In this document: positions 1 through 64,000 of the stretch, piece after piece | Layout of the letters: every line of letters starts with the position of its first letter | How positions within the stretch are numbered: position 1 is the stretch's first letter | Assembly: GCF_022899935.1 (NCBI RefSeq) | Contig: NZ_JALJCJ010000005.1 | Span: 62,001 to 126,000, forward strand | Origin: Shinella curvata | Lineage (GTDB): Bacteria; Pseudomonadota; Alphaproteobacteria; Rhizobiales; Rhizobiaceae | Reading direction: 5' to 3' | Length of the DNA stretch: 64,000 bases | Notes under the pieces: generated by a model | The model's input: the letters and a program-made list of their open reading frames with translations, nothing else | Told to the model about the DNA's origin: nothing | Databases searched by the model: none | Translations under genes and position numbers: made by a program

Positions 1-300
1 CTGAACGCCGTCGAGGAAGTCGAGAACGCCCAAACGGCGCTCATTCGCGACTACCAGACGGTCGCGGCCCAGCGGAAGGTCGTCGACACCTTCGACCAGA
101 CCCTGGTGCTCGCCCGCGAAAGCTATCGCGGCGGCGCCAGCACCATCCTCGACGTGCTCGATGCCGAACGCAACGTCGCCGATGCCCGCCTGTCGCTCGC
201 TGCGGCAATCCGCCAGCTCGCCCGCGACTACGTCTCGCTGAACGTCGCCATCGGCGGCGGATCCGCGATCGGCACGCCGGCCGTCGTCGCCACCAAGTAA
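1..300 (+). CDS. TolC/NodT-type outer membrane efflux protein, C-terminal part
   Basis: The reading frame is open from the first base and ends at a TAA at 298-300, leaving 99 residues of a longer protein. The sequence is helical and ends with the ESYRGGASTILDVLDAER segment, which is typical of the second helical repeat of TolC-family channels (compare the SYxxGxxxxLDVLDAE pattern). Such proteins are the outer-membrane exit duct of tripartite efflux pumps or type I secretion systems. The partner genes would lie to the left, outside the window. Whether it serves the type I exporter at 14-17 kb cannot be told. The family call is good; the exact role is open. Confidence 0.85.
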   Translation: MNAVEEVENAQTALIRDYQTVAAQRKVVDTFDQTLVLARESYRGGASTILDVLDAERNVADARLSLAAAIRQLARDYVSLNVAIGGGSAIGTPAVVATK

Positions 301-975
301 CTAGACGGCAAAAAACCCTTCGAGCGCTGCGGCCGTCAGGCCGTAGTGCTCGCGAAGGGCGCTCGCCGCGCCCTCCGCGTCGCGCGCCAGTGCGAGTTCC
401 ATCACCCGGCGATGCTCGCCCGCGACATCCCGCGCACCGTCGTCCAGGCTGACCGACAGGCGCCGATAGCGGTCCGCCCGCGAAAACAGCTTCTCACAGA
501 TTTCCAGCAGGATTGGTGACCCGCAGGCCGAAACCAGCGCGGCATGGAAGGCCGCATGCCGCACCTCCCAATCCTCACGCATCGCCGTGGGCATATCGTC
601 CCGCACCTGCGGAATGCGCACCATCAGATGATGCGCGGCAATGAGCCTTGCCTCCCAATCCGCGTCGCCGTTCAGCACCGATAGCCTGAGCGCCTCGCCC
701 TCGCAGAGCTGTCGCGTCGCCGTGACGTCGCGCAGTTCCTCCAGCGACAGCGGCGCGACGCTGTAACCACGGTGATCGTCGAGCACCGTAAAGCCCTCCG
801 CCGTCAATCGCGCCAGGGCTTCGCGCACCGGCGTGACGCTCATGTTGCAGAGCGTCTGGAGATCGGCGAAGCGCAAGCGGTCGCCCGGCTTGAAATCCCC
901 GGCGCCGATCGCCTGACGGATCGCCTCGTACGCGTCCCCCGCAAGCGTCCGGCTGCCTGTGCGCTTCTGCTCCAT
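301..975 (-). CDS. GntR family (FadR-like, FCD domain) transcriptional regulator
   Basis: This is a 224-residue protein. Residues about 10-75 form the GntR winged helix, with the diagnostic VTPVREALARL recognition helix. The C-terminal part is all-helical with spaced histidines (HHLMVR, HAAFHAAL, EHRRVMELA) as in FCD ligand-binding domains, which bind a metal and small organic acids. It is transcribed divergently from the FAH-family hydrolase at 1107. A perfect 14-bp palindrome sits between them, so it probably controls that gene and itself in response to the hydrolase pathway's substrate (inference). Confidence 0.9.
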   Translation of the reverse strand: MEQKRTGSRTLAGDAYEAIRQAIGAGDFKPGDRLRFADLQTLCNMSVTPVREALARLTAEGFTVLDDHRGYSVAPLSLEELRDVTATRQLCEGEALRLSVLNGDADWEARLIAAHHLMVRIPQVRDDMPTAMREDWEVRHAAFHAALVSACGSPILLEICEKLFSRADRYRRLSVSLDDGARDVAGEHRRVMELALARDAEGAASALREHYGLTAAALEGFFAV

Positions 976-1003
976 ATCGCCTCACATTTTATAAGATGGA
1001 AAA

Positions 1004-1017
1004 GATTTTCGAAAATC
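1004..1017. promoter_or_regulatory. Perfect palindrome in the divergent GntR/FAH promoter region
   Basis: GATTTTCGAAAATC is a perfect 14-bp palindrome in an AT-rich patch between the start of the GntR gene (975) and the hydrolase start (1107). Location and symmetry fit an operator for the adjacent GntR regulator. No footprint or second copy is visible to confirm it. Confidence 0.5.
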
Positions 1018-1106
1018 GTTGACTCCATGTAAAACCGGATAGAAGGTGCATGCAACCGAAATCGGCCACGCCGGCATCAAGGGCCGGCATTTGAATGGAG
1101 ACGGAT

Positions 1107-1946
1107 ATGAAATTGGTGCGCTTTGGCGCGGCGGGCGCGGAAAAGCCCGGATTGATCGACGCGGACGGCAATATCCGCGACCTCTCGGGCATCGTTGCGG
1201 ATATTTCCGGCGACGTGCTCGGCCGCGCCGGGCAGGAGCGTCTGCGCGCGCTCGACCCGAAGAGCCTGCCGCTTGCGCCGGAAGGCAGCCGCTACGGCGC
1301 CTGCGTTGGCCGCGTCGGCAACTTCATCGCCGTCGGCCTCAACTATGCCGACCACGCTGCTGAGAGCGGTATGGCGGTGCCGGCCGAACCCGTCCTGTTC
1401 AACAAGGCTCCCTCCTGCATCGGCGGCCCAGACGATACGATCCTCATTCCGCGCGGCTCTGAAAAGACCGACTGGGAAGTCGAGCTTGCCGTCGTCATCG
1501 GCGAGCGTGCGTCCTACGTCTCCGAGGCCGATGCGTTGAACTATGTGGCGGGCTACTGCGTCTGCAACGACATTTCCGAGCGGGCCTACCAGATCGAGCG
1601 TGGTGGACAGTGGACCAAGGGCAAGGGCTGCCCGACCTTCGGTCCGATCGGCCCCTGGCTGGTGACGACGGACGAGGTGGATACGGCCGACCTCGCCATG
1701 ACGCTCAGCGTCAACGGCGAACTGGTGCAGAACGGCTCGTCGAGCACCATGGTCTTCAAGGTGCCGTTCCTCATCCACTACATCTCGCAGTTCATGGTTC
1801 TGGAGCCCGGCGACGTTATCACAACGGGCACGCCGCCCGGCGTCGGCATGGGCATGAAGCCCCCGCGCTACCTGAAGCCGGGCGACCGCATGGAAGTCTC
1901 CATCGCCGGCCTCGGCACGCAGCACCAGGTCGTGGCGGCGGGTTAA
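1107..1946 (+). CDS. Fumarylacetoacetate hydrolase (FAH) family protein
   Basis: This is a 279-residue single-domain member of the FAH / 2-hydroxyhepta-2,4-dienedioate isomerase family. These enzymes cleave or isomerise C-C bonds of 2-keto acids from aromatic or sugar-acid breakdown, using a divalent metal. The metal region DWEVELAVVIG, the NDISER motif and the TGTPPGVGMG motif near the C terminus are all present. The ATG at 1107 is chosen because GGAG lies 6 nt upstream; an upstream in-frame ATG at 1095 would put this Shine-Dalgarno inside the gene. A terminator follows. The exact substrate cannot be read from the sequence. Confidence 0.9.
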   Translation: MKLVRFGAAGAEKPGLIDADGNIRDLSGIVADISGDVLGRAGQERLRALDPKSLPLAPEGSRYGACVGRVGNFIAVGLNYADHAAESGMAVPAEPVLFNKAPSCIGGPDDTILIPRGSEKTDWEVELAVVIGERASYVSEADALNYVAGYCVCNDISERAYQIERGGQWTKGKGCPTFGPIGPWLVTTDEVDTADLAMTLSVNGELVQNGSSSTMVFKVPFLIHYISQFMVLEPGDVITTGTPPGVGMGMKPPRYLKPGDRMEVSIAGLGTQHQVVAAG

Positions 1947-1963
1947 GCAATCCCTGAAAAAGC

Positions 1964-1995
1964 GAGAGGGGCCTCAAGGGCCCCTCTTTCGTTTC
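1964..1995 (+). terminator. Rho-independent terminator after the FAH-family gene
   Basis: A GC-rich hairpin (AGAGGGGCC, loop, GGCCCCTCT) is followed by TTTCGTTT and lies just after the hydrolase stop codon. It also separates that gene from the convergent small gene at 2001-2162. Confidence 0.85.
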
Positions 1996-2000
1996 AGCGA

Positions 2001-2162
2001 TCAGTGGAAGGTCGCGGGCGACGCTTCATCGTCGAGAATGCGGAACGCTTCATCCAGAGCGGCCACAAGGATGTCCGTCAGTTGATCCGCGTCGTTTTCG
2101 AGGAGGAAGAGCGCGACCGTAGCATTGTCAGGATCGCTGTAGCGCTCGAGGTCGTTCGACAT
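2001..2162 (-). CDS. Small hypothetical protein (53 aa)
   Basis: The reading frame starts with MSNDLERYSDPDNATVALFL and ends with a TGA at 2001-2003. It has an AAGGGA Shine-Dalgarno 8 nt before the ATG. The product is acidic (many D and E), helix-prone and soluble-looking, with no signal peptide or membrane segment. Its position, with a good ribosome site and codon use like its neighbours, makes it a credible gene. I do not recognise the family. Confidence 0.55.
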   Translation of the reverse strand: MSNDLERYSDPDNATVALFLLENDADQLTDILVAALDEAFRILDDEASPATFH

Positions 2163-2269
2163 GTCATTGTCCCTTTTCAGCCGGCACCATCCCGGTTAAC
2201 GGAAAGCATAGGGACGCAGGCTTGCGCATGGCTTGTGCCGGAAAGAAACAGCTTTCGCAAGAACGAATG

Positions 2270-2890
2270 TCAGCCGCACCACGATTGATGACGCCCCGTC
2301 CAGGGCCTGGCAAAGCCCTCCTGGACAAGCCGGCCGCCGATCGACCGGCCGTCGCGCAGCACGATATGGCGCCCTTCACCCTTGGCGGCGACCAGCGAGA
2401 CATCGCCCTCGCTCAGGATTTCCCGCAGACGCAGCTTCGCATCCCCACCGCGCGAGCGCTCGGCATCGCATTTCGCCTCCGCAATGGCAGGCGCATCGAT
2501 ATCGGCAATCCGCACCTTGCGTCCGGCATAGAGAATCGTGCTGCCGTCCAGCACGCAGTAATCGGTCTGCGTCGTGCAGATGAACCATTTTCCGGAAAAG
2601 GCCGGTAGTTTTTCGACGGCCGGCAATGCCTGCTCCGCAAGCGGCGACGGCCGCTGCTTCGGCTTGACCTGCACCGTCTCCCGCTCGACCTTCTTTTCCT
2701 TGCGCTCGATGGAGGCCGTGCGAATGCCCGTCGCCGCCGGCTCCGGCCCAGGCCCGCGATAGTCCATATAGACAATCCCGCCGATCACCGCCGCACCCAG
2801 CACATACCAATGCGCCATGCCGCGCCGTGCGGGCGGCGAAGCCCGCTTCGCACCCGCCGTTTTCTTTCGCCTGGTCGTCTTCTTCGCCAT
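2270..2890 (-). CDS. Membrane-anchored thermonuclease-like (SNase fold) protein
   Basis: This is a 206-residue protein. The ATG at 2890 is chosen because AGGAG lies 7 nt upstream. The N terminus is very basic (MAKKTTRRKKTAGAKR), followed by one hydrophobic segment at about residues 29-42, then a basic linker. The C-terminal half resembles the staphylococcal-nuclease fold: RKVRIADIDAPAI, then AERSRGGDAKLRLREIL, then LRDGRSIGGRLVQEGFARPW. Members of this family hydrolyse nucleic acids outside the cytoplasm, but many rhizobial copies have diverged catalytic residues, so activity is uncertain. It is convergent with nothing and divergent from the GtrA operon. Confidence 0.7.
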   Translation of the reverse strand: MAKKTTRRKKTAGAKRASPPARRGMAHWYVLGAAVIGGIVYMDYRGPGPEPAATGIRTASIERKEKKVERETVQVKPKQRPSPLAEQALPAVEKLPAFSGKWFICTTQTDYCVLDGSTILYAGRKVRIADIDAPAIAEAKCDAERSRGGDAKLRLREILSEGDVSLVAAKGEGRHIVLRDGRSIGGRLVQEGFARPWTGRHQSWCG

Positions 2891-2988
2891 ATCCGATCTC
2901 CTGGGCAGGACAGTGCGACGATCTCTTGAAGATATGGTTACCGAAACACCATCGACGCATGCGACCTGCCGCCCGTCCACAGGAGCCC

Positions 2989-3471
2989 ATGGCAATCCTC
3001 AGCGAATGCTGTATGAACCCCGCATTGGCCGATCGCGCGCGCGACGGCGCCTTTTCGCAGACGATGGCAGCAATTACGCCCTACATATCGCTTGCAAAGC
3101 GTTTTCTGACCTTCGGGGGCGGCTCGCTGATCGGGGCAGCCATCGACTATGTGGCGACGCTGGTCCTGATTTCCCTGCTTGGGATTTCACCGAGTGTCGC
3201 CCTTGCGCTCTCCATGGCTGTCAGCGCCTCCGTGGTCTTCGCCTATCACGAGAAGGTCACCTTTCCCGGCAGCAGGACGGGCTGGCAAAGGCGCTACATA
3301 CGCTTCCTTCTGCTCGCTGTCGTGGTCTTCGCGCTGCGCGCCCTTCTGCTGCACGCTTTCGTGCTCGCCGGGATTCCGGTTCCCGTCGCCCTTGCCATCG
3401 TCATCGTCATCGTGTCGGTGTTCAATTTCGCCGTCTCGTCCATGTTAATCTTCCTGAAGGGAAGCGAATGA
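2989..3471 (+). CDS. GtrA family membrane protein
   Basis: This is a 160-residue protein with about four transmembrane helices and the GtrA signature region GGGSLIGAAIDYVATLVL. GtrA-like proteins are thought to flip or help move polyprenyl-phosphate-linked sugars across the inner membrane. The ATG at 2989 has AGGAG just upstream (3-nt spacing). A start at 3013 is possible, and an upstream ATG at 2827 would overlap the divergent nuclease-like gene. The stop overlaps the next start by 4 nt (ATGA), so translation is coupled to the glycosyltransferase. Confidence 0.85.
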   Translation: MAILSECCMNPALADRARDGAFSQTMAAITPYISLAKRFLTFGGGSLIGAAIDYVATLVLISLLGISPSVALALSMAVSASVVFAYHEKVTFPGSRTGWQRRYIRFLLLAVVVFALRALLLHAFVLAGIPVPVALAIVIVIVSVFNFAVSSMLIFLKGSE

Positions 3472-4469
3472 GCACCATCGCGATCGTCGTGCCCATCTAC
3501 AACGAGGCGGAGAACCTGCCGGCGCTCGTCGAGAGGCTGAACCTCATCGCCGCGCGCCTGTCGGATGAACACGGCGTGACGACCTCCTACGTCTTCATCG
3601 ACGACGGCAGCCGCGACAGCAGCTTCGACCTGCTCGCCGGCACCGACTTTCAGGGCCGCGCCGTCCGCCTGCTGCAGTTTTCCCGGAACTTCGGCAAGGA
3701 GGCCGCCCTGTCGGCCGGTATCGAAGCGGCGCTCGACGCCGATGCGGTCGTGATGATGGATGCAGACCTGCAGCATCCGCCAGAACTGGTCCTTGATCTC
3801 GTGCGCATCTGGCACGCCGAAGGCATCGACAGCGTTTACGCCTACAAGGAAGACCGCCGCGCCTCGGAAGGCTGGCTGAAATCCGCGCTGACCGGCGGGT
3901 TCTACTGGATCATCAACCGCGGCACCCGTTTCGACATCACGCAGAATGCCGGCGACTTCCGGCTGATCAACCGCCGTTTCGCCGATGCCCTGCGGCGGCT
4001 GCCGGAAAGCGAACGCTTCATGAAGGGCCTTTACGGCTGGGTCGGCTTCCGGCAACGCGGCGTTCCCATGACGCCGCCGCCGCGCCAGCATGGCGTTTCC
4101 AGCTTCAATGCCTGGCGCCTCGTGGCGCTCTCCTTCGATGCCATGACCAGCTTCACCACGGCGCCGCTCAGGCTCATGGGACTGGCAGGCCTTTTCATCG
4201 CCGGCCTCAGTGCGCTCTACGGTCTCTACATCGTGATCGAACGGCTCTTCTTCATGTCGGGCGGCATCGGCATTTCCTCCGTGCTCGCACTCGTTTCCTT
4301 CTTCGGCGGCATCCAGATGATCTTCCTCGGCCTTCTCGGGGAATATATCGGCAAGACCGTCCTCGAGGCCAAGCGCCGTCCCGCATACCTTCTGGCCCAG
4401 GACGTCACGCTCGACGCACACACACAGACCGCCGGTGACAAGGCGAAGGACAATCAGGCTTCCCCATGA
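3468..4469 (+). CDS. Family 2 glycosyltransferase, polyprenyl-phosphate type (DPM1/ArnC/GtrB-like)
   Basis: This is a 333-residue protein. A GT-A domain starts at residue 1 (IAIVVPIYNEAENL) and carries the acceptor/metal motif MMDADLQHP (a DxD-type site). The C-terminal 100 residues contain two membrane helices, as in the ArnC/GtrB/DPM1 subgroup that loads a sugar from a nucleotide donor onto a polyprenyl phosphate at the inner membrane. It overlaps GtrA upstream and the GT39 gene downstream by ATGA. In rhizobia, comparable sets (Rgt-type) put galacturonic acid on lipopolysaccharide. That specificity is a guess here. Confidence 0.9.
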   Translation: MSTIAIVVPIYNEAENLPALVERLNLIAARLSDEHGVTTSYVFIDDGSRDSSFDLLAGTDFQGRAVRLLQFSRNFGKEAALSAGIEAALDADAVVMMDADLQHPPELVLDLVRIWHAEGIDSVYAYKEDRRASEGWLKSALTGGFYWIINRGTRFDITQNAGDFRLINRRFADALRRLPESERFMKGLYGWVGFRQRGVPMTPPPRQHGVSSFNAWRLVALSFDAMTSFTTAPLRLMGLAGLFIAGLSALYGLYIVIERLFFMSGGIGISSVLALVSFFGGIQMIFLGLLGEYIGKTVLEAKRRPAYLLAQDVTLDAHTQTAGDKAKDNQASP

Positions 4470-5977
4470 CCGCAGGCAAAGACGCATCCTTCATCAAGAC
4501 CACGCCCTTCATCCTGATCCACGCCCTGGTATGGTGGCTGATGACCATCGCCGCGAAGACCGTGCTCGACGGCTATGGCGACATGGCCGAGGTCTATGCC
4601 TGGTCGCAACACTGGCTGCTCGGATCCGACAAACACCCACAGTTCCTTCCCTGGATGGCGAAGCTCTGGTTCCTGGTCGCGCCGCAAAGCGTCGCATCCT
4701 TCTACCTGCTCTCGGCCGTCAATCTGGCCGTTGCGCTGTTCGGTATCCGCGCGCTGGCACGAGGCTTGAACTTCGAAGACCGCCATATCGCGGTGGCGCT
4801 TGCCCTGTGCGCTCTGGCACTGCCCTACCTGACGCTGACCAGCAAGCTCAACATGAACTCCATATGCCTGGCGACCTGGCCGTGGGCCGCCTGGGCCTTC
4901 GTGCGTGCAACGGCCCCGCAGGCCAGCCGCAGAAACCTCTACGCCGTTTTGTTCGGCATGCTCGCAGCCGTGTCGATCCTCGGCAAATACTATTCCATCG
5001 TCCTGCTCATCCCGCTTTTCGCCAGCACGTTTACGCCCGCACGGCGATACCTCTGGCTGACGACCGTTCCATGGCTGGCCTTTATCGCGTTTGTTCTCAT
5101 CCTCTCGCCGCATCTTTATTGGCTGGTGCAGCACCGTGAAGCCATAGCCTATGCCGGCGAACAGGGCGGCAGCGGCGGTTTGAAGGAGGCCGTCTACTAC
5201 ATCGCGAAATTCGCGGTCTCACCGTTCTTCTATTGGCCCATACCGCTTATCCTGGCCGCCCTCTTCCTGGTCACCGGATCGCCGCTGCAGCGCCTCGCAA
5301 AATTGCTGAAGCGCCCCGCCGGCAACAGCATGCTGGCGTTCCTCGCCATTGGCCCCTGGCTTACCACGCTCGGTTTCGCAGTGGCGGGCCTTGCGGTGCT
5401 TTCCACCCCGTGGGCGATCCCGATCGGCTTTGCCTTCACACTCTATCTCGTGCGCAATGCGGACCAGCCGGCACTGGATGTGAACGGTCCCAAGATCGTC
5501 GCCGCTTTCCGCTTCATCTGGCCGCTCATGATCATCGGGGGCATCGTGTCCGGCGTCATGGCAAGCACGAAGGGCAATGTCGAACAGTATACGCCGTGGA
5601 AAGAAGGCGCCAACGCGATCGTCGAGACCTGGAAGAAGGAAAACGTGCAGCCGTTGCGGTGGATCGCGAAAGGCAACGATGCGGCATCGCTCGCCTTCCT
5701 CTTCCCGGAAACGATAGAGGCCCTGCCCGCCCTGCCCGACCGCCTGCCCGGCTATTACCCGCCGCGCGCGGACTGGAGGAACGAAGCCGGCGTCGTCGTC
5801 TGCTCCCTGGCGCTGCCAGGCAAGGTCAAGACGGCCTGCATCACCGAGGCAATCACCTGGGCGGCGGAAAACGGGCTCAAGGCCGAATCAAAGGTTCTCA
5901 CGGTGCACCGTTCCGGATTCCGCTTCCCCAAACAGATCGATTTCGAACTGGCGGTCGTCTATATCCGGCCGGAGTGA
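4466..5977 (+). CDS. Family 39 glycosyltransferase (ArnT/PMT-like), integral membrane
   Basis: This is a 503-residue polytopic membrane protein. After the first helix comes a periplasmic loop with acidic residues (DGYGDMAEVYAW), as in ArnT/PMT enzymes, which transfer a sugar from a polyprenyl-phosphate donor to an acceptor such as lipid A. The last 120 residues form a soluble periplasmic domain. The start overlaps the preceding glycosyltransferase stop (ATGA), so the two are a donor-maker and donor-user pair. The acceptor and sugar are unknown. Confidence 0.85.
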   Translation: MTAGKDASFIKTTPFILIHALVWWLMTIAAKTVLDGYGDMAEVYAWSQHWLLGSDKHPQFLPWMAKLWFLVAPQSVASFYLLSAVNLAVALFGIRALARGLNFEDRHIAVALALCALALPYLTLTSKLNMNSICLATWPWAAWAFVRATAPQASRRNLYAVLFGMLAAVSILGKYYSIVLLIPLFASTFTPARRYLWLTTVPWLAFIAFVLILSPHLYWLVQHREAIAYAGEQGGSGGLKEAVYYIAKFAVSPFFYWPIPLILAALFLVTGSPLQRLAKLLKRPAGNSMLAFLAIGPWLTTLGFAVAGLAVLSTPWAIPIGFAFTLYLVRNADQPALDVNGPKIVAAFRFIWPLMIIGGIVSGVMASTKGNVEQYTPWKEGANAIVETWKKENVQPLRWIAKGNDAASLAFLFPETIEALPALPDRLPGYYPPRADWRNEAGVVVCSLALPGKVKTACITEAITWAAENGLKAESKVLTVHRSGFRFPKQIDFELAVVYIRPE

Positions 5978-5984
5978 GGACAGG

Positions 5985-6722
5985 ATGCGGATCGCCGACG
6001 ATTTCGGGCTTGGCAGGGAGCACGACAAGGTCATCCTCGACCTTATCGAGCGCCGCCGACTGGATGGCACGTCGGTGATGATCGACGGCGATATCGCCGC
6101 TCGCGATGTGGACCGTCTCCGCCAGTTGCGTAGCCATGGCGTACAGGTGGGGCTTCACCTCAACGTGACGCACGACTTTTCCGGGAAGGCCGCCCATCGC
6201 GATGTTGGGCGCCTGTTGCTCGCCTGCCTTTCCGGAAGGCTGCCGGAGGGCATCCGCGGCGAATTCCAGCGACAGTCGGAGAAATTCCAGACGGTTTTCG
6301 GCTTTACACCCGACTATTATGACGGGCACCAGCACTGCCACTGCCTGCCCGGTCTCGACACGGTTGCCGCCGACCTGCCGCACGACGCGGGAACCTGGAT
6401 CCGGGTTCCCGTGCCCGCAACGCTGGCCGGCCTTGTTCTGAACCTTCGCGCGGGCGGCCCGAAGGTTCTGTTGATCGCCACGCTCGCGCTCCTCGCAGGG
6501 CGAACCTTCCGCAAGGCGGGCTGGGCGAGGAACCGCGACTTTTCGGGTTTCCTGCACCTCGACCATCCCGATCAGGTCGCGCGCTGGCTGCCCCGCCTTC
6601 TGGCCGCAGCGCCCACCGATGGTGTGACAATGGTACATCCCGGCTCCGCGACGGACCCGGTCCAATGCCCAGGCCACATCGCCGAAAGCCGAGGGATCGA
6701 AGCGTCCATTCTCTCGGCGTGA
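5985..6722 (+). CDS. ChbG/HpnK (YdjC-like) family deacetylase
   Basis: This is a 245-residue protein of the YdjC fold: ADDFGL at residues 4-9 provides the metal-binding Asp, GLHLNVT and DGHQHCHCLPG provide the histidines. Family members remove acetyl groups from N-acetylated sugars, for example chitobiose or hopanoid glucosamine. GAGGA stands a few bases before the ATG. The N terminus is short, with the first strand beginning directly at the motif, but no upstream start is available. It lies 7 nt after the GT39 gene, so the operon probably trims an acetylated sugar before or after membrane transfer (inference). Confidence 0.82.
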   Translation: MRIADDFGLGREHDKVILDLIERRRLDGTSVMIDGDIAARDVDRLRQLRSHGVQVGLHLNVTHDFSGKAAHRDVGRLLLACLSGRLPEGIRGEFQRQSEKFQTVFGFTPDYYDGHQHCHCLPGLDTVAADLPHDAGTWIRVPVPATLAGLVLNLRAGGPKVLLIATLALLAGRTFRKAGWARNRDFSGFLHLDHPDQVARWLPRLLAAAPTDGVTMVHPGSATDPVQCPGHIAESRGIEASILSA

Positions 6723-6799
6723 CAAATCGGGCGTTTTTAGAGGCGCGAAAGCATCCAGTTCCGTGACCAGCGACCTGCACAAGAACGGCAGGTGGTGTT

Positions 6800-7033
6800 T
6801 CAGCCTTCGGGACCGTAGCCCGGCTTTCTGTAGATCGTGCCCGATCGCTGCTCGATGTCCGGTCCGTAAACCTTCGCCATCCATTCCGCGTCGCTGAAAT
6901 CCTCGATCCCAACCGATACGAGGTCTTCACCGCAGCCGAGCGTCGTCGTGACGGCTTTCGTCAGCGCATCCGCGAGCGCCTGCTTCTGTTCCTCGGTCCG
7001 CCCCTCGACCATCTTCAATATGACATGCGGCAT
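6800..7033 (-). CDS. Tautomerase (4-oxalocrotonate tautomerase-like) family protein
   Basis: This is a 77-residue protein starting MPHVILKMVEGRTEEQKQAL. After Met removal the second residue Pro becomes the catalytic N-terminal proline of this superfamily. The ATG at 7033 is chosen because it exposes that Pro and has GGAGGAG upstream; an ATG at 7048 would bury it. Small enzymes of this type isomerise enol/keto acids. The protein is divergent from the GST gene. Confidence 0.88.
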   Translation of the reverse strand: MPHVILKMVEGRTEEQKQALADALTKAVTTTLGCGEDLVSVGIEDFSDAEWMAKVYGPDIEQRSGTIYRKPGYGPEG

Positions 7034-7199
7034 CGTTGGCTCCTCCATAAAGCTGCAGCCGCTCCTCGCTTCCGACGAGCAGGCCCTTCTGCATTGCAGG
7101 ATCCATGTCTAGACTGGGCGGGCGGACTATCTCAAGCAGGCATGTCGCAAACCCGTTCGTCCATTCGTCTTCAAGACAGACGCATAAGGGAGAACATCC

Positions 7200-7850
7200 A
7201 TGACGATCACCATTACAGCCTTCGAAAGCTCGCCCGATCGCGGCAGAGGCATGGCGCGCGATATGCGCATTCGCTGGGCGCTGGAGGAAGTGGGGCAGCC
7301 CTATGACGTCCGCCTTCTCCCGTTCGAGGCCTTGAGGGAACCCGCGCATCTGGCGCTTCATCCCTTCGGTCAGATTCCGACCTATGAAGAGGGCGACCTC
7401 GCTCTCTTCGAGTCCGGCGCGATCGTCCTTCATATCGCCTGTTGCCATGCGGGCCTGCTGCCCGTCGATGCGAACGGCCGGGCGCGCGCCGTCGCCTGGA
7501 TGTTTGCCGCGCTCAACACGGTGGAGCCGGTCATCCTCGAGCGCGAAGCCGCCGGCTATCTGGAGCGTGGCGAAAGCTGGTACGCGCAGCGCCTGCCTCT
7601 CATGGAACGCCGTATCCATCAACGACTGGGCGAACTCTCGGCTCATCTCGGTGATGCGGAATGGCTCGACGGCGCGTTCAGCGCCGCCGATATCCTGATG
7701 GTCACGGTGCTGCGCCGGCTGGAAAGCTCGACGCTTCTGGTCAGCCACGCAAATCTGGGCGCCTATATCGCCCGCGGCAAGGCGCGCCCCGCCTACCAGC
7801 GCGCCTTCGACGCGCAGCTCGCTGTTTTCAAAGCCGCACCGGCGGGCTGA
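7200..7850 (+). CDS. Glutathione S-transferase family protein
   Basis: This is a 216-residue protein with the two-domain GST layout: an N-terminal thioredoxin-fold half with the cis-Pro region HPFGQIPTYEEGDLALFESGAI (about residues 58-79, including the ES glutathione-binding pair), and a C-terminal helical half ending around AYQRAFDAQLAVF. GSTs detoxify electrophiles or act in small-molecule catabolism. The ATG follows AGGGAGAACATCC. The substrate is unknown. Confidence 0.9.
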   Translation: MTITITAFESSPDRGRGMARDMRIRWALEEVGQPYDVRLLPFEALREPAHLALHPFGQIPTYEEGDLALFESGAIVLHIACCHAGLLPVDANGRARAVAWMFAALNTVEPVILEREAAGYLERGESWYAQRLPLMERRIHQRLGELSAHLGDAEWLDGAFSAADILMVTVLRRLESSTLLVSHANLGAYIARGKARPAYQRAFDAQLAVFKAAPAG

Positions 7851-7891
7851 CAGGCAGAAGGATATCGGCAGAGCCACAGGTTGCAGCGACG

Positions 7892-8998
7892 TCAGCGGGG
7901 GCCCAGGGCTTCGTTTATCGCCACCACCAGCTGCGCCTGCCTGCTCACGCCGACCTTCTCGAAAATACGCGACAAGTGCGTGCGAGCCGTGTTGGCCGAA
8001 ATGCCGCAGCGTTTGGCGGCGGCGGCCCTTCCGTCGCATTCGAGCATTTCCACGGTCAGCCGGGCTTCTGCGCTGGTCAGCCCGAAGGCAAGCCGAAGAT
8101 TCCTGATGCGCGCAGCGGCTTCGTCGATCTCCTCTTCGACCAGAACCAGCGCCCGCACACCCGGAACGGGGATCGCCGGCACGGCGCCCGTGCATGGCAC
8201 GATGCACAGCTTGTAGGCTCGCACATATCCGGGCGCCTGTGCGGTTTCCAGATGGGCCACCGCGCCGGCCGAGCCGGCCAGGGAGCGGCGCACCGTGTTT
8301 TCCAGCGCCGCCTGCCGTCGCGGATTCGCGAGACACAACCGCCCCTCCCGCACGGTAAAGGGATTGCCGGCCTGGAGCATCTGCTCCCCCGTCCGGTTTG
8401 CGAAGATGAGCCCTCCGTCGGCACCGACGCCGAATGCGGCCATGCGCGACGCCTTGCCGGCATGGCTTTCAATCCAGAAATCGAAGTCCAGCTTTCGGAG
8501 CCTGGTGCCGATTTCGATCGATCGCGCGACGTGAGGCACCAGCTGCTCGAAACGCCTGCGAACATCCGACGCGAACTCGTCATGCCGGACGGAGGCCTGG
8601 AGAATGAGGCAGCAATGGCTTCGGCCGTCGTTTATGATGTTGGCGGCGAGGCGTTCGGCGCCAAGGCCTGTACGCCGCCAGTACTCGTTGTGGAACGCGC
8701 TTGCGAAATAGGCCTCGCGACCGCAGTCGTCGAGGCTCCTCACAACGCCCACCCTCGTCCGGGTGTCGATAATGGGATTGAGGCTCCACCAATGCTGGCG
8801 GTATTCCGACACTATCGTCGGATCGGCCCGCGGCGTGACGACACCGGAAAAGCCGCATTGCCGATAGTCATAGACGAGGGCCGAATTCGCCCCTCCGCAG
8901 AAATCGGCGATCTTGCAAAGAACATCGTTCCAGGGATCGGGATCGAGCGCCGTCTCATAGATCGCCGTCAGGACCGAATCAAACGAAGGCAAGCTCAT
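7892..8998 (-). CDS. LuxR family (helix-turn-helix) transcriptional regulator
   Basis: This is a 368-residue protein. Its last 65 residues form a LuxR/FixJ HTH (LTSAEARLTVEMLECDG, then NTARTHLSRIFEKVGVSRQ). The long N-terminal part contains a PAS/GAF-like sensing region with FGVGADGGLIFANRTGEQML in the middle. I chose the ATG at 8998 because GGAGGG lies just ahead of it; the frame extends to an ATG at 9112 with no ribosome site. The ligand is unknown. The type I secretion island begins 300 bp upstream of it, but no direct link is visible. Confidence 0.85.
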   Translation of the reverse strand: MSLPSFDSVLTAIYETALDPDPWNDVLCKIADFCGGANSALVYDYRQCGFSGVVTPRADPTIVSEYRQHWWSLNPIIDTRTRVGVVRSLDDCGREAYFASAFHNEYWRRTGLGAERLAANIINDGRSHCCLILQASVRHDEFASDVRRRFEQLVPHVARSIEIGTRLRKLDFDFWIESHAGKASRMAAFGVGADGGLIFANRTGEQMLQAGNPFTVREGRLCLANPRRQAALENTVRRSLAGSAGAVAHLETAQAPGYVRAYKLCIVPCTGAVPAIPVPGVRALVLVEEEIDEAAARIRNLRLAFGLTSAEARLTVEMLECDGRAAAAKRCGISANTARTHLSRIFEKVGVSRQAQLVVAINEALGPR

Positions 8999-9200
8999 CA
9001 CACCCTCCGTCCCAGGGAAAATCACGAGGTCCGGCGAGACTGCCTGTCTGCCGGCAATCATCTGAAAAACAGATGCAGCCTGTTCTGTCTTTGTAACGGA
9101 CGGCGTTGCCATTCCATTCGCGACCGACCGGAAACAGTCCCGGATTTGGTAAAGCAGGTGCTAAAAAACGACCAGCCACCTCCCTTTTGCTCCACCACAC

Positions 9201-9272
9201 GGCAAAGCCCGGCGGAACGGGCTTTGCCTGTTCATAGATCATCGTCGCTCCGGCGGGCGATGCCGGAGCGAC
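9201..9272 (-). terminator. Tandem hairpins downstream of the acidic-repeat gene
   Basis: Two perfect 11-bp inverted repeats lie 16 nt apart: GGCAAAGCCCG/CGGGCTTTGCC (9201-9228) and GTCGCTCCGGC/GCCGGAGCGAC (9244-9272). They sit just after the repeat gene (stop at 9298) and before the LuxR gene on the same strand. Neither has a clear U-tract, so they may be transcript-stabilising hairpins or weak terminators. Confidence 0.5.
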
Positions 9273-9297
9273 CTTTGGGCTAGCGCGTCACGCCGCC

Positions 9298-11031
9298 TTA
9301 CGTTTCATCGCCTTTGTCGCCCTCATTGCCTTCATTGCCCTCATCGTCCTCATCACTCTCGTCGCCCTCGTCATTTTCGTCGTTCTCGTCGTTCTCGTCG
9401 CCCTCGTTGTTCTCGTTGCCTTCGTCGTTCTCGTCGTTTTCATCATTCTCGTCGCCTTCGTCGCCCTCGTTGTTTTCGTTGTCCTCGTCGCCTTCATCGC
9501 CCTCGTCACCCTCGTCGCCTTCGTCGCCTTCGGAGCCTTCATTGGCCTCGTCACCCTCATCACCCTCGTTGCCTTCGCCCTCGTCACCCTCGTCGCCCTC
9601 GTTACCCTCGTTGCCTTCGGACCCTTCATCGTCCTCGTCACCCTCATTGGCCTCGTCGCTCTCGTCGCCTTCGTTATCCTCGTCGCCCTCGTCGCTTTCG
9701 TTGCCTTCGTCGCCTTCGTTGTCCTCGTCGCCTTCATCACCTTCGTCGGCGCCGGCCTCGTCGCCTTCGTTGCCTTCCTCGCCTTCATTGGCTTCGTCGC
9801 CCTCGTTGCTTTCGTCGCCTTCGTCGCCCTCGTCGCCCTCGTTCAGTTCGTCGCCCTCGTCGCCCTCGCTGCCTTCATTGGCCTCGTCGCCCTCGTCGCC
9901 TTCATCGCCCTGGCCCTCATTGCCTTCGTCATTCTCATCGCCCTCGTTGCCCTCGTCACCCTCGTCATTCTCGTCGCCTTCGTCGCCCTCATCGCCCTCG
10001 GAGCCTTCGTTGCCCTCATCGGCCTCGTCGGCTTCGTCGCCTTCGTTTCCTTCATTACCCTCGCTGTCCTCGTCACCCTCGTCGCCTTCATCCCCCTCGT
10101 CGCCTTCGTCGCCCTCGGACCCTTCGTTGTTCTCATCGCCTTCATCGCCTTCGCTCGACTCGTCGCCTTCGTCACCCTCCTCGCCCTCGTCGCCCTCGTT
10201 GCCTTCGGTTCCCTCGTTGGCCTCGTCGCCCTCGTCACCTTCGTCGCCCTGGCCTTCGTCGCCTTCGTCGCCCTCGTTGCCTTCGCTGCCTTCGTTGCCC
10301 TCGTCGTCCTCGTCGCCTTCATCGCCCTCGTCGTTCTCGTCGTTCTCGTTATCCTCGTCGCCTTCATCGTTTTCATTGCCTTCGTTGGCTTCGTCGTCCT
10401 CGTCGCCCTCGTCACTCTCGTCGGCGCCGGCTTCGTCACCCTCGTTGCCCTCGTCGCCCTCGTCGGTCTCGTCGCCTTCGTTGCCCTCGTCGCCCTCGTC
10501 GGCTTCGTCGCCTTCGTTCAGTTCGTCGCCCTCATTGCCTTCGTCGCCTTCGTTGAACTCGTCCCCTTCATCGCCCTCATCGCCCTGGCCTTCGTTGCCC
10601 TCATCGTTCTCGTCGCCCTCGTTGCCTTCGTTGCCCTCGTCGTCCTCGTCGCCCTCGTCACCTTCGTCGCCTTCGTTGTTCTCGTTGTCCTCGTCGTTCT
10701 CGTCGCCTTCGTTACCTTCATCGTTTTCATCGTTTTCGTCGTTCTCGTTACCCTCGTCGCCCTCGTCGCCTTCGTTACCCTCGTCCGCCTCGTCGCCTTC
10801 ATCACCCTCTTCGCCCTCGTCACCCTCGGAGCCTTCGTCTCCCTCGTCGCCCTCGTCACCTTCATTGCCGTCATTGGAGATCGGCTGCAGGGCGAAACTG
10901 ACATTGCTGTACAGGTCGTCGTCGCCGGCACGCCAGAATTCGGCGAGGTCCAGCAAGGAGGCTGTCGTTTCGGCAATACCGCCACCCATGGCAGATTTCA
11001 GCGCTTCATTGCTCTCAAAAATTGCAGACAT
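9298..11031 (-). CDS. Highly acidic (Asp/Asn)-Glu-Gly tripeptide repeat protein
   Basis: This is a 577-residue protein. Residues 1-53 are non-repetitive (MSAIFESNEALKSAMGGG, then DLAEFWRAGDDDLYSN). The rest, about 174 triplets, is almost only three-residue units DEG, NEG, DEN, DEA, SEG and a few others. AGGAG lies 7 nt before the ATG. The DNA is a 9-bp tandem array with varied third bases, so length may change by slippage. There is no signal peptide, and the start ALKSAMGGG could be a short leader. The sequence predicts an extended, strongly negative, cation-binding polymer. Neighbouring genes encode two HExxH proteins, a 2OG-Fe(II) oxygenase-like protein and a type I exporter, so I suspect a secreted, modified protein. 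I do not recognise a named family. Confidence 0.75.
   Translation of the reverse strand: MSAIFESNEALKSAMGGGIAETTASLLDLAEFWRAGDDDLYSNVSFALQPISNDGNEGDEGDEGDEGSEGDEGEEGDEGDEADEGNEGDEGDEGNENDENDENDEGNEGDENDEDNENNEGDEGDEGDEDDEGNEGNEGDENDEGNEGQGDEGDEGDEFNEGDEGNEGDELNEGDEADEGDEGNEGDETDEGDEGNEGDEAGADESDEGDEDDEANEGNENDEGDEDNENDENDEGDEGDEDDEGNEGSEGNEGDEGDEGQGDEGDEGDEANEGTEGNEGDEGEEGDEGDESSEGDEGDENNEGSEGDEGDEGDEGDEGDEDSEGNEGNEGDEADEADEGNEGSEGDEGDEGDENDEGDEGNEGDENDEGNEGQGDEGDEGDEANEGSEGDEGDELNEGDEGDEGDESNEGDEANEGEEGNEGDEAGADEGDEGDEDNEGDEGNESDEGDEDNEGDESDEANEGDEDDEGSEGNEGNEGDEGDEGEGNEGDEGDEANEGSEGDEGDEGDEGDEGDEDNENNEGDEGDENDENDENDEGNENNEGDENDENDENDEGDESDEDDEGNEGNEGDKGDET
9300..10872. repeat. 9-bp tandem coding repeat array
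   Basis: The array is built from 9-bp units encoding xEG triplets (minus strand GAC/AAC GAA/GAG GGC). It runs for about 1.57 kb with scattered base changes. Because no stop arises in the repeat, two other frames are also open across it; these are by-products. Confidence 0.9.
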
Positions 11032-11391
11032 CGGAGTTCTCCTGAATAGATCGTCCGGACGGAATCATTCCGCCGTCGCGTTGCTTCGTTGTGCGTGAAG
11101 TTTCGGCTGATCTACTTGGACCTGCCCATAGGACCCGGCCGGCGGAACCACTCCGATAGCGCCAGCTTCTGAACGCATGTTCCTGTCTGAAACGGGGTGG
11201 CCGAAGCCAATGAGGGTCTTGACCGTCGCAGGCAATCCACAACATGCGCATTGGGGAGGAAACGTGGGGCAGCGCCTGTTTACGGCGCCGACTCACCAGA
11301 CCATGGTGGCCTGTTCCTCCCTCGGACGACCGGCCCGATAGGGAGCCGACCATCTCTTCCGATTAGACGATCCTGCTAAACGGAATATTCG
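11032..11391. other. Intergenic region upstream of the repeat gene
   Basis: This 360-bp stretch holds the ribosome site AGGAG of the repeat gene at its left end and must contain that gene's promoter. I see no convincing ORF, terminator or clear promoter consensus. Confidence 0.5.
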
Positions 11392-12150
11392 TCAATAGCC
11401 AAGTGCGGCCATCAGGCCGCCCAGATCCTCCTTACCTTCAAAAAGCCGCCAGACCTCGTCGGGGGACAGGTTCTTCTTCGCTTCGCGCGCGAGAAGCCGC
11501 GCGATCGGGTAGTTCCATTCGTAGCTGTATTTGGCCGTCGGTTTGTGCAAGGCGAGCTTCAACGCGGCCGCATAGTGATGGCAATAGACATATTCGTCCC
11601 GTCGCCAGACCAGCACCACGGCCATGTATTCAGGGTGGCTGAAGGCCTCCAGATACTGCAGAAGTGCGGCTTCTCCGACAAAGGCGCAGATCTCGCGCGT
11701 GACCGGCGGTGTGAAGACGCCGCCACTGGCGACGACCTGCAAGGCATGGGCGAATTCGTGCGCGATCGCCATCTGGCTTGCCGCACCGCCATCAAAGGAG
11801 AAATAGACAGTCGGAAAGCCGTCGCCGCCGTCGGCGACGGTCATCGCCCTTGGTGCGCGGATATCGCCGGCCGCCCGCACCTTGTGCGTCGCCGTGTAGG
11901 CACGCGCGATGCTGTCCGCCCTGTCAGGAAAATAATCGAGCATGGCGGCGAGCGCCCGTTGCCATGCGCCATTCGGATCGAGCGGCCCCGGCCAAGTCGC
12001 CATCGGCAAAGAGGGCAGGCTCTCCGTGAGATCATCCTCGACGGCACGCAGCAGCGCACAGCATCTGGGCTCGCTCAAACCGTGAAGATCGAGCCATTCG
12101 CCGAGATTGTTCGAGGTCTTTGTGTCGAAACTCTCATCCACGACGATCAT
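11392..12150 (-). CDS. Hypothetical protein with HEFAH (HExxH) motif, putative metallopeptidase
   Basis: This is a 252-residue protein without a signal peptide. HEFAH at residues 131-135, preceded by hydrophobic residues (SQMAIA), is a zincin-type zinc motif. A possible third ligand Glu lies in CAFVGEAALLQYLEAF at about residues 156-170, the spacing of gluzincins. I do not recognise the family. It lies 28 bp after the second HExxH gene and upstream of the acidic-repeat gene on the same strand. Cleavage or processing of that protein is an attractive but unproven role. Confidence 0.6.
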   Translation of the reverse strand: MIVVDESFDTKTSNNLGEWLDLHGLSEPRCCALLRAVEDDLTESLPSLPMATWPGPLDPNGAWQRALAAMLDYFPDRADSIARAYTATHKVRAAGDIRAPRAMTVADGGDGFPTVYFSFDGGAASQMAIAHEFAHALQVVASGGVFTPPVTREICAFVGEAALLQYLEAFSHPEYMAVVLVWRRDEYVYCHHYAAALKLALHKPTAKYSYEWNYPIARLLAREAKKNLSPDEVWRLFEGKEDLGGLMAALGY

Positions 12151-12178
12151 GTTCGAAGTCCCCGCCCTCCCATGGGCA

Positions 12179-12991
12179 TCAGGAATGATCGCCCGGGCAC
12201 GGGCGGGTATCCTGTTCTTCGGATGTCAAAGGCTGCTCCCTCGGGAACAATCGCGCAATGTAGGCGAGCCGGTTCGGCACGACCTGGCGTACCGTCTGCG
12301 TATCGACGGGAGGAAACCGTTCGGGATAACGCAGAAGGGCGAAGGCGAACAGCGCTGTCTCCGCCAGATCCTCGCGGTCCGGCGTGGCCTGTGCATAGGC
12401 TGTCAGAAAACCGCCGTCACGACGCTGGGCTTCCTGCCAGGCGGGTGCAAGCCTGTGATCGTCGTCAAGCGTCGCGTGGACGGCCTCGTGGAAGAGCGAC
12501 TCCTCCAGATGCGCCTGCGCGATCCGGCGCGTCGCCCGCTCCGCATAGACCACGATCTGCCCCGTTCCCGCATGGAACCCCTCATCTCCGCCGTGAACGC
12601 TGAACCGGCCGATGCCTTCGCGCAGCAGTGGGGGCAGTCGCCCGAGGGGGACGGCGTAGCGCATCGCTTCCGCCCGTGCCTTGTCGGCCGCCGCGAATTC
12701 CGGATTGACGGCGATCTCTATCGACGCCCCGTCGGAATAGTCCGCCGTGAAGAGAAACGCCTCGACGACCGGCTCGCCATCCACCCGCTTGTCCCAGATC
12801 TGGCGGGCGCCGCGACCGATATCGGTCAGGCACCGGAAGCTGCTCGGATCGTCGGCCTCAATGATGTCGAAAACGGTGTCGGCCGTGCTGTCATAGGGCG
12901 GCGTACCGCCGGCGGCGGCCGGACACAGGCCGGCACCCAAAACCAGGCCCGCTACGCCGCACGCACGCATTTTTTGGCAAAACAGGCCCAT
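12179..12991 (-). CDS. Hypothetical exported protein with HEAVH motif, putative zinc peptidase
   Basis: Starting from the ATG at 12991, this is a 270-residue protein with a hydrophobic signal-like N terminus (residues about 11-27, ending AAAGG). HEAVH lies at residues 168-172. Acidic residues about 30 residues later (REDLAET) could supply the third zinc ligand. The remaining sequence is unfamiliar. The ribosome site is weak; starts at 13015 or 12970 are possible, and the frame is open to 13135. Together with the gene at 11392 it forms a pair of dissimilar HExxH proteins next to the repeat protein, this one probably periplasmic. Confidence 0.6.
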   Translation of the reverse strand: MGLFCQKMRACGVAGLVLGAGLCPAAAGGTPPYDSTADTVFDIIEADDPSSFRCLTDIGRGARQIWDKRVDGEPVVEAFLFTADYSDGASIEIAVNPEFAAADKARAEAMRYAVPLGRLPPLLREGIGRFSVHGGDEGFHAGTGQIVVYAERATRRIAQAHLEESLFHEAVHATLDDDHRLAPAWQEAQRRDGGFLTAYAQATPDREDLAETALFAFALLRYPERFPPVDTQTVRQVVPNRLAYIARLFPREQPLTSEEQDTRPCPGDHS

Positions 12992-13288
12992 GAGCCGATC
13001 CGATCCCCAGTGCATCTCTCGCAGGACGCAGCGCGATCCTGCATAGGGAAAAATGCGCCAAATCCGTCTGGCCACTGGAAAACCGGCAGCCATCCGACCG
13101 GGAAATCTAAATGATGATTTTCTAATCTGCATCACACAAACGTCGCACGAAGCCGACGATTCTTGCGCGTATGAAAGATAGGCCGACCGACAGCCGATGC
13201 GCGGCGAGCGAGCCGCCTGCGGCCACCGGGACAGACCGGCGGATCACGGCAAGCGGCACCCACCGAATTGTGCGTAAGGACGATGACG

Positions 13289-13933
13289 ATGAACGAAATG
13301 GTGAACATCAGCCGAACCGACTACTTTCCGACAATGGTCTATCAGTTCGATCTTCCCGATCCCGACGGGCTCAATGCGCAACTGATCGACCTCATTTACC
13401 GGGAGCGCGAGGCCGACAAACTCGGCGTCACGAAGTCGAATACCGCCGAGCTGGGAAGCTGGCACAGCAACACGAACCTGCACAAATCCAAGGACTACAG
13501 CGCCATCCTTTCCCATATCCACGAGGTCGGCGGACATATTTCCGATGAACTCGGCTATGCCCGCGATCATGAATTGAGCGTCACCACGATGTGGTCGATC
13601 ATCAACCCGCCCGGCAATGGCAACCGCATGCATGTTCATCCCGGAGCGATCTGGAGCGGGGTCTACTATGTGCAGACGCCGGAAGCCTCGGGCGATATCG
13701 AATTCGTCGACCCGCGCACCGCGCTTCTGATGAACCAGCCGAAATACCTGCCGAAGCGGAAACGGCCGCGCAACTGCTGGACCAAGGTCAACTACAAGCC
13801 GGTGGCGGGCAGGATGCTGTTCTTCCCGAGCTGGCTCTACCATGGCGTCGATTCCAACATGGCGACGGCGCCCGGCCGCAATGCCGACCGGGTCATCATC
13901 TCCTTCAACATCAATCAGGTGAAGAAGAAGTAG
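13289..13933 (+). CDS. 2-oxoglutarate/Fe(II) oxygenase-like protein (TIGR02466-type)
   Basis: This is a 214-residue protein. The ATG at 13289 has AAGGA 8 nt upstream; an ATG at 13283 is too close to it. Diagnostic blocks of the family are visible: MHVHPGAIWSGVYYV (His115, His117), GDIEFVDPR (about 135-143), GRMLFFPSWLYHGV (distal His185) and RVIISFNI near the end, whose Arg would bind 2-oxoglutarate. Such enzymes hydroxylate small molecules or protein side chains such as Pro, Asp or Asn. It is the first gene of the operon with the type I exporter, so a secreted D/N-rich protein is a logical substrate (inference). Confidence 0.8.
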   Translation: MNEMVNISRTDYFPTMVYQFDLPDPDGLNAQLIDLIYREREADKLGVTKSNTAELGSWHSNTNLHKSKDYSAILSHIHEVGGHISDELGYARDHELSVTTMWSIINPPGNGNRMHVHPGAIWSGVYYVQTPEASGDIEFVDPRTALLMNQPKYLPKRKRPRNCWTKVNYKPVAGRMLFFPSWLYHGVDSNMATAPGRNADRVIISFNINQVKKK

Positions 13934-14052
13934 GCAGGCCAACGGGGCCTGGGCGCACGGCCTTCGCCCCGGACGGCCGCATTGGCGAAGAAGGATCGGG
14001 TTCGTGGCCGGCAAGCCTTGTGCTTGCGGCCATGCTTCCCGCGGGTCAGATC

Positions 14053-15768
14053 ATGTCCACTGCTCCAAGCCGTACGATACTGCGTCAGGCGTTGCACAGG
14101 GTTCGTTACATCTTCCTGTTCTCCCTTGCCTTCAGTTTCTTCTACAACGTCCTGCGCCTGACAGGGCCGCTCTTCATGATCCTTGTCTATGATCGCGTTC
14201 TGACCTCCCGCGCCGAGGAAACGCTCATCGCCCTCTTCGTGCTTGTCGCGGCACTTCTGGTCTTGATGGCACTCATCGACTATTCCCGCAGGCGGATCAT
14301 GGCCCGGTTCGGCGCACAGTTCCAGGAGGCGGTGGAAGCCGGGATTTTCCAGGTACGCAATCGCAACGCCTATTTCACGTCCGCGGGCACAAAGCCTGCG
14401 CAGGAGCTCAACGAGCTCGACCGGTTGCGTTCGTTCTTTCATTCCGGCTCACTCATTGCGATCCTCGACTTTCTCTGGTCGCCCATCTTCCTGGTGCCGA
14501 TTTTCATCCTGCATGCCGCCCTTGGCTGGATCGTCGTCGGTGGACTTCTGGTGATCTTCGCCATCGCCGTTCTGCGCCAGCACTTCATCAAGGAATATGA
14601 TCTGCGCGCGACCCAGGCGAGCGACGCCATCGGCACGCTGAAGGACCAGATCGGCGGGTCTAGAAGCGTCATCCGGGCGCATGAAATGACGTCCGCCTTC
14701 ATCGACCGCTGGCAAGCCGCGCGCAAGGATTCCCGCGATCGGGCGATCGAGCTGAAGGACTGGGACGCCTGGTTCGAAATCGGCTCGAAGCATCTGGCGA
14801 TGCTGCTGCAATACAGCCTCCTGGCGGGGGGCGCCTACTTCGCCATCAAGGGTGACCTGTCGATCGGTGCCATGGTCGCGACCAACTATCTGGCTGTCCG
14901 CGTGGTCTTCCCATTCGAGCGTTTTCTCGGCGAAATGCCCCGGCTGCGGGAGAGCATGGCCGACTGGAAGCGGCTGGATGCGAGCCTCGGCCAGCGCGAG
15001 ACGCGGCTGTCCAATGCAGGCGACGGCGACCTGCCCGCGAGCATCGCCTTGACGAACCTCTATGTCCGCTCGCCGATGAGCCGCCAGCAGATCCTGCGCA
15101 GCATCAACCTCGACATAGGGCCCGGTACCTCCGTCGAAATCACGGGCCGCTCCGGCAGCGGCAAGAGCGTGCTCGCCGAAGCGATACTCGGCCGCTTGGA
15201 ACGCAGCAATGGAACCATCCTCATCGGTGGTATCCAGATCGAACGGCTCTCGCTCGACCAGGCCCGCGCGGCCATCGGCTACGTGCCGCAGACCGTATCC
15301 TTCCTGCCCGGCACCATCGAGGACAATATCGCAGGCTTCGATGTAGCGCCCGATCCGGAGGCGCTTGTCGATGCCGCCCGGCTTGCGGCGGTCCACGACC
15401 TGATCATGAGCCTGCCGGACGGCTACAAGACCATGATCGACGCGGCGGGCAGCTCCTTTTCCAAGAGCGAGCGGCACATGATTGCCTTTGCCCGCGCGCT
15501 CTACCGGAAACCGAGAATGCTTGTCATCGACGAGCCGGATCAGGTGCTGCGCGAAGGCCTTCCGGGCCGGTTCAAGGCATTCGTGACGGATTTCCTCGGC
15601 AGCGGCGGCATCATGATCATCTTCAGCCGGAAGGGATTGCAGGCCTTTCAGTCGAAGCGGCGGTTCAGCGTCGCCAACGGGCAGTTGAAGGAAGTGACCG
15701 AGGACGGCGCGCCGAAAGCCGGAAAGACCGGCAACGTGGTGAAACTCGACAGCAAGCACAAGATCTGA
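14053..15768 (+). CDS. Type I secretion system permease/ATPase (PrtD-like) with degenerate ATPase motifs
   Basis: This is a 571-residue ABC half-transporter of the PrtD/HlyB group without an N-terminal C39 peptidase domain. Six membrane helices span residues about 20-300, the ATPase about 330-545. Walker A is GRSGSGKS, the Q-loop YVPQ and Walker B MLVIDE. But the LSGGQ signature is replaced by SFSKSER, and the H-loop His is absent (IFSRKG in place of the usual THR). Hydrolysis may therefore be weak or need an unusual arrangement. ATG at 14053 is chosen by homology; upstream sequence in this frame is not family-like. It lies between the oxygenase and the HlyD partner. Confidence 0.85.
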   Translation: MSTAPSRTILRQALHRVRYIFLFSLAFSFFYNVLRLTGPLFMILVYDRVLTSRAEETLIALFVLVAALLVLMALIDYSRRRIMARFGAQFQEAVEAGIFQVRNRNAYFTSAGTKPAQELNELDRLRSFFHSGSLIAILDFLWSPIFLVPIFILHAALGWIVVGGLLVIFAIAVLRQHFIKEYDLRATQASDAIGTLKDQIGGSRSVIRAHEMTSAFIDRWQAARKDSRDRAIELKDWDAWFEIGSKHLAMLLQYSLLAGGAYFAIKGDLSIGAMVATNYLAVRVVFPFERFLGEMPRLRESMADWKRLDASLGQRETRLSNAGDGDLPASIALTNLYVRSPMSRQQILRSINLDIGPGTSVEITGRSGSGKSVLAEAILGRLERSNGTILIGGIQIERLSLDQARAAIGYVPQTVSFLPGTIEDNIAGFDVAPDPEALVDAARLAAVHDLIMSLPDGYKTMIDAAGSSFSKSERHMIAFARALYRKPRMLVIDEPDQVLREGLPGRFKAFVTDFLGSGGIMIIFSRKGLQAFQSKRRFSVANGQLKEVTEDGAPKAGKTGNVVKLDSKHKI

Positions 15769-15807
15769 GGATCCCGCCCCTCAACGCCGCAAACGGAGGT
15801 GGACACA

Positions 15808-17106
15808 ATGCCAAGGCGAACCTGGATGATCTGGCAGCCGCTCAGTATCGGCCTCGCAGCGGCCATCGCCCTCATTGGCGTCGTGTTCGGCTGGGGCACC
15901 AGCTTCAGCATATCCGGCGCCGTGATCGCCAAGGGCCAGGTCCAGGCATCGACGACGCGCACGGCGGTTGAACACCCGATCGGCGGCGTGGTGGCCGAAG
16001 TCTACCGGCACAATGGCGACAAGGTTGCCGCCGGAGAGGTCCTGGTCAAGCTCGACGAAGACCTGCTGCGCTCCGACCTTTCCGTCATCGAGGGCGAACT
16101 TTACGAGATCTTCGCAAACGAGGCACGGCTGGAGGCCGCGATCACCGGGGCGACCGAGCTGTCGCCGGATCCCCTCCTGCTGCAGGCGTCCGAAACGAAC
16201 CCCTATTATCGCCGGCTCATCGAGAGACAGCAGCTTCAACTCGACGCCCACTACACGTCCATCCGGACCGAGGAGCGGCTGCTTGGCGAACAGATCGCCC
16301 AAATCCGGGAGCAGATCGCCGGAGAGGAGGCGTTGCTGCTGTCGCGCAAAGGCAAGCTCGATGTGTTCAATTCACAGCTCGGCCTTTCGGAGCGGCTCTT
16401 CAGCCGGAAGGTCGGCCTTGTCGCGGACCTCAACACCGCCAAGAACAACGTCATCAACACACAGGGCGAAATCGGCGTCTCGGCCGCCAAGGTCGCCGAG
16501 CTCAAGGGAGAGATCGTCGAGCTCGAGGTGCAGCTGAACGCCAAGCTGCAAGGCGAACGCAAGGCGAATGCCGACAAGCTGAACGGGCTCGGCCAATCGC
16601 GCATCCGGCTCCTGGAGAGCCGCCGCGCCGTCCTGCGGAAACTGGCGACACTGGAAGTTCGCGCGCCCATCGGCGGCATCGTGCACGACCTCAAGGTCGA
16701 GGGCTTGCGCTCGGTGGTGCAGCCGGGTCAGGCCCTCATGTTCATCGTGCCGGATATCCTGCCGCAGACCGTGACCGTGCGTGTCGACGCCGCCGACATC
16801 GACCAGGTTCACCTCGGTCAGGATGCCGCCCTGCGCTTCGTTGCTTTCCACCGGCGCACGACACCGGTCATCTTCGGCAAGGTTTCGGAGATTTCGGCGG
16901 ACGCCTTCATCGATGAGCGCAGCCAGGGTCTCTATTATTTTGCGGAGATCGCGCTTGCGCAAACCGAAATCGGCCGACTTGGCGAGAACGTGCTCGTCTC
17001 CGGCATGCCGGTCGAGGCCTTCATCACGACGGAAAGCCGTTCGCCCGTGAGTTATGTGATGAAACCGCTCACCGACTATTTCAGCCGCGCCTTCCGCGAT
17101 TCCTGA
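15808..17106 (+). CDS. HlyD family type I secretion periplasmic adaptor
   Basis: This is a 432-residue protein. One N-terminal membrane helix (about 15-37) is followed by a split lipoyl/barrel-sandwich region (EHPIGGVVAEVYRHNGDKVAAGEVLVKLD), a long coiled coil (about 95-290) and the second half (LEVRAPIGGIVHDLKV), as in PrtE/HlyD. It bridges the ABC protein and a TolC-type channel. GGAGGT stands 7 nt before the ATG at 15808. No TolC gene is adjacent; the channel fragment at 1-300 is one candidate partner. Confidence 0.92.
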   Translation: MPRRTWMIWQPLSIGLAAAIALIGVVFGWGTSFSISGAVIAKGQVQASTTRTAVEHPIGGVVAEVYRHNGDKVAAGEVLVKLDEDLLRSDLSVIEGELYEIFANEARLEAAITGATELSPDPLLLQASETNPYYRRLIERQQLQLDAHYTSIRTEERLLGEQIAQIREQIAGEEALLLSRKGKLDVFNSQLGLSERLFSRKVGLVADLNTAKNNVINTQGEIGVSAAKVAELKGEIVELEVQLNAKLQGERKANADKLNGLGQSRIRLLESRRAVLRKLATLEVRAPIGGIVHDLKVEGLRSVVQPGQALMFIVPDILPQTVTVRVDAADIDQVHLGQDAALRFVAFHRRTTPVIFGKVSEISADAFIDERSQGLYYFAEIALAQTEIGRLGENVLVSGMPVEAFITTESRSPVSYVMKPLTDYFSRAFRDS

Positions 17107-17156
17107 CGAACCGATGACGACTGCATGACCTGCAACCCGACCAAAGGAGAACGACC

Positions 17157-17351
17157 ATGTCCGAGGGACGAAAACCCGATTTTGACGTCTTTGCCATTCG
17201 TGAACGGGAGGGCGGCAAGGACGTCTTCACCAAGATCGGCGTGGCCTTCAGCCGGCACGACGGTGCGGGCGTGTCGATCCTGCTCGACGCCCTCCCTCTC
17301 GGGCGCCGTCTCGCGGTCCTGCCGCCGCTTCCGAGCAGCGACAACCGCTAG
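17157..17351 (+). CDS. Small conserved-looking hypothetical protein (64 aa)
   Basis: This is a 64-residue protein preceded by AAAGGAG 7 nt upstream of the ATG. The pattern KPDFDVFAIRERE, DVFTKIGVAF, GAGVSILLDALPL resembles a widespread family of small proteins of about 60-90 residues, often seen near mobile or accessory genes, whose function I do not know. It lies 50 bp after the HlyD gene and before a strong terminator, so it closes the secretion operon. It could be an accessory factor, or an unrelated passenger. Confidence 0.65.
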   Translation: MSEGRKPDFDVFAIREREGGKDVFTKIGVAFSRHDGAGVSILLDALPLGRRLAVLPPLPSSDNR

Positions 17352-17448
17352 GATTGATCGGCCGCCGACCCGCTCTGGTGTCTTGTGACGGGATCATTCT
17401 CCTTGAAGGCTTCGACAATGGACCCTGCGGGAGCAAGTGCGGAAGTGA

Positions 17449-17497
17449 CAAGACCGGAACCGTCGCGTTTCCGCGTCGATACCGGTCTTGTGTTTTT
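17449..17497 (+). terminator. Rho-independent terminator of the type I secretion operon
   Basis: CAAGACCGG (17449-17457) pairs with CCGGTCTTG (17482-17490) and is followed by TGTTTTT. It lies between the small gene and the convergent autotransporter gene, and may also affect the latter. Confidence 0.8.
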
Positions 17498-17512
17498 GGA
17501 CGCAGTCCCTAC

Positions 17513-20500
17513 TCAGAACTGTTTTCCGGCCCTGACGGTTGCACCGACGGATTTCTGGCCGTCACCTTCGAGGTTGAGCAGGAGGCTTGCCTCGAGCATC
17601 CAGAAGTCCGAGGTCTGCATGGCGATACCGGCGGTGACCGATCCATAGAAGCCGGAGCCGTCGATGCCGGCATAACCCGCCGTCACACCCAGCTTCGGCG
17701 TCACCGTCGCACCGCTCTCGAGCGTGAAGGACCGTGCGATCTCCGCACCGAGGCTCACCCGGAACTGTTCGGCGTCGAAGCCTTCGATATCCAGTTCGTC
17801 GCCATCGCCGTTGTGCACCGTGTAGTCATCGACCTTTTCGTTGAAGTAGATCGCCCGGAGCTTCGGCGTCAGCACCGTCGCCTCACCGATCTGCCATTCG
17901 CCCTTGATGGCCGTATCGATCATCCAGCGCTGCGTGTCGAACGAACCGTCCCAGAAGGCAGTGTCGATGTCGTTGGCCGAGCCGCCGTAGAGCAGGCTCG
18001 TATCCCAGAACACGCCCTTGCCGATCTCCAGCGAGGCATAGGGACCGGCGAGCCAGCCGTTGCCGGTCAGCTCCGCATCCGCATCGCTCGGATCGGTCAT
18101 CCGGTCGAGATGGAAGGACAGACCGACCAGCGCCTTCTCCGAAATCAGATAGTCGGCACCGAGATTGAGCATGGCGAAGCTGCCCCACCTGCCGTCGTTC
18201 TGGTCGCGTTTGTGCGCCAGGAACGCGCCGTCGATCCAAGCGTTGAAGGCGGAGGAAGCCGCCCCTTCGATACCGTCGGCACGGTCGCGGGCCGCATCCA
18301 TCTGCGCAAGACTGGTGGAGAAGCTTGCCGTCATGCCGTCTTCCGAGGGCGTCATGCGGGCCGTCACCGTATCCGTCGCCTGTTCCATCTGCCGCCGCTC
18401 CTGAAGACCCGGCACGTAGATGCCGTTTGCGATCAGGCCCTGACGCGTCTCCACGAAGCCCCGCACCAGGGCGTCGATATCCTCGGCGACCTGCTGGGCG
18501 TCGTGTTGCAGATTGTACGTGACCGTCCCGGTATTGGAGGTGCCGAGTTCACTTGACAGGCGGTATCCGACCTTCGCCGCACCGGAGAAGGCGGGGTTCG
18601 GGCTGAACTGCAGATACCAGCCGACAGGTTCGCTCACCGGGCCGGCCTGCGCCACCTGCCCGCGGATGATGCTCGCCGTGCCGGCATTGGCAGGCTCGAC
18701 GAAAGTCGCTTCGGCCGCGGTGAACGGCCCACCGGTCGCACCGCCGTTCAGGTAGACATCGGCAGGCGATCCACCTGCCGGCACGTTGACCACGTGGTTC
18801 GACGCCGTGACCTGACGCGCGGTAACACTGAGCGAGTAGGTCGCCGAGCCGGTCGCACCGTTGTTGTCGCGCACGGCGATCTTGAAGCTATAGTTGCCCT
18901 TGCTTGCCGCATCGAGCGGTCCGGTCAGTTCTCCCGTCGAGACATTCAGCACCATGCCCTTCGGCAGTTTGCCGGAGGCAAGGCTGTAGAGCAGCGGCGC
19001 CGCGCCACCGGTCGCCTTGATCTGCTGGCTATAGTCCTCACCTGCCATCGTCTTGCCGAGGCTGCCCGCCGGCGGCGTGAAGGCGAAGACCACCACCGGC
19101 ACCTTGACCACCATCTCGTATGCGGCAGATCCCGTCGCGCCATAGGCATCGGTCGCGGTGACCGTGAAGCCGAAGCTGCCCGCCGTCGTCGGTGTCCCGC
19201 CAATCGTGCCGGCCGTGCCATCGAGCACGAGGCCCGTCGGCAACGCTCCCGCCGTGACCGCATAGCTGTAGGGCGCCGTGCCCTTGGAGGCGGTCAGCAC
19301 GCGGCGATACGCCTTGCCGACCGTGCCGCGCGGCAGCGCACCGGCGGCCGGCGACAGGGCGAGCTTCGGGGGCGTCACGGTGACGGTGACGGTTGCCGGC
19401 GAGGATGTGCCGGCCGCATTGGTGGCCGTATAGGTGAACGTGTCCAGACCGGAATAGCCGGCGACGGGTTTGTAGGTGATCGCCTTCTTCGAAGCAGTCG
19501 TGGTACCGTGCGCGGCCGCCGTCGCGACGGCAACCGATGTCGCCGTTCCGCCGGTGATGTTGAGCGTCACCGCCTTGGCCGACGCATTGGCGGCAACCGT
19601 CAGCGCCACCGCATTGGCGATCGGCGCCTCTCCGCCGACGACGAGGCTGTAGCTTGCCGTCCCGGTGGCACCATAGGTGTCGGTCGCGGTGAGGGCAAAG
19701 TCGAAGCTGCCCGCCGCCGTCGGCTTGCCATTGAGCTTGCCGGTCGCGCCGTCCAGCGTGAGGCCGGCGGGCAGCGATCCCGTCGTGACGGCATAGCTGT
19801 AGGGTGCCGTGCCCTTGGTGGCCGAGAAGGTCTTGCTGTAGGCCGTGCCGACCGTACCGGCCGGCAGCGCACCGGCGGCCGGCGACAGCACAAGCGTCGG
19901 CGCCGTCACGGTCACCGTCACGGTTGCCGGCGACGACGTGCCGGTCGCATTGGTGGCCGTATAGGTGAAGCTGTCCGTGCCGGAATAGCCGGCGACAGGC
20001 TTGTAGGTGATCTTGTTGCCGGATGCCGTCGCCGTGCCGTGCGAGGCGGCCGTCGCGACGGCAACCGATGTCGCCGCGCCACCGGTGATGTTGAGCGTCA
20101 CCGCCTTGGCCGACGCATTGGCAGCAACCGTCAGCGCGACCGCATTGGCGACCGGCGCCTGAACGCCGACAGCCAGACTGTAGTTTGCGGTGATCGTGGC
20201 GCCAAAGGCATCGGTCGCCGTGACATCGAAGCTGTAGGCCCCGTCGGCATCGGGAGTTCCGGAGACCACGCCGGCCGTGCTCAGCGCCAGCCCGTTCGGC
20301 AGCGCGCCGCTGGTCACGGCATAGCTGTAGGGTGCCGTGCCCTTGGTGGCCGAGAAGGTCTTGCTGTAGGCCGTGCCGACCGTACCGGCCGGCAGCGCAC
20401 CGGCGGCCGGCGACAGCACAAGCGTCGGCGCCGTCACGGTCACCGTCACGGTTGCCGGCGACGACGTGCCGGTCGCATTGGTGGCCGTATAGGTGAAGCT

Positions 20501-23500
20501 GTCCGTGCCGGAATAGCCGGCGACCGGCTTGTAGGTGATCTTGTTGCCGGATGCCGTCGCCGTGCCGTGCGAGGCGGCCGTCGCGACGGCAACGGATGCC
20601 GCCGCGCCACCGGTGATGTTGAGCGTCACCGCCTTGGCCGAAGCATTGGCGGCAACCGTCAGCGCCACCGCATTGGCGATCGGCGCCTGAACGCCGACGG
20701 CCAGGCTGTAGCTTGCAGTGATCGTGGCGCCATGCGCATCGGTCGCCGTGACATCGAAGCTGTAGGCCCCGTCGGCATCGGGAGTTCCGGAGACCACGCC
20801 GGCCGTGCTCAGCGCCAGCCCGTTCGGCAGCGCGCCGCTGGTCACGGCATAGCTGTAGGGTGCCGTGCCGTTCGAAGCGGTAAAGGTCTGGTTGTAGACC
20901 GTACCGGCGGTGCCGGCCGGCAGTGCCCCTGCAGCAGGCGAAAGTGAAAGCGTCGGATTACCGATCGTCAGGGTATAAGCGTTTGCGTTCGTGTAAGGAC
21001 CTGCCCCGGTCGAACTGTCCGTACCGGTCACCGTGAAGCTGAACGTGCCGCTGGTCGTCGGTGTGCCTGACAGGGTGCCGCTCATGGCCAGAGTGAGGCC
21101 ATCAGGAAGCGTACCGGCGGTGAGAGCATAGCTGTAGGGCGCTATCCCGCCGGCGGCCGTGACGGTCTGGCTGTAAGCAATGCCCGTCGTGCCGGTGGGC
21201 AGAGCGCCCGCAGCCGGCGACAGTGCGATTGTCGCCGCGTCGACGGCCAACGCATAGGTTCTCGAGCCCGTATAGGGACCCGACGTCGTCGCGCCGTCGG
21301 TAGCCGTGACGGTGAAATTATAGGTTCCGCCCCCCGTCGACACACCCGAGATGGAGCCCGTTGTATCCAGTGTGAGGCCGGGGGGAAGCGCGCCGGCCGT
21401 GATCGCGAAGCTCACCGGAGCGAGCCCGCCGGTATTGCTCAGGGTCGCGCTATAGGAGACGCCGATGGCGGCATTCGAAAGCGTCGCGGGGTTGATGGTG
21501 ATGGTCGGGGCAGCAATGCCGAGAGCGACCGAGGCCGTGCCGGTAAACGCGCCGAGACCCGAAGAGCTGTCGGTGGCGGTGATCACCACCGTTGCATTGC
21601 CCGCCGTCGTCGGCGTGCCGGAGATGACGCCCGAGCTGCTGATCGACAGGCCGGCAGGCAGGCCACTTGCCGAGAAGTTGGAATAGGGACCGGCGCCACC
21701 ATTGACGCTGACGGTCGCCCCGCCACTGTTATAGGCGTCGCCGACCGTGCCGGTGGAGGCCGGCAACGTGACCGAGAAAACCGGATCGTTCACCGGTACC
21801 GTGACGGTGGCGGCGCTCGACGCCCCGCCCTGATTGATGGCCGTGAAGGTGAAGCTGTCATTGCCGCGGAAGCCGACCGGCGGCGTGTAGGTGACCAGTC
21901 CGGCGCTGTCGATGCTGACCGAGCCGCCATTGGCTGAAGTCGCCGACCCCACGGCATAGTCGGTCGGATTGCCGGTGGCCTGCGCCGCCAGGCTGAACGT
22001 CGTGGCCGACGCGGAGCCCGCGTTGTAGGCCACCGCCGGGGCGGCAAAACCCGTCACCACCGGTGGCGGCGGCAAGACGACCGTCAGGGTCGCCGTGACG
22101 TTGGCGGTGTAGGGGCCAGCGCCCGTCGAATTGTCGGTGACGTAGATGTTGACGGTGAAGGTTCCGTCGACAGTCGGCGTACCGTCCAGAACGGCGCCGC
22201 TGCTGGCCATGCCGGCGGGCAGGCCACTCATGCTGTTGACCGTGTACGGTGCTTTGCCGCCCGAGAGCGTCACTTCAGCGCCGCCGGTGTTGTAGGCCGT
22301 GCCGACGGTGGCTGTGGCCGACGGCAGCGATACCGAAATCGTCGGATTGCCGATCGTCAGGGTGACGATGGCAGGGCTCGACGTGCCACCCACATTGGAC
22401 GCCGTGAAAGAGAAGCTGTCATTGGCGTTGCGGTAAAAGGTCGGCGGCGTATAGGTCACCTGACCGCTGTTGTCGACGCTGACCGAGCCGCCCTGGGCCG
22501 TTGTTGCGGAGCCGACAGCATAGCCGGTCGGGTTGTTGGCCGCATGGCTCGACAGATCGAACGATACACTGGTGTTAGCGCCGTCATTGTAGGGGACGAT
22601 TGCCCCATAGGTGAAGCTCGTGGCCACCGGCGCCGCGACATAGGTGAACTGGTCGGCTACGCTGGTCGCGCTCGTTCCACCGATGGTGGTAACACGGATG
22701 TCTACCGTGCCCGCCGCACCGGCCGGCGCGGTCGCCGTGATCTGGGTGGCGCTGTTGACCGTAAACCCGGTCGCCGCGGTACCGCCGAAGGTTACCGCCG
22801 TCGCACCTGAAAGGCCGGTTCCCGTGATGACGACCGACGTGGTGCCCGCCGTCGGGCCGGCCGTCGGAGATACAGACGTCACCGTCGGTGCCGGAACATA
22901 GGTGAACTGGTCAGCCGCGCTGGTCGCGCTTGTTCCACCGATGGTGGTCACGCGGATATCGACCGTACCCGTCCCGGCCGGCGCCGTCGCCGTGATCTGG
23001 GTTGCGCTGTTGACCGTAAACCCGGTCGCCGCCGTGCCGCCGAACGTTACCGACGTGGCGCTCGAGAAGCCGGTGCCCGTGATGACGACCGACGTGCCGC
23101 CCGCCGTCGGCCCGGCCGTCGGAGACACGGACGTCACCGTCGGCGCCGCCACATAAGTATATTGATCAGCTGCGCTGACCGCGCTCGTTCCACCGATAGT
23201 GGTAACGCGGATGTCCACTGTACCCACCGCCCCGGCCGGCGATGTCGCCGTGATGGTGGTCCCGTTGAGAACCGTAAACCAACTCGCCGCCGTGCCGCCG
23301 AACGTTACGCCCGTGGCACCCGAAAGATTGGTGCCCGTGATCGTAACGGACATGCCGCCCGCCGTCGGGCCGGCCGTCGGAGACACAGACGTCACCGTCG
23401 GGGCCGGAACATAGGTGAACTGATCGCCCGCGGTGGTCGCGCTTGTACCGCCCACGGTGGTCACGGTAATGTCGTAGGTGCCCGCCGAGTTGGCCGGCGA

Positions 23501-24685
23501 CGTCGCCGTGATCTGCGTGTTGCTGTTGATCGTATAGGTCGCGTTCGTCGCGCCGAATTTCACCGCTCCGGTTGGATTCGCAGCCGCGAAACCCGTGCCC
23601 GTGATGATCACTGTCGTGCCGCCCCCCGTCGGACCTGCCGTCGGAGACACGGACGACACCGTCGGTGCCGAAACATAGGTGTACTGGTCGGCCGCGCTGG
23701 TCGCACTCGTGCCGCCCACGGTGGTCACGCGGATATCGACCGTACCCGTCCCGGCCGGCGCCGTCGCCGTGATCGTGGTCGCGCTGATGACCGTAAACCC
23801 GCTCGCCGCTGTGCTGCCGAACGTTACTGCCGTGGCGTTCGTAAAGCCGGTTCCAGTGATCGTAACCGACGTGCCACCCCACGTCGGGCCAGCTGTCGGA
23901 GACACAGACGTCACCGTCGGTGCCGAAACATAGGTATACTGGTCAGCCGCGCTGGTCGCGCTCGTGCCGCCGGGCGTGGTCACGGTGATGTCGTAGGTAC
24001 CTGCCGAATTGGCCGGAGACGTCGCCGTGATCTGCGTATCACTGTTGATCGTATAGGTCGCGTTCGTCGCGCCGAATTTGACCGCCCCCGTAGCATTGGC
24101 ACCCGAGAACCCGGTGCCCGTGATAACGACCGTCGTGCCGCCGCCCGTCGGACCGGCGCCAGGAGACACCGACGTCACGGTCGGCGTCACGGAATAGGTG
24201 AAGTTGATCGTCGCGGGCGTGCTGGCGATCGGAGGATTGGCATCGTTCGCGCCGGTAAACATGTAGCCGGAATATGTATCCGTGCTCGAAGACGGTGCCG
24301 TCAGCAGCTTTATCTGAAGCTGAGCGGTATTGATGTCGAACTGGAATTCATACAATCCGCCATTACTACCTGGCTCAGTCTCGGCGTCCATCAAGCCAGT
24401 TTCATCTTCTGCGCCGAGTCCGTAGTTGTTCGTGATGTCCATCGACGTGTTGTAGAAACTGCTGTAGTCGCCGTTCCAGGTATTCTCGCAGGAACTGGTA
24501 TTGATCGTCTGCGTTTGACCAACGGCTGTAAATGCCACATTCCATGTGCAAGCATGCGCGACAGCGGCGCCGGCCAGCCAGAGCAGCCCTGCCAATACGG
24601 GGGCGCGAACGAGCCCGAGCCACCTTGCCGATGTCAATCTCGGCGCCTTGAGGCCGCCGGCAGAAGGGGTTTGCGCGGCCGACAT
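17513..24685 (-). CDS. Giant autotransporter with TIG/IPT and Ig-like repeats
   Basis: This is about 2390 residues from the ATG at 24685; the frame is open to 24850, and starts at 24721 or 24820 are equally possible. The signal peptide is long (hydrophobic stretch ending GAAVAHA). A Cys-containing N-terminal domain is followed by about six IPT/TIG domains (PTVTSVSPTAGPTAGG units), then cadherin-like and He_PIG-type Ig domains (PYSYAVTSGALPNGLALS units). The last roughly 300 residues form an autotransporter beta-barrel ending in Phe. The passenger is predicted to be exposed at the cell surface as an adhesin. It converges with the secretion operon. Confidence 0.9.
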   Translation of the reverse strand: MSAAQTPSAGGLKAPRLTSARWLGLVRAPVLAGLLWLAGAAVAHACTWNVAFTAVGQTQTINTSSCENTWNGDYSSFYNTSMDITNNYGLGAEDETGLMDAETEPGSNGGLYEFQFDINTAQLQIKLLTAPSSSTDTYSGYMFTGANDANPPIASTPATINFTYSVTPTVTSVSPGAGPTGGGTTVVITGTGFSGANATGAVKFGATNATYTINSDTQITATSPANSAGTYDITVTTPGGTSATSAADQYTYVSAPTVTSVSPTAGPTWGGTSVTITGTGFTNATAVTFGSTAASGFTVISATTITATAPAGTGTVDIRVTTVGGTSATSAADQYTYVSAPTVSSVSPTAGPTGGGTTVIITGTGFAAANPTGAVKFGATNATYTINSNTQITATSPANSAGTYDITVTTVGGTSATTAGDQFTYVPAPTVTSVSPTAGPTAGGMSVTITGTNLSGATGVTFGGTAASWFTVLNGTTITATSPAGAVGTVDIRVTTIGGTSAVSAADQYTYVAAPTVTSVSPTAGPTAGGTSVVITGTGFSSATSVTFGGTAATGFTVNSATQITATAPAGTGTVDIRVTTIGGTSATSAADQFTYVPAPTVTSVSPTAGPTAGTTSVVITGTGLSGATAVTFGGTAATGFTVNSATQITATAPAGAAGTVDIRVTTIGGTSATSVADQFTYVAAPVATSFTYGAIVPYNDGANTSVSFDLSSHAANNPTGYAVGSATTAQGGSVSVDNSGQVTYTPPTFYRNANDSFSFTASNVGGTSSPAIVTLTIGNPTISVSLPSATATVGTAYNTGGAEVTLSGGKAPYTVNSMSGLPAGMASSGAVLDGTPTVDGTFTVNIYVTDNSTGAGPYTANVTATLTVVLPPPPVVTGFAAPAVAYNAGSASATTFSLAAQATGNPTDYAVGSATSANGGSVSIDSAGLVTYTPPVGFRGNDSFTFTAINQGGASSAATVTVPVNDPVFSVTLPASTGTVGDAYNSGGATVSVNGGAGPYSNFSASGLPAGLSISSSGVISGTPTTAGNATVVITATDSSSGLGAFTGTASVALGIAAPTITINPATLSNAAIGVSYSATLSNTGGLAPVSFAITAGALPPGLTLDTTGSISGVSTGGGTYNFTVTATDGATTSGPYTGSRTYALAVDAATIALSPAAGALPTGTTGIAYSQTVTAAGGIAPYSYALTAGTLPDGLTLAMSGTLSGTPTTSGTFSFTVTGTDSSTGAGPYTNANAYTLTIGNPTLSLSPAAGALPAGTAGTVYNQTFTASNGTAPYSYAVTSGALPNGLALSTAGVVSGTPDADGAYSFDVTATDAHGATITASYSLAVGVQAPIANAVALTVAANASAKAVTLNITGGAAASVAVATAASHGTATASGNKITYKPVAGYSGTDSFTYTATNATGTSSPATVTVTVTAPTLVLSPAAGALPAGTVGTAYSKTFSATKGTAPYSYAVTSGALPNGLALSTAGVVSGTPDADGAYSFDVTATDAFGATITANYSLAVGVQAPVANAVALTVAANASAKAVTLNITGGAATSVAVATAASHGTATASGNKITYKPVAGYSGTDSFTYTATNATGTSSPATVTVTVTAPTLVLSPAAGALPAGTVGTAYSKTFSATKGTAPYSYAVTTGSLPAGLTLDGATGKLNGKPTAAGSFDFALTATDTYGATGTASYSLVVGGEAPIANAVALTVAANASAKAVTLNITGGTATSVAVATAAAHGTTTASKKAITYKPVAGYSGLDTFTYTATNAAGTSSPATVTVTVTPPKLALSPAAGALPRGTVGKAYRRVLTASKGTAPYSYAVTAGALPTGLVLDGTAGTIGGTPTTAGSFGFTVTATDAYGATGSAAYEMVVKVPVVVFAFTPPAGSLGKTMAGEDYSQQIKATGGAAPLLYSLASGKLPKGMVLNVSTGELTGPLDAASKGNYSFKIAVRDNNGATGSATYSLSVTARQVTASNHVVNVPAGGSPADVYLNGGATGGPFTAAEATFVEPANAGTASIIRGQVAQAGPVSEPVGWYLQFSPNPAFSGAAKVGYRLSSELGTSNTGTVTYNLQHDAQQVAEDIDALVRGFVETRQGLIANGIYVPGLQERRQMEQATDTVTARMTPSEDGMTASFSTSLAQMDAARDRADGIEGAASSAFNAWIDGAFLAHKRDQNDGRWGSFAMLNLGADYLISEKALVGLSFHLDRMTDPSDADAELTGNGWLAGPYASLEIGKGVFWDTSLLYGGSANDIDTAFWDGSFDTQRWMIDTAIKGEWQIGEATVLTPKLRAIYFNEKVDDYTVHNGDGDELDIEGFDAEQFRVSLGAEIARSFTLESGATVTPKLGVTAGYAGIDGSGFYGSVTAGIAMQTSDFWMLEASLLLNLEGDGQKSVGATVRAGKQF
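19789..20850. repeat. Near-identical 528-bp tandem repeats inside the autotransporter gene
   Basis: Long stretches recur at an offset of 528 bp (176 codons), for example around 19889 and 20417. Both units differ at only scattered bases; related but more divergent units flank them. Recent duplication or gene conversion keeps them alike. Assembly collapse and copy-number change are possible here. Confidence 0.8.
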
Positions 24686-25454
24686 GAGCGATTGAGGGCG
24701 GGACGCCGATGTCAAGGACATCACCGCGAGCGCAAGAAACCACACGCGAACGATAATTTCACAGCCACGCTCGAAGACAGCGCCGAGGCCTCCCCAGGTC
24801 CCAGTACCCCATGCCCGCATTTTACAGCCCCCAGCGACGGCGTGTGCCATCGAAAAATCACATCATTCCGGACGAACCTTTCCTCAAAAACAGGAAAGAG
24901 ATCAAACCATGGTTGTACTCAGCGTGGGCCGCGCGCAAAAGAATTGCGTCGTGTGTTGAAAATACACCAACCACGCGAACAGCCGACGCCTTGCCCGTAT
25001 TCGTCCTGCGCGTTGCCAGACCCGCCCAACGCAACGGGCCTCTGCTTCCGATACGAAGCGCACAGTTCCGCGCCACGCCGCTCGATCCGACCGTCAGGCA
25101 ACGATGCATCGTCATTTGTTCGTGGAAAGCGTTATCCAACCGAATCCGAAATGTCTGCGTCCATTTTTGACATCCCCGGGAACGGTGGCTCGACCGACCG
25201 CACCGGAATGACGTCAATCTTCGGCGCGACCATTCTGTTCGAGCCGATGTGCATTATGGCAAGGCAGGTTGAAAAGGCACGCGAAGTCCACATGCCCCTC
25301 AGTTCATCGGCGGAATAGAAGATGCAAACAAAAAGCCTGCCGCAGAAGGAGCGGCAGGCTTTCAAATCACGATCGGCAACCAGGAGAAATAACATTGCCG
25401 AAATGCTTCGCCTCGCCTCGAAGGGAGCTCGGTCCTCCGAGGCGAGGCGGTTGG
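24686..25454. other. Long intergenic region upstream of the autotransporter gene
   Basis: This region must contain the autotransporter promoter and the end of the ABC importer operon. Apart from two hairpins (25332-25362 and 25409-25449) I find nothing: open frames here lack family-like sequence and ribosome sites. Confidence 0.5.
25332..25362 (-). terminator. Rho-independent terminator of the sugar ABC importer operon
   Basis: A perfect 12-bp stem (AAAGCCTGCCGC/GCGGCAGGCTTT) with a 7-nt loop is followed on the minus strand by TTTTTGTTTG. A second 12-bp inverted repeat lies closer to the stop codon at 25409-25449. Confidence 0.9.
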
Positions 25455-26582
25455 TTACTTTCCGCCCCAGCGCTCGGGATATCCCGGCAGTTCCTGACAA
25501 CCGCAAAGGCTGTAATGCAGCGGCGGCATGCGCTCGTCGATGTATTTGGCGAGCACGTCTTCGGTGATTGCAGGCTGCGGCAGGACCCATTCCGGGCCGG
25601 GAACCTGCTTGCCGTCGAGCACGTCGAGGGCGGCAATGACGGCGGTGCGCCACTGGTAGGTCGGATAGGACGGGCCGATCGCGGTCAGCTTTTCAGACTG
25701 CCATTTGCGCAGGAAGTCCTGCTGGTCCTCGCCGCTGATCACCGGATAGGGCAGCCCGGCATCCTCGAAAGCCTCAAGTGCGGCGGTGGCCGTATCGCCG
25801 GCATCCATCCACACGGCATCGATCTTCTCGCCGCGGTTGATATAGTCCTCGACGACGGACTTGGTCTTCGCCCGGTCGCTGCCGGTGAATTCCGATCCGA
25901 CCACGTTGATGCCGGCCTCGTCGAAGATGTTCTTGGCCGCCGAATAGCGGGTTTCCAAAACGTCGACGCCGGGCATGATGCGCAGCGCGAGAACATTGTC
26001 GCCCTTCTTCAGCTTGCTGGCGATGAATTCACCGGAGGTGATGCCGAAGCCGTAGCCGCCGACCGGATGGATATAGGTCACGGGGCAGCTGGTGTTGACC
26101 CCGCGGTCGAAGACGATGACCGGAAGCTTGGCGCAGGCTGCCTCCACGGCCGGCGTCAGCGCCGCCGTCGTGTTGGGCGAGACGATAAGCGCATCGCACT
26201 TGCCGCCGCTGACCAGGGCCTCGATGTCGGAAATCTGCTTGTCGTCCTTGCCCTCGGCATCGACGACGATCAGCTCCTTGAGGCGATCCTTGTGCAGTTC
26301 CGCCTCGGCATTGAGATTGTTGAGACCAACCACGCGCCATGGGTTGAACACACCGGCATTCGAGAAGCAGAGCGTGACCTGGCCGTCCTTCTTGTACTTC
26401 GCCGTCTCGACCATACCGTCACCGAGATGCTGTGCCCAGGGCTGGCCTTCCGGCCCTTGCGGCGTCATGGACAGCTGCTCGCGCTGCTTCTTGAATTCGG
26501 CCGGATCGTTGAAATCCTGCGCCAGCGCCTGACCGGCGAATGTGAGCGCCACCGTCGTCGCCAATAGTGTCCTCAATGTCAT
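25455..26582 (-). CDS. Sugar ABC transporter periplasmic substrate-binding protein
   Basis: This is a 375-residue protein. The signal peptide MTLRTLLATTVALTFAGQALA is cleaved before QDF. The rest is a type I periplasmic-binding fold of the ribose/LacI class (DALIVSPNTTAALTPAVEAA, then VDVLETRYSAAKNIFDEAGI). Several Cys residues near the C terminus (LCGCQEL) are unusual. AGGAGGAAGAC precedes the ATG. It is the last gene of the importer operon, before a terminator. The ligand is probably a carbohydrate or polyol, judging from the epimerase gene in the operon. Confidence 0.9.
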   Translation of the reverse strand: MTLRTLLATTVALTFAGQALAQDFNDPAEFKKQREQLSMTPQGPEGQPWAQHLGDGMVETAKYKKDGQVTLCFSNAGVFNPWRVVGLNNLNAEAELHKDRLKELIVVDAEGKDDKQISDIEALVSGGKCDALIVSPNTTAALTPAVEAACAKLPVIVFDRGVNTSCPVTYIHPVGGYGFGITSGEFIASKLKKGDNVLALRIMPGVDVLETRYSAAKNIFDEAGINVVGSEFTGSDRAKTKSVVEDYINRGEKIDAVWMDAGDTATAALEAFEDAGLPYPVISGEDQQDFLRKWQSEKLTAIGPSYPTYQWRTAVIAALDVLDGKQVPGPEWVLPQPAITEDVLAKYIDERMPPLHYSLCGCQELPGYPERWGGK

Positions 26583-26634
26583 GTCTTCCTCCTCCAGAAT
26601 GCCGGCCGCGCCGGCGGTTGATATGAATGTCGGG

Positions 26635-27618
26635 TCAGGTCCGCCGGCGGGTGCGCCACACGGTGGCGCCGACGGCGGCGATCAGGATCAGGCCCTGAAT
26701 GCTGTCTCGCAGCGCCTGCGGCAGGCCCAGGAGATTGAGCAAGGTGAAGAGCGCGAAGAGGCTGAGGGCCCCGAAGACCGCACTCCAGATGGAACCACGC
26801 CCGCCAAGAAGTTGCGCTCCGCCGATGACACAGGCGGCAATCGCCTGCAGTTCCAGCCCCTCGCCAGCATTCACGGAAACGCCGGAAAAGCCGCCGAGCA
26901 GGATGCCGGCCGTCACGGCCGAGACAGCCGAAACCACAAAAGCGAGAATGCGTGTCGCCGCGACAGGCGTTCCGGCAAGTTCGGCCGCGCGTGGATTGTC
27001 ACCGACGGCAAGCGCTCGCTTGCCGTAGACCGTGCCGCTCAGGCCGAACCAGGCGAGCGCCACGAAAGCGGCGAGAACCAGAGCCGCGAGCGGCAACGTG
27101 CCGATCAAGGGCACATCGCGCCAGACGAGCCGTCCGAGATTGCGGAAATTATCCGGCAGGTCACCGCGCGCCGCACCACCCGACCAGGCAAGCGCCAGGC
27201 CGTTGACGAGCAGCATGGTGCCAAGCGTGGTGATGATCGAGGGCACCTTGAGAAAGGTGATGACCAGGCCGTTTACCAGGCCAACGGCGATGCCCATGGT
27301 ATAGAGAGCGCCGATAACCGCCCAGGTAGCGTCGGGATCGCCGTTGATGAGGATCGATGCCGCCAGCACCACGAGCGTCGCGACCGCCCCCATTGAAAGA
27401 TCGAAGCCGCCCGTCAGGATGACATAGAGCTGTCCGCAGGCGAGAATGACGAGCGGCGCCGCCCGCCGCAGGAAGTTCATGAACAGGCCCGGCTCCAGAT
27501 AGTTCGGCTGAAGAAAGGCGATGGCGGCATAGAGCGCGATGAAGATCACGAGGCCGGCATTGACGGCAATGCGCGCCGGTCGGTGTCGTGACGGAGAGGT
27601 TTGCGGAACGGTCGTCAT
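26635..27618 (-). CDS. Sugar ABC transporter permease (RbsC-like)
   Basis: This is a 327-residue protein with about eight to nine membrane helices. The family motif GGFDLSMGAVATLV (residues about 65-80) and the EGLELQAIAACVIGGAQLLGG segment are both characteristic of RbsC/AraH-type permeases. The ATG at 27618 overlaps the stop of the other permease (ATGA). It pairs with that paralog as a heterodimer in the importer. Confidence 0.92.
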   Translation of the reverse strand: MTTVPQTSPSRHRPARIAVNAGLVIFIALYAAIAFLQPNYLEPGLFMNFLRRAAPLVILACGQLYVILTGGFDLSMGAVATLVVLAASILINGDPDATWAVIGALYTMGIAVGLVNGLVITFLKVPSIITTLGTMLLVNGLALAWSGGAARGDLPDNFRNLGRLVWRDVPLIGTLPLAALVLAAFVALAWFGLSGTVYGKRALAVGDNPRAAELAGTPVAATRILAFVVSAVSAVTAGILLGGFSGVSVNAGEGLELQAIAACVIGGAQLLGGRGSIWSAVFGALSLFALFTLLNLLGLPQALRDSIQGLILIAAVGATVWRTRRRT

Positions 27619-28583
27619 GCGACATGCCCCTTTGCGCGAACGGCATGGACGGCGACGGCGGCGATCACGATGGTTCCGCGCAGCACCTGTTTCAGGAAGG
27701 CGTCGATGCCAAGCATGTTGAAACCCGCATCGAGGCTGGCAAAGAGCAGAACACCGGCAAGCGTGCCCGCAACGCCGCCCTTGCCGCCGGCAAGGATCGT
27801 GCCGCCGATGACGGTGACGGCGATGGATTCGAGATCGTAGATACCGTCGCGGCCGATCCATGGTGTGCCGGATTGCAGCCGGGCGGCGAGATAGAGTCCT
27901 GCAGCGCCGGCAAAGAGGCTCGCGACCATATGGGCCGAGAGGATGACCCGCTCCGTGCGGATACCGGCAAGTCGCGCTCCGTCGGGATTGCCGCCCACCG
28001 CGTAGATACGCGCGCCGAACAGCGTTCGGTCGAGCACGAAAGCGGCGCAGAGCGACAGTGTGGCGAGAAGCAGCAGCGAGTAAGGCACACCCAGCACGCC
28101 GCCATAGGCGATGATCTGAAACTCTCGCGCCACGGAACCCTGGAGCGCACCGAACGAGGCGGCAAGCACGCCCTGGATGATGAGCCCGGTGCCGAGCGTC
28201 GCGATCAGCGGATTGATACCGCCATAGGCGACCAGAGCGCCATTGACGAAGCCCACCGCGACGCAAAGGCCGAGACACACAAGGATCGCTGGCAGCATCA
28301 TGGCCGGATCGCCCTGCATGACATGCGAAGCGAGAACGGCGACGGCGCTGATCAGCGCGGCGACGGAAAGATCGATCGAACCGACGAGGATCACGAAAGT
28401 CTGGCCAATCGCTACAAGCCCGAGCGCGACCATGCGCTGGAGCAGGCCGGTAACGCCCTGCCCGCTCAGTTGCGCAGTCTCCCCGGTCGCGAGCGCCACG
28501 ACGACGAAAAACCCGATGGAAAGTCCCGCAAGCAACACGGCCACGGGCACGCCGGGCTTCGGCTTCACAATGTCCGCCGTCAT
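27615..28583 (-). CDS. Sugar ABC transporter permease (RbsC-like), second subunit
   Basis: This is a 322-residue polytopic membrane protein of the same family as its neighbour: VGSIDLSVAALISAVAV and DLESIAVTVIGGTILAGGKGG. The ATG at 28583 overlaps the ATPase gene's stop by 4 nt, and its own stop overlaps the next permease start. The sequence differs enough from the neighbouring permease to indicate an old duplication and a heterodimeric channel. Confidence 0.92.
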   Translation of the reverse strand: MTADIVKPKPGVPVAVLLAGLSIGFFVVVALATGETAQLSGQGVTGLLQRMVALGLVAIGQTFVILVGSIDLSVAALISAVAVLASHVMQGDPAMMLPAILVCLGLCVAVGFVNGALVAYGGINPLIATLGTGLIIQGVLAASFGALQGSVAREFQIIAYGGVLGVPYSLLLLATLSLCAAFVLDRTLFGARIYAVGGNPDGARLAGIRTERVILSAHMVASLFAGAAGLYLAARLQSGTPWIGRDGIYDLESIAVTVIGGTILAGGKGGVAGTLAGVLLFASLDAGFNMLGIDAFLKQVLRGTIVIAAVAVHAVRAKGHVA

Positions 28584-30097
28584 GCGCCGGTCTCCTCCGA
28601 TGGCGCATCCGCAAGGCCGAGCGCAAGATGCATGATCTCCTCCTCGCTCGCGCCGCGCGGTACATCGCCGGATATGCGGCCCTGGTGCATGACCAGTACG
28701 CGATCGGCGATGCCGATCAGTTCCGGCATATCGGAGGAGACGACGACAATGCACCGGCCGGAATCGGCGAAAACGCGCATCGTCTCGTAGATGGCCGCCT
28801 TGGCCGCGATGTCGATGCCGCGCGTCGGCTCGACGAAGACGAGAATGTCCGACGCCTGGGCCAGCCAACGCACGATGATGGCCTTCTGCTGGTTGCCACC
28901 GGAGAGCGTGCCGATCTCCTGGCCGAAATCCGCAGCGCGCACATCCATCGCGCGCAGCCTCTCGTCGATGACGCCATCCGCAAGAGCACCCCTTTGCGGA
29001 CGCGTCAAAAGGCCGACCATGGACCGCAGCGTCAGGAGCGCGTTGTCGCGCACGGACTGACGAAGCGCCAGCCCTTCGCGCTTTCGGTCGCCCGGTAGAT
29101 AACCGATGCCTGCGGCCGTGGCCTGCCGCGGCGTGCGAAGCGCGATCGGCTGGCCCCGCAACGCGACCGTGCCGCTCGTGAAAGGAGCATCCCCGACCAG
29201 CGCCTGCGCCAGCGCGCCCTTACCGGAATCCTCCAGCCCCGCGACACCGATGATCTCGCCTGCCCGTACATCGAAGGTCACGTCGCGCAGAGCGCCATTC
29301 GTCCCGCCCTTGATAGACAGGAGAACCTCACGCGGCATGGAGGCCGGCGCAGCCGGATAGAAGTCCTTGAGATCGCGGCCGACCATGGCGCGCACGATCT
29401 CGCTGATCGGCGCAGCGTCACGCGGCCGCGTCCAGATCTTCCGCCCGTCCTTGAGGATGGTGATGCGGTCGGCAATCGCCGTGACCTCCGGCATACGATG
29501 TGAGATATAGACGATCGAGACACCGTCGCCGCGAAGGCTGTCGACCAGATTGAGCAGAGTCCGGCTGTCGCGTTCGTCGAGGGCGGCGGTGGGTTCGTCC
29601 ATGACGAGGATGCGCGTATCGAGGAGGAGTGCCTTGGCAATCTCGACGAGTTGCTGAAACGCGATGGAGAGCGAGGAAACCAGCGCCTGCGGATCAATCC
29701 GCGCGCCGATGCGGCGAAGAAGTTCAGCCGCCCTCTCGCGCATCGCCGCCTTGTCCAGGAGACCACGCCGGGCGATCTCGTGCCCCATGAAGATGTTGTC
29801 CGCGACGGTCCGGTGCGGCAGAAGGCTCAGCTCCTGGTGAATGATCGCGATGCCGGCCTCCGCTGCCTGCCGCGGATGTGTGAACTGCATCGCCTTTCCG
29901 GCGAGATGAATGGCACCGGCATCCGGCCTGTAACTGCCACCGAGGATTTTCATCAGCGTGGATTTCCCGGCGCCGTTTTCGCCGCAGATCGCGTGAACCT
30001 CACCCGGCAGGCACTCGAAATCGACGCCATCGAGCGCACGCACACCCGGAAAGGCCTTGCTGATGCCGGTCATGCTGAGTGCAGGAACGACCGTCAT
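28580..30097 (-). CDS. Sugar ABC transporter ATP-binding protein (RbsA/MglA-like, two ATPase domains)
   Basis: This is a 505-residue tandem ATPase. Domain 1 has Walker A CGENGAGKST and Walker B ILVMDEPTAALDE. Domain 2 lacks a canonical Walker A Lys region (AGLEDSGKGAL) but keeps LSGGNQQKAI and VEPTRGID, the normal pattern for this family. The ATG at 30097 overlaps the isomerase stop (ATGA). It energises the importer formed by the two permeases and the binding protein. Confidence 0.93.
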   Translation of the reverse strand: MTVVPALSMTGISKAFPGVRALDGVDFECLPGEVHAICGENGAGKSTLMKILGGSYRPDAGAIHLAGKAMQFTHPRQAAEAGIAIIHQELSLLPHRTVADNIFMGHEIARRGLLDKAAMRERAAELLRRIGARIDPQALVSSLSIAFQQLVEIAKALLLDTRILVMDEPTAALDERDSRTLLNLVDSLRGDGVSIVYISHRMPEVTAIADRITILKDGRKIWTRPRDAAPISEIVRAMVGRDLKDFYPAAPASMPREVLLSIKGGTNGALRDVTFDVRAGEIIGVAGLEDSGKGALAQALVGDAPFTSGTVALRGQPIALRTPRQATAAGIGYLPGDRKREGLALRQSVRDNALLTLRSMVGLLTRPQRGALADGVIDERLRAMDVRAADFGQEIGTLSGGNQQKAIIVRWLAQASDILVFVEPTRGIDIAAKAAIYETMRVFADSGRCIVVVSSDMPELIGIADRVLVMHQGRISGDVPRGASEEEIMHLALGLADAPSEETGA

Positions 30098-30954
30098 GCC
30101 AGCCGCTCTCCCGCCGCCGCCCATTCCCGGCGGATGAAGGCGATGCTGTCGGCAAACAGGCCATCGAGATCGTCGAACAGGTCGCGCCAGACGCGCGTCG
30201 CACCGGCAAGCTCCGGCAGCGCGCGACCGAAAGATTCGACCGTCAGCCAGCCGTCATAACCGCAGCGGCGCAGCGCGTCGAAATGCGCCGCGAACGGCAC
30301 ATGGCCGGAACCGGGCACGCCACGGTCGTTTTCGGAGACATGGAAATGGTTGATCTCGCCGTGATAGCGCTCGTAGGTCGCCGGCGGGTCCTTTTCCTCG
30401 ATATTCGCATGGAACGTGTCGAACATATAGCCATAGTTGGGGTGATTGACGGCGCGGTGGATCGCCGATGCCTGCGCGATGGTCGACATCATGTAGCATT
30501 CGAAACGGTTGACGGCCTCGGCCGAAATGCGAATGCCGGCGGGGGTGGCATACTCGGCCATTGCGCGCATCGCTTCGACACAGCGATCGAATTCCTCGGG
30601 CGTCGGCCCGAAGCCGGTGAAAACGCCGACGGGCGAATGGAGCGGGCCTGCAATGATCTCGCCACCCATCGCCGCGGTGCAATCAACGATCCAGCGATGA
30701 TGGTCACGTGCCTTTGCCCGCACGGATGCATCTGGGCTGACCGGATTGGCCTCCGACGTGGCGACAGCGGCGGCACCGGCTACCAGACCAATATCGCCGA
30801 GCAACCGGCCGAGTGCCACGTAGTGCTGCTCGCTGCCGGAAAACACGGGAATTTCCACCGCGTCATAGCCGAGCGCCTTCAGCCTTTCGAGCTGGCGCGC
30901 ATGCTGCAGGCCGATGTCTGCGCCGATGACGAGCAGGTTGAATGCGACTTTCAC
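30094..30954 (-). CDS. Sugar isomerase/epimerase, D-tagatose/D-psicose 3-epimerase-like
   Basis: This is a 286-residue TIM barrel. Metal and catalytic residues typical of ketose 3-epimerases are seen: Glu in ISAEAVNRFE, Asp in FDTFHANIEE, His in HFHVSENDRG, Glu in TVESFG. These enzymes invert C3 of ketoses such as tagatose, psicose or related sugars. GTG at 30954 is chosen because AGGAGG lies 6 nt upstream. It is the first gene of the importer operon, which suggests that a rare ketose or polyol-derived sugar is the transported compound. Confidence 0.85.
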   Translation of the reverse strand: MKVAFNLLVIGADIGLQHARQLERLKALGYDAVEIPVFSGSEQHYVALGRLLGDIGLVAGAAAVATSEANPVSPDASVRAKARDHHRWIVDCTAAMGGEIIAGPLHSPVGVFTGFGPTPEEFDRCVEAMRAMAEYATPAGIRISAEAVNRFECYMMSTIAQASAIHRAVNHPNYGYMFDTFHANIEEKDPPATYERYHGEINHFHVSENDRGVPGSGHVPFAAHFDALRRCGYDGWLTVESFGRALPELAGATRVWRDLFDDLDGLFADSIAFIRREWAAAGERLA

Positions 30955-31094
30955 TGATGTCCTCCTCTTCGCCGCGCCAGCCCGTCTCCCTCGGCCGTCC
31001 GCGACGAAAGCACAATGGCAGGCTTGACTCGGCAATTCTTGCGGACAACAACAGTGGTAAATTTCTTAAGTCATTTTGTGTTGGGAGGCGCAAA

Positions 31095-32111
31095 TTGAAC
31101 AGACATGCCGTCATATCTCCGGCCGATTACCGGCCCTCGGTCTTCCGCCAACCCGACTCGGTCATGTACGCCGACAATTGCAAGGAGCTGCAGGCCGCCG
31201 CCCGTCAGGGCGAGGTCGAGCTTCACGCCTGGACACGCGGAAGCTATCCCGGCATTTCGCTCGGCGAACGCCTGCCGGGCATCCGCACCGTCGGCTTCTG
31301 GGATGCGCGCCATAGCCAATCCTGGGGACTCGGCCGGCACTGCAACGAAGGCTTCAAGATCGCCTATCTGGCGCGTGGCAGCCTGGATCTGGTGGTGGAC
31401 GATCGAACCTATGCGCTCAAGCAGGGCCAGTTCATCGTTATCCGTCCGTGGCAGCTGCACGCCATCGGCAATCCGAATGTTGGCCCAAGCCGGCTTCTGT
31501 GGATCATTCTCGATGCGGGCCTTCGCCGGCCGAGCGAAAGGCCCGAATGGCCGGACTGGCTTGTCCTCTCGCGGGACGAGGCCGAACGGCTTGGCGAAAT
31601 CCTGACACAGAACAATCAGCCGGTCTGGGATGGTGGCGCCGAGCTCTGCCGCGCCTTCGAGGCGATCCCTTCCATCCTGCTCGACCGTAGCCCACAGGAC
31701 GGCGAAACGCGCCTGAAGGTGGCGATCAATGCCATGATGCTCAGCCTTGTCGACCGGATGGGCGAACAGGCGCCGACGCTCGACCCCGACCTATCGACCT
31801 CGCAGCACACCGTCGCGATCTTCCTGCGACGGCTCGCCCATGCGCTCGAAGAGGATTGGTCGCTTGAGGGCATGGCCGAAGAGTGTGGGCTCTCGCGCAC
31901 GCGCTTTGCCGACTACTGCAAGAAACTCACGAATATGGCGCCACGCCAGTATCTCCAGCATCTGCGCCTGGAACAGGCCTCGCGTCTCCTCCAGGAACCG
32001 CACAATACCAGCGTCACGGAAATCGCCTTGAGTTGCGGATTCAATTCAAGCCAGTACTTTTCTAACGCTTTCAAGAAGCGCTACGGGTATGCCCCAAGTA
32101 GCGGCAGATAG
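31095..32111 (+). CDS. AraC family transcriptional regulator
   Basis: This is a 338-residue protein. The N-terminal cupin-like sensing half (LAYLARGSLDLVVDDRTYALKQGQ region) is followed by a C-terminal double HTH of about 100 residues (LEGMAEECGLSRTRFADYCK, then SVTEIALSCGFNSSQYFSNAFKK as two pieces). The unusual start TTG at 31095 is chosen because GGGAGG lies 6 nt upstream and no ATG begins near there. It is divergent from the importer/epimerase operon, 140 bp apart, so it is the likely sugar-responsive activator. Confidence 0.88.
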   Translation: MNRHAVISPADYRPSVFRQPDSVMYADNCKELQAAARQGEVELHAWTRGSYPGISLGERLPGIRTVGFWDARHSQSWGLGRHCNEGFKIAYLARGSLDLVVDDRTYALKQGQFIVIRPWQLHAIGNPNVGPSRLLWIILDAGLRRPSERPEWPDWLVLSRDEAERLGEILTQNNQPVWDGGAELCRAFEAIPSILLDRSPQDGETRLKVAINAMMLSLVDRMGEQAPTLDPDLSTSQHTVAIFLRRLAHALEEDWSLEGMAEECGLSRTRFADYCKKLTNMAPRQYLQHLRLEQASRLLQEPHNTSVTEIALSCGFNSSQYFSNAFKKRYGYAPSSGR

Positions 32112-32232
32112 CCAAGAAATTCAGGAAAGGGGCCTGTTCGCACTGTTCATCAACCCCGCCGAGTGACGCAGATTTCGATAGCTCTGAGCTTTCGGTATCG
32201 ACGCTGATCCAGCCGGTCACACGGGTGACATT

Positions 32233-32997
32233 TCACTTCGCCAGATATCCTCCGTCAGCCTCAAGGCACGCGCCTGTCACGAAGGACGCCGCATCCGAGA
32301 GCAGGAACAGGATGACATTGGTGATCTCATCGGCCTGACCAACCCGCTGCATCGGGTGTAGTGCGGCTGCGGCATTGCGCTTTTCGTCGCTCAGATGACC
32401 GAGCAGAGGCGTGTCGATGAAACCCGGCGCAACGGCGTTGATGCGGATGCCTTGCCCGGCATGGTCGAGGGCTGCCGCCTTGGTAAGGCCGATGACGCCG
32501 TGTTTGGCCGCGGTATAGGCCGGCTGGCCGGCAAAGCCACGAAACCCCATGATGGACGAGACATTGACGATGGAACCGCCGCCCCTCGCCAGCATGGCCG
32601 GAACCTGATGTCGCACCGCGTTGAACACGCCGGTCAGGTTGACCGCAATGATCCTGTCCCATTGCTCAGACGGATAAGACGCCGTCTCGCAGCGCGGCAG
32701 GTCGATGCCGGCGGAATTGACGGCGAGATCGAGGCCACCGAAATTGTCGACACCACGCCTGATTGCCTCTTCTACGCTGGCAATCACCGTGACGTCGACT
32801 TCGACCGCCAGCACGGTCTCGGATGCGAGCGTATTGGCGAAGGCGTCCAGCCGTACCTTGTCCCGATCCGCGAGAACGAGCTTTGCACCGAGATCGGCCA
32901 GTCTGTGGGCGGTCGCAGCGCCGATACCCGAAGCGGCGCCTGAAACGAAGGCAACCTTGCCCGAAAACGCCGTGGGATCGATAAGGGAAGATGCCAT
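32233..32997 (-). CDS. Short-chain dehydrogenase/reductase (SDR)
   Basis: This is a 254-residue classical SDR with cofactor motif SGAASGIGAA near residue 17 and catalytic Ser (NVSSIMG), Tyr and Lys (YTAAKHG). D42-D44 after the second strand (LADRDK) favours NAD(H). It probably oxidises or reduces a hydroxyl/keto group of the compound handled by the cluster. It is just downstream of the XRE-cupin gene on the same strand. Confidence 0.9.
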   Translation of the reverse strand: MASSLIDPTAFSGKVAFVSGAASGIGAATAHRLADLGAKLVLADRDKVRLDAFANTLASETVLAVEVDVTVIASVEEAIRRGVDNFGGLDLAVNSAGIDLPRCETASYPSEQWDRIIAVNLTGVFNAVRHQVPAMLARGGGSIVNVSSIMGFRGFAGQPAYTAAKHGVIGLTKAAALDHAGQGIRINAVAPGFIDTPLLGHLSDEKRNAAAALHPMQRVGQADEITNVILFLLSDAASFVTGACLEADGGYLAK

Positions 32998-33017
32998 GCG
33001 TGCCCGTCTGTCGTGAT

Positions 33018-33602
33018 CTACTTGTAAACACCGACCCAGATGATGATGGTCGGTTCGGTCTTCGAGGGATTGTGGGAGCGATAGGTCGACGAGCGATTGA
33101 AGCGGTAGCTGTCGCCCTCGACGAGCTCGAACTTTTCTTCGTCCACCCAGAGTTCCAGACGCCCCTTGAGGATGTAACCGTATTCGGCGCCCGACGTCGG
33201 CACGTTCTTGGGTTCCGTTTCCAGGCCGGGCTCGAAGGTCGACATCATGAATTCGACATCGGAATCGAGCTGCGGCGTCAGGAGTTCCGTTCGCGCACCC
33301 CGATGCAGCATGAAGCGGCGTTGGCCGCTGCGAACGACGATATCCTTTTCGCGCTCGGCGTCCGGCTGCTTCTCTTCCAGATCGACGAACCAGCTCATCG
33401 GCACGCCGAAGATCGTACAGGCCGCGTAGAGATCCTTCAGTGTCGGCTGCGACAGACCGCGTTCGAGCTGGCTGACATAGCCGGTTGAACGGTTCAGCCC
33501 CTCGGCAAGTTGCTGGATGGTGATGCGCCGCGAACGCCTAAGCTCACGCAGCGTCTTCCCCACATGATCGGGCGTCGGGACTTCGAAAACGGAATTGGAC
33601 AT
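33018..33602 (-). CDS. XRE family transcriptional regulator with C-terminal cupin domain
   Basis: This is a 194-residue protein. An HTH at residues about 11-70 (LRELRRSRRITIQQLAEGL, then STGYVSQLERG) is followed by a cupin domain, about 115-190 (EYGYILKGRLELWVDEEKFEL). This architecture is common in small-molecule-sensing repressors of catabolic genes. The ATG at 33602 gives the family's length; an ATG at 33683 has no support. An AT-rich site just upstream recurs before both acetoacetate-decarboxylase-family genes, suggesting autoregulation and control of those genes. Confidence 0.88.
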   Translation of the reverse strand: MSNSVFEVPTPDHVGKTLRELRRSRRITIQQLAEGLNRSTGYVSQLERGLSQPTLKDLYAACTIFGVPMSWFVDLEEKQPDAEREKDIVVRSGQRRFMLHRGARTELLTPQLDSDVEFMMSTFEPGLETEPKNVPTSGAEYGYILKGRLELWVDEEKFELVEGDSYRFNRSSTYRSHNPSKTEPTIIIWVGVYK

Positions 33603-33617
33603 CGCGCACAACCTGAC

Positions 33618-33634
33618 AAATTCATTTGAATGAT
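33618..33634. promoter_or_regulatory. Candidate operator upstream of the XRE-cupin gene (motif copy 1)
   Basis: AAATTCATTTGAATGAT lies 15 nt upstream of the ATG. It matches the pattern AAATTCA-N4-AATGAW found also at 40766 and 47038. It contains the palindrome ATTCATTTGAAT. Confidence 0.5.
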
Positions 33635-33721
33635 GGAATTGATCAAATACTTCATCGAAGTCAATGTCAGCCTTGGATTGCAATCGTCGATGGAGCCTTT
33701 GTCCCCATCTGCTGGGCCATC

Positions 33722-34486
33722 TCAGCCAAACGTTCCCGCCGTCGTGCCGCCATCCAGCATATAGACCATGCCGTTGGCATAACTTGCCTGCGGCGACAGC
33801 AGGTGGCCAATGGCATCGGCCACTTCATCCGGCCGTGCGAAACGGCCGAGTGGTACGCGCCGCTCGTAGAAGGCACGATCGTAGCCGCCGCCTTCCTTCA
33901 GGAGACCGTCGGCCATCGGCGTGTCGACAAAGCTCGGGCAGACGACGTTGCTGCGCAGGCCTTGGGGGCCATGATCGAGCGCCATGCAACGGATCAGACC
34001 GACCACACCATGCTTTGATGCGCTGTAGGCGGCATAACCGCGTGAACCACGCACGCCGGAGTCCGAACTGACCGCGACAAAGGCGGAGGACGGATTGTGC
34101 AACAGGTGCGGAACCGCATGCCGCGCCAGCAGGAAGGGACCTGTCAGGTTCACAGCCAGCGTGATCTCCCAAGTCTCGTCGGTCAGCGTCGTGACGTCGC
34201 CTTTCCGTGCGACGCCGGCTGCGGCGACAACACCGGAGAGAAAGCCGTGTCCTTCGACAGCCCGGCCGACCGCACCTCCGACATCGCTGTTCACGGACGC
34301 GTCACCAGCCACCGCAATGACCGACGCTCCCCGGTTCTGGCAGGCGCTTGCCACCTCCGCCATCGCCGACACGTTGCGATCGAACAGGGTGAGCGCGACG
34401 CCGTCTTTGGCCAGATAAATCGCGGTTGCCCGCCCGATCCCGGAGGCCGCGCCGGAGATCAGGACGGATGTCTGGGCTTTAGGCAT
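33722..34486 (-). CDS. Short-chain dehydrogenase/reductase (SDR)
   Basis: This is a 254-residue classical SDR: SGAASGIGRATAIYL near residue 10, catalytic Ser (VAVSSDSG) and YSASKHG. The Asp at the end of strand 2 (TLFDRN) suggests NAD preference. GGAGGAAAC precedes the ATG. It follows the Liv ATPase genes in the same direction and is probably cotranscribed with them. Confidence 0.9.
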   Translation of the reverse strand: MPKAQTSVLISGAASGIGRATAIYLAKDGVALTLFDRNVSAMAEVASACQNRGASVIAVAGDASVNSDVGGAVGRAVEGHGFLSGVVAAAGVARKGDVTTLTDETWEITLAVNLTGPFLLARHAVPHLLHNPSSAFVAVSSDSGVRGSRGYAAYSASKHGVVGLIRCMALDHGPQGLRSNVVCPSFVDTPMADGLLKEGGGYDRAFYERRVPLGRFARPDEVADAIGHLLSPQASYANGMVYMLDGGTTAGTFG

Positions 34487-34506
34487 GTTTCCTCCTATAT
34501 GCCCAG

Positions 34507-35208
34507 TCAGGCGCCGAGATAGGCAGCCTTGAGATCGGGATCGTTGAGCACATTGTTGGCGCCCCCCTCCACCGAGCAGCGCCCGGCATCGATCACATAG
34601 GCATAGTCGGCGATTTCCAGGGCCACCGCGGCATTCTGCTCGACGACGACGAGGCTGATACCGGATTTCGACAGCGTGATGATGATCTCAAAGATCTGGT
34701 TGATGATCTTCGGCGCCAGACCGAGCGATGGCTCGTCCAGCATCAGGAGTTCGGGTGTCGCCATCAGCGAGCGGCCGATCGCCAGCATCTGCTGCTGGCC
34801 GCCGCTCATGCGGCTCGCCAGCGAATGACGCCTCTCCTTGAGGATCGGGAACATGTCGTAGACCTGGGTCCTGATCTCGTCGAAGCTGCGCCCGCGGCCG
34901 GGGATGTAGCCGGCCAGCAAGTTCTCCTCCACCGTCAGCCGCTGGAGGATCTGGCGCCCTTCGGGGCAATGGGCGAGACCGAGGCGGGTGATCTCTTCAG
35001 GCGGCAGGCCCCTGATCGGCCTGCCCTTGAATTCGATCTCGCCGGCATAGATCTGCGTCAGGCCCGAAATCGAGCGCAGGGTCGATGTCTTGCCCGCGCC
35101 GTTCGCGCCGATGATCGTGACGATCTCGCCGGCGCGAACTTCCAGATCAATGCCGAACAATACCTGCGTTCGCCCGTAGCCCGCCTTGAGCCCGGCGACT
35201 TTGAGCAA
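34507..35208 (-). CDS. Branched-chain-type amino acid ABC transporter ATP-binding protein (LivF-like)
   Basis: This is a 233-residue ATPase from a TTG at 35208: Walker A GANGAGKTS, signature MSGGQQQ, Walker B MLDEPSLGLAP, switch His replaced by VVVEQN as is normal for LivF. Length and the first motif LLKVAGLKAGYG fit the family only if translation starts near this TTG, which overlaps the LivG end by 62 bp; no ribosome site is obvious, so the start is uncertain. It powers the importer with LivG. Confidence 0.88.
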   Translation of the reverse strand: MLKVAGLKAGYGRTQVLFGIDLEVRAGEIVTIIGANGAGKTSTLRSISGLTQIYAGEIEFKGRPIRGLPPEEITRLGLAHCPEGRQILQRLTVEENLLAGYIPGRGRSFDEIRTQVYDMFPILKERRHSLASRMSGGQQQMLAIGRSLMATPELLMLDEPSLGLAPKIINQIFEIIITLSKSGISLVVVEQNAAVALEIADYAYVIDAGRCSVEGGANNVLNDPDLKAAYLGA

Positions 35209-35971
35209 GCTTGCGGATGTCGTCGAGTTCTTCCGTGGTTCCAAGATAGGCCTCCTGCACTCTTTCGTTCGTGCGCACCAGATCCGGCGTGCCGGAGCAA
35301 AGCAGCTCGCCATAGTTCAAGACGTCGATCCGGTCGGAAATGGACATAACCATGTCCATGTCGTGCTCGACGAGGATGATCGCGCGGTCTTCACGTTTCA
35401 GGCCGGCGATCATCGCCGCCATGTCTTTCGTTTCGGTATGGTTGAGACCGGCGGCCGGCTCATCCAGCAGCACGATCGGCGCCTGCGTGACGAAGGCGCG
35501 CGCCAGTTCGAGGATTTTCTGGCGTCCATATGGCAGGTCGCCGGCCAGAACATCCGCTACATCCGACAGATGAAATTCGGCGAGGCAGGCGTGGCAGATT
35601 TCGAGCCGTTCGGCCTTGCTCAGCCGTTTTGCGCCCGTCAGGAAGGTCAGCCACGACTGCGGGAAGAAGCAGACCTCCAGATTCTCCAGAACCGTCATGC
35701 CATCGAAAAGGCGAAGGTTCTGGTAGGTACGCGATACGCCGAGCTGGGCAATGCGGTGCTTGGGCAACTGATTGAGTGCCGTCGCGCCGAGCCGGATCGT
35801 GCCTGAAGTCACCGAATAGGAGCCGGCGATCATGTTGACAACGGTCGACTTGCCGGCACCGTTCGGCCCGATGATCGAGTAGATCGACCCGACGTCGAAG
35901 GACAGCGACAGGTTGCGGATCGCGACGAGCGAGCCGAAATGCTTGCTTACGTTTTCGAGGGCGAGAGCCAT
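35147..35971 (-). CDS. Branched-chain-type amino acid ABC transporter ATP-binding protein (LivG-like)
   Basis: This is a 274-residue ATPase with Walker A GPNGAGKST, LivG-type signature LPYGRQKILELARAF, Walker B IVLLDEPAAGLN and EHDMDMVM. The C terminus runs beyond the LivF start and is longer than usual (ends AGGLRANAG-like, basic). It overlaps the LivM gene by 25 bp. It is the second ATPase of the importer. Confidence 0.92.
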   Translation of the reverse strand: MALALENVSKHFGSLVAIRNLSLSFDVGSIYSIIGPNGAGKSTVVNMIAGSYSVTSGTIRLGATALNQLPKHRIAQLGVSRTYQNLRLFDGMTVLENLEVCFFPQSWLTFLTGAKRLSKAERLEICHACLAEFHLSDVADVLAGDLPYGRQKILELARAFVTQAPIVLLDEPAAGLNHTETKDMAAMIAGLKREDRAIILVEHDMDMVMSISDRIDVLNYGELLCSGTPDLVRTNERVQEAYLGTTEELDDIRKLAQSRRAQGGLRANAGIVRH

Positions 35972-36942
35972 AGGGTCCGGACCTTTCGAATGATGAAGCC
36001 GAGGTTGAAACGGGGCGAAACGAGACCACCCGGGCGAAGAACGATGACAGTCACGAGCACGACGCCGTAGATCAGCAGGCGGTATTGCGCAGCAAAATGC
36101 AGGACTTCCGGCAGAACCACGAGCACGACCGCCCCCGCGATGACGCCGACGATATTGCCGACACCGCCGATGATGATGATCAGGACGACGAGCAGCGATT
36201 CCTGGAAGGTGAAGCTTTCCGGGCTGACAAAGCGCTGGAACGCACCGAAGATCACCCCGCCTGCCCCGCCGATCGCCGCACTGAGCGCGAAGGCGAGCAG
36301 CTTCAGCGTCGTCGTGTTGATGCCGAGGCCACGCACCACGTCCTGGTCCTCGCGCAGCGCCCGCCAGGCTTTGCCGAGGATCGAGCGTTCCATGTAGTAG
36401 ACGCCGCCGCAGACGATGATCGCCAGCACCAGCAGCAACCAGTAAAAATGCACCGGAGTGGTCAAGGGCAGGCCAAAGAGGCTCGCCCTGTCGAGGCCGG
36501 CAATACCCTGCGGACCGTTGGTCAGATCATCGGCATTGTTGATGGCGATGCGGATGATTTCGCCGAAGGAGAGCGTGACGATGGCGAGATAGTCACCGCG
36601 CAGCTTCAGCACCGGGAACCCGAGGAGGACGCCCGCTATGGCACCGGCCGCGGCGCCTATGAACAGGATGACGATGAACGGCAGGTGGATGTCGAATTGC
36701 CCGCTGGCAAGCAGGGCATAGGCATAGGCGCCCACCGCGTAGAAAGCGATGAAGCCGAGATCGAGCAGACCTGCATAGCCGACCACGAGATTCAGGCCGA
36801 CCGCGAGGATGATGTAGATCAGGATGCTGTCCACGACGCGGACGTAATAAGATGGAAGGTACGGCACCAGCGCCAGCAGAACCACGCAAAGCGCGAGGAC
36901 TGCAAGAAGGCCGAGCCGCCGGGCGATCACCGAGTTCCCCAT
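35947..36942 (-). CDS. Branched-chain-type amino acid ABC transporter permease (LivM-like)
   Basis: This is a 331-residue membrane protein with about nine helices. LivM hallmarks include AVGLNLVVGYAGLLDLGFIAFYAVGA (in pieces), VTLSFGEIIRIAINN and EDQDVVRGLGIN. It overlaps LivG and lies 3 bp after LivH, so the genes are translated together. It forms a heterodimeric channel with LivH. Confidence 0.93.
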   Translation of the reverse strand: MGNSVIARRLGLLAVLALCVVLLALVPYLPSYYVRVVDSILIYIILAVGLNLVVGYAGLLDLGFIAFYAVGAYAYALLASGQFDIHLPFIVILFIGAAAGAIAGVLLGFPVLKLRGDYLAIVTLSFGEIIRIAINNADDLTNGPQGIAGLDRASLFGLPLTTPVHFYWLLLVLAIIVCGGVYYMERSILGKAWRALREDQDVVRGLGINTTTLKLLAFALSAAIGGAGGVIFGAFQRFVSPESFTFQESLLVVLIIIIGGVGNIVGVIAGAVVLVVLPEVLHFAAQYRLLIYGVVLVTVIVLRPGGLVSPRFNLGFIIRKVRTLWLSPSKT

Positions 36943-36945
36943 GGG

Positions 36946-37896
36946 TCAGTAATCCTTCTTTGCGACGGTCGTTTCTTCCGAGACTGTCTCGCCGAGCAGG
37001 CCGGCGGGCTTGAACAGAAGAACGAGGATGAGAACGGCGAAGGCGAAGACATCGCGATATTCCGTGCCGATATAGCCGAAGGAGAGAATCGGCAGGAAAG
37101 CGGTGCCGAAGGTCTCGATTGCGCCGAGCAGGAAGCCGCCGAGCATGGCGCCCGGAATGGACCCGATGCCGCCGAGAATGGCCGCCGTGAAGGCCTTCAG
37201 GCCGATGACGGAGCCCATGGTCGGCTGCATGATGCCGTAATAGGACGCGTACATGATGCCGGCCATGGCGCCCAGCCCGGGGCCGATGAAGAAGACGAGG
37301 CTGACGGCGCGGTTGACGCGGATGCCGAGCAGGCTCGATGTCGTCCAGCTCTCGGACGCCGCACGGATCCAGATACCGAGACGCGTGCCGTTGACGAAGA
37401 GCGTCAAGCCCACCATCAGCAGGACCGCAGCCACAAGGATGCCGAACTGTACCGTCGTCACCATGCCGCCGAGCGCATCGATCGGTGTGCTGGGAACGAT
37501 TGCCGGGAAATGCACCGGCTGCGGGCCGACCGTCACACGCACCGCACTCTGTAGAACGATGGACATGCCGAGCGCGCTCAACATCGGCGCAAGGCGGCCA
37601 TAGGCGCGCAGCGGTCGATAGGCGAAGCGCTCGATCGCCACGCCGAGCAGGCCGACGATAACGAAACTCGCGACGATCGCGATGACGGAATCAAGCACCG
37701 GCGCCAGACCACCCAGGCCGATGAGCCCACTGAAAATGAACGTGTAAACGTACGGACCGAGCATGAAGAACTCGCCGTGGGCGAAGTTGATCAGGCGCAT
37801 CACGCCGTAGACCATCGTGTAGCCGAGGGCGATCAATCCGTAGATAGCACCGATGGCGAGCGCGAAGATCAGCTGTTGGAGAAAGTAGTCGAGCAA
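36946..37896 (-). CDS. Branched-chain-type amino acid ABC transporter permease (LivH-like)
   Basis: This is a 316-residue polytopic protein. LivH signature regions are YGLIALGYTMVYGVMRLINF and IGLKAFTAAILGGIGSIPGA. It precedes LivM with only 3 bp between them. A hairpin separates it from the binding-protein gene upstream. Confidence 0.93.
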   Translation of the reverse strand: MLDYFLQQLIFALAIGAIYGLIALGYTMVYGVMRLINFAHGEFFMLGPYVYTFIFSGLIGLGGLAPVLDSVIAIVASFVIVGLLGVAIERFAYRPLRAYGRLAPMLSALGMSIVLQSAVRVTVGPQPVHFPAIVPSTPIDALGGMVTTVQFGILVAAVLLMVGLTLFVNGTRLGIWIRAASESWTTSSLLGIRVNRAVSLVFFIGPGLGAMAGIMYASYYGIMQPTMGSVIGLKAFTAAILGGIGSIPGAMLGGFLLGAIETFGTAFLPILSFGYIGTEYRDVFAFAVLILVLLFKPAGLLGETVSEETTVAKKDY

Positions 37897-37915
37897 GGGG
37901 ACCGCCTCTATGACG

Positions 37916-37945
37916 ACGGGCCGGCACGGATTGCGCCGGCCCCGT
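37916..37945 (-). terminator. Hairpin between the binding-protein and LivH genes
   Basis: ACGGGCCGGC pairs with GCCGGCCCCGT (one bulged base). No U-tract follows. In ABC operons such a hairpin after the binding-protein gene often protects its mRNA 3' end, raising its level above the permeases. Confidence 0.5.
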
Positions 37946-37964
37946 TGAACAAATGTCCGGCTGA

Positions 37965-39083
37965 TTACTGCTTGATCAGTTCGAACTTGCCGTCCTTGAC
38001 GACGTAGAGGTACATCGGCGCGGTGGTGTTTTCACCATTCTCGTCGAAGGCGACCGGGCCGAGCAACGTCTCTACCGTCACGCCATGCAACTGCGCGAGA
38101 ACGCCCGCGCGGTCCAGGCTTTCAGCCTTTTCCACCGCCGCAGCCATCACCTGTGCATTGGCAAAGCCAAGCGAGGCATAGGGGCCGGGTGCGCGGCCGA
38201 AGCGGGCCTGGTGACGATCGGAGAAATCCTTCAGTTCCGGCGAGGAATCATAGGGCGGAAGCTGGAAGGTCATCAGCGCACCCTCGGCGGAGGCCGCACC
38301 GACCTGCGTGATGAAATCGACGGTGAAGCCGATATCCGGGCCGATGAACTGGGCCTTCAGGCCCTGCTCGCGCATCTGCTTGAGGAACAGGGCAAGCTGG
38401 GGCATGCCGGCGCCCATATAGACGACATCAGGGTTTTCCAGCTTGATGGAGGCGATGAGCGCCGAGAAATCGACGTCCTCGGGGTTCGTGCCGTAGCTAC
38501 CGGAGACCTTGCCGCCGCCGGCTTCGAAATTGTCCTTGAATACGCCGGCAATACCCTGGCCGAAGACGGTCTTGTCATGCACGAGAACGGCGTTCTTCAG
38601 ACCGAGCTTTTCGGTGACGTATTTCGCCGGCAGCGCACCCTGGACAAAGTCGTTTGCAACGGGACGCACAACGGTCTTGAAGCCCATGCGCATGAGTTCC
38701 GGGTTCGTGGCGGGCACGACCTGCGGCATGCCGCATTCCGAGTAGATGTCGAGGGCCGGCATGGTGACGCCGCTGTTCATGTGGCCGATGACACCGATGA
38801 CGGCGCTGTCGTCGCAGAACTGCTGGGCAACCAGCGTGCCCTGGCGTGGGTCGGCGCGATCATCGAGCGGGCGGAAGACTACCTTGTTGCCCTTGATGCC
38901 GCCCTTCTCGTTGAGCTGGTCGAAATAGAGCTGGGCGCCGTCGATCTGCGACTGGCCGAACTCGGCCTGCGCGCCGGACATCGGCGCACTGCCACCCAGC
39001 ACGATGTCATCCGCCAGCACCGGCATGGCACCGGAGGCGAAAAGGAGTGCTGCGGCGGAAAGAAGTATGCGGGTTCTGTTCAT
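37965..39083 (-). CDS. ABC transporter substrate-binding protein (LivK-like)
   Basis: This is a 372-residue protein. The signal peptide MNRTRILLSAAALLFASGA ends near VLADD. A type I periplasmic-binding fold of the Liv class follows (VLGGSAPMSGAQAEFGQ, then AVIGVIGHMNSGVTMPALDI as two pieces, then SALIASIKLENPDVVYMG). AGGGG 7 nt before the ATG at 39083 sets the start. Liv-type systems import branched-chain amino acids but also aromatic acids, amides and others. In this cluster the ligand is more likely the catabolised compound. Confidence 0.92.
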   Translation of the reverse strand: MNRTRILLSAAALLFASGAMPVLADDIVLGGSAPMSGAQAEFGQSQIDGAQLYFDQLNEKGGIKGNKVVFRPLDDRADPRQGTLVAQQFCDDSAVIGVIGHMNSGVTMPALDIYSECGMPQVVPATNPELMRMGFKTVVRPVANDFVQGALPAKYVTEKLGLKNAVLVHDKTVFGQGIAGVFKDNFEAGGGKVSGSYGTNPEDVDFSALIASIKLENPDVVYMGAGMPQLALFLKQMREQGLKAQFIGPDIGFTVDFITQVGAASAEGALMTFQLPPYDSSPELKDFSDRHQARFGRAPGPYASLGFANAQVMAAAVEKAESLDRAGVLAQLHGVTVETLLGPVAFDENGENTTAPMYLYVVKDGKFELIKQ

Positions 39084-39216
39084 TTTGGTTCCCCTTTTGC
39101 TCGTTGAGATTCGTCGCACGGAACTCCCGTCCCGGCAACGCATGCATGAAATTATTCGATACATTCTTCACGACAGTGACCAGGCACGCGGCTACCTGAA
39201 GTTTCCCTTCCCCTCC

Positions 39217-40005
39217 TCATTTCGCGAGATACCCCCCGTCAACCGCCAGCACGTGGCCGGTGGTCATTGCCGAGGCCGGTCCGGCCAGAAAAATCATGGC
39301 GGAGGCCACCTCGTCCGGCTCGGCCAACCGCTTCAGCGGCGTCAGGCTGCGGATCTTTTCCATCTGCGCTCCGTCGGCCATCAAATGATCGATCAGCGGC
39401 GTACGAACCCAGGTCGGCGCCACCGCGTTGACGCGAATGTCGTGATCGGCCCATTCGACGGCCAGCGTCCGGGTGAGGTTCACCACGCCGGCCTTGGTCG
39501 ATTGGTAGGAGACATTCGGATGGAGGCCACCACCCGAATAGCTCATGATCGAAGCCGTGTTGATCACCACGCCGGGCATGCCCCGAGCGATCCAGGAGCG
39601 GGCAGCCGTCCGCGAGCACAAGAACATGCCCGTCAGATTGACCGAGACGACACTGTTCCAGTCTTCGATCGCAAGCTCGGTCGATGGTCGCCGGATCGAG
39701 ATGCCCGCATTGTTGACCAGGATGTCGAGACCGCCTGCCTCCTGCTCCGCCGCGGCGAAGACAGACAGAACATCGGCCTCATCGGTGACGTCGAGGGCGG
39801 AGGCTGTCGCCGCACCGCCAGCCTCTCGCACCTCCCGGCAAACGGCTTCCGCCGCCGGCCGATCCCGGTCGAGAACCACAACACGCGCGCCGAAAGCGGC
39901 GAACATCAGCGCCGCGGCACGACCGATGCCACCACCGCCACCGGTGATGAAGACCCGTTTTTCATCGAGCCTGAACATCTTTTCGGGCGCTTTTGCACAC
40001 ATCAT
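39217..40005 (-). CDS. Short-chain dehydrogenase/reductase (SDR)
   Basis: This is a 262-residue classical SDR: TGGGGGIGRAAAL, Ser in NTASIMSY, and YQSTKAG as the Tyr/Lys pair. The Asp in VVLDRDR favours NAD. AGGGA lies 10 nt upstream of the ATG at 40005; an in-frame ATG at 39978 is also possible. It is the third SDR of the cluster, between the acetoacetate-decarboxylase-like gene and the Liv operon. It could act on a product of that enzyme. Confidence 0.9.
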   Translation of the reverse strand: MMCAKAPEKMFRLDEKRVFITGGGGGIGRAAALMFAAFGARVVVLDRDRPAAEAVCREVREAGGAATASALDVTDEADVLSVFAAAEQEAGGLDILVNNAGISIRRPSTELAIEDWNSVVSVNLTGMFLCSRTAARSWIARGMPGVVINTASIMSYSGGGLHPNVSYQSTKAGVVNLTRTLAVEWADHDIRVNAVAPTWVRTPLIDHLMADGAQMEKIRSLTPLKRLAEPDEVASAMIFLAGPASAMTTGHVLAVDGGYLAK

Positions 40006-40032
40006 GTGTACGGTTCCCTGTTAAGCTCGTTT

Positions 40033-40728
40033 TCAGCCGACGATCTTGCCGAAGCCGAGGACGAAGTTGGCGACGATCATTTCCGCACCGACGATCTCGC
40101 GGATCTGGAAATCGGAGAACGGATCGCTGGCGCTGCCGCCGATCTTGATCTCGGCCGTGCCGAGGGCATGACGGAGCGTTTCGGACTGACCGAGCGAGTT
40201 TTCGATGATCTGCGTTTCGACGGCAGCACTTTCCGGCGACGGAATGATGCGGGTCTGGAAACGCGGATGCAGAGCCGGCTTCTCGAAGGCCGGGCCATCA
40301 GCCCTGAAGTCGATCTCGATCAGTGAAGTGCCACGGCGCGAGAGCTTGGCCGTGATTGCCGTTTCGCTCGCCTTCCAGTCCACTTCGCCCATTTTCTTCG
40401 GATAGCCCCAGACCTCGCGGCCGACCGCCATGGAGTCGTCATTGGTGACGATCTCGTAAAGCACGTGACCGCCCGGGCGACCCTGATAGCTCATCGGCAC
40501 CACGATGCCGCCTTCCGCATAGGACCCGAGCGCCCCACCAGCTGGCACGTCCATGATGAAGAATTCGATCACGTCGCCCCGGACCTCGAACTGCGCCGGC
40601 AAAGCCGCACGGATCGCCGCCTCGTCAACGCGGCAGAACACGCTGACCTTGCTGAAGGCTTTGTAGTCGAACGGCGGTGCCTGGTAGAGGGGCGCGCGCT
40701 GCGGGAGGGCATAGGCGTTCTGGGACAT
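40033..40728 (-). CDS. Acetoacetate decarboxylase (ADC) family enzyme
   Basis: This is a 231-residue ADC-fold protein. Lys111-Lys112 in REVWGYPKKMGEV correspond to the adjacent lysines of acetoacetate decarboxylase, one of which forms the Schiff base with a keto substrate. ADC-like paralogs decarboxylate, hydrate, aldol-cleave or dehydrate other keto acids, so the reaction is not fixed. A second paralog lies at 47111, and both have the same AT-rich motif upstream. It is part of the long catabolic operon. Confidence 0.88.
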   Translation of the reverse strand: MSQNAYALPQRAPLYQAPPFDYKAFSKVSVFCRVDEAAIRAALPAQFEVRGDVIEFFIMDVPAGGALGSYAEGGIVVPMSYQGRPGGHVLYEIVTNDDSMAVGREVWGYPKKMGEVDWKASETAITAKLSRRGTSLIEIDFRADGPAFEKPALHPRFQTRIIPSPESAAVETQIIENSLGQSETLRHALGTAEIKIGGSASDPFSDFQIREIVGAEMIVANFVLGFGKIVG

Positions 40729-40765
40729 GGCAGAGAGGTCTTTCCTGAGTGTTCACTTCGAGATG

Positions 40766-40782
40766 AAATTCACACTAATGAA
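40766..40782. promoter_or_regulatory. Candidate operator before the first ADC-family gene (motif copy 2)
   Basis: AAATTCACACTAATGAA starts 38 nt upstream of the ADC-family ATG, inside an AT-rich gap unlike the GC-rich surroundings. It contains TTCA-N6-TGAA and matches the copies at 33618 and 47038. Confidence 0.5.
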
Positions 40783-40814
40783 AAAATTAAGTCAAGATTT
40801 CATTTATGTGATTT

Positions 40815-42260
40815 TCACAAATTCGTCTGTGAAACGAACTTGATCGTCTGGAACGTCTCCAGCGCCTCAGGACCGCCCTCGGAGCCGTACCCGGAATCCT
40901 TCACGCCGTTGAACGGAACCTCCGCATAGGCAAGGCCGTAATCGTTGATCGAAAGCATGCCCGTCTCGATGTCTTCGGCGAAACGCTGCGCGTGCCTCTG
41001 GGACCGCGTGAAGGCATAGGCGGCCAGGCCGAACGGCAACCGGTTCGCCTCGGCAATCGCCGCATCCACCGCCGCGAAACGGTTGACGACCGCAACCGGT
41101 CCGAACGGCTCCTCGTTCATGATCGCAGCGTCCTGCGGCACATCGGCCAGAACCGTCGGCTCGAAGAAGAACCCGGCATTGCCGATGCGGCTGCCGCCGG
41201 TCAGCAGGCGGCCGCCCCTGGCGACGGCGTCGCCGATCAGCCGATCCATCGCGTCGAGGCGGCGGGCATTCGCCATCGGCCCCATGTCGATACCGTCGGA
41301 AAGACCGTCTCCCACCTTCACGGCCTTCGCCGCGTTGACGAAGTCTTGGAGGACATTGTCAAAGACAGGCTCTTCCACCAGCACACGTGTCGGCGCGATG
41401 CAGACCTGGCCGGCATTGTGGAACTTGTGGCCGGCCAGCATCGAAACGGCGGACGAGAGGTCAGCGTCGGCGCAGACGATATACGGTGCATGGCCGCCCA
41501 GCTCCATCGTCACCCGCTTCATGTGGGCGCCGGCGAGCGCGGTCAGATGTTTGCCGACCGGCGTCGAACCGGTGAAGGACACCTTGCGGATCACCGGATG
41601 CGGAATGAGATACTCGGAAATTTCCGAAGGTGTGCCGTAGAGCAGGTTGATCGCGCCAACAGGGAAACCGGCATCGGCAAAGGCGCGAACCATGGCTGCG
41701 CAGGAGGCCGGCGCCTCTTCGGCGGCCTTCAGGATCACCGTGCAGCCGGCGGCAAGCGCCGCGCAAATCTTGCGGATCGCCTGGGCGACCGGATAGTTCC
41801 AGGGCGTGAACGCAGCGACCACGCCGATCGGCTCCTTCATGACCATCTGCTGCACGCCGGGCTTGCGCGCCGGGATGATGCGGCCGTAGGAGCGGATGGC
41901 CTCTTCCGCGAACCAGCGGATGACGTCATCGGCATTGCGCAGTTCCGAGCGGGCTTCGGCAAGCGGCTTGCCCTGTTCCATGGTCAGGATGGGCGCGATG
42001 TCCTCAATGCGGGCGCGCAGATTGTCGGCGGCGGCATGGAGCAGTTTTGCGCGGTCGCGTGCAGTCGTCTTGCGCCACTGCTCGAAGGCCTTGGCGGCAG
42101 AGGCGAGCGCGCGATCCATGTCCGTCGCCGTCGCTTTCGCGACACGGCCGATTTCGCCGCCGGTCGCCGGATTGAGAACCGCGAGCGTTTCAGCGTCTGA
42201 GCCGTTCGTCCATTCGCCGGCGATGAAGAGTTGGGTATCAGGATACATGTTCTGTCTCAT
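40815..42260 (-). CDS. NAD(P)-dependent aldehyde dehydrogenase, succinate-semialdehyde dehydrogenase-like
   Basis: This is a 481-residue ALDH. Catalytic Glu253 (TMELGGHAP) and Cys287 (NAGQVCIAPTR) are present, along with the cofactor segment FTPWNYPV. The overall motif set (GEIGRVAKA, PANARRLDAM-like region) fits the GabD/succinate-semialdehyde branch, but the substrate may be any aldehyde of the pathway. A start 12 nt later at 42248 (MYPDTQLF) is also possible. It lies 15 bp after the alcohol dehydrogenase gene, so alcohol to aldehyde to acid is a logical sequence. Confidence 0.88.
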   Translation of the reverse strand: MRQNMYPDTQLFIAGEWTNGSDAETLAVLNPATGGEIGRVAKATATDMDRALASAAKAFEQWRKTTARDRAKLLHAAADNLRARIEDIAPILTMEQGKPLAEARSELRNADDVIRWFAEEAIRSYGRIIPARKPGVQQMVMKEPIGVVAAFTPWNYPVAQAIRKICAALAAGCTVILKAAEEAPASCAAMVRAFADAGFPVGAINLLYGTPSEISEYLIPHPVIRKVSFTGSTPVGKHLTALAGAHMKRVTMELGGHAPYIVCADADLSSAVSMLAGHKFHNAGQVCIAPTRVLVEEPVFDNVLQDFVNAAKAVKVGDGLSDGIDMGPMANARRLDAMDRLIGDAVARGGRLLTGGSRIGNAGFFFEPTVLADVPQDAAIMNEEPFGPVAVVNRFAAVDAAIAEANRLPFGLAAYAFTRSQRHAQRFAEDIETGMLSINDYGLAYAEVPFNGVKDSGYGSEGGPEALETFQTIKFVSQTNL

Positions 42261-42275
42261 TTTGGATTTCGTCGG

Positions 42276-43379
42276 TCAGCGGTCGAAGCACACGAGTGTG
42301 CGGGCAAGAACGCCCTGCTCCAGCCAGCGAAAGGCCTCATTGATCTGCTCCAGCGGCACGCGCGCGCCGACCTGGCGATCCAGGTCGAAACGGCCGGCCC
42401 GGTAGAGGCCGAGGATGCGTTCGAAATCACGCTCCGGAACCCCGCCGCCATAGTTGCTGCCGATGATGCGCTTCTGGGTGTTGGGCAAGGTCGAGGCCGG
42501 CAGCGAGACCATCTCGCCCTTGGCCGCGATACCGACGGAAATCACCGAACCGCCGAGCCGGACGCTGTCATAGGCAAGTGCGATTGCCGCGGGTCGCCCG
42601 GTGCAATCGATGATGCTGTCGGGTCCGCGACCGCGGCTCAGAGCCTTCAGTTCCGCGGTAACATCCTGCGTTGCGGAGTTCAGGAAGTGCGTCGCGCCGA
42701 ACGAACGGGCGACCGCCTCCTTTTCCGGATTGATATCGATGGCGACGACCGCTTCCGCCCCGGCAACCGACGCCGCGTGGATGGCATTGATGCCGACACC
42801 GCCGACACCGATGACCCCGACGATTTCGCCGGGCTCGACGCGCGCGTCGTTCACCACCGCCCCGAAACCCGTCGTCACCGCGCAACCGACAAGGGCCGCG
42901 ACCTCGAAGGGAATGTCGTGCTCGATCTTGGAGCAGCCCGCTTCCGGCACGACCGCGAGCTCTGCGAAGCTCGAAACGCAGGTGAAGTGATTGACCGGCT
43001 TCTGCGCACTGCCAAGCCGGAGGGCACCGTTCCAGAGCGTGTTGCCGCCTGCAGCGTCACCATAGGTGTCGCACATGGTCGGCAGGCGTTTGTGGCAATA
43101 GAAGCATTCGCCGCAATTGGGCGCCCAGGAAAGGATGACGTGGTCACCCTTTTTCACCTTGGACACCGCCGAACCGGTACGCTCGACAATGCCGGCCGCT
43201 TCATGGCCGAGAATGACGGGCAGCTTGGGACGCGACTTGCCCTTTGCGGCACTGAGATCGCTGTGGCAGACGCCGGTCGCGATGATGCGCACCAGCACCT
43301 CGCGATCGCCGGGATCGGCGATCGGCACATCCTCGATGACGAGGTCTTCGTTGAACGTGTAGAGAACGGCGGCCTTCAT
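42276..43379 (-). CDS. Zinc-dependent alcohol dehydrogenase (medium-chain, class III-like)
   Basis: This is a 367-residue MDR enzyme. Catalytic zinc ligands are Cys38 (GVCHSD) and His59-Glu60 (GHEAAG). Structural-zinc cysteines are Cys89, 92, 95 and 103. The nucleotide motif is GVGGVGINAI, followed by an Asp (AIDINPEK) indicating NAD. It resembles the class III/benzyl-alcohol branch. It sits between the acyl-CoA ligase and the aldehyde dehydrogenase genes in one operon. Confidence 0.9.
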   Translation of the reverse strand: MKAAVLYTFNEDLVIEDVPIADPGDREVLVRIIATGVCHSDLSAAKGKSRPKLPVILGHEAAGIVERTGSAVSKVKKGDHVILSWAPNCGECFYCHKRLPTMCDTYGDAAGGNTLWNGALRLGSAQKPVNHFTCVSSFAELAVVPEAGCSKIEHDIPFEVAALVGCAVTTGFGAVVNDARVEPGEIVGVIGVGGVGINAIHAASVAGAEAVVAIDINPEKEAVARSFGATHFLNSATQDVTAELKALSRGRGPDSIIDCTGRPAAIALAYDSVRLGGSVISVGIAAKGEMVSLPASTLPNTQKRIIGSNYGGGVPERDFERILGLYRAGRFDLDRQVGARVPLEQINEAFRWLEQGVLARTLVCFDR

Positions 43380-43431
43380 TCTGACTGTCTCCCCTTGGGG
43401 TATGCGGTTATGTGCGTATCTGTACCGGACC

Positions 43432-44979
43432 TTATCGCCCGGTGCGTTGCTGCCTGTCCCAGCTGCCTTCGACGGATGCGGGCAGCCGGTGCTTCATGAT
43501 GCGCTGGCTCGGCGTACGCTCGAAATCCTCGACCACGGCGAGGTAGCGCGGGTTCTGGAACGGCGCCAGACGATGGGCAAGCCAGTCGGAAAAGGCCGGG
43601 TAGTCGATCGCGGCCCCTTCCTTGGGCTTGATGAACAGCTTGATCTCCTGTTCGCCGATCTCGGCCTTGACGCCGATCAACGCGCAGTCTTCGACCATCG
43701 GATGGCTGCCGGCAACGTGCTCCACCTCGAAGGCCGAGACGTTCTCGCCCTTCACCCGCACGCTGTCCGTCAGGCGGCCGAGGAAATAGAGGTTGCCGTC
43801 TGCATCGATCATGCCAAGGTCGCCGGTGTGGAAACCGTCAGGCCGCAGCGCCTTTGCGGTCGCCTCTTCATTGCGGAAATAGCCGGCGAAGACCGCGCCC
43901 GCCTGACGCGGATGGACGACGATCTCGCCATGCACGCCCGCCGCCACGGGCGCACCCTGTTCGTCGAGGATCTCGACGGAAAGCCACGGCACGGGGGTAC
44001 CAACCGAACCGACCAGGCCGTCCGCGTTGAACGTGGTGATACTGGACGATTCTGTCATCCCGTAGCATTCGCGAAGCGGCGTGCCGAAGCGCTCCTCGAA
44101 GGCGCGCCAGATATCGCGCGGGCAGCCACCGCCCCAGGCGACGCGGACCTTGTGGTCGCGGTCACGTGCGCTCACCGGCTGCTTGAGGAGGATTTGCAGC
44201 ACGCCGCCGAGATAGTGGATCTGCGTCGCGCCGCAGTCACGCACCTGATCCCAGAATCGGCTGGCGCTGAAGCGCTGCACCATGGAAAGCGTGACATTGC
44301 GCAACAGCGGGATCGGGATGAGCTGCGCACCGCCGATATGATAGAGCGGCTCCCAGACGAAGAAGACATCGCCATCACGCGCATCCGAGCAAAGCATCGC
44401 GCCTTCCGCCGCATAGCGCAGCATGCGATGGGTGACGCGCACCCCCTTCGGGCGGCCGGTCGTGCCGGACGTATAGTTCAGCGCGAAGAGATCATCGGCC
44501 GACGGCAGCGGCTCGTCGAAGACGTGATCGCCGCTGGCGAGCCGGTCGAGCGAACCCGCATCACCTGCCTCCGCGACGAGCCGGAACACCGTGGTGTCGG
44601 CACCGCACTCCGAGATGTTCTGGAACAGATCACGATCGGCGAAGACGACACGCGGATCGCAATGTTCCAGGATGTACTTCAACCCGTCGCCACGCAGCTG
44701 CACATTCACCGGCACCCAGACGGCGCCGCACTTGGCGATGGCGAACAGCACGGCGAGGCTGTCAGGGCTGTTGCGCAGCATCAGCGCCACGCGATCGCCC
44801 TTCTCGACGCCGAGACGACGAAGTGCGACCGCGACACTGTCCGACTTGCGGTGCAGATCGGCAAAGGTGATCGGATCGCCGTCAAACGTCGCATAAATGG
44901 CATCGGGCGAGGCCATGGCCCGGGCCGGCAGGCGAGAAATGAAACCTTGGTCTTCCACGCTACAGTCCTGAAAAGTCAT
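43432..44979 (-). CDS. AMP-dependent acyl-CoA synthetase/ligase
   Basis: This is a 515-residue ANL-superfamily enzyme. The P-loop NYTSGTTGRPKGVRVTH is at about residue 160; later comes ECYGMTESSS, and FHTGDLGMIDADGNLYFLGR near 390. C-terminal Lys lies in the MKHRLPASVEGSWDRQ-like tail. It activates an organic acid to its CoA thioester. The substrate could be a medium-chain, aromatic or terpenoid-derived acid. It is followed by the crotonase upstream and the dehydrogenases downstream. Confidence 0.9.
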   Translation of the reverse strand: MTFQDCSVEDQGFISRLPARAMASPDAIYATFDGDPITFADLHRKSDSVAVALRRLGVEKGDRVALMLRNSPDSLAVLFAIAKCGAVWVPVNVQLRGDGLKYILEHCDPRVVFADRDLFQNISECGADTTVFRLVAEAGDAGSLDRLASGDHVFDEPLPSADDLFALNYTSGTTGRPKGVRVTHRMLRYAAEGAMLCSDARDGDVFFVWEPLYHIGGAQLIPIPLLRNVTLSMVQRFSASRFWDQVRDCGATQIHYLGGVLQILLKQPVSARDRDHKVRVAWGGGCPRDIWRAFEERFGTPLRECYGMTESSSITTFNADGLVGSVGTPVPWLSVEILDEQGAPVAAGVHGEIVVHPRQAGAVFAGYFRNEEATAKALRPDGFHTGDLGMIDADGNLYFLGRLTDSVRVKGENVSAFEVEHVAGSHPMVEDCALIGVKAEIGEQEIKLFIKPKEGAAIDYPAFSDWLAHRLAPFQNPRYLAVVEDFERTPSQRIMKHRLPASVEGSWDRQQRTGR

Positions 44980-45009
44980 TGATCTTGAAAAGCGGATTGA
45001 AGGCGGGAC

Positions 45010-45783
45010 TCAGCCGGACTTCGCCTTTGATTTGGCGGCGAGGAACTGCTCCATCATGCGGTTGGGCTCGCCGTCGCCATAGGCGATACGCTGATTGCGC
45101 ACGCCAGCCGCAAGCGCATCGCGGAAACGGGCCTCGGTGACTTCGCGGAAGCGCTGCTTGTTGAGCTTCATGGCAAGCCGCGGCTTGGCGGCAAGCTGCT
45201 CGCCGAGCGCCAAGGATGCGTCCAGCACCTCCTCGCGCGGGACGATCCGGTTGATGAGACCGATGGCGACACATTCCGCCGCATCCATCATGCGGCCGCT
45301 GAGGGTCAGGTCGGTGGTGCGCGCAAGCCCGATCATCTCCATCATGATCCAAGGGCCGGTCGTGCTGGCGATGCCGGAATTGATCTCCGGCTGCCCCATC
45401 TTCACGCCGTCATGGCCGATGCGGAAATCGCCGAGCAGGGTCACCTGGAAGGCCGAGCCTGCAGCCAGGCCGTTCAGCGCCATGATCAACGGCTTGGAGA
45501 GGCTGCGGATACGATCGTAGAGCCGCTCCCACTCGCCGATCCAGAGTTCGGCGCGGTCGGGGTCGAAGGTCTTAGTCTCGTTGAGATCCTGACCTGCACC
45601 AAAGGCGCGTTCGCCTGCGCCGGTCATGATGATCGCACCGACGGCAGCGTCCTCTTCGGCTGCCTCCAGCGCAGCCATGAGATCAAGGCGCATCGGGGAA
45701 TGCCAGGCATTGAGAACCTCGGGGCGGTTCAGCGTGATCACGCGGCAGGAGCCGCGCTGCTCTGTCAGAATGAAATTTGTCAT
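45010..45783 (-). CDS. Enoyl-CoA hydratase/isomerase (crotonase) family protein
   Basis: This is a 257-residue crotonase-fold protein. The oxyanion-hole segment AFGAGQDLNE and MGQPEINSG (Glu133, matching Glu164 of rat crotonase) are present. By ungapped reading, the position of rat Glu144 holds Gln113 (AAGSAFQVTLL), so a typical hydratase acid/base pair is incomplete. Possible starts are 45783 or 45792; both lie beside a tandem operator-like repeat. It is the first gene of the long catabolic operon, downstream of the IclR gene. Confidence 0.87.
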   Translation of the reverse strand: MTNFILTEQRGSCRVITLNRPEVLNAWHSPMRLDLMAALEAAEEDAAVGAIIMTGAGERAFGAGQDLNETKTFDPDRAELWIGEWERLYDRIRSLSKPLIMALNGLAAGSAFQVTLLGDFRIGHDGVKMGQPEINSGIASTTGPWIMMEMIGLARTTDLTLSGRMMDAAECVAIGLINRIVPREEVLDASLALGEQLAAKPRLAMKLNKQRFREVTEARFRDALAAGVRNQRIAYGDGEPNRMMEQFLAAKSKAKSG

Positions 45784-45793
45784 GCGATCCATC

Positions 45794-45830
45794 GTATCGT
45801 ATTGTGATACACAGTATCGTATTTCAATAC
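45794..45830. promoter_or_regulatory. Tandem 17-bp operator-like repeat upstream of the crotonase gene
   Basis: GTATCGTATTGTGATAC (45794-45810) and GTATCGTATTTCAATAC (45814-45830) form two near-identical copies on a 20-bp period. Each ends in a GTATT-type palindrome. They lie between the IclR gene and the operon start, so the IclR-family protein is the likely binder. Confidence 0.65.
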
Positions 45831-45861
45831 ATGAAATTGTCAACGGCATTTTTCACGGCAC

Positions 45862-45892
45862 AAAAAAACCTTCGCCGGCAGGCCGGCAAAGG
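45862..45892 (-). terminator. Rho-independent terminator of the IclR gene
   Basis: On the minus strand, CCTTTGCCGGC/GCCGGCGAAGG with a short loop is followed by TTTTTTTG. It lies between the IclR stop and the operon operator, so the regulator is transcribed separately. Confidence 0.88.
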
Positions 45893-45916
45893 CTCAAAAA
45901 TCGTCCTTTGAAAACG

Positions 45917-46726
45917 TCAGAAGGTGGAAGCGGCCTGCGAGATCGAGCGCGTGGCAGCAACGACGAGAGGCGCGAATGTCTCTTCCGCCTTTTCAGGCGT
46001 GTAACGCGCATTGGAAACACCGATATTGACCGCCGCGACGGGACGTCCGGTCTGATCGAGCACCGCGGCAGCGACCGAAAGGTCGCCCGGAAAGAATTCA
46101 CCCCAGGTCGTGGCATAGCCGGCACCGCGTGCGGCATCGAGCCGTTCGACCAGCCCGTCGACCGTATGCACCGTCTGCGGCGTGAAGGCCTGCAAGGGGG
46201 ACCGCTCGATGAGCGACAGGGCTTCCGCGGGCGGCAGGCGGGAAAGAATCGCCCGGCCGGGCGCGGTGCAGAAGGCAGGCATTCGCGTGCCGACGACGAC
46301 ATCGGTGTTGAGCATATGCCGGCTCATGAAACGGGCGGCGAAGACGATCTCCGTGCCGTCGGGCAGCGTCAGGTTGACGGCCTCCTCCGTCTCGCGGCTG
46401 AGATGGAGAAGATAGGGCATCGCCTGGTTGACCAGCGGGTTGGCAGTGATGAAATGGCGCGCCATTTCGAGGCTGCGCAGGCTGAGCTCGAACCGCTTGG
46501 TCACCGGGTCCTTTTGCAGGTAACCCAGTCTGTTCAGCGTATGGGTAAAGCGTTGTGCGGCGCTCTTGTCGAGGCCGACATTCGCACCGATCTGCGCAAG
46601 GCTGAGGCTCCTGTTGGTGCCGTCGAAAGCTTCCAGCACCCGAAACGCCTTTTCCACCGATCGCACCATCAGCGGATCGGTATCGTCAGCACTTTTCGGG
46701 TCATCAGAGGACAAGTTCGTCACCAT
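45917..46726 (-). CDS. IclR family transcriptional regulator
   Basis: This is a 269-residue protein. The N-terminal winged helix, about residues 20-85, contains LSLAQIGANVGLDKSAAQRF. The C-terminal IclR effector domain, about 100-260, contains GTRMPAFCTAPGRAILSRL. IclR proteins bind aromatic or aliphatic acids and control catabolic operons. Next to it lies the operon with the ligase and dehydrogenases. The effector is unknown. Confidence 0.92.
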   Translation of the reverse strand: MVTNLSSDDPKSADDTDPLMVRSVEKAFRVLEAFDGTNRSLSLAQIGANVGLDKSAAQRFTHTLNRLGYLQKDPVTKRFELSLRSLEMARHFITANPLVNQAMPYLLHLSRETEEAVNLTLPDGTEIVFAARFMSRHMLNTDVVVGTRMPAFCTAPGRAILSRLPPAEALSLIERSPLQAFTPQTVHTVDGLVERLDAARGAGYATTWGEFFPGDLSVAAAVLDQTGRPVAAVNIGVSNARYTPEKAEETFAPLVVAATRSISQAASTF

Positions 46727-47037
46727 GGCAATTGCTTCGCCGCGCCACGCAGGCGCCGTTACGGAACGTGTCTCGTTTAGCCCGGCCTCCCGATATCGGC
46801 AAGCCCGCCAGATTTCGCATGTCCATCGGGTAGGTCAAACGGGGTCCTTGAACAGCCGTTGGACACTCAGTCGGAATTGTATGCCATGTGCCGGCGCATC
46901 AGGGCGGGGACGATGGTGACGGAAGACGAATTCCGATGATTCTTACGATCCGAGCAATGGAAAAGTGTTTGCACGATCCGTCCACATGCCATTCGCCGCC
47001 GCCACAAGCACTTGACGCGCTCGGAATCATGGGTAAA

Positions 47038-47054
47038 AAATTCACGAAAATGAA
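47038..47054. promoter_or_regulatory. Candidate operator before the second ADC-family gene (motif copy 3)
   Basis: AAATTCACGAAAATGAA lies 56 nt upstream of the ATG at 47111, within the 384-bp divergent gap between the IclR gene and this gene. It matches the other two copies at 12 or more positions. Nothing else in the gap is recognised. Confidence 0.5.
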
Positions 47055-47110
47055 TTATTTCTGAATATTTTTCATTTCTACCCACTCCCTCTCATAAGAC
47101 CCGAGGCAGC

Positions 47111-47875
47111 ATGACCCGCATTCCGCTCCACAATGCCAACAACATGCCGCTCCAGGCACCGCTGATCCCCGACCCCTTCGTGCCCTATGAGTGCCCGGGC
47201 AACCGCAGCCTCAACGCCATATGCCAGGGCGATCCGGCGGTACTCGGCCAATATCTGGAGAACACGCCTTTCACGCTCGCCGGGGACCGGTTCCTGGTCT
47301 ATGTCTCGGACTTCACGAACTGCCGCAAGGCACCCTTTATGGATGCCGGCATCGTCATCCCGGTGCGCTTCGGAGACCGCGAAGGCGGCTATTTCCTGTT
47401 CGAATACGAGGACAATGACGCAGCCATCGCGGCAGGTCGCGATCTCTGGGGTTATCCGAAAAAATTCGGCACGATCGACCTCACCGAGCGTACGAACGGA
47501 GCGACGGCAAGCGTCGTCCGCCATGGCGTACCGCTGATCACCATCGATTGCACCTTCGACGGCACACAAGCCGAGCCGCTAAAGACAACGCCGCACCTCA
47601 ACATCCACATCCAGCCCGCACCCGACGGAAAGATCCTCAACAAGCGGGTGATCGCCCGCGACACCTCACCGGATTTCCAGATGACCTCCTGCCGCTGGGG
47701 CACGGCCGCGGTCTCGCTCGGCGCGCTCGCCACCGACCCGCTCTCTCCGCTCGGTCCGGTGCGGGTTCTGGCCGCCAACTATGTGATCGGCGATTTCTTC
47801 GCCACCGAACAGAACGGCTGGGGCAAAACCATCGCCGACCTGGTCACGAATGGCATTGCGGCAGAAGGCGCCTGA
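47111..47875 (+). CDS. Acetoacetate decarboxylase (ADC) family enzyme, second paralog
   Basis: This is a 254-residue ADC-fold protein. Lys117-Lys118 in LWGYPKKFGTI match the catalytic lysine pair. It shares the frame of the paralog at 40033, with a longer N terminus, and is far from identical, so the two probably have different substrates. GAGG stands just before the ATG. It is transcribed away from the IclR gene and toward the molybdenum hydroxylase genes, 357 bp later. Confidence 0.88.
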   Translation: MTRIPLHNANNMPLQAPLIPDPFVPYECPGNRSLNAICQGDPAVLGQYLENTPFTLAGDRFLVYVSDFTNCRKAPFMDAGIVIPVRFGDREGGYFLFEYEDNDAAIAAGRDLWGYPKKFGTIDLTERTNGATASVVRHGVPLITIDCTFDGTQAEPLKTTPHLNIHIQPAPDGKILNKRVIARDTSPDFQMTSCRWGTAAVSLGALATDPLSPLGPVRVLAANYVIGDFFATEQNGWGKTIADLVTNGIAAEGA

Positions 47876-48232
47876 TATGACCGAAGTCATAACGAACAAC
47901 GAACTGCTTCTGGGCACAAGCCGGTGCGCTCCTTGTGCCGACGGAAAACGACGCCTGGAAAACTCCGCTGAGAATGTCGGCAAACGCAGCGCATAATCGC
48001 GTTATCGAGTTTGCTTGCAAGGCGTGAGTTGGTATCGCCAGGACCAAGCCCAGACTGCACGCCGTCTTGGGACTTGCACCGGCCCCTCATCGGGACTGGG
48101 GACCCGGCTTGTGTCGAACCGGTGCTTCCAATAGCGTTGTCGGGCGGTTGCGACACCCCTATCGTCGCAGCATCGGTTATTGCGGGCTGCGATATTCGCT
48201 TCCGGCCCGACTTCATCACAAGGAGTATCCTT
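47876..48232. other. Intergenic region before the molybdenum hydroxylase operon
   Basis: No ORF here has a ribosome site or family-like sequence; the open frame that runs into the FAD-subunit gene from 48011 is not family-like. It must carry the hydroxylase promoter. No clear promoter or terminator is seen. Confidence 0.45.
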
Positions 48233-49093
48233 TTGCGCTATATTCGCCCAAGTTCGTTGGAGGATGCCGTTGGCCTGCTGGCTGAAGCGTCAGGCAAGGC
48301 CGCGATCCTGGCCGGCGGAAGCGATTTGCTGGTTAGAATGAAAGGCGGGTTCATCGAGCCTGACCTGATCATCGACATCAAAGCCATAGATGCCCTGGGA
48401 CGCATCACCGAAAGCGACGACTGTTTTGTCATCGGCGCTGCCGTACCGTGCGCCGTCCTGGGCGAGAATACAGCCCTCCGGCACGCCTGGCCCGGCGTGG
48501 TCGAGGGGGCCAAACTGATCGGCTCCAAGCAAGTGCAGGGGCGTTGCACCATCGTTGGAAACCTTTGCAACGCGTCTCCGGCGGCTGACAGCGTGCCCGC
48601 GCTTGTGGCAGCCGGCGCAAAGGCCGTCATCAAAGGCCCGGCCGGCTCTCGCACGATTGCTGTCGAAATGGTGCCGGTCGCTCCCGGCAAAACATCGCTT
48701 GCGCCCGGAGAGATCATCGAAGCCATTCTACTCGACAAGCGCCCGCCACATTCGGGCGACGCCTATCAACGGTTCACGCCGCGAACAGAGATGGACATCG
48801 CCGTCGTCAGTGCTGCGGTTAATCTCACCCTCGATGATCAGGGTGTGGTCGAGAAAGCGCGCGTCGCGCTCGGCGCTGCGGCACCGACCGTGCTTCTGGT
48901 CGAAGAGGCGGCCAATATCCTGATTGGTTCCCGCGTCGACGACAGCACGCTGGAGCGCCTTGCCGAGGTCTGTTCCGGCGCCTGTCGCCCCATAGACGAC
49001 AAGCGGGGCACCGTGGAATTCCGAAAGAAAGTCGCGGGCGTGCTGGCCAAGCGCGTCGCGCTGACCGCCTATCAACGTGCAGGACAAAAGTGA
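48233..49093 (+). CDS. Xanthine dehydrogenase family, FAD-binding subunit (CoxM-like)
   Basis: This is a 286-residue FAD subunit of a molybdenum hydroxylase. The FAD-binding segment ILAGGSDLLVRMKGG is at about residues 29-43, and the second motif is NASPAADSVPALVAAGA. The TTG start at 48233 has AAGGAG 7 nt upstream, and the protein then begins LRYIRPSSLEDAV, which fits the family. It overlaps the iron-sulfur subunit start by one base (TGATG). It passes electrons from the Mo centre via FeS to FAD. Confidence 0.9.
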   Translation: MRYIRPSSLEDAVGLLAEASGKAAILAGGSDLLVRMKGGFIEPDLIIDIKAIDALGRITESDDCFVIGAAVPCAVLGENTALRHAWPGVVEGAKLIGSKQVQGRCTIVGNLCNASPAADSVPALVAAGAKAVIKGPAGSRTIAVEMVPVAPGKTSLAPGEIIEAILLDKRPPHSGDAYQRFTPRTEMDIAVVSAAVNLTLDDQGVVEKARVALGAAAPTVLLVEEAANILIGSRVDDSTLERLAEVCSGACRPIDDKRGTVEFRKKVAGVLAKRVALTAYQRAGQK

Positions 49094-49569
49094 TGGCAGG
49101 TATTGCAGTTTCGACGACGATCAATGGCGATCATGCCGAGTTCCTCTGTCATCCCGACGAAACGCTGCTTGAAGTGCTGCGTGAACGCCTGGGCCTCATG
49201 GGCGTAAAGGAGGGGTGCGGCACGGGTGACTGCGGCGCCTGCAGCGTCATTCTCGACGACCGCCTGGTCTGTTCCTGTCTGGTGCTTGGGGCCGAGGCGG
49301 AAGGCCGTCAGATCGCTACTGTAGAGGGTATGGCGCAGGGCGACCGGCTTCACCCGCTGCAGCAGAAATTCCTTGAGCATGCCGCCTTGCAATGTGGGAT
49401 CTGTACTCCCGGATTTCTCATCGCCGCCAAGGATCTTCTGGCCAAGAACCCGGATCCGACCGAAGAGGAAATACGCTTCGGCCTTGCCGGAAATCTCTGT
49501 CGTTGCACCGGCTATGACAAAATCGTGCGCGCCGTTCAGGACGCCGCCAGCGTTATGAGAGGAGCATGA
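49093..49569 (+). CDS. (2Fe-2S)-binding subunit of a xanthine dehydrogenase family enzyme (CoxS-like)
   Basis: This is a 158-residue protein. The N-terminal plant-type ferredoxin has CGTGDCGACSV plus a later Cys (SCLVLG), and the C-terminal helical domain has CGICTPG and CRCTGY for the second cluster. All eight cysteines are visible. It sits between the FAD and Mo subunits and overlaps both genes, so it is a heterotrimeric enzyme. An in-frame GTG three bases earlier is less likely as start. Confidence 0.95.
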   Translation: MAGIAVSTTINGDHAEFLCHPDETLLEVLRERLGLMGVKEGCGTGDCGACSVILDDRLVCSCLVLGAEAEGRQIATVEGMAQGDRLHPLQQKFLEHAALQCGICTPGFLIAAKDLLAKNPDPTEEEIRFGLAGNLCRCTGYDKIVRAVQDAASVMRGA

Positions 49570-51824
49570 CCATGACTTTTGATCCCAGCCACGCGGCACG
49601 CAGCTTCTCCTCCGTTGGCACGCGCCCGATCCGGCCTGATGGCGTCGACAAGGTGACGGGCCGTGCGCGCTACGGTGCCGATTTCAACATGCCCGGCCAG
49701 TTGATTGGACGGATTTTGCGCAGCCCGCACGCCCACGCCGTAATTCGCAAGATCGACACGTCGAAGGCCGAGCAATTTCCTGGCGTAAAGGCTGTGGTGA
49801 CGGCGGCGGATCTGCCCGACCTCACCGACGGCGACACGTCGATGTATGACATTCTCGACAACTGCATGGCACGCAACAAGGCGCTCTACGACGGGCATGC
49901 CGTGGCCGCTGTGGCGGCGATCGACGCGCGCACCGCCAAGCAGGCGCTCAAGCTCATCGACGTCGAATACGAACTCCTGCCACACGTCACCGACGTCGAC
50001 CAGGCATTTGCCGCGGATGCTCCCCTCATCAACGAGACGATCTTCACGACCGGCGTTGATCCGAAGCCGGATCGCGCGTCGAATGTTTCGATGCGCAGCC
50101 AGTTCGGGCATGGCGACGTCGATGCCGGCATGGCAGAGGCGGATTTCGTGGTCGCACGGACGTTCAAGACCGAACAGACCCATCAGGGCTATATCGAACC
50201 TCATGCCTGCGTGGCCAATGTCAGTTCGGATGGCACGGCGGATCTCTGGGTCTGCACGCAGGGCCATTTCGTCTATCGCCAGCATTGCGCACAATTGCTC
50301 GGCCTGGAAGCCTCCAGGCTGCGCGTGACGTCGTCGGAAATCGGCGGCGGCTTCGGCGGCAAGACGCATGTCTGGGCTGAACCGGTCGCGCTCGCGCTTT
50401 CGCGCAAGGCCGGCAGGCCGGTCAAGCTGGTCATGACGCGTGACGAGGTGTTTCGTGCAACCGGCCCGACCAGCGCCACATCGATCGACGTGAAAATCGG
50501 CGCGATGAAGGACGGAACGATCATCGCCGCCGATGCGACGCTTCGCTATTCGTGCGGCCCCTATGCGGGATCATGGGCCGAAGTCGGCGCCATGACCGCA
50601 TTCGCTTGTTACAAGCTCGAAAATGTCCGGACCGTCGGTTACGAGGTCCTGGTGAACCGACCCAAAACCGCTGCGTACCGCGCGCCTTCGGCACCGATGG
50701 CGGCGTTTGCCGTGGAAAGCGCCATCGACGAACTGGCCAAAAAGGTCGGCATGGATGCCGTGGACTTCCGTATCAAGAACGCCGCGCAGGAAGGCACCAA
50801 GGCATCGTACGGTCCGGTCTATGGCCCGATCGGCATTGGCCCGACATTGGAAGCCGTGAAAAATCATCCCCACATGAAAGCGTCCCTCGGCAAGAATCAG
50901 GGGCGCGGCATGGCCTGCGGCTTCTGGTTCAACTTCGGGGGCCAGACATGCACCGATCTGAATATCGGCATGGACGGCACGGTCTCGCTGGCTGTCGGGA
51001 CGGTGGATGTGGGTGGTTCGCGCGCGTCGCTCTCGCTGGTGGCAGCCGAAGAGCTCGGGATCGACTACGCACAGGTCAGAGCCGTGATCGCCGATACATC
51101 AAGCCTCGGCTATAACGACATGACCGACGGCAGCCGCGGCACCTTCTCGTCCTCGATGGCCACCATTTCCGCCGCCCGCAACGCCATCAAAATCCTCCGC
51201 GCCCGCGCGGCGCAGATGTGGGACATACCGGTTGAGGACGTGACTTGGGAAAAGGGCCACGCCGTCGCCAAGGGTGAAACACACGGAAACCTTCCCAATC
51301 TGTCTTTGAAGGAGATCGCGGCAGCATCAGGAACCACGGGCGGCCCGATTGCCGGTCATAGCGAAATCGTGGCGGACGGCGCCGGCGTCTCCTTCGCGAC
51401 CCATATCTGCGACATCGAGGTCGATCCCGAAACCGGAGCCACCAAGGTCCTGCGCTACACCGTGGTGCAGGACGCCGGCAAGGCCGTGCATCCCACCTAT
51501 GTCGAGGGACAGTATCAAGGGGGTGCCGCGCAGGGCATCGGCTGGGCGCTCAACGAGGAATATATCTACGGCAAGGATGGCCGGCTGCAGAATGCTGGTT
51601 TTCTCGACTACCGCATCCCCGTCTGCTCGGATCTGCCCATGATCGACACTCAGATCCTGGAGATACCAAACCCCAATCACCCCTATGGGGTTCGCGGCGT
51701 CGGGGAAACGTCCATCGTTCCCCCGCTTGCCGCAGTGGCCAATGCGGTTTCCAATGCGGTGGGTGTGCGAATGCAGCATATCCCCATGTCGCCGCCGCGA
51801 ATCCTGGCGGCGCTGGAGGCATAA
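49566..51824 (+). CDS. Xanthine dehydrogenase family, molybdopterin-binding subunit (CoxL-like)
   Basis: This is a 752-residue protein. Key segments are GGGFGGKTHVWAEPVALAL (about residues 258-276) and TAAYRAPSAPMAAFAVES, and near the end GVRGVGETSIVPPL, where the Glu is the conserved catalytic base. The lack of the CODH motif AYRCSFR excludes a true carbon monoxide dehydrogenase. Hydroxylation of an aromatic N-heterocycle, aldehyde or purine is possible. The start at 49566 overlaps the FeS gene (ATGA). Confidence 0.92.
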   Translation: MTMTFDPSHAARSFSSVGTRPIRPDGVDKVTGRARYGADFNMPGQLIGRILRSPHAHAVIRKIDTSKAEQFPGVKAVVTAADLPDLTDGDTSMYDILDNCMARNKALYDGHAVAAVAAIDARTAKQALKLIDVEYELLPHVTDVDQAFAADAPLINETIFTTGVDPKPDRASNVSMRSQFGHGDVDAGMAEADFVVARTFKTEQTHQGYIEPHACVANVSSDGTADLWVCTQGHFVYRQHCAQLLGLEASRLRVTSSEIGGGFGGKTHVWAEPVALALSRKAGRPVKLVMTRDEVFRATGPTSATSIDVKIGAMKDGTIIAADATLRYSCGPYAGSWAEVGAMTAFACYKLENVRTVGYEVLVNRPKTAAYRAPSAPMAAFAVESAIDELAKKVGMDAVDFRIKNAAQEGTKASYGPVYGPIGIGPTLEAVKNHPHMKASLGKNQGRGMACGFWFNFGGQTCTDLNIGMDGTVSLAVGTVDVGGSRASLSLVAAEELGIDYAQVRAVIADTSSLGYNDMTDGSRGTFSSSMATISAARNAIKILRARAAQMWDIPVEDVTWEKGHAVAKGETHGNLPNLSLKEIAAASGTTGGPIAGHSEIVADGAGVSFATHICDIEVDPETGATKVLRYTVVQDAGKAVHPTYVEGQYQGGAAQGIGWALNEEYIYGKDGRLQNAGFLDYRIPVCSDLPMIDTQILEIPNPNHPYGVRGVGETSIVPPLAAVANAVSNAVGVRMQHIPMSPPRILAALEA

Positions 51825-51833
51825 GGAGGTCCG

Positions 51834-52079
51834 ATGGTCGAAGTGACGCTCTGGGGTGCGCTCGCAGCGGCGGCCGAGGGCAACAGCAAGGTCGAGGTCG
51901 AGGCAAAAAACATCAGGGAACTGTTCAAGAAGTTGAGTGAACGGTTCCCTGGGCTCACGCCATTGATGGATCGCGGGATTGCGGTGGCGATAGACGGAAC
52001 GATCTACCGCGACACGTGGTCGAAGGAACTACCAGCGGGAGCGGAAATCTATCTTCTGCCGAGGCTCGCCGGCGGCTAG
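51834..52079 (+). CDS. MoaD/ThiS-like sulfur carrier protein
   Basis: This is an 81-residue beta-grasp protein ending in Gly-Gly (LLPRLAGG), the hallmark of sulfur carriers used in molybdopterin or thiamin biosynthesis. GGAGG lies 4 nt before the ATG, 9 bp after the Mo-subunit stop. Association with the hydroxylase genes suggests a dedicated supply or maturation factor for its cofactor. That is inference. Confidence 0.85.
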   Translation: MVEVTLWGALAAAAEGNSKVEVEAKNIRELFKKLSERFPGLTPLMDRGIAVAIDGTIYRDTWSKELPAGAEIYLLPRLAGG

Positions 52080-52576
52080 CGCAGACAGCCGATTGCGTCG
52101 GTGGAAACGTTGCAGCGTTCTGGAACGTACCGCGGTTCCGTTGAACGCATAGGTCGTTCATGGCTCCTCAGACATACGCACAGTGCGCGCCTTCACCATT
52201 GGCGACTCTAGCCGGGCGAAGCGCGTGGCAGATCGCGGCCCCATTGGACAAGACCTCGCCGCAGCTGCAATTCTCCAGGCGAGTAGAACCCATATGCTTT
52301 TTCACGCAGGCGAGACCATGCAATTGATGTGTTGCTGGTCCGCATTCCCTCACTCGTCGCAGGTGGCGTAAAAAGGCAGGCGGTGAAAACCGCTACAAAC
52401 CTCCTCGCGGTCAATGGCTTAGCCGATTGCACCTGCCTTGAAGTTCGGCAGACGCCTGCGCAGAACAAGCCGCCGTCGGCCAACGTGCCGACCTGATCGA
52501 GCCTCTTCACCCCGCCCTGCCGATCACGCCGTCGCGCGCCCTCGCCCTCTCAAAAAGCCTTTTCCAGAATAGCCAA

Positions 52577-52605
52577 TTGACAAGGATGGAAGCTCTCGCA
52601 TAGCT
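52577..52605 (+). promoter_or_regulatory. Putative sigma-70-type promoter of the permease/nitrilase operon
   Basis: TTGACA (52577-52582), a 17-nt spacer and ATAGCT (52600-52605) form a good promoter match. It is followed at once by an 18-bp palindrome and the ribosome site. Confidence 0.55.
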
Positions 52606-52606
52606 T

Positions 52607-52624
52607 CCCTATCAAATGATAGGG
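52607..52624. promoter_or_regulatory. 18-bp palindrome, candidate TetR operator
   Basis: CCCTATCAAATGATAGGG is a perfect 8-bp inverted repeat with a 2-bp centre. It covers the region between the -10 box and the ATG and overlaps the Shine-Dalgarno AGGGAG. The operon's own TetR gene (55399) is the natural binder. Confidence 0.6.
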
Positions 52625-52632
52625 AGCAAAAA

Positions 52633-54081
52633 ATGGGAGAGCACAGCATGACCACACCATTGCAAGGCGATGCCGGCCAACTGGCGGGACTGGGCTACGA
52701 TCAACAACTGAAGCGTGACATCGGACTGTTTTCGGTCTTTTCGATCGGCGTCGCGACCGTCGCACCGGTCGTCGGCCTCTACGCGATCTTCTCGCTCGGC
52801 ATTCAGCTGACAGGACCGGCCTGGATCCTGATGCTGCTTCTGTCGCTCGCGGGGCAGCTCACGGTCGCCTTCGTCTATTCGGAACTGGCGTCAGAATTCC
52901 CCATCGCGGGCGGCCCCTATCACTGGACGACCCGGCTCGCCGGCCGGCGCTACGGCATGTTCACAGGCATTGTCTATGCCCTTGCCGTCACAGCGGCTCT
53001 CGCCACCGTCGCCTATCTCGCAGCTCCGTGGGCCAGCCTTCTGATCACCGGGGCCGAGCCAGAAGGCATGAACCGCGCCCTGATCGCGATGGCTCTGCTG
53101 CTGGCGTCCCTCGTCGTCAACAGCTGCGGCATCCGCTTTGTCGCGGTGCTGGTGAATATCGGCATCGCGGCAGAAGTCATCGGCTCGCTCGGAATCGGCG
53201 TCGTGCTCATCATTTTCTTCCAGAACCAGCCCTTCAGCATCCTCTTCGACACGCTTGGCACGGCACCGACCCTTGCGACATTCCTGACGGCGCTGGCGGT
53301 TTGCGGCTGGGCATTCGTTGGCTTCGATGCCAGTGCCTCCGTTGCCGAGGAAACGGATGGAGCGGGCAACAACATTCCCAAGGCCATCATCGGCGCGACG
53401 GCCGCCGTTGGCACTCTCGTGGTCCTCGTCGCCATTGCGATCACGCTTGCCAGCACCGATCTCCAGTCGATCGTCTCTGGCGGCATTGCCGATCCCGTCA
53501 CGGCGGTCGTTACCGAAAGCCTTGGCGGCTGGTCGGAGCGCCCCTTCTACGCGATCGTGGTCGCCACCTTCCTCGCATGCATCGTCTCGATGCAGGCCTA
53601 TACCGGACGCATCGTTTTCGGCCTCGCCCGCGATGGTATGCTGCCGGGGGCAAACCGTCTTGCCCGGGTGAGCCTGGGCAACAAGGTTCCGGTGGCAGCG
53701 ATGACGCTCGTCACCGTAATGACGGCTCTCGCCCTGCTGCTTGGCCTGAACGACAACGCGATCGGCACCATGATCTCGTTCGGAACGATGGGTCTCTACG
53801 CCACCTTCTTCCTCGTCGTTGCAGCTGCCCTCTATGCCCGCATAACCGGACGCTGGCAGCCGAACGGCGCATTCCGCACCGGCGGCTTCGGTTATGCTGT
53901 CAACATCGTCGCCTTTGTCTGGCTGGCCTTCGAAACGACCAATATTGCCTGGCCGCGGGCCGAACTCGCCCCGCCCGGCGCATCCGATCTTCTCATATGG
54001 GCGCCGCTGATGATTTTCGCGCTCGTCGCGGCCTTCGCAATGATCAGCGCCGCCCGCAAACACCGCAAGGAAGCCGCATGA
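52633..54081 (+). CDS. APC superfamily amino acid permease
   Basis: This is a 482-residue protein with about 12 membrane helices. The APC opening is GLYAIFSLGIQLTGPAW after the cytoplasmic FSVFSIGVATVAPVV, with later VAEETDGAGNNIPKAI (helix 6 region). It imports amino acids, amines or similar compounds. AGGGAG lies 6 nt before the ATG at 52633; a start at 52648 is also possible. The next gene overlaps it (ATGA), so the small membrane protein may act with it. Confidence 0.9.
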   Translation: MGEHSMTTPLQGDAGQLAGLGYDQQLKRDIGLFSVFSIGVATVAPVVGLYAIFSLGIQLTGPAWILMLLLSLAGQLTVAFVYSELASEFPIAGGPYHWTTRLAGRRYGMFTGIVYALAVTAALATVAYLAAPWASLLITGAEPEGMNRALIAMALLLASLVVNSCGIRFVAVLVNIGIAAEVIGSLGIGVVLIIFFQNQPFSILFDTLGTAPTLATFLTALAVCGWAFVGFDASASVAEETDGAGNNIPKAIIGATAAVGTLVVLVAIAITLASTDLQSIVSGGIADPVTAVVTESLGGWSERPFYAIVVATFLACIVSMQAYTGRIVFGLARDGMLPGANRLARVSLGNKVPVAAMTLVTVMTALALLLGLNDNAIGTMISFGTMGLYATFFLVVAAALYARITGRWQPNGAFRTGGFGYAVNIVAFVWLAFETTNIAWPRAELAPPGASDLLIWAPLMIFALVAAFAMISAARKHRKEAA

Positions 54082-54455
54082 TTTTCCTGACCCAGGCCGG
54101 ACTCGTCCTTCTTTCAATCGGCGGCCTCTCCGGCATGCTGCTTTACATGGCGCTCGACAAGCCCAAAGGGTGGCTCGCCATCAAGCAGATCGCGCGGCTT
54201 CGGCAGGGCCACGTCGATGCGCTCGTCATCGGTACCATCCTGCTGGCGCTCGGCTCTTTCACCGCACTCCCCACGGCGATCGGCTGGACGCTCGTCGTCA
54301 GCGGCTACTACACGGCGCTCGCCACAGGTGCGCTAGCCTGGTGGCCGGACTGGCCGACGCACACGCGGCTCGCCTGGTGGCTGGATTTCGGCTCGCTTTC
54401 AAGCTTCGCGCTCGGCCTGACCGCCGCCGCCGTCTCGTCTTTCGTTATCGCCTGA
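54078..54455 (+). CDS. Small multi-pass membrane protein (125 aa)
   Basis: This is a 125-residue protein with about four hydrophobic helices (for example SIGGLSGMLLYMAL, IGTILLALGSFTALPTAIG and SSFALGLTAAAVSSFVIA). It starts within the permease stop codon (ATGA) and ends 7 bp before the nitrilase gene, so it belongs to the operon. I do not recognise the family; an accessory subunit for uptake is possible. Confidence 0.75.
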   Translation: MIFLTQAGLVLLSIGGLSGMLLYMALDKPKGWLAIKQIARLRQGHVDALVIGTILLALGSFTALPTAIGWTLVVSGYYTALATGALAWWPDWPTHTRLAWWLDFGSLSSFALGLTAAAVSSFVIA

Positions 54456-54462
54456 GGTTCCC

Positions 54463-55383
54463 ATGACAAGACTTCACATCATACAAGATACGCCGCCGCT
54501 GCTCGATCTGGAGGCGGGTATCGCCATGGCCGAGCAGGCCATTCGCGCCGCAGGCGACGATCGTGCCGACCTCATCGTCTTTCCCGAGACCTGGCTCGGC
54601 GGGTATCCCGCCTGGGTTTTCGGCATGGCCGGGTGGGACAGTGCGGAAGCCCGCAACTGGTTCGGCAGGCTGGTGGAAGCCAGCCTCGTGCTCGATAGCC
54701 TTGAGGCCCAACGGCTTTGCACGGCAGCGCGCGAGGCGGGCATCACCGTGGTCATGGGTATCAATGAGCGGGCACGGCCGTCATCGGCCATCCTGTTCAA
54801 CAGCCTCGTCACCATCGGACCTGACGGCGGCATCCTCAACGTGCACCGCAAGCTGCTGCCGACGCATACCGAAAGGATTGTCTGGGCGCCGGGCGACGCG
54901 GCCGGTCTCGTCGCCGTACCGACGCCGGCAGGCCGTCTTGGCGGACTTGTCTGCTGGGAGCATTGGCACCCCCTCGCCCGGCAGGCGCTGCACGCCGCCG
55001 ACGAGCAGATCCACATCGCTGTCTGGCCCGATATGCCGGCTGCTCATCAACTCGCCTGCCGCTCCTACGCCTTCGAGGGGCGTTGCTTCGTCGTCAGCGC
55101 CGGCACCTATCTCCCCGTCGACCGGGTTCCCGAACAACTTCGGGGCGCCTTCGTCATCGGGCTCGGTGGGCAGGACGGGCTGCAGGGCGGTTCGGGGGTC
55201 GTCGGACCGGACGGTGAATATATCGTCGGTCCCGTCTTCAGCGGGGAAACGGTCGTGGCGACGATTGATCTTGCAGACACGATCCGCTTTAAACACGATC
55301 TCGATGTCGTCGGTCACTATGACCGCAGGGACGTCTTCAATCTGACCGTCAATCGGCGGCGTGAGATTGGAGACGACTTTTAA
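54463..55383 (+). CDS. Nitrilase (carbon-nitrogen hydrolase family)
   Basis: This is a 306-residue enzyme. The catalytic triad is visible: Glu42 (FPETWLGG), Lys130 (VHRKLLPTHTER) and Cys164 (GGLVCWEHW). The CWEHW sequence is typical of true nitrilases, which turn nitriles into carboxylic acids and ammonia. With the permease and a TetR regulator it forms a nitrile uptake and use operon. The exact nitrile is unknown. Confidence 0.92.
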   Translation: MTRLHIIQDTPPLLDLEAGIAMAEQAIRAAGDDRADLIVFPETWLGGYPAWVFGMAGWDSAEARNWFGRLVEASLVLDSLEAQRLCTAAREAGITVVMGINERARPSSAILFNSLVTIGPDGGILNVHRKLLPTHTERIVWAPGDAAGLVAVPTPAGRLGGLVCWEHWHPLARQALHAADEQIHIAVWPDMPAAHQLACRSYAFEGRCFVVSAGTYLPVDRVPEQLRGAFVIGLGGQDGLQGGSGVVGPDGEYIVGPVFSGETVVATIDLADTIRFKHDLDVVGHYDRRDVFNLTVNRRREIGDDF

Positions 55384-55398
55384 CGCAGGAGAAGCCTC

Positions 55399-55971
55399 AT
55401 GGAAGCCGCCGACACCAGACAGGAAATCCTGATCCAGGCGTCGAGGCTGTTCAAAAGGCTCGGCTACCGCGCCACGACGACGCGCGAGATCGCGAAGGCT
55501 GTGAATATCAAGCAGCCTTCGCTCTTCCACCACTTTCCCAACAAGAAGGCGATCGTGGAGGAGATCTTCTCCCTCAGCCTCAACGAGGCGGCCGTCCGCA
55601 TCGAGAACGCGTGCCGCACAGCGGGGCCGGCCTCCGAGCGGCTGCATCAGTATCTTGTCTGGGATCTGTCGACGCTGCATCGCATGCCGATCGCCATGTC
55701 CGCGATCTATACCGGCGACGCACTGAAATCGCCGGAACTGGCCGAACTCGCCGAAAAGCTCAAAACATTCTACCGCTCGCTCGAGGACCTGATTTCACAG
55801 GGAATACGCAGCGGCGAATTCGTCGATATCGACCCTTCCCTCGGCCGCTTGATGGTCGCGAGCATTACGATCGCTCATCTCGAATATGCAGAAGAGGCGA
55901 CGATCGAGGATCCCGACCGGCTGGCGCGTGAGGGCGCAGACTTCGTGCTTCGGGCCTTTCGCAAGACTTGA
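55399..55971 (+). CDS. TetR family transcriptional regulator of the nitrilase operon
   Basis: This is a 190-residue protein with an N-terminal TetR HTH (TTTREIAKAVNIKQPSLFHHF, in pieces) and a helical ligand-binding domain. It lies 15 bp after the nitrilase gene, as the last gene of the operon; feedback via the palindrome at 52607 is likely. It ends one base before the convergent MFS gene. Confidence 0.92.
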   Translation: MEAADTRQEILIQASRLFKRLGYRATTTREIAKAVNIKQPSLFHHFPNKKAIVEEIFSLSLNEAAVRIENACRTAGPASERLHQYLVWDLSTLHRMPIAMSAIYTGDALKSPELAELAEKLKTFYRSLEDLISQGIRSGEFVDIDPSLGRLMVASITIAHLEYAEEATIEDPDRLAREGADFVLRAFRKT

Positions 55972-55972
55972 C

Positions 55973-57493
55973 CTAGTCGTGGGCCGCTTCCTTGTCGCGA
56001 TAGCTGGCCAGCATGAAGAAGACCAAAACGGCGAGAACGCCGATCAAGCCGGCGGCGGTCGACAGCAATACCGAGTGGGTCGAACTGAACGCGTCTTTCC
56101 CGGCTTCGATCAACGGCGCCCCCTGTTCCATGCCAAGCCGACGGGCGACGAGATAGGTATCGCCAATCGAGCGGGTGGCCTCCCCGGCCTCTTCCAAGGT
56201 CAGGCCTTCGGGGATTGCGATGGCATGACGATACGCTGCCGACATGAAGACGCCGAACAGAGAGATCCCCAGGCCTGTACCGAGTTCATAGCTCGTTGCC
56301 TCGAGCGAGCCCGCCGCACCGCCCTTGCTGGCTTCCACCGAGCCCATGATCGCGATGGACGATGCGGTAAGGCCGATGCTGAGCATCAAGCCCAACACAG
56401 CAAGCAACACCGGAACGCTCACGCCCGGGTCATGAAAATCGCTTGTGGCAAGAAAACCGAGCGCGGCTGCCGATACGAGCAGCGACAGGCTGGCCACGAG
56501 GCGCAAGCCAAAGAGGTTCGACAAATACCCCGCGACGGGCCCGCCCACCGCCGCAGCCGCCATGATGGGAATCATGAAGACCCCCGCCTGAAACGGTGTC
56601 TTGTCCAGAACATATTGCAGTTCCTGCGCCAGCGTCAGTTCGACCCCGGCCAGCGCCCCGCTCGCAACGACTGCGATGATCATTCCCGCTGCAATAGCGG
56701 GATGCGTGAAAAGCGATAGATCAAGCATCGGCTCGCGGGCGTGCAACTGCTTGCGCGCAAAGACCGTCAGCATCGCCAGTCCGAAGACGAGGACAAGGAA
56801 AACGACGGCAAGCGGTTGCTTGGCTCCCACTCCGGCCTTGAGACTGTAAACAACGGAAATCATGCCGACGATCAGGAGGAGTGCCTGGCCGATCGCCCAT
56901 TTTCCCGGGCTTGTAACCTCGACACGCGGCAAAAGAAGAAAGCACGCGGGAGCAACGACCAGCATCACGGGCACGTTGATCAGGAAGACGGATCCCCACC
57001 AGAAATGTTCGAGCAGGCCGCCTCCGATCAACGGGCCGACGGCAGCGCCCGCCGCACCGACGGTACCCCAGAGGCCCAGCGCCATGGCGCGCTCGCCTTC
57101 ATCCTCGAAGGCGCGGCGGATGATGCCGAGAACGCAAGGCATGATCATCGATCCGCCCAGCGCCAGCAGCATGCGTGCCGCGATCAGCATTGGTGCGTTC
57201 GGCGCGAAGGCGGCAAGCGCGGATGCCGCGCCGAACACAACAAGGCCTATCAACAGAATGCGACGCTGACCGACCCGGTCAGCCAGCGTGCCCATCGGCA
57301 CGAGAAGGCCCGCCATCAGCAGCGGATAGATATCGATGATCCACAGAACCTCGGTGCTTGAAGCACCCAATGCCTGGGTCAACGTGGGCACGGCGACATG
57401 CAGGATCGTCATGTCCAGCACGACCGGCAGGAAGGCAAGCATAACGGCTATCAAAACCAGCCAGCGTCTCGGATCGGCGTGGGTAACGAACAT
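55973..57493 (-). CDS. MFS transporter, DHA2 (14-helix) drug exporter type
   Basis: This is a 506-residue membrane protein with 14 predicted helices. Motifs include MAGLLVPMGTLADRVGQRRIL (motif A, in pieces) and GPLIGGGLLEHFWWGSVFLINVP, the EmrB/QacA C-type signature. It probably exports hydrophobic or cationic toxicants by proton antiport. AGGTGAACC precedes the ATG. It is divergent from the TetR gene at 57579, with a palindrome in between. Confidence 0.9.
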   Translation of the reverse strand: MFVTHADPRRWLVLIAVMLAFLPVVLDMTILHVAVPTLTQALGASSTEVLWIIDIYPLLMAGLLVPMGTLADRVGQRRILLIGLVVFGAASALAAFAPNAPMLIAARMLLALGGSMIMPCVLGIIRRAFEDEGERAMALGLWGTVGAAGAAVGPLIGGGLLEHFWWGSVFLINVPVMLVVAPACFLLLPRVEVTSPGKWAIGQALLLIVGMISVVYSLKAGVGAKQPLAVVFLVLVFGLAMLTVFARKQLHAREPMLDLSLFTHPAIAAGMIIAVVASGALAGVELTLAQELQYVLDKTPFQAGVFMIPIMAAAAVGGPVAGYLSNLFGLRLVASLSLLVSAAALGFLATSDFHDPGVSVPVLLAVLGLMLSIGLTASSIAIMGSVEASKGGAAGSLEATSYELGTGLGISLFGVFMSAAYRHAIAIPEGLTLEEAGEATRSIGDTYLVARRLGMEQGAPLIEAGKDAFSSTHSVLLSTAAGLIGVLAVLVFFMLASYRDKEAAHD

Positions 57494-57531
57494 GGTTCAC
57501 CTGAAATACGTTGCCGGCATCGATATAAATA

Positions 57532-57541
57532 CATACGTATG
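57532..57541. promoter_or_regulatory. Palindrome between the MFS and TetR genes
   Basis: CATACGTATG is a perfect 10-bp palindrome in the centre of the short AT-rich divergent gap, with symmetric-looking flanks (ATACATACGTATGGAT). It is a plausible operator for the adjacent TetR protein. Confidence 0.5.
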
Positions 57542-57578
57542 GATTTCAACATGAAAATCCTATGTGATCGGATGGAAA

Positions 57579-58127
57579 ATGGGCCGGAAACCGACAATCA
57601 CTCGCCAGCAACTGCTGGATCTCGCCGAAGAGATCGTCCGCACCGAAGGCGCCAAGGCACTGACGATCGACGCCTTGGCCCGTGCCGCCGGGATATCGAA
57701 AGGCGGCGTGCAGTATTCCTTTGCATCGAAGGATGATCTGGTGCGCGCATTGATCGAGCGGTGGACCAGCCAGTTCGACGCCATGCTGATTACGGACGAG
57801 ACATCGAGCCCGGCCGATCTGATCCGAAGCTACATCCGCGCGATGCGCGCCTCCCAGCCAGCGATGAACGCCAAGATGGCAGGCCTCATGAGCACCTATC
57901 TCCAGGACCCCGACAATATGCGGGAGACGCGCCAGTGGTATCGAGGGATCTTCGAGCGGCTCGGGGAAGCGTCAGCGGAAGCACAGACCGCAAGGGTGGC
58001 ATTTCTCGCAGTCGAAGGATTGTTTCTCCTGCGCATTGTCGGCATCGATGAGGATGGCACCTGGGCCGGGTTTCTGGACGATATCGAAGCCGTACTGGAA
58101 AGGCTATTGGACGTTAGACGCCAATGA
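57579..58127 (+). CDS. TetR/AcrR family transcriptional regulator
   Basis: This is a 182-residue protein. The HTH is LTIDALARAAGISKGGVQYSF (in pieces), typical of the AcrR branch, followed by a helical ligand pocket. ATG at 57579 is chosen as the usual family start (MGRKPTITRQQLLD); a GTG at 57564 also lies in frame. It is divergent from the MFS exporter, so it should repress it until a toxic substrate binds. Confidence 0.9.
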   Translation: MGRKPTITRQQLLDLAEEIVRTEGAKALTIDALARAAGISKGGVQYSFASKDDLVRALIERWTSQFDAMLITDETSSPADLIRSYIRAMRASQPAMNAKMAGLMSTYLQDPDNMRETRQWYRGIFERLGEASAEAQTARVAFLAVEGLFLLRIVGIDEDGTWAGFLDDIEAVLERLLDVRRQ

Positions 58128-58186
58128 CCGGGCCTGCCACAATGGGCAGAGCAGGCACTTGGTTCGCCTCGGGGGCTGTGAAGCGA

Positions 58187-59269
58187 CTATCCCGTTGCGA
58201 CCAACGGAATAGCGGACGCACCCCATTCGGAAGCTCTGTAGCCGGGCGCATCGTCCTCCGCCATCGAAGTATCCGAGCAACGATCGAGGACATCACACCA
58301 TTTCGCTATCAGATCGAGATAGGAGCCGCCGCCGAAACGCTTTGCGAGACGGTATTGCTGGCGCAGTGTAATGCGCACCGTCGCCCGGCTGAAGCGGTCT
58401 GAGTGCGCCAGGAACTGTTCGGGTTCGATTTTCCGCGCGAGGCCGTCCAGGACCGCAGCGCGCAAAGTCGGCAGGTCACGGCGCGCAAAGCGTTCGAAGA
58501 GTTCCTGAAAACGCGCATGGGCGTCGATGTCGAATTCGAGGTCACGTCCTGTGCTGTCCAGTACCGGATTTGCAGGATGGAAATAACCAACAGGAATGTG
58601 GTGGCGAGGGACTGGAATGTTCGCCGAATGTATATGCCGGGATTTCAGCAAGTGCGGGAGGAGATGGCTATGCGGCCCTCGAGGAGAAACACCTCCCGTG
58701 TCCGGTCCGCCGATCTTCTGGAAGACTTCGATGCGACCTATACGCGTCAGCGCGACGCGATGCGGATGGGTGGCGATTATCGCTGCACCAACGGGGTTGC
58801 CGGGATCGAAGAGGCTGCGGCCGGTATTGGCCCGCAAGACTGCGAGCAAATCCGGATCCCTGGTGCGGATACAGAAATCGCACTGAGGCAGGTCAAGACC
58901 GATATCGAACAGGACGCCTCCCCTGTCTCCGGGGCGGACAGCGTGTTCATCGGGTCCAAGTTCGGTCAGGGTCTTCCGCCCAGCCATCCCCGCATGGTTC
59001 TGCGGCAGGCAAAGGGCAAGTCCGTGGCCCCAGCGGTGGGGTTTTGGACTGAGGGTTTCGTAGGCAACAGGAATGCTTTGCCCTATCGTCTCAACGTGCA
59101 GTCGGATTGCGCCGCGGGGCGTTGCGCGGGCAAACATCGCCAATGCGTCGACCTCGAGAAACTCGCCTTTATCCTGATGGAATTCGGCGATGGCACCGAA
59201 GGAGCCCATGCTCCATCGCGTCCTGTGGTCGATCAGGTGATCTCTCAACACATCCCGGATTTCTGACAC
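58187..59269 (-). CDS. Hypothetical protein (360 aa), unrecognised
   Basis: This is a 360-residue soluble protein without signal peptide or membrane segment. GTG at 59269 has AAGGA 8 nt upstream and is the likely start. It is rich in His and Pro (SPRGPHSHLLPHLLKS region, VPRHHIPVGYFHP), and its last 110 residues look helical. It lies 64 bp after the formaldehyde-dehydrogenase-like gene on the same strand, so both are probably in one transcript. I do not recognise the family. Confidence 0.7.
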   Translation of the reverse strand: MSEIRDVLRDHLIDHRTRWSMGSFGAIAEFHQDKGEFLEVDALAMFARATPRGAIRLHVETIGQSIPVAYETLSPKPHRWGHGLALCLPQNHAGMAGRKTLTELGPDEHAVRPGDRGGVLFDIGLDLPQCDFCIRTRDPDLLAVLRANTGRSLFDPGNPVGAAIIATHPHRVALTRIGRIEVFQKIGGPDTGGVSPRGPHSHLLPHLLKSRHIHSANIPVPRHHIPVGYFHPANPVLDSTGRDLEFDIDAHARFQELFERFARRDLPTLRAAVLDGLARKIEPEQFLAHSDRFSRATVRITLRQQYRLAKRFGGGSYLDLIAKWCDVLDRCSDTSMAEDDAPGYRASEWGASAIPLVATG

Positions 59270-59333
59270 GGTCGTTTTCCTTCTGCATGATGGAGGGGTC
59301 GCCGGCCGCGAGACGCCCGGCGACCATGGTCTG

Positions 59334-60524
59334 TCAGGCGGCTTTCAGCAGGTCGCCATGCGGATCGAGCACGAACTTCATCGCCGCGCCCTGGTCGAAG
59401 CTCTCGTAGCCCTGGACGGCATCATCCAGTGCGATAACCTTCGCATTGACGATATCTGCGATCGGCAGACGGTCGTGCAGGATGGCCTGCATGAGCTGGC
59501 GGTTATACTTCAGCACAGGCGTCTGGCCGGTGTGGAAGGACTGCGCTTTCGCCCAGCCGAGACCGAAGCGCAGCGACAGGCTGCCCTGCTTGGCCGCGCT
59601 GTCAACCGCACCCGGATCCTCGGTGACATAGAGACCGGGAATGCCGATCGAGCCAGCAGCCCGCGTGATCTCCATCATCTGGTTGAGAACGATGGCCGGC
59701 TGCTCGCCACCCGCATGGCCCCGCGCCTCGAAGCCGACAGCATCGATGGCACTGTCCACTTCGTTCGTGCCAACGATCTGCGCTATCATGTCGCCCAGCC
59801 GATCGCTGGCGGAAAGGTCGATCGGCTCGAAGCCCACCCTTGCGGCATGCGCCAGACGTTCCTTGTTGAAATCCCCGATCATCACGACGGCGGCGCCGAG
59901 GATACGGGCGGAAGCGGCGGCCGCGAGACCGACCGGGCCGGCACCGGCGACATAGACGGTGGAACCGACGCCGACGCCCGCGCGCACCGCGCCATGGAAA
60001 CCCGTAGGCAGGATGTCCGAGAGCATGGTGAGATCGCGGATCTTCGACATGGCCTTGTCGCGATCCGGGATCTTGAGAAGGTTGAAGTCGGCATAGGGGA
60101 TCGTCACGTAACGCGCTTGCCCGCCGATCCAGCCGCCCATGTCGACATAGCCATAAGCACCGCCGGCGCGCGACGGGTTCACCGTCAGGCAGACGCCGGT
60201 ATCCTGCGATTTGCAGCAACGGCAGCGACCGCAAGCGACATTGAAGGGCACGGAGACGATGTCGCCGATCTCGAGCATCTCGACATCGATGCCTTTTTCG
60301 ATGACCTCGCCGGTGATCTCGTGGCCGAGGACAAGGCCCGGCATCGCCGTGGTGCGGCCGCGCACCATGTGCTGATCCGAACCGCAGATATTGGTGGAAA
60401 TCACCTTGAGAATGACGCCGTGTTCGATGCGGCGGCCATCCGGCGCTTCCAGTTTCGGATCGTCGATATCCCGCACTTCGACCTTGCCCGGCCGCATGTA
60501 GACGACGCCTCTGTTCCTGCTCAT
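59334..60524 (-). CDS. fdhA: Zinc-dependent dehydrogenase, glutathione-independent formaldehyde dehydrogenase-like
   Basis: This is a 396-residue medium-chain dehydrogenase of the FdhA type: catalytic Cys and Asp (NICGSDQHMVRGRT), His-Glu (GHEITGEV), structural-zinc cysteines CGRCRCCKSQDTGVC and the nucleotide-binding GAGPVGLAAA. Length and the KVEVRDIDDPKLE start match P. putida-type FdhA, which oxidises formaldehyde or other aldehydes with NAD. AGGAGG lies 9 nt before the ATG at 60524. A cobalamin riboswitch stands about 200 nt upstream in the leader. Confidence 0.88.
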   Translation of the reverse strand: MSRNRGVVYMRPGKVEVRDIDDPKLEAPDGRRIEHGVILKVISTNICGSDQHMVRGRTTAMPGLVLGHEITGEVIEKGIDVEMLEIGDIVSVPFNVACGRCRCCKSQDTGVCLTVNPSRAGGAYGYVDMGGWIGGQARYVTIPYADFNLLKIPDRDKAMSKIRDLTMLSDILPTGFHGAVRAGVGVGSTVYVAGAGPVGLAAAASARILGAAVVMIGDFNKERLAHAARVGFEPIDLSASDRLGDMIAQIVGTNEVDSAIDAVGFEARGHAGGEQPAIVLNQMMEITRAAGSIGIPGLYVTEDPGAVDSAAKQGSLSLRFGLGWAKAQSFHTGQTPVLKYNRQLMQAILHDRLPIADIVNAKVIALDDAVQGYESFDQGAAMKFVLDPHGDLLKAA

Positions 60525-60550
60525 GCTCTCTATCCTCCTGAATTGATGCC

Positions 60551-60573
60551 GCCCTGCCCGCTCCTCCGCGGGC
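60551..60573 (-). other. Hairpin near the fdhA ribosome site
   Basis: CCTGCCCGC pairs with GCGGGCAGG around a loop which on the mRNA reads GGAGGA, itself like a Shine-Dalgarno. It sits 27 nt before the ATG. It could be part of an expression platform of the upstream riboswitch; no terminator is seen. Confidence 0.35.
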
Positions 60574-60723
60574 AGGATCATGGTCAAAATGCAAACGCGG
60601 AACGCCGGGCGGCCCGCGAAAACGTCTCTCGACGAAGGATGGAAAAGAGGATGGAACGGAGCGATCACGAGGGAACGCCGTTCGCCTCTCGATCGCCCAC
60701 CGCAATCGGCCGAGTCATGGATT

Positions 60724-60893
60724 CAAGGCTGGTTTCCGGGCTTCGGAACTGTCCTGAAGGACCCTCTCGACACCTTCCCAGCCTTGCGGCCAGTGGCATT
60801 CGCCGAGATTTCGTTCCGTTACCGTTGCGGGGGCAGCGCCGGCTTTTGACCGGCTTCCCAATTATCCATCCCGACGATGTCGCGATGGCACCC
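60724..60893 (-). promoter_or_regulatory. Cobalamin riboswitch in the leader of the fdhA-like gene
   Basis: On the minus strand the class consensus is followed in order: GGTGCC stem, GATGGATAATTGGGAAGCC (containing AAxxGGGAA), CTGCCCCCGCAACGGTAA, TGCCACTGG, GCTGGGAAGG and the B12-box-like CCCGGAAACCAGCC (60727-60741). The order and spacing fit RF00174. The next gene downstream on that strand is the fdhA-like gene, not a B12 synthesis or transport gene. Binding of a cobalamin would repress expression. Confidence 0.85.
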
Positions 60894-60930
60894 TGAACGC
60901 TTCAAGCATTCCACCAACCGGGCGCAATGA

Positions 60931-61179
60931 CCTTCGAGATTACGACATTCCCGGTGTTTACGGCGACACAGGAACGATCGGAATTCCAGCCTCGTCCTCG
61001 GTGGCGACCGCCTTGCCGATGACACGGACGAGCCGGAGCCGGACAGGAAGTTGTGGTTTTCGTCGGCATTCGGCGCGCGCGAAGAGGATCGAAGCGACCT
61101 ATTTCCTGAGTGGGCCGCAGCGATGAAGCAGTTCGACGATGCCGGGATTGCTCCCGGCATCGCTGCTTTCTCGCTCTAG
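60931..61179 (+). pseudogene. Possible gene remnant (C-terminal fragment)
   Basis: This frame is open for about 82 codons to a TAG at 61177. The latter half reads like real protein (LWFSSAFGAREEDRSD, then FPEWAAAMKQFDDAGIAP) with typical codon use. It has no usable start codon and is preceded by a stop. It overlaps the terminator hairpin. It may be the tail of a lost gene; evidence is weak. Confidence 0.3.
61137..61162 (-). terminator. Hairpin downstream of metE
   Basis: A perfect 11-bp stem (CGATGCCGGGA/TCCCGGCATCG, 4-nt loop) lies 22 bp after the metE stop. It lacks a clear U-tract, so the terminator call is moderate. Confidence 0.55.
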
Positions 61180-61183
61180 CGGG

Positions 61184-63535
61184 TCATTGCGCCGCCACGG
61201 AGGAACCATCGGCATTGCGCAGGCGGCGCGCCGCTTCCACCATGTTCACTAGCGCCGGCCTGACCTCCTCCCATTTGCGGGTCTTCAGGCCGCAATCGGG
61301 ATTGATCCACAGCTGGCGATCCTGCAGACGCTCGCGGGCAAGCGACAGGAGATCGGTCATCTCCTTCACCTCGGGCACGCGCGGCGAATGGATGTCGTAG
61401 ACGCCGGGGCCGATCTCGTTCGGATACCGGAAGTTCCTGAAGGCATCGAGCAGCTCCATCTTCGAGCGCGAGGTCTCTATGGAGATGACGTCGGCATCCA
61501 TCGCCGCGATGGCCGAGATGATGTCGTTGAACTCCGAGTAGCACATATGGGTGTGGATCTGCGTCTCGTCCGCAACGCCGGTCGAGCACAGGCGGAAGGA
61601 TTCCACCGCCCAGTCGAGATAGTGCTGCCAGTCCTTCTGGCGAAGCGGAAGACCTTCCCGCAGGGCCGCCTCGTCGATCTGGATCATCCTGGCGCCGGCG
61701 CTTTCCAGATCCACGACCTCATCCCGGATGGCAAGCGCGATCTGGCGGCATGTCGCACTGCGCGGAATATCGTCGCGCACGAAGGACCAGTTCAGGATCG
61801 TCACCGGTCCGGTCAGCATGCCTTTCACGGGCCTGTCGGTGAGCGACTGCGAATAGTGCCACCACCGCACGGTCATCGGGTTCGGACGAGAAACGTCTCC
61901 GAAGATGATCGGCGGGCGGACATAGCGCGAACCATAGCTCTGCACCCAGGCATGTTGCGTGAAGGCGAAGCCCGAAAGCTGCTCGCCGAAATACTGCACC
62001 ATGTCGTTACGCTCGAATTCGCCGTGAACGAGCACGTCGAGACCGATGTCCTCCTGCCAGCGGATGGCCGCCGCCGTTTCCTTTTGCAGGAAGCTCTCGT
62101 AATCCACGTAGCTGAGCGTACCCTTGGTATGGGCGGAGCGCGCCTTGCGCACCTCGCTGGTCTGCGGAAACGAACCGATCGTCGTGGTGGGGAAGAGCGG
62201 CAGCCGGATGGCCGCGGCCTGGACCTGGCGGCGCGTCTCGAAGATGCTCTTGCGCGTCCCCATGGCCGCGTCGATGCCGGCAATGCGCCCCTGCACGAGC
62301 GGATCCGTTACCTTCGGCGAAGCCGCACGGGCAGCGATGGCTTGCGAGGCACGGTTGACGATCTCCCACACGGCCTCCTTGCCCTGCGCCAGACCCTTGC
62401 CGAGAGCCGCCAGCTCGCCAAGCTTCTGGGTGGCGAAGGAAAGCCAGGATTTCAGATCCGCATCGAGCCCCGTTTCCAGTTCGAGATCGATCGGCACATG
62501 CAGCAGCGAGCACGAGGCCGCAATCTCGAATGCACCGGCACCGCGCGACGCCACGACCGGCGCCAGCCGATCAAGGAGAACGGCGAGGTCGGCCCGCCAG
62601 ATATTGCGCCCGTCGATCACGCCAAGCGAGACGACCTGATCGGCCCGCACCGCAGCGAGCACCGTTTCAAGCTGTTCGGGGGCGCGCACGAGATCGACAT
62701 GAAGCCCAGCAACCGGCAGCGTGGCGGCGGCGTCGAGATTGTCCGTCAATGCGCCAAAGTAGGTCGCCAACATGATCTTCAGGCCGGGCGCGGCCCTGGC
62801 CAGTGCCTCATAGGCGAGTTTGAAGGCATGACGCTCGCCTTCGGTCAGGTCGAGGACAAGGATCGGCTCGTCCACCTGGACCCAATCGGCACCGGCAGCG
62901 GCGAGCCTGCGGAACAGTTCCTCGTAAACAGGCAGCAGTTTGGCGAGGAGGTCGAGCGGCTTGAAGGTCGAGGGCCGCGCCTTGGCAAGCTTGAGGAAGG
63001 TGACCGGGCCGAGCACGACCGGACGCGTGTGGATGCCGAGCGCCTTGGCCTCAAGGAAATGATCGACCGGCTTCTGCGATGTGAGCGCGAAAACCTGATC
63101 TTCGGAAACCTCGGGAACCATGTAGTGATAGTTCGTATCGAACCACTTGGTCATTTCAAGCGCAGGAACACCGTGGCCGTGGTGGGCATGGCCGCAATCG
63201 GCGTGGCCGCCACCCTGGCTGCCGCGCGCCATGGCAAAATAGGTGGCCAGCGAGACATCGCCCCCCGTCCAACCATAGGCCGCCGGGATCGCGCCGACCA
63301 TGACGGCAGTATCGAGAACGTGGTCGTAGAGAGAGAAATCGTTCGAGGGAATCCGTGTTATCCCCTCGTCGCGCTGGAGCGACCAGTTTTCGGCACGCAG
63401 ATTCCTCGCCGTCTCGAGAAGATCGCTTTCAGCAATCTTTCCAGACCAGAAGCCTTCGAGCGCGGCCTTCAATTCGCGATGGCGACCGATGCGCGGAAAG
63501 CCGAGAGAGGCGACGGAGAGAGTTTGTTTGGACAT
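61184..63535 (-). CDS. metE: Cobalamin-independent methionine synthase
   Basis: This is a 783-residue protein of the MetE family with two TIM barrels. The N-terminal half starts SVASLGFPRIGRHRELK. The C-terminal barrel holds the zinc ligands HTHMCYSEFND (His, Cys) and NPDCGLKTR (Cys), and DALxSIE-type ISIETSRSKME. It transfers the methyl group of 5-methyltetrahydropteroyl-glutamate to homocysteine without B12. ATG at 63535 has GGGG about 7 nt upstream; the frame is open to 63595. It is controlled by the riboswitch at 63636. Confidence 0.97.
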   Translation of the reverse strand: MSKQTLSVASLGFPRIGRHRELKAALEGFWSGKIAESDLLETARNLRAENWSLQRDEGITRIPSNDFSLYDHVLDTAVMVGAIPAAYGWTGGDVSLATYFAMARGSQGGGHADCGHAHHGHGVPALEMTKWFDTNYHYMVPEVSEDQVFALTSQKPVDHFLEAKALGIHTRPVVLGPVTFLKLAKARPSTFKPLDLLAKLLPVYEELFRRLAAAGADWVQVDEPILVLDLTEGERHAFKLAYEALARAAPGLKIMLATYFGALTDNLDAAATLPVAGLHVDLVRAPEQLETVLAAVRADQVVSLGVIDGRNIWRADLAVLLDRLAPVVASRGAGAFEIAASCSLLHVPIDLELETGLDADLKSWLSFATQKLGELAALGKGLAQGKEAVWEIVNRASQAIAARAASPKVTDPLVQGRIAGIDAAMGTRKSIFETRRQVQAAAIRLPLFPTTTIGSFPQTSEVRKARSAHTKGTLSYVDYESFLQKETAAAIRWQEDIGLDVLVHGEFERNDMVQYFGEQLSGFAFTQHAWVQSYGSRYVRPPIIFGDVSRPNPMTVRWWHYSQSLTDRPVKGMLTGPVTILNWSFVRDDIPRSATCRQIALAIRDEVVDLESAGARMIQIDEAALREGLPLRQKDWQHYLDWAVESFRLCSTGVADETQIHTHMCYSEFNDIISAIAAMDADVISIETSRSKMELLDAFRNFRYPNEIGPGVYDIHSPRVPEVKEMTDLLSLARERLQDRQLWINPDCGLKTRKWEEVRPALVNMVEAARRLRNADGSSVAAQ

Positions 63536-63635
63536 GATCATACCCCATTGGTTTGTGGGGGCATGGGTAAAGCGGACGCGTGCGAGTACCCGCACTGTGG
63601 CGGGAGCGCAGCAACCACCGGGACACCCCGCCCGT

Positions 63636-63838
63636 GGACGTTATTTCGTCTTGGCAGGTCTCCTGGCTCGCGGGTCATCGCCGCTGTCCGTCTTCCCAAG
63701 GCTTGCGCCTCAGTGACATGCTGGACAGTGGCTCACCGCTCACAGTTGCGGGGGCAGCCCCGGCTTTGCCGAATGTTCGGCGCACCGGATTCCCTCTTAG
63801 CCCTGAAACGGCAAAGCCGCTCCAGGGAACCACGACGC
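63636..63838 (-). promoter_or_regulatory. Cobalamin riboswitch upstream of metE
   Basis: On the minus strand it shows GGTTCCC, CTAAGAGGGAATCCGGTGC, CTGCCCCCGCAACTGT, GAGCCACTG, GGGAAG and a perfect B12 box AGCCAGGAGACCTGCC (63653-63668), all in RF00174 order. With cobalamin present it shuts off metE, so the B12-dependent enzyme is used. The cell therefore probably also has MetH and imports or makes B12. Confidence 0.95.
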
Positions 63839-63902
63839 ACAGACTTCACGTCATCAAGGGGCAATTGTCAATAGATATAAAGAAATGCTTATGCCTTTAT
63901 CT

Positions 63903-64000
63903 TCATGGATGGCTGATTTCGTCGAGATACCACTCGATATAGCGAAGCTCATTGTGCTCCATCGGCGCGATCGGACCAGGCACGAAATAGTGTGAGCGCA
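63903..64000 (-). CDS. Unidentified gene, 3' end only
   Basis: The minus-strand frame is open from the window edge to a TGA at 63903-63905 and encodes 31 residues (RSHYFVPGPIAPMEHNELRY, then IEWYLDEISHP). The composition is protein-like. Too little is present to name a family; the gene lies to the right of the window. Confidence 0.5.
   Translation of the reverse strand, partial: RSHYFVPGPIAPMEHNELRYIEWYLDEISHP

Follow-up and report, generated by a model that had tools for sequence, protein, structure and literature searches.

Within the window, a 64,000-nucleotide stretch of Shinella curvata DNA, lies a gene cassette that is rare yet conserved; its genes appear to produce a very acidic repeat protein, to oxidise and trim it and to export it. 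The genes for a (D/N)EG-repeat protein, two HExxH proteins, a TIGR02466 oxygenase and a PrtD/HlyD exporter pair form one cluster, and all seven open reading frames were present (Table 1). The explanation that we favor, with a probability of about 0.6, is type I export that is guided by a leader and adapted to a polyanionic cargo, with the cassette both producing the leader-bearing polyanion and exporting it. The repeat protein would be synthesised with an N-terminal leader that ends in the motif D-L-x-A/S-P-V-S-F-A, and the oxygenase would act in the cytosol, probably hydroxylating the side chains of Asp, Asn or both within the repeats. Other leader-peptide exporters carry a C39 peptidase domain, which HExxH-1 would replace by cutting the leader off at the motif or close to it. 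Export of the core would then fall to the ABC/HlyD pair together with a TolC-like channel whose gene lies elsewhere, and HExxH-2, itself exported by the Sec pathway, would trim the product or clear it away, either in the periplasm or outside. Once mature, the product may be an extended polymer of the surface or matrix that binds Ca.

A more far-reaching reading is tentative. It sees a RiPP-like pathway scaled to a protein polymer, in which two enzymes, a stand-alone M3-like leader peptidase and a TIGR02466 peptidyl Asp/Asn hydroxylase, are guided by a leader of the glycine-zipper-bacteriocin type to a (D/N)EG polyanion longer than 500 residues, and an ABC exporter whose signature is degenerate secretes the hydroxylated, metal-binding polyelectrolyte. 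By the same reading, TIGR02466 enzymes more widely would hydroxylate secreted proteins that are acidic and bind Ca, as in the Limimaricola pair described below.

Table 1. Features of the cassette (positions in the window)
Feature	Position	Strand	Description	Remarks
Repeat-protein precursor	9298..11031	-	577 aa; leader of ~45-55 aa, then (D/N)EG-type polyanionic core	Homologues in L008 and L079; fragment in G1032
Leader motif DDLYSNVSFA (residues 38-47)	10891..10920	-	Common to 3/3 repeat proteins and to glycine-rich peptides near HExxH-1 relatives
HExxH-1	11392..12150	-	Compact M3 (oligoendopeptidase F)-like protein, 252 aa; proposed leader peptidase	By eye without signal peptide
HExxH-2	12179..12991	-	Metallopeptidase-like; Sec-like N-terminus by eye	Open reading frame extends to 13135; conserved start at 12991
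TIGR02466 / 2OG-FeII_Oxy_5 oxygenase	13289..13933	+	Proposed peptidyl Asp/Asn hydroxylase
Type I exporter ABC protein	14053..15768	+	PrtD-like	Profile matches
HlyD-family membrane fusion protein	15808..17106	+	TIGR01843	Alternative start at 15799
Small protein	17157..17351	+	64 aa; accessory or passenger	Copy in G064, remnant in L007, not in L079

Conservation of the gene set

Six cassette genes, with the divergent plan retained, were found in two further genera (locus L008 of genome G064 and locus L079 of G1154); the two HExxH genes keep the window order in L008 and are swapped in L079. Because the set recurs in three genera, its clustering exceeds what chance would give, and the motifs and genes that a preliminary description had reported for this island were all recovered. 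That description had also proposed a check of co-occurrence, which came out in its favor: of the 14 genomes searched, the same 4 strongly matched both the oxygenase clade and HExxH-2, and these four also have HExxH-1 and a full or remnant repeat gene. Thirteen of the 14 genomes were also searched for the repeat protein, and those four have one (a remnant in G549). Genome G1032 has a repeat fragment and a short HExxH-1; no oxygenase or HExxH-2 was found in its assembly, which is 72% complete and in 650 contigs.

The locus of a sister species (L007) has its repeat tract reduced to about one unit and its enzymes intact. Its ABC gene carries a frameshift, and a deletion that removed the HlyD gene has joined it to the end of the gene at 17157. 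This joint loss of exporter and repeat tract, together with the conservation, supports the proposals that the genes form an island and that the repeat protein is the cargo of the adjoining exporter. The L007 enzymes, intact despite the broken cargo and exporter genes, may have another task, or cargo and exporter may have been lost recently; the missing repeats could also be a misassembly. The small protein is optional, since a full copy (83%) adjoins the cassette in G064, a partial copy is present in L007 and L079 has none. A scan for promoters and terminators gave no signal exceeding that of shuffled sequences. The final 400 residues of a giant neighboring protein (17513-24850) had no match in any other locus compared.

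The HExxH proteins and the oxygenase

The two HExxH proteins (motifs HEFAHALQ in HExxH-1 and HEAVH in HExxH-2) had been described as unrelated-looking, and profile comparison agreed (hhalign probability 0.9%); that they are duplicates of one another was rejected. HExxH-1 has its HExxH core in an M3-type sequence context: HE..H..Q, RE.CA..GE and Y.Y..NY..AR are invariant in its alignment, and the core and surrounding pattern are those of oligoendopeptidase F (PDB 2h1j, 3ahm). When searched against structures, a six-row HExxH-1 profile matched oligoendopeptidase F at best at 4e-4 and a 13-row profile at 7.6e-6; the five structures matched by the latter at E<=1 were three of oligoendopeptidase F, an oligopeptidase and a putative peptidase. 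With 252 residues against ~565 in oligoendopeptidase F, HExxH-1 aligns to M3 structures over the catalytic part alone, and the predicted model is too poor for a fold comparison (two models were made, with unusable mean pLDDT values of 37.4 and 36.4). The window HExxH-1 by itself had no M3 match in Pfam and NCBIfam scans; its relative in L009 matched TIGR02290 at 3.5e-8, under the model cut-off, and that in L079 weakly matched a putative metalloprotease model (0.02). The dN/dS of HExxH-1 relative to the sister species is 0.13. The M3-like signature, and a leader motif shared with peptides beside HExxH-1 relatives, lend some support to the earlier suggestion that the repeat protein is trimmed, and we infer that HExxH-1 is an M3-like peptidase that cuts off the leader.

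NCBIfam holds a model for the aKG-HEXXH RiPP hydroxylase family, and no model so named matched the window HExxH-1, HExxH-2 or the L009 and L079 relatives at E<=0.1. For HExxH-1 and its relatives this argues, as do the profile matches to oligoendopeptidase F-type structures and the M3 match of the L009 relative, against HExxH-1 being an aKG-dependent HEXXH hydroxylase, in which case two oxygenases would act on the repeats and the leader would be removed elsewhere or never. We consider this unlikely, although such enzymes exist and a D/N/E tract would be a natural substrate: the available part of one account describes aKG-HEXXH enzymes of the PflC/PosC pathways for which strings of consecutive Gln are hydroxylation substrates, and refers to one with beta-hydroxylase activity on Asp and His (PMC12636437). 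As far as that part goes, those pathways resemble the cassette in leader-guided Fe/aKG modification of several like residues in a row and in backbone cleavage, and they differ in having short RiPP precursors and a HEXXH enzyme that is the oxygenase, whereas the cassette has an M3-like HExxH-1 and a separate TIGR02466 oxygenase (PMC12636437).

Searches of viral contigs found no relatives of HExxH-1 or of the oxygenase clade, and those of plasmids found none for HExxH-1, HExxH-2 or the L009 protein. A profile search at the level of the order had 380 of 397 genomes passing E 0.001; apart from G000 and G323, the matches listed were 1e-10 or weaker and in frames of ~520-1,025 aa.

HExxH-2 had no Pfam or NCBIfam match and no relevant PDB match. 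Its start is probably at 12991 and not at 13135, because the L007 gene has an in-frame stop (TAG) directly before the conserved MGLFCQK start. Judged by eye, its Sec-like N-terminus probably places HExxH-2 outside the inner membrane.

The oxygenase belongs to TIGR02466 (182.5 bits, cut-off 62.5) and PF13759 (82.8, cut-off 27). Its candidate active-site residues H115, H117, H185 and R201 are invariant in four aligned rows and matched in PDB 3bvc and 2rg4, solved family members that both carry the title 'uncharacterized', and its dN/dS relative to the sister species is 0.06. None of the papers mentioning the TIGR02466/PF13759 identifiers has the family as its subject, so far as their available parts go. 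From its family and gene company, the oxygenase would hydroxylate Asp/Asn of the repeats.

The preliminary description would have been undermined if homologous oxygenases and exporters were commonly encoded with no acidic-repeat or HExxH gene near them. This is the case for TIGR02466 at large, whose members occur in 173 phage records and have no strongly acidic open reading frame nearby in 11 of 12 plasmid contexts; it is not the case for the close clade, strong matches to which were found only together with the cassette. In the twelfth context, on a Limimaricola plasmid, a distant family member has directly upstream of it the gene for an Asp-rich protein of secreted type, with a signal-peptide-like start, EF-hand-like sequence and an Asp-rich tail with 54 D/E in 60 residues; across 144,665 control bases no open reading frame reached at least 27 D/E in 60 residues. 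With one plasmid case for and eleven against at the family level, the odds of the cassette reading are unchanged. The phage and plasmid occurrences, and the intact L007 enzymes without repeats, are what one would expect if the enzymes and the repeat protein were neighbors with separate jobs, the oxygenase modifying a small molecule or another protein. Such independence is improbable given that they occur together in 4 of 14 genomes and follow one plan in three genera, and given the Limimaricola pair.

Exporter and comparison with known systems

An ABC protein with a membrane domain adjoins a HlyD-family adaptor, the arrangement of type I secretion. The ABC protein matches PF00005 and PF00664 and scores below the cut-off of the PrtD model TIGR01842; its signature is FSKSE in place of the usual LSGGQ, and SALD is absent after DEPD. 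The adaptor matches TIGR01843 with 273.4 bits (cut-off 208.65). No outer-membrane TolC partner was seen within the cassette.

A close parallel in cargo is BapA of Paracoccus denitrificans, which, in the part of the report available, has 891 Asp-Ala repeats and a pI of 2.4 and is needed for Ca-stimulated biofilm (PMC5588039). As in the cassette, the type I exporter genes (BapBCD) adjoin the gene for a simple-repeat polyanion. The BapA repeat is DA and not (D/N)EG, the N and C termini of the protein are divergent, and its annotation is that of an RTX-family agglutinin; that part of the report names no oxygenase, leader peptidase or second metalloprotein, unlike the cassette (PMC5588039). By analogy with BapA, the likeliest role of the product would be that of a Ca-dependent surface or biofilm polymer.

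The leader points to a second parallel. Among the longer HExxH-1 relatives, HlyC acyltransferases adjoin in all eight loci and type I exporters in five, and five of the eight have small glycine-zipper peptides nearby that resemble the Caulobacter Cdz bacteriocins. CdzC/D are glycine-zipper bacteriocins exported by type I secretion, and the available part of that report shows two further points of likeness, small leader-bearing proteins as cargo and two divergent operons (PMC5380434); the words 'peptidase', 'acyltransferase' and 'HlyC' are absent from its main text. The association of HExxH-1 relatives and the leader motif with glycine-rich peptide loci resembling CdzC/D would suit a product that is a Cdz-type antibacterial surface polymer instead of a matrix polymer; the polyanion would then serve as carrier, shield or antidote. 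The Cdz cargo is small, however, and that of the cassette is a long, strongly negative polyanion, 92.5% D, E, G and N in its core and unlike a glycine zipper; nor was an evident immunity gene seen in the cassette, and we give an antibacterial role little credence.

If the leader-guided export of a polyanion is correct, the cassette would bring together type I export of biofilm polyanions (BapA), the export of bacteriocins under guidance of a leader (Cdz) and the tailoring of ribosomal peptides by oxygenases. It offers a substrate hypothesis for TIGR02466, a family of cyanophages and bacteria, and, for a compact M3-like peptidase, a cleavage motif that can be tested.

The repeat protein and its leader

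The 531 residues downstream of ...VSF in the repeat protein include 296 D+E, a single K/R/H, 156 [DN]E and 102 [DN]EG, and the charge of this polyanionic core is about -290 to -295. Pfam Collagen matches the repeat protein at 3.1e-27, and parts of the tract have Gly at every third position. Gly is spread 24/26/72 over the three phases, so the register is broken, and the core has no proline; the Pfam and NCBIfam matches thus reflect Gly spacing, and a collagen-like adhesin, with unbroken Gly-X-Y and Pro, was rejected. An RTX protein was likewise rejected because GGxGxD nonapeptide repeats are absent from the sequence, type I export being the feature held in common.

A motif near D-L-x-A/S-P-V-S-F-G/A is common to the repeat proteins and to small peptides beside HExxH-1 relatives. 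The observed score was reached in 0 of 2000 shuffles, both for all seven N-termini and for the three repeat proteins only. A stricter cross-group test was weaker, with 22 of 2000 shuffles reaching the score (32, 22 and 3 of 2000 for single proteins), and the glycine-rich peptides compared had been gathered by a pattern that includes SF[GA]. L009 and L010 fit the motif loosely (scores 15 and 10). The cassette thus has the conserved N-terminal leader, the variable core and, as predicted from its genes, the co-encoded maturation enzymes of a RiPP-like leader system.

Third codon positions in the repeat gene vary freely (Glu codons GAA 73, GAG 100), and 21 different 9-mers encode the 102 [DN]EG units, among which the absence of other changes is by construction since they were picked as [DN]EG. 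That the repeat frame is a chance reading of a 9-bp satellite DNA repeat is very improbable: the opposite strand and other frames also hold long open reading frames, but third positions are free while the residue set is fixed, the repeat proteins of other genera keep the leader motif and composition although the repeat pattern differs, and the gene keeps its company.

Cassette composition and distribution

The genes for the repeat protein, two HExxH proteins, oxygenase (TIGR02466) and exporter (ABC and HlyD) lie in two divergent groups. A complete set was also detected in two genomes, each of another genus (G064, locus L008; G1154, locus L079), on the same plan, with the repeat gene and both HExxH genes on one side and oxygenase-ABC-HlyD on the opposite side. 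L008 shares the window's inner gene order; L079 differs in that HExxH-1 adjoins the oxygenase gene and HExxH-2 the repeat gene. Identities to the window proteins in L008 and L079, respectively, were 68% and 54% (oxygenase), 60% and 54% (HExxH-2), 53% and 44% (ABC) and merely 34% and 32% (HExxH-1).

Coordinates of the cassette genes and of a plasmid gene pair discussed in the text
Locus	Feature	Coordinates	Strand
Window (G000:C15:62001-126000)	Repeat protein	9298-11031	minus
Window	HExxH-1	11392-12150	minus
Window	HExxH-2	12179-12991	minus
Window	Oxygenase	13289-13933	plus
Window	ABC	14053-15768	plus
Window	HlyD	15808-17106	plus
Window	Small protein	17157-17351	plus
Limimaricola variabilis plasmid (L051)	Acidic EF-hand-like gene	9357-9884	
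Limimaricola variabilis plasmid (L051)	TIGR02466 oxygenase gene	9989-10648	

A single-sequence HExxH-1 query detected relatives in five of 151 family genomes, its own included. The HExxH-1 profile at E 1e-14 matched 12 of 394 family genomes, including its own and that of a sister species (G549); of 299 phylum genomes it matched none but its own, and 397 order genomes added one strong case (G323) among the matches listed. The surroundings were read, as far as obtainable, for all 13 HExxH-1 genomes. The preliminary description had proposed a search for co-occurrence of these genes, and they did occur together: across 14 genomes, HExxH-2 matched in the same four that gave strong oxygenase profile matches (G000, G549, G064 and G1154; G001 weakly, 2e-18), and the repeat gene is there too, as a remnant in G549. 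Neither the oxygenase nor HExxH-2 was found in the nine other HExxH-1 genomes, which include G1032 (72% complete, 650 contigs). Of 151 family genomes, three had a match to the oxygenase profile: G000, G064 and G001, the last a weak one. The repeat protein matched in six of 20 genomes (G001 left out): the four above, G1032 (a fragment at a contig end) and G136 (a weak match to a different protein, 35%); a second match elsewhere in G000 was weak (31%). HExxH-2 was present in just two of 21 genomes of the window's genus, so the cassette has a sparse distribution and is probably mobile.

A LuxR-type regulator gene (window 7892-9112, minus) adjoins the repeat gene; it is present in the sister-species locus (L007) and without match in L008 or L079. 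On the other flank, window 17513-24850 (minus) encodes a surface protein of 2445 aa in which Pfam marks nine He_PIG, six TIG and seven Big_9 stretches; by reading, its C-terminal end appears to be an autotransporter-like barrel.

The repeat protein, its leader and an apparent natural loss

In the repeat protein, roughly 50 N-terminal residues precede a core of D/N-E-G and variants. In the window, the 531 residues after ...VSF contain 296 D+E and one basic residue (computed charge -294.6). The free choice of Glu codons (GAA 73, GAG 100) and a core that is 92.5% D, E, G and N form the pattern expected under selection on the protein. The Pfam and NCBIfam label, collagen-like, was rejected, as the core is without proline and its glycine register breaks. 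The G064 repeat gene has a short out-of-register stretch with basic residues (L008 11390-11520), perhaps caused by an error in sequencing or by a pair of local frameshifts.

Three repeat proteins share a leader motif (DDLYSNVSFA, EDLYSPLSFA, SDLFAPVSFA), and five small peptides have a motif of the same type (DCLDSAFSFG, PGIDAPVSFG, LGIDAPVSFG, DDLVSPVSFG, DDLQAPVSFG). In a test on seven of these sequences, L074 being omitted because it nearly duplicates L010, the motif score was reached by 0 of 2000 shuffles of all seven sequences and by 0 of 2000 with just the three repeat proteins shuffled, a result favored by the gathering of the small peptides with a pattern containing SF[GA]; the L009 and L010 peptides had initially been spotted from their position. 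The stricter cross-group test was weaker, with 22 of 2000 shuffles reaching the score (single proteins: window 32, L008 22 and L079 3 of 2000).

In L007 the leader is kept (81% over residues 1-65), and NDGHEGDET is followed directly by the end, so that about one repeat unit is left. The ABC gene carries a frameshift and then a deletion that fuses it to the small-gene tail, so HlyD is missing. If one of the two serves the other, joint loss of exporter and cargo is expected. The HExxH-1, HExxH-2 and oxygenase reading frames are still open (dN/dS, window vs. L007: HExxH-1 0.13, oxygenase 0.06). That the enzymes are intact is compatible with a recent loss, but they could also have another use. The repeat loss is possibly an artefact of misassembly.

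The HExxH proteins and the exporter

The window HExxH-1 alone had no match in Pfam and NCBIfam scans. A six-relative profile picked up structures of oligoendopeptidase F (best E 4e-4; 7.6e-6 with thirteen rows), the L009 relative matched TIGR02290 (M3 family; 3.5e-8, under the cut-off), and HE..H..Q, RE.CA..GE and Y.Y..NY..AR are invariant in the alignment; on these sequence grounds HExxH-1 is classed as M3-like. No signal peptide was seen by eye. Eight longer relatives (308-379 aa) sit in other loci. An HlyC-type acyltransferase gene adjoins all eight (Pfam HlyC in two of two scanned) and was seen at none of the five short-form loci. An ABC and HlyD exporter pair was detected at five of the eight loci, as was a small glycine-rich peptide; a contig end is nearby in L011, L053, L076 and L078, where some partner genes are absent. 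The peptides, two of three scanned having sub-threshold matches to Gly-zipper models, resemble Caulobacter CdzC/D (PMC5380434). L009, L010 and L074-L076 are Cdz-like loci for glycine-rich peptides that also encode HlyC and a fusion of M3-like and HlyC-like parts; the acyltransferase suggests that their peptides are lipidated. In L053, a HExxH-1 relative with an HlyC-like tail (200-1315), an HlyC acyltransferase (1273-1719) and a Cupin_8 protein (Pfam; 1713-2852), a second, unrelated 2OG-oxygenase candidate, lie side by side.

The ABC signature in the three complete cassettes, from three genera, is FSKSE (window) or FSKRE vs. the usual LSGGQ, and SALD is absent; the L009 and L010 ABC proteins have LSGGQ and SALD. 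The altered signature and absent SALD suggest that transport runs through an atypical cycle, conserved across genera.

HExxH-2 had no match in Pfam or NCBIfam and a PDB match at chance level; its N-terminus, judged by eye, has a Sec-signal look. Three remote relatives were detected in 385 class genomes (G833, G916 and G786, the last with an internal stop). In G833 and G916, the domain is the N-terminal part of giant proteins and an RTX-like gene (RTX by reading) precedes the giant-protein gene, directly in G833 and by about 4 kb in G916; these loci (L061 6740-13516, L060 7676-12277) belong to two other alphaproteobacterial families. This setting points to a role for HExxH-2 at the cell surface.

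Proposed maturation and the oxygenase family

Leader-guided maturation and export would be the simplest account of the cassette. In the cytosol, the oxygenase and the M3-like peptidase would act on the leader-bearing polyanion, the ABC/HlyD pair would export it, and HExxH-2 would meet it outside. Asp/Asn hydroxylation is the proposed oxygenase chemistry because D/N recurs along the tract and, in other families, Fe/2OG enzymes hydroxylate residues of this kind. The aKG-HEXXH enzymes are examples (PMC12636437). The nearest experimental parallel for the role of the product is Paracoccus BapA, an exported Asp-Ala polyanion which PMC5588039 describes as required for Ca-stimulated biofilm. The parts are known already; in searches of open-licence PMC papers, no account of this gene set, of the combination or of the shared leader came up.

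TIGR02466 matched 12 plasmid records; their contexts were all read, and 11 had no strongly acidic ORF (at least 27 D/E in 60 residues). Such ORFs numbered zero in twelve control loci (144,665 bases). In the Limimaricola context, the gene immediately before the oxygenase gene codes for an EF-hand-like protein with a signal-peptide-like start and a tail of 54 D/E in 60, rich in DED/DRDED. One of three phage contexts had a strongly acidic ORF; it encodes a head scaffolding protein with 29 D/E in 60. The family is thus usually without a strongly acidic neighbor; the Limimaricola pair is one suggestive exception, which independently hints at acidic Ca-binding proteins as possible targets of the family. 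On a Sulfitobacter plasmid (L052 9971-11801), a gene annotated aspartyl/asparaginyl beta-hydroxylase domain protein lies about 0.6 kb downstream of the TIGR02466 gene. In Synechococcus phage S-CREM1 (L110 3070-8560), nine genes lie in a row; the annotation is 2OG-Fe(II) oxygenase family for eight of them and JmjC for the remaining one.
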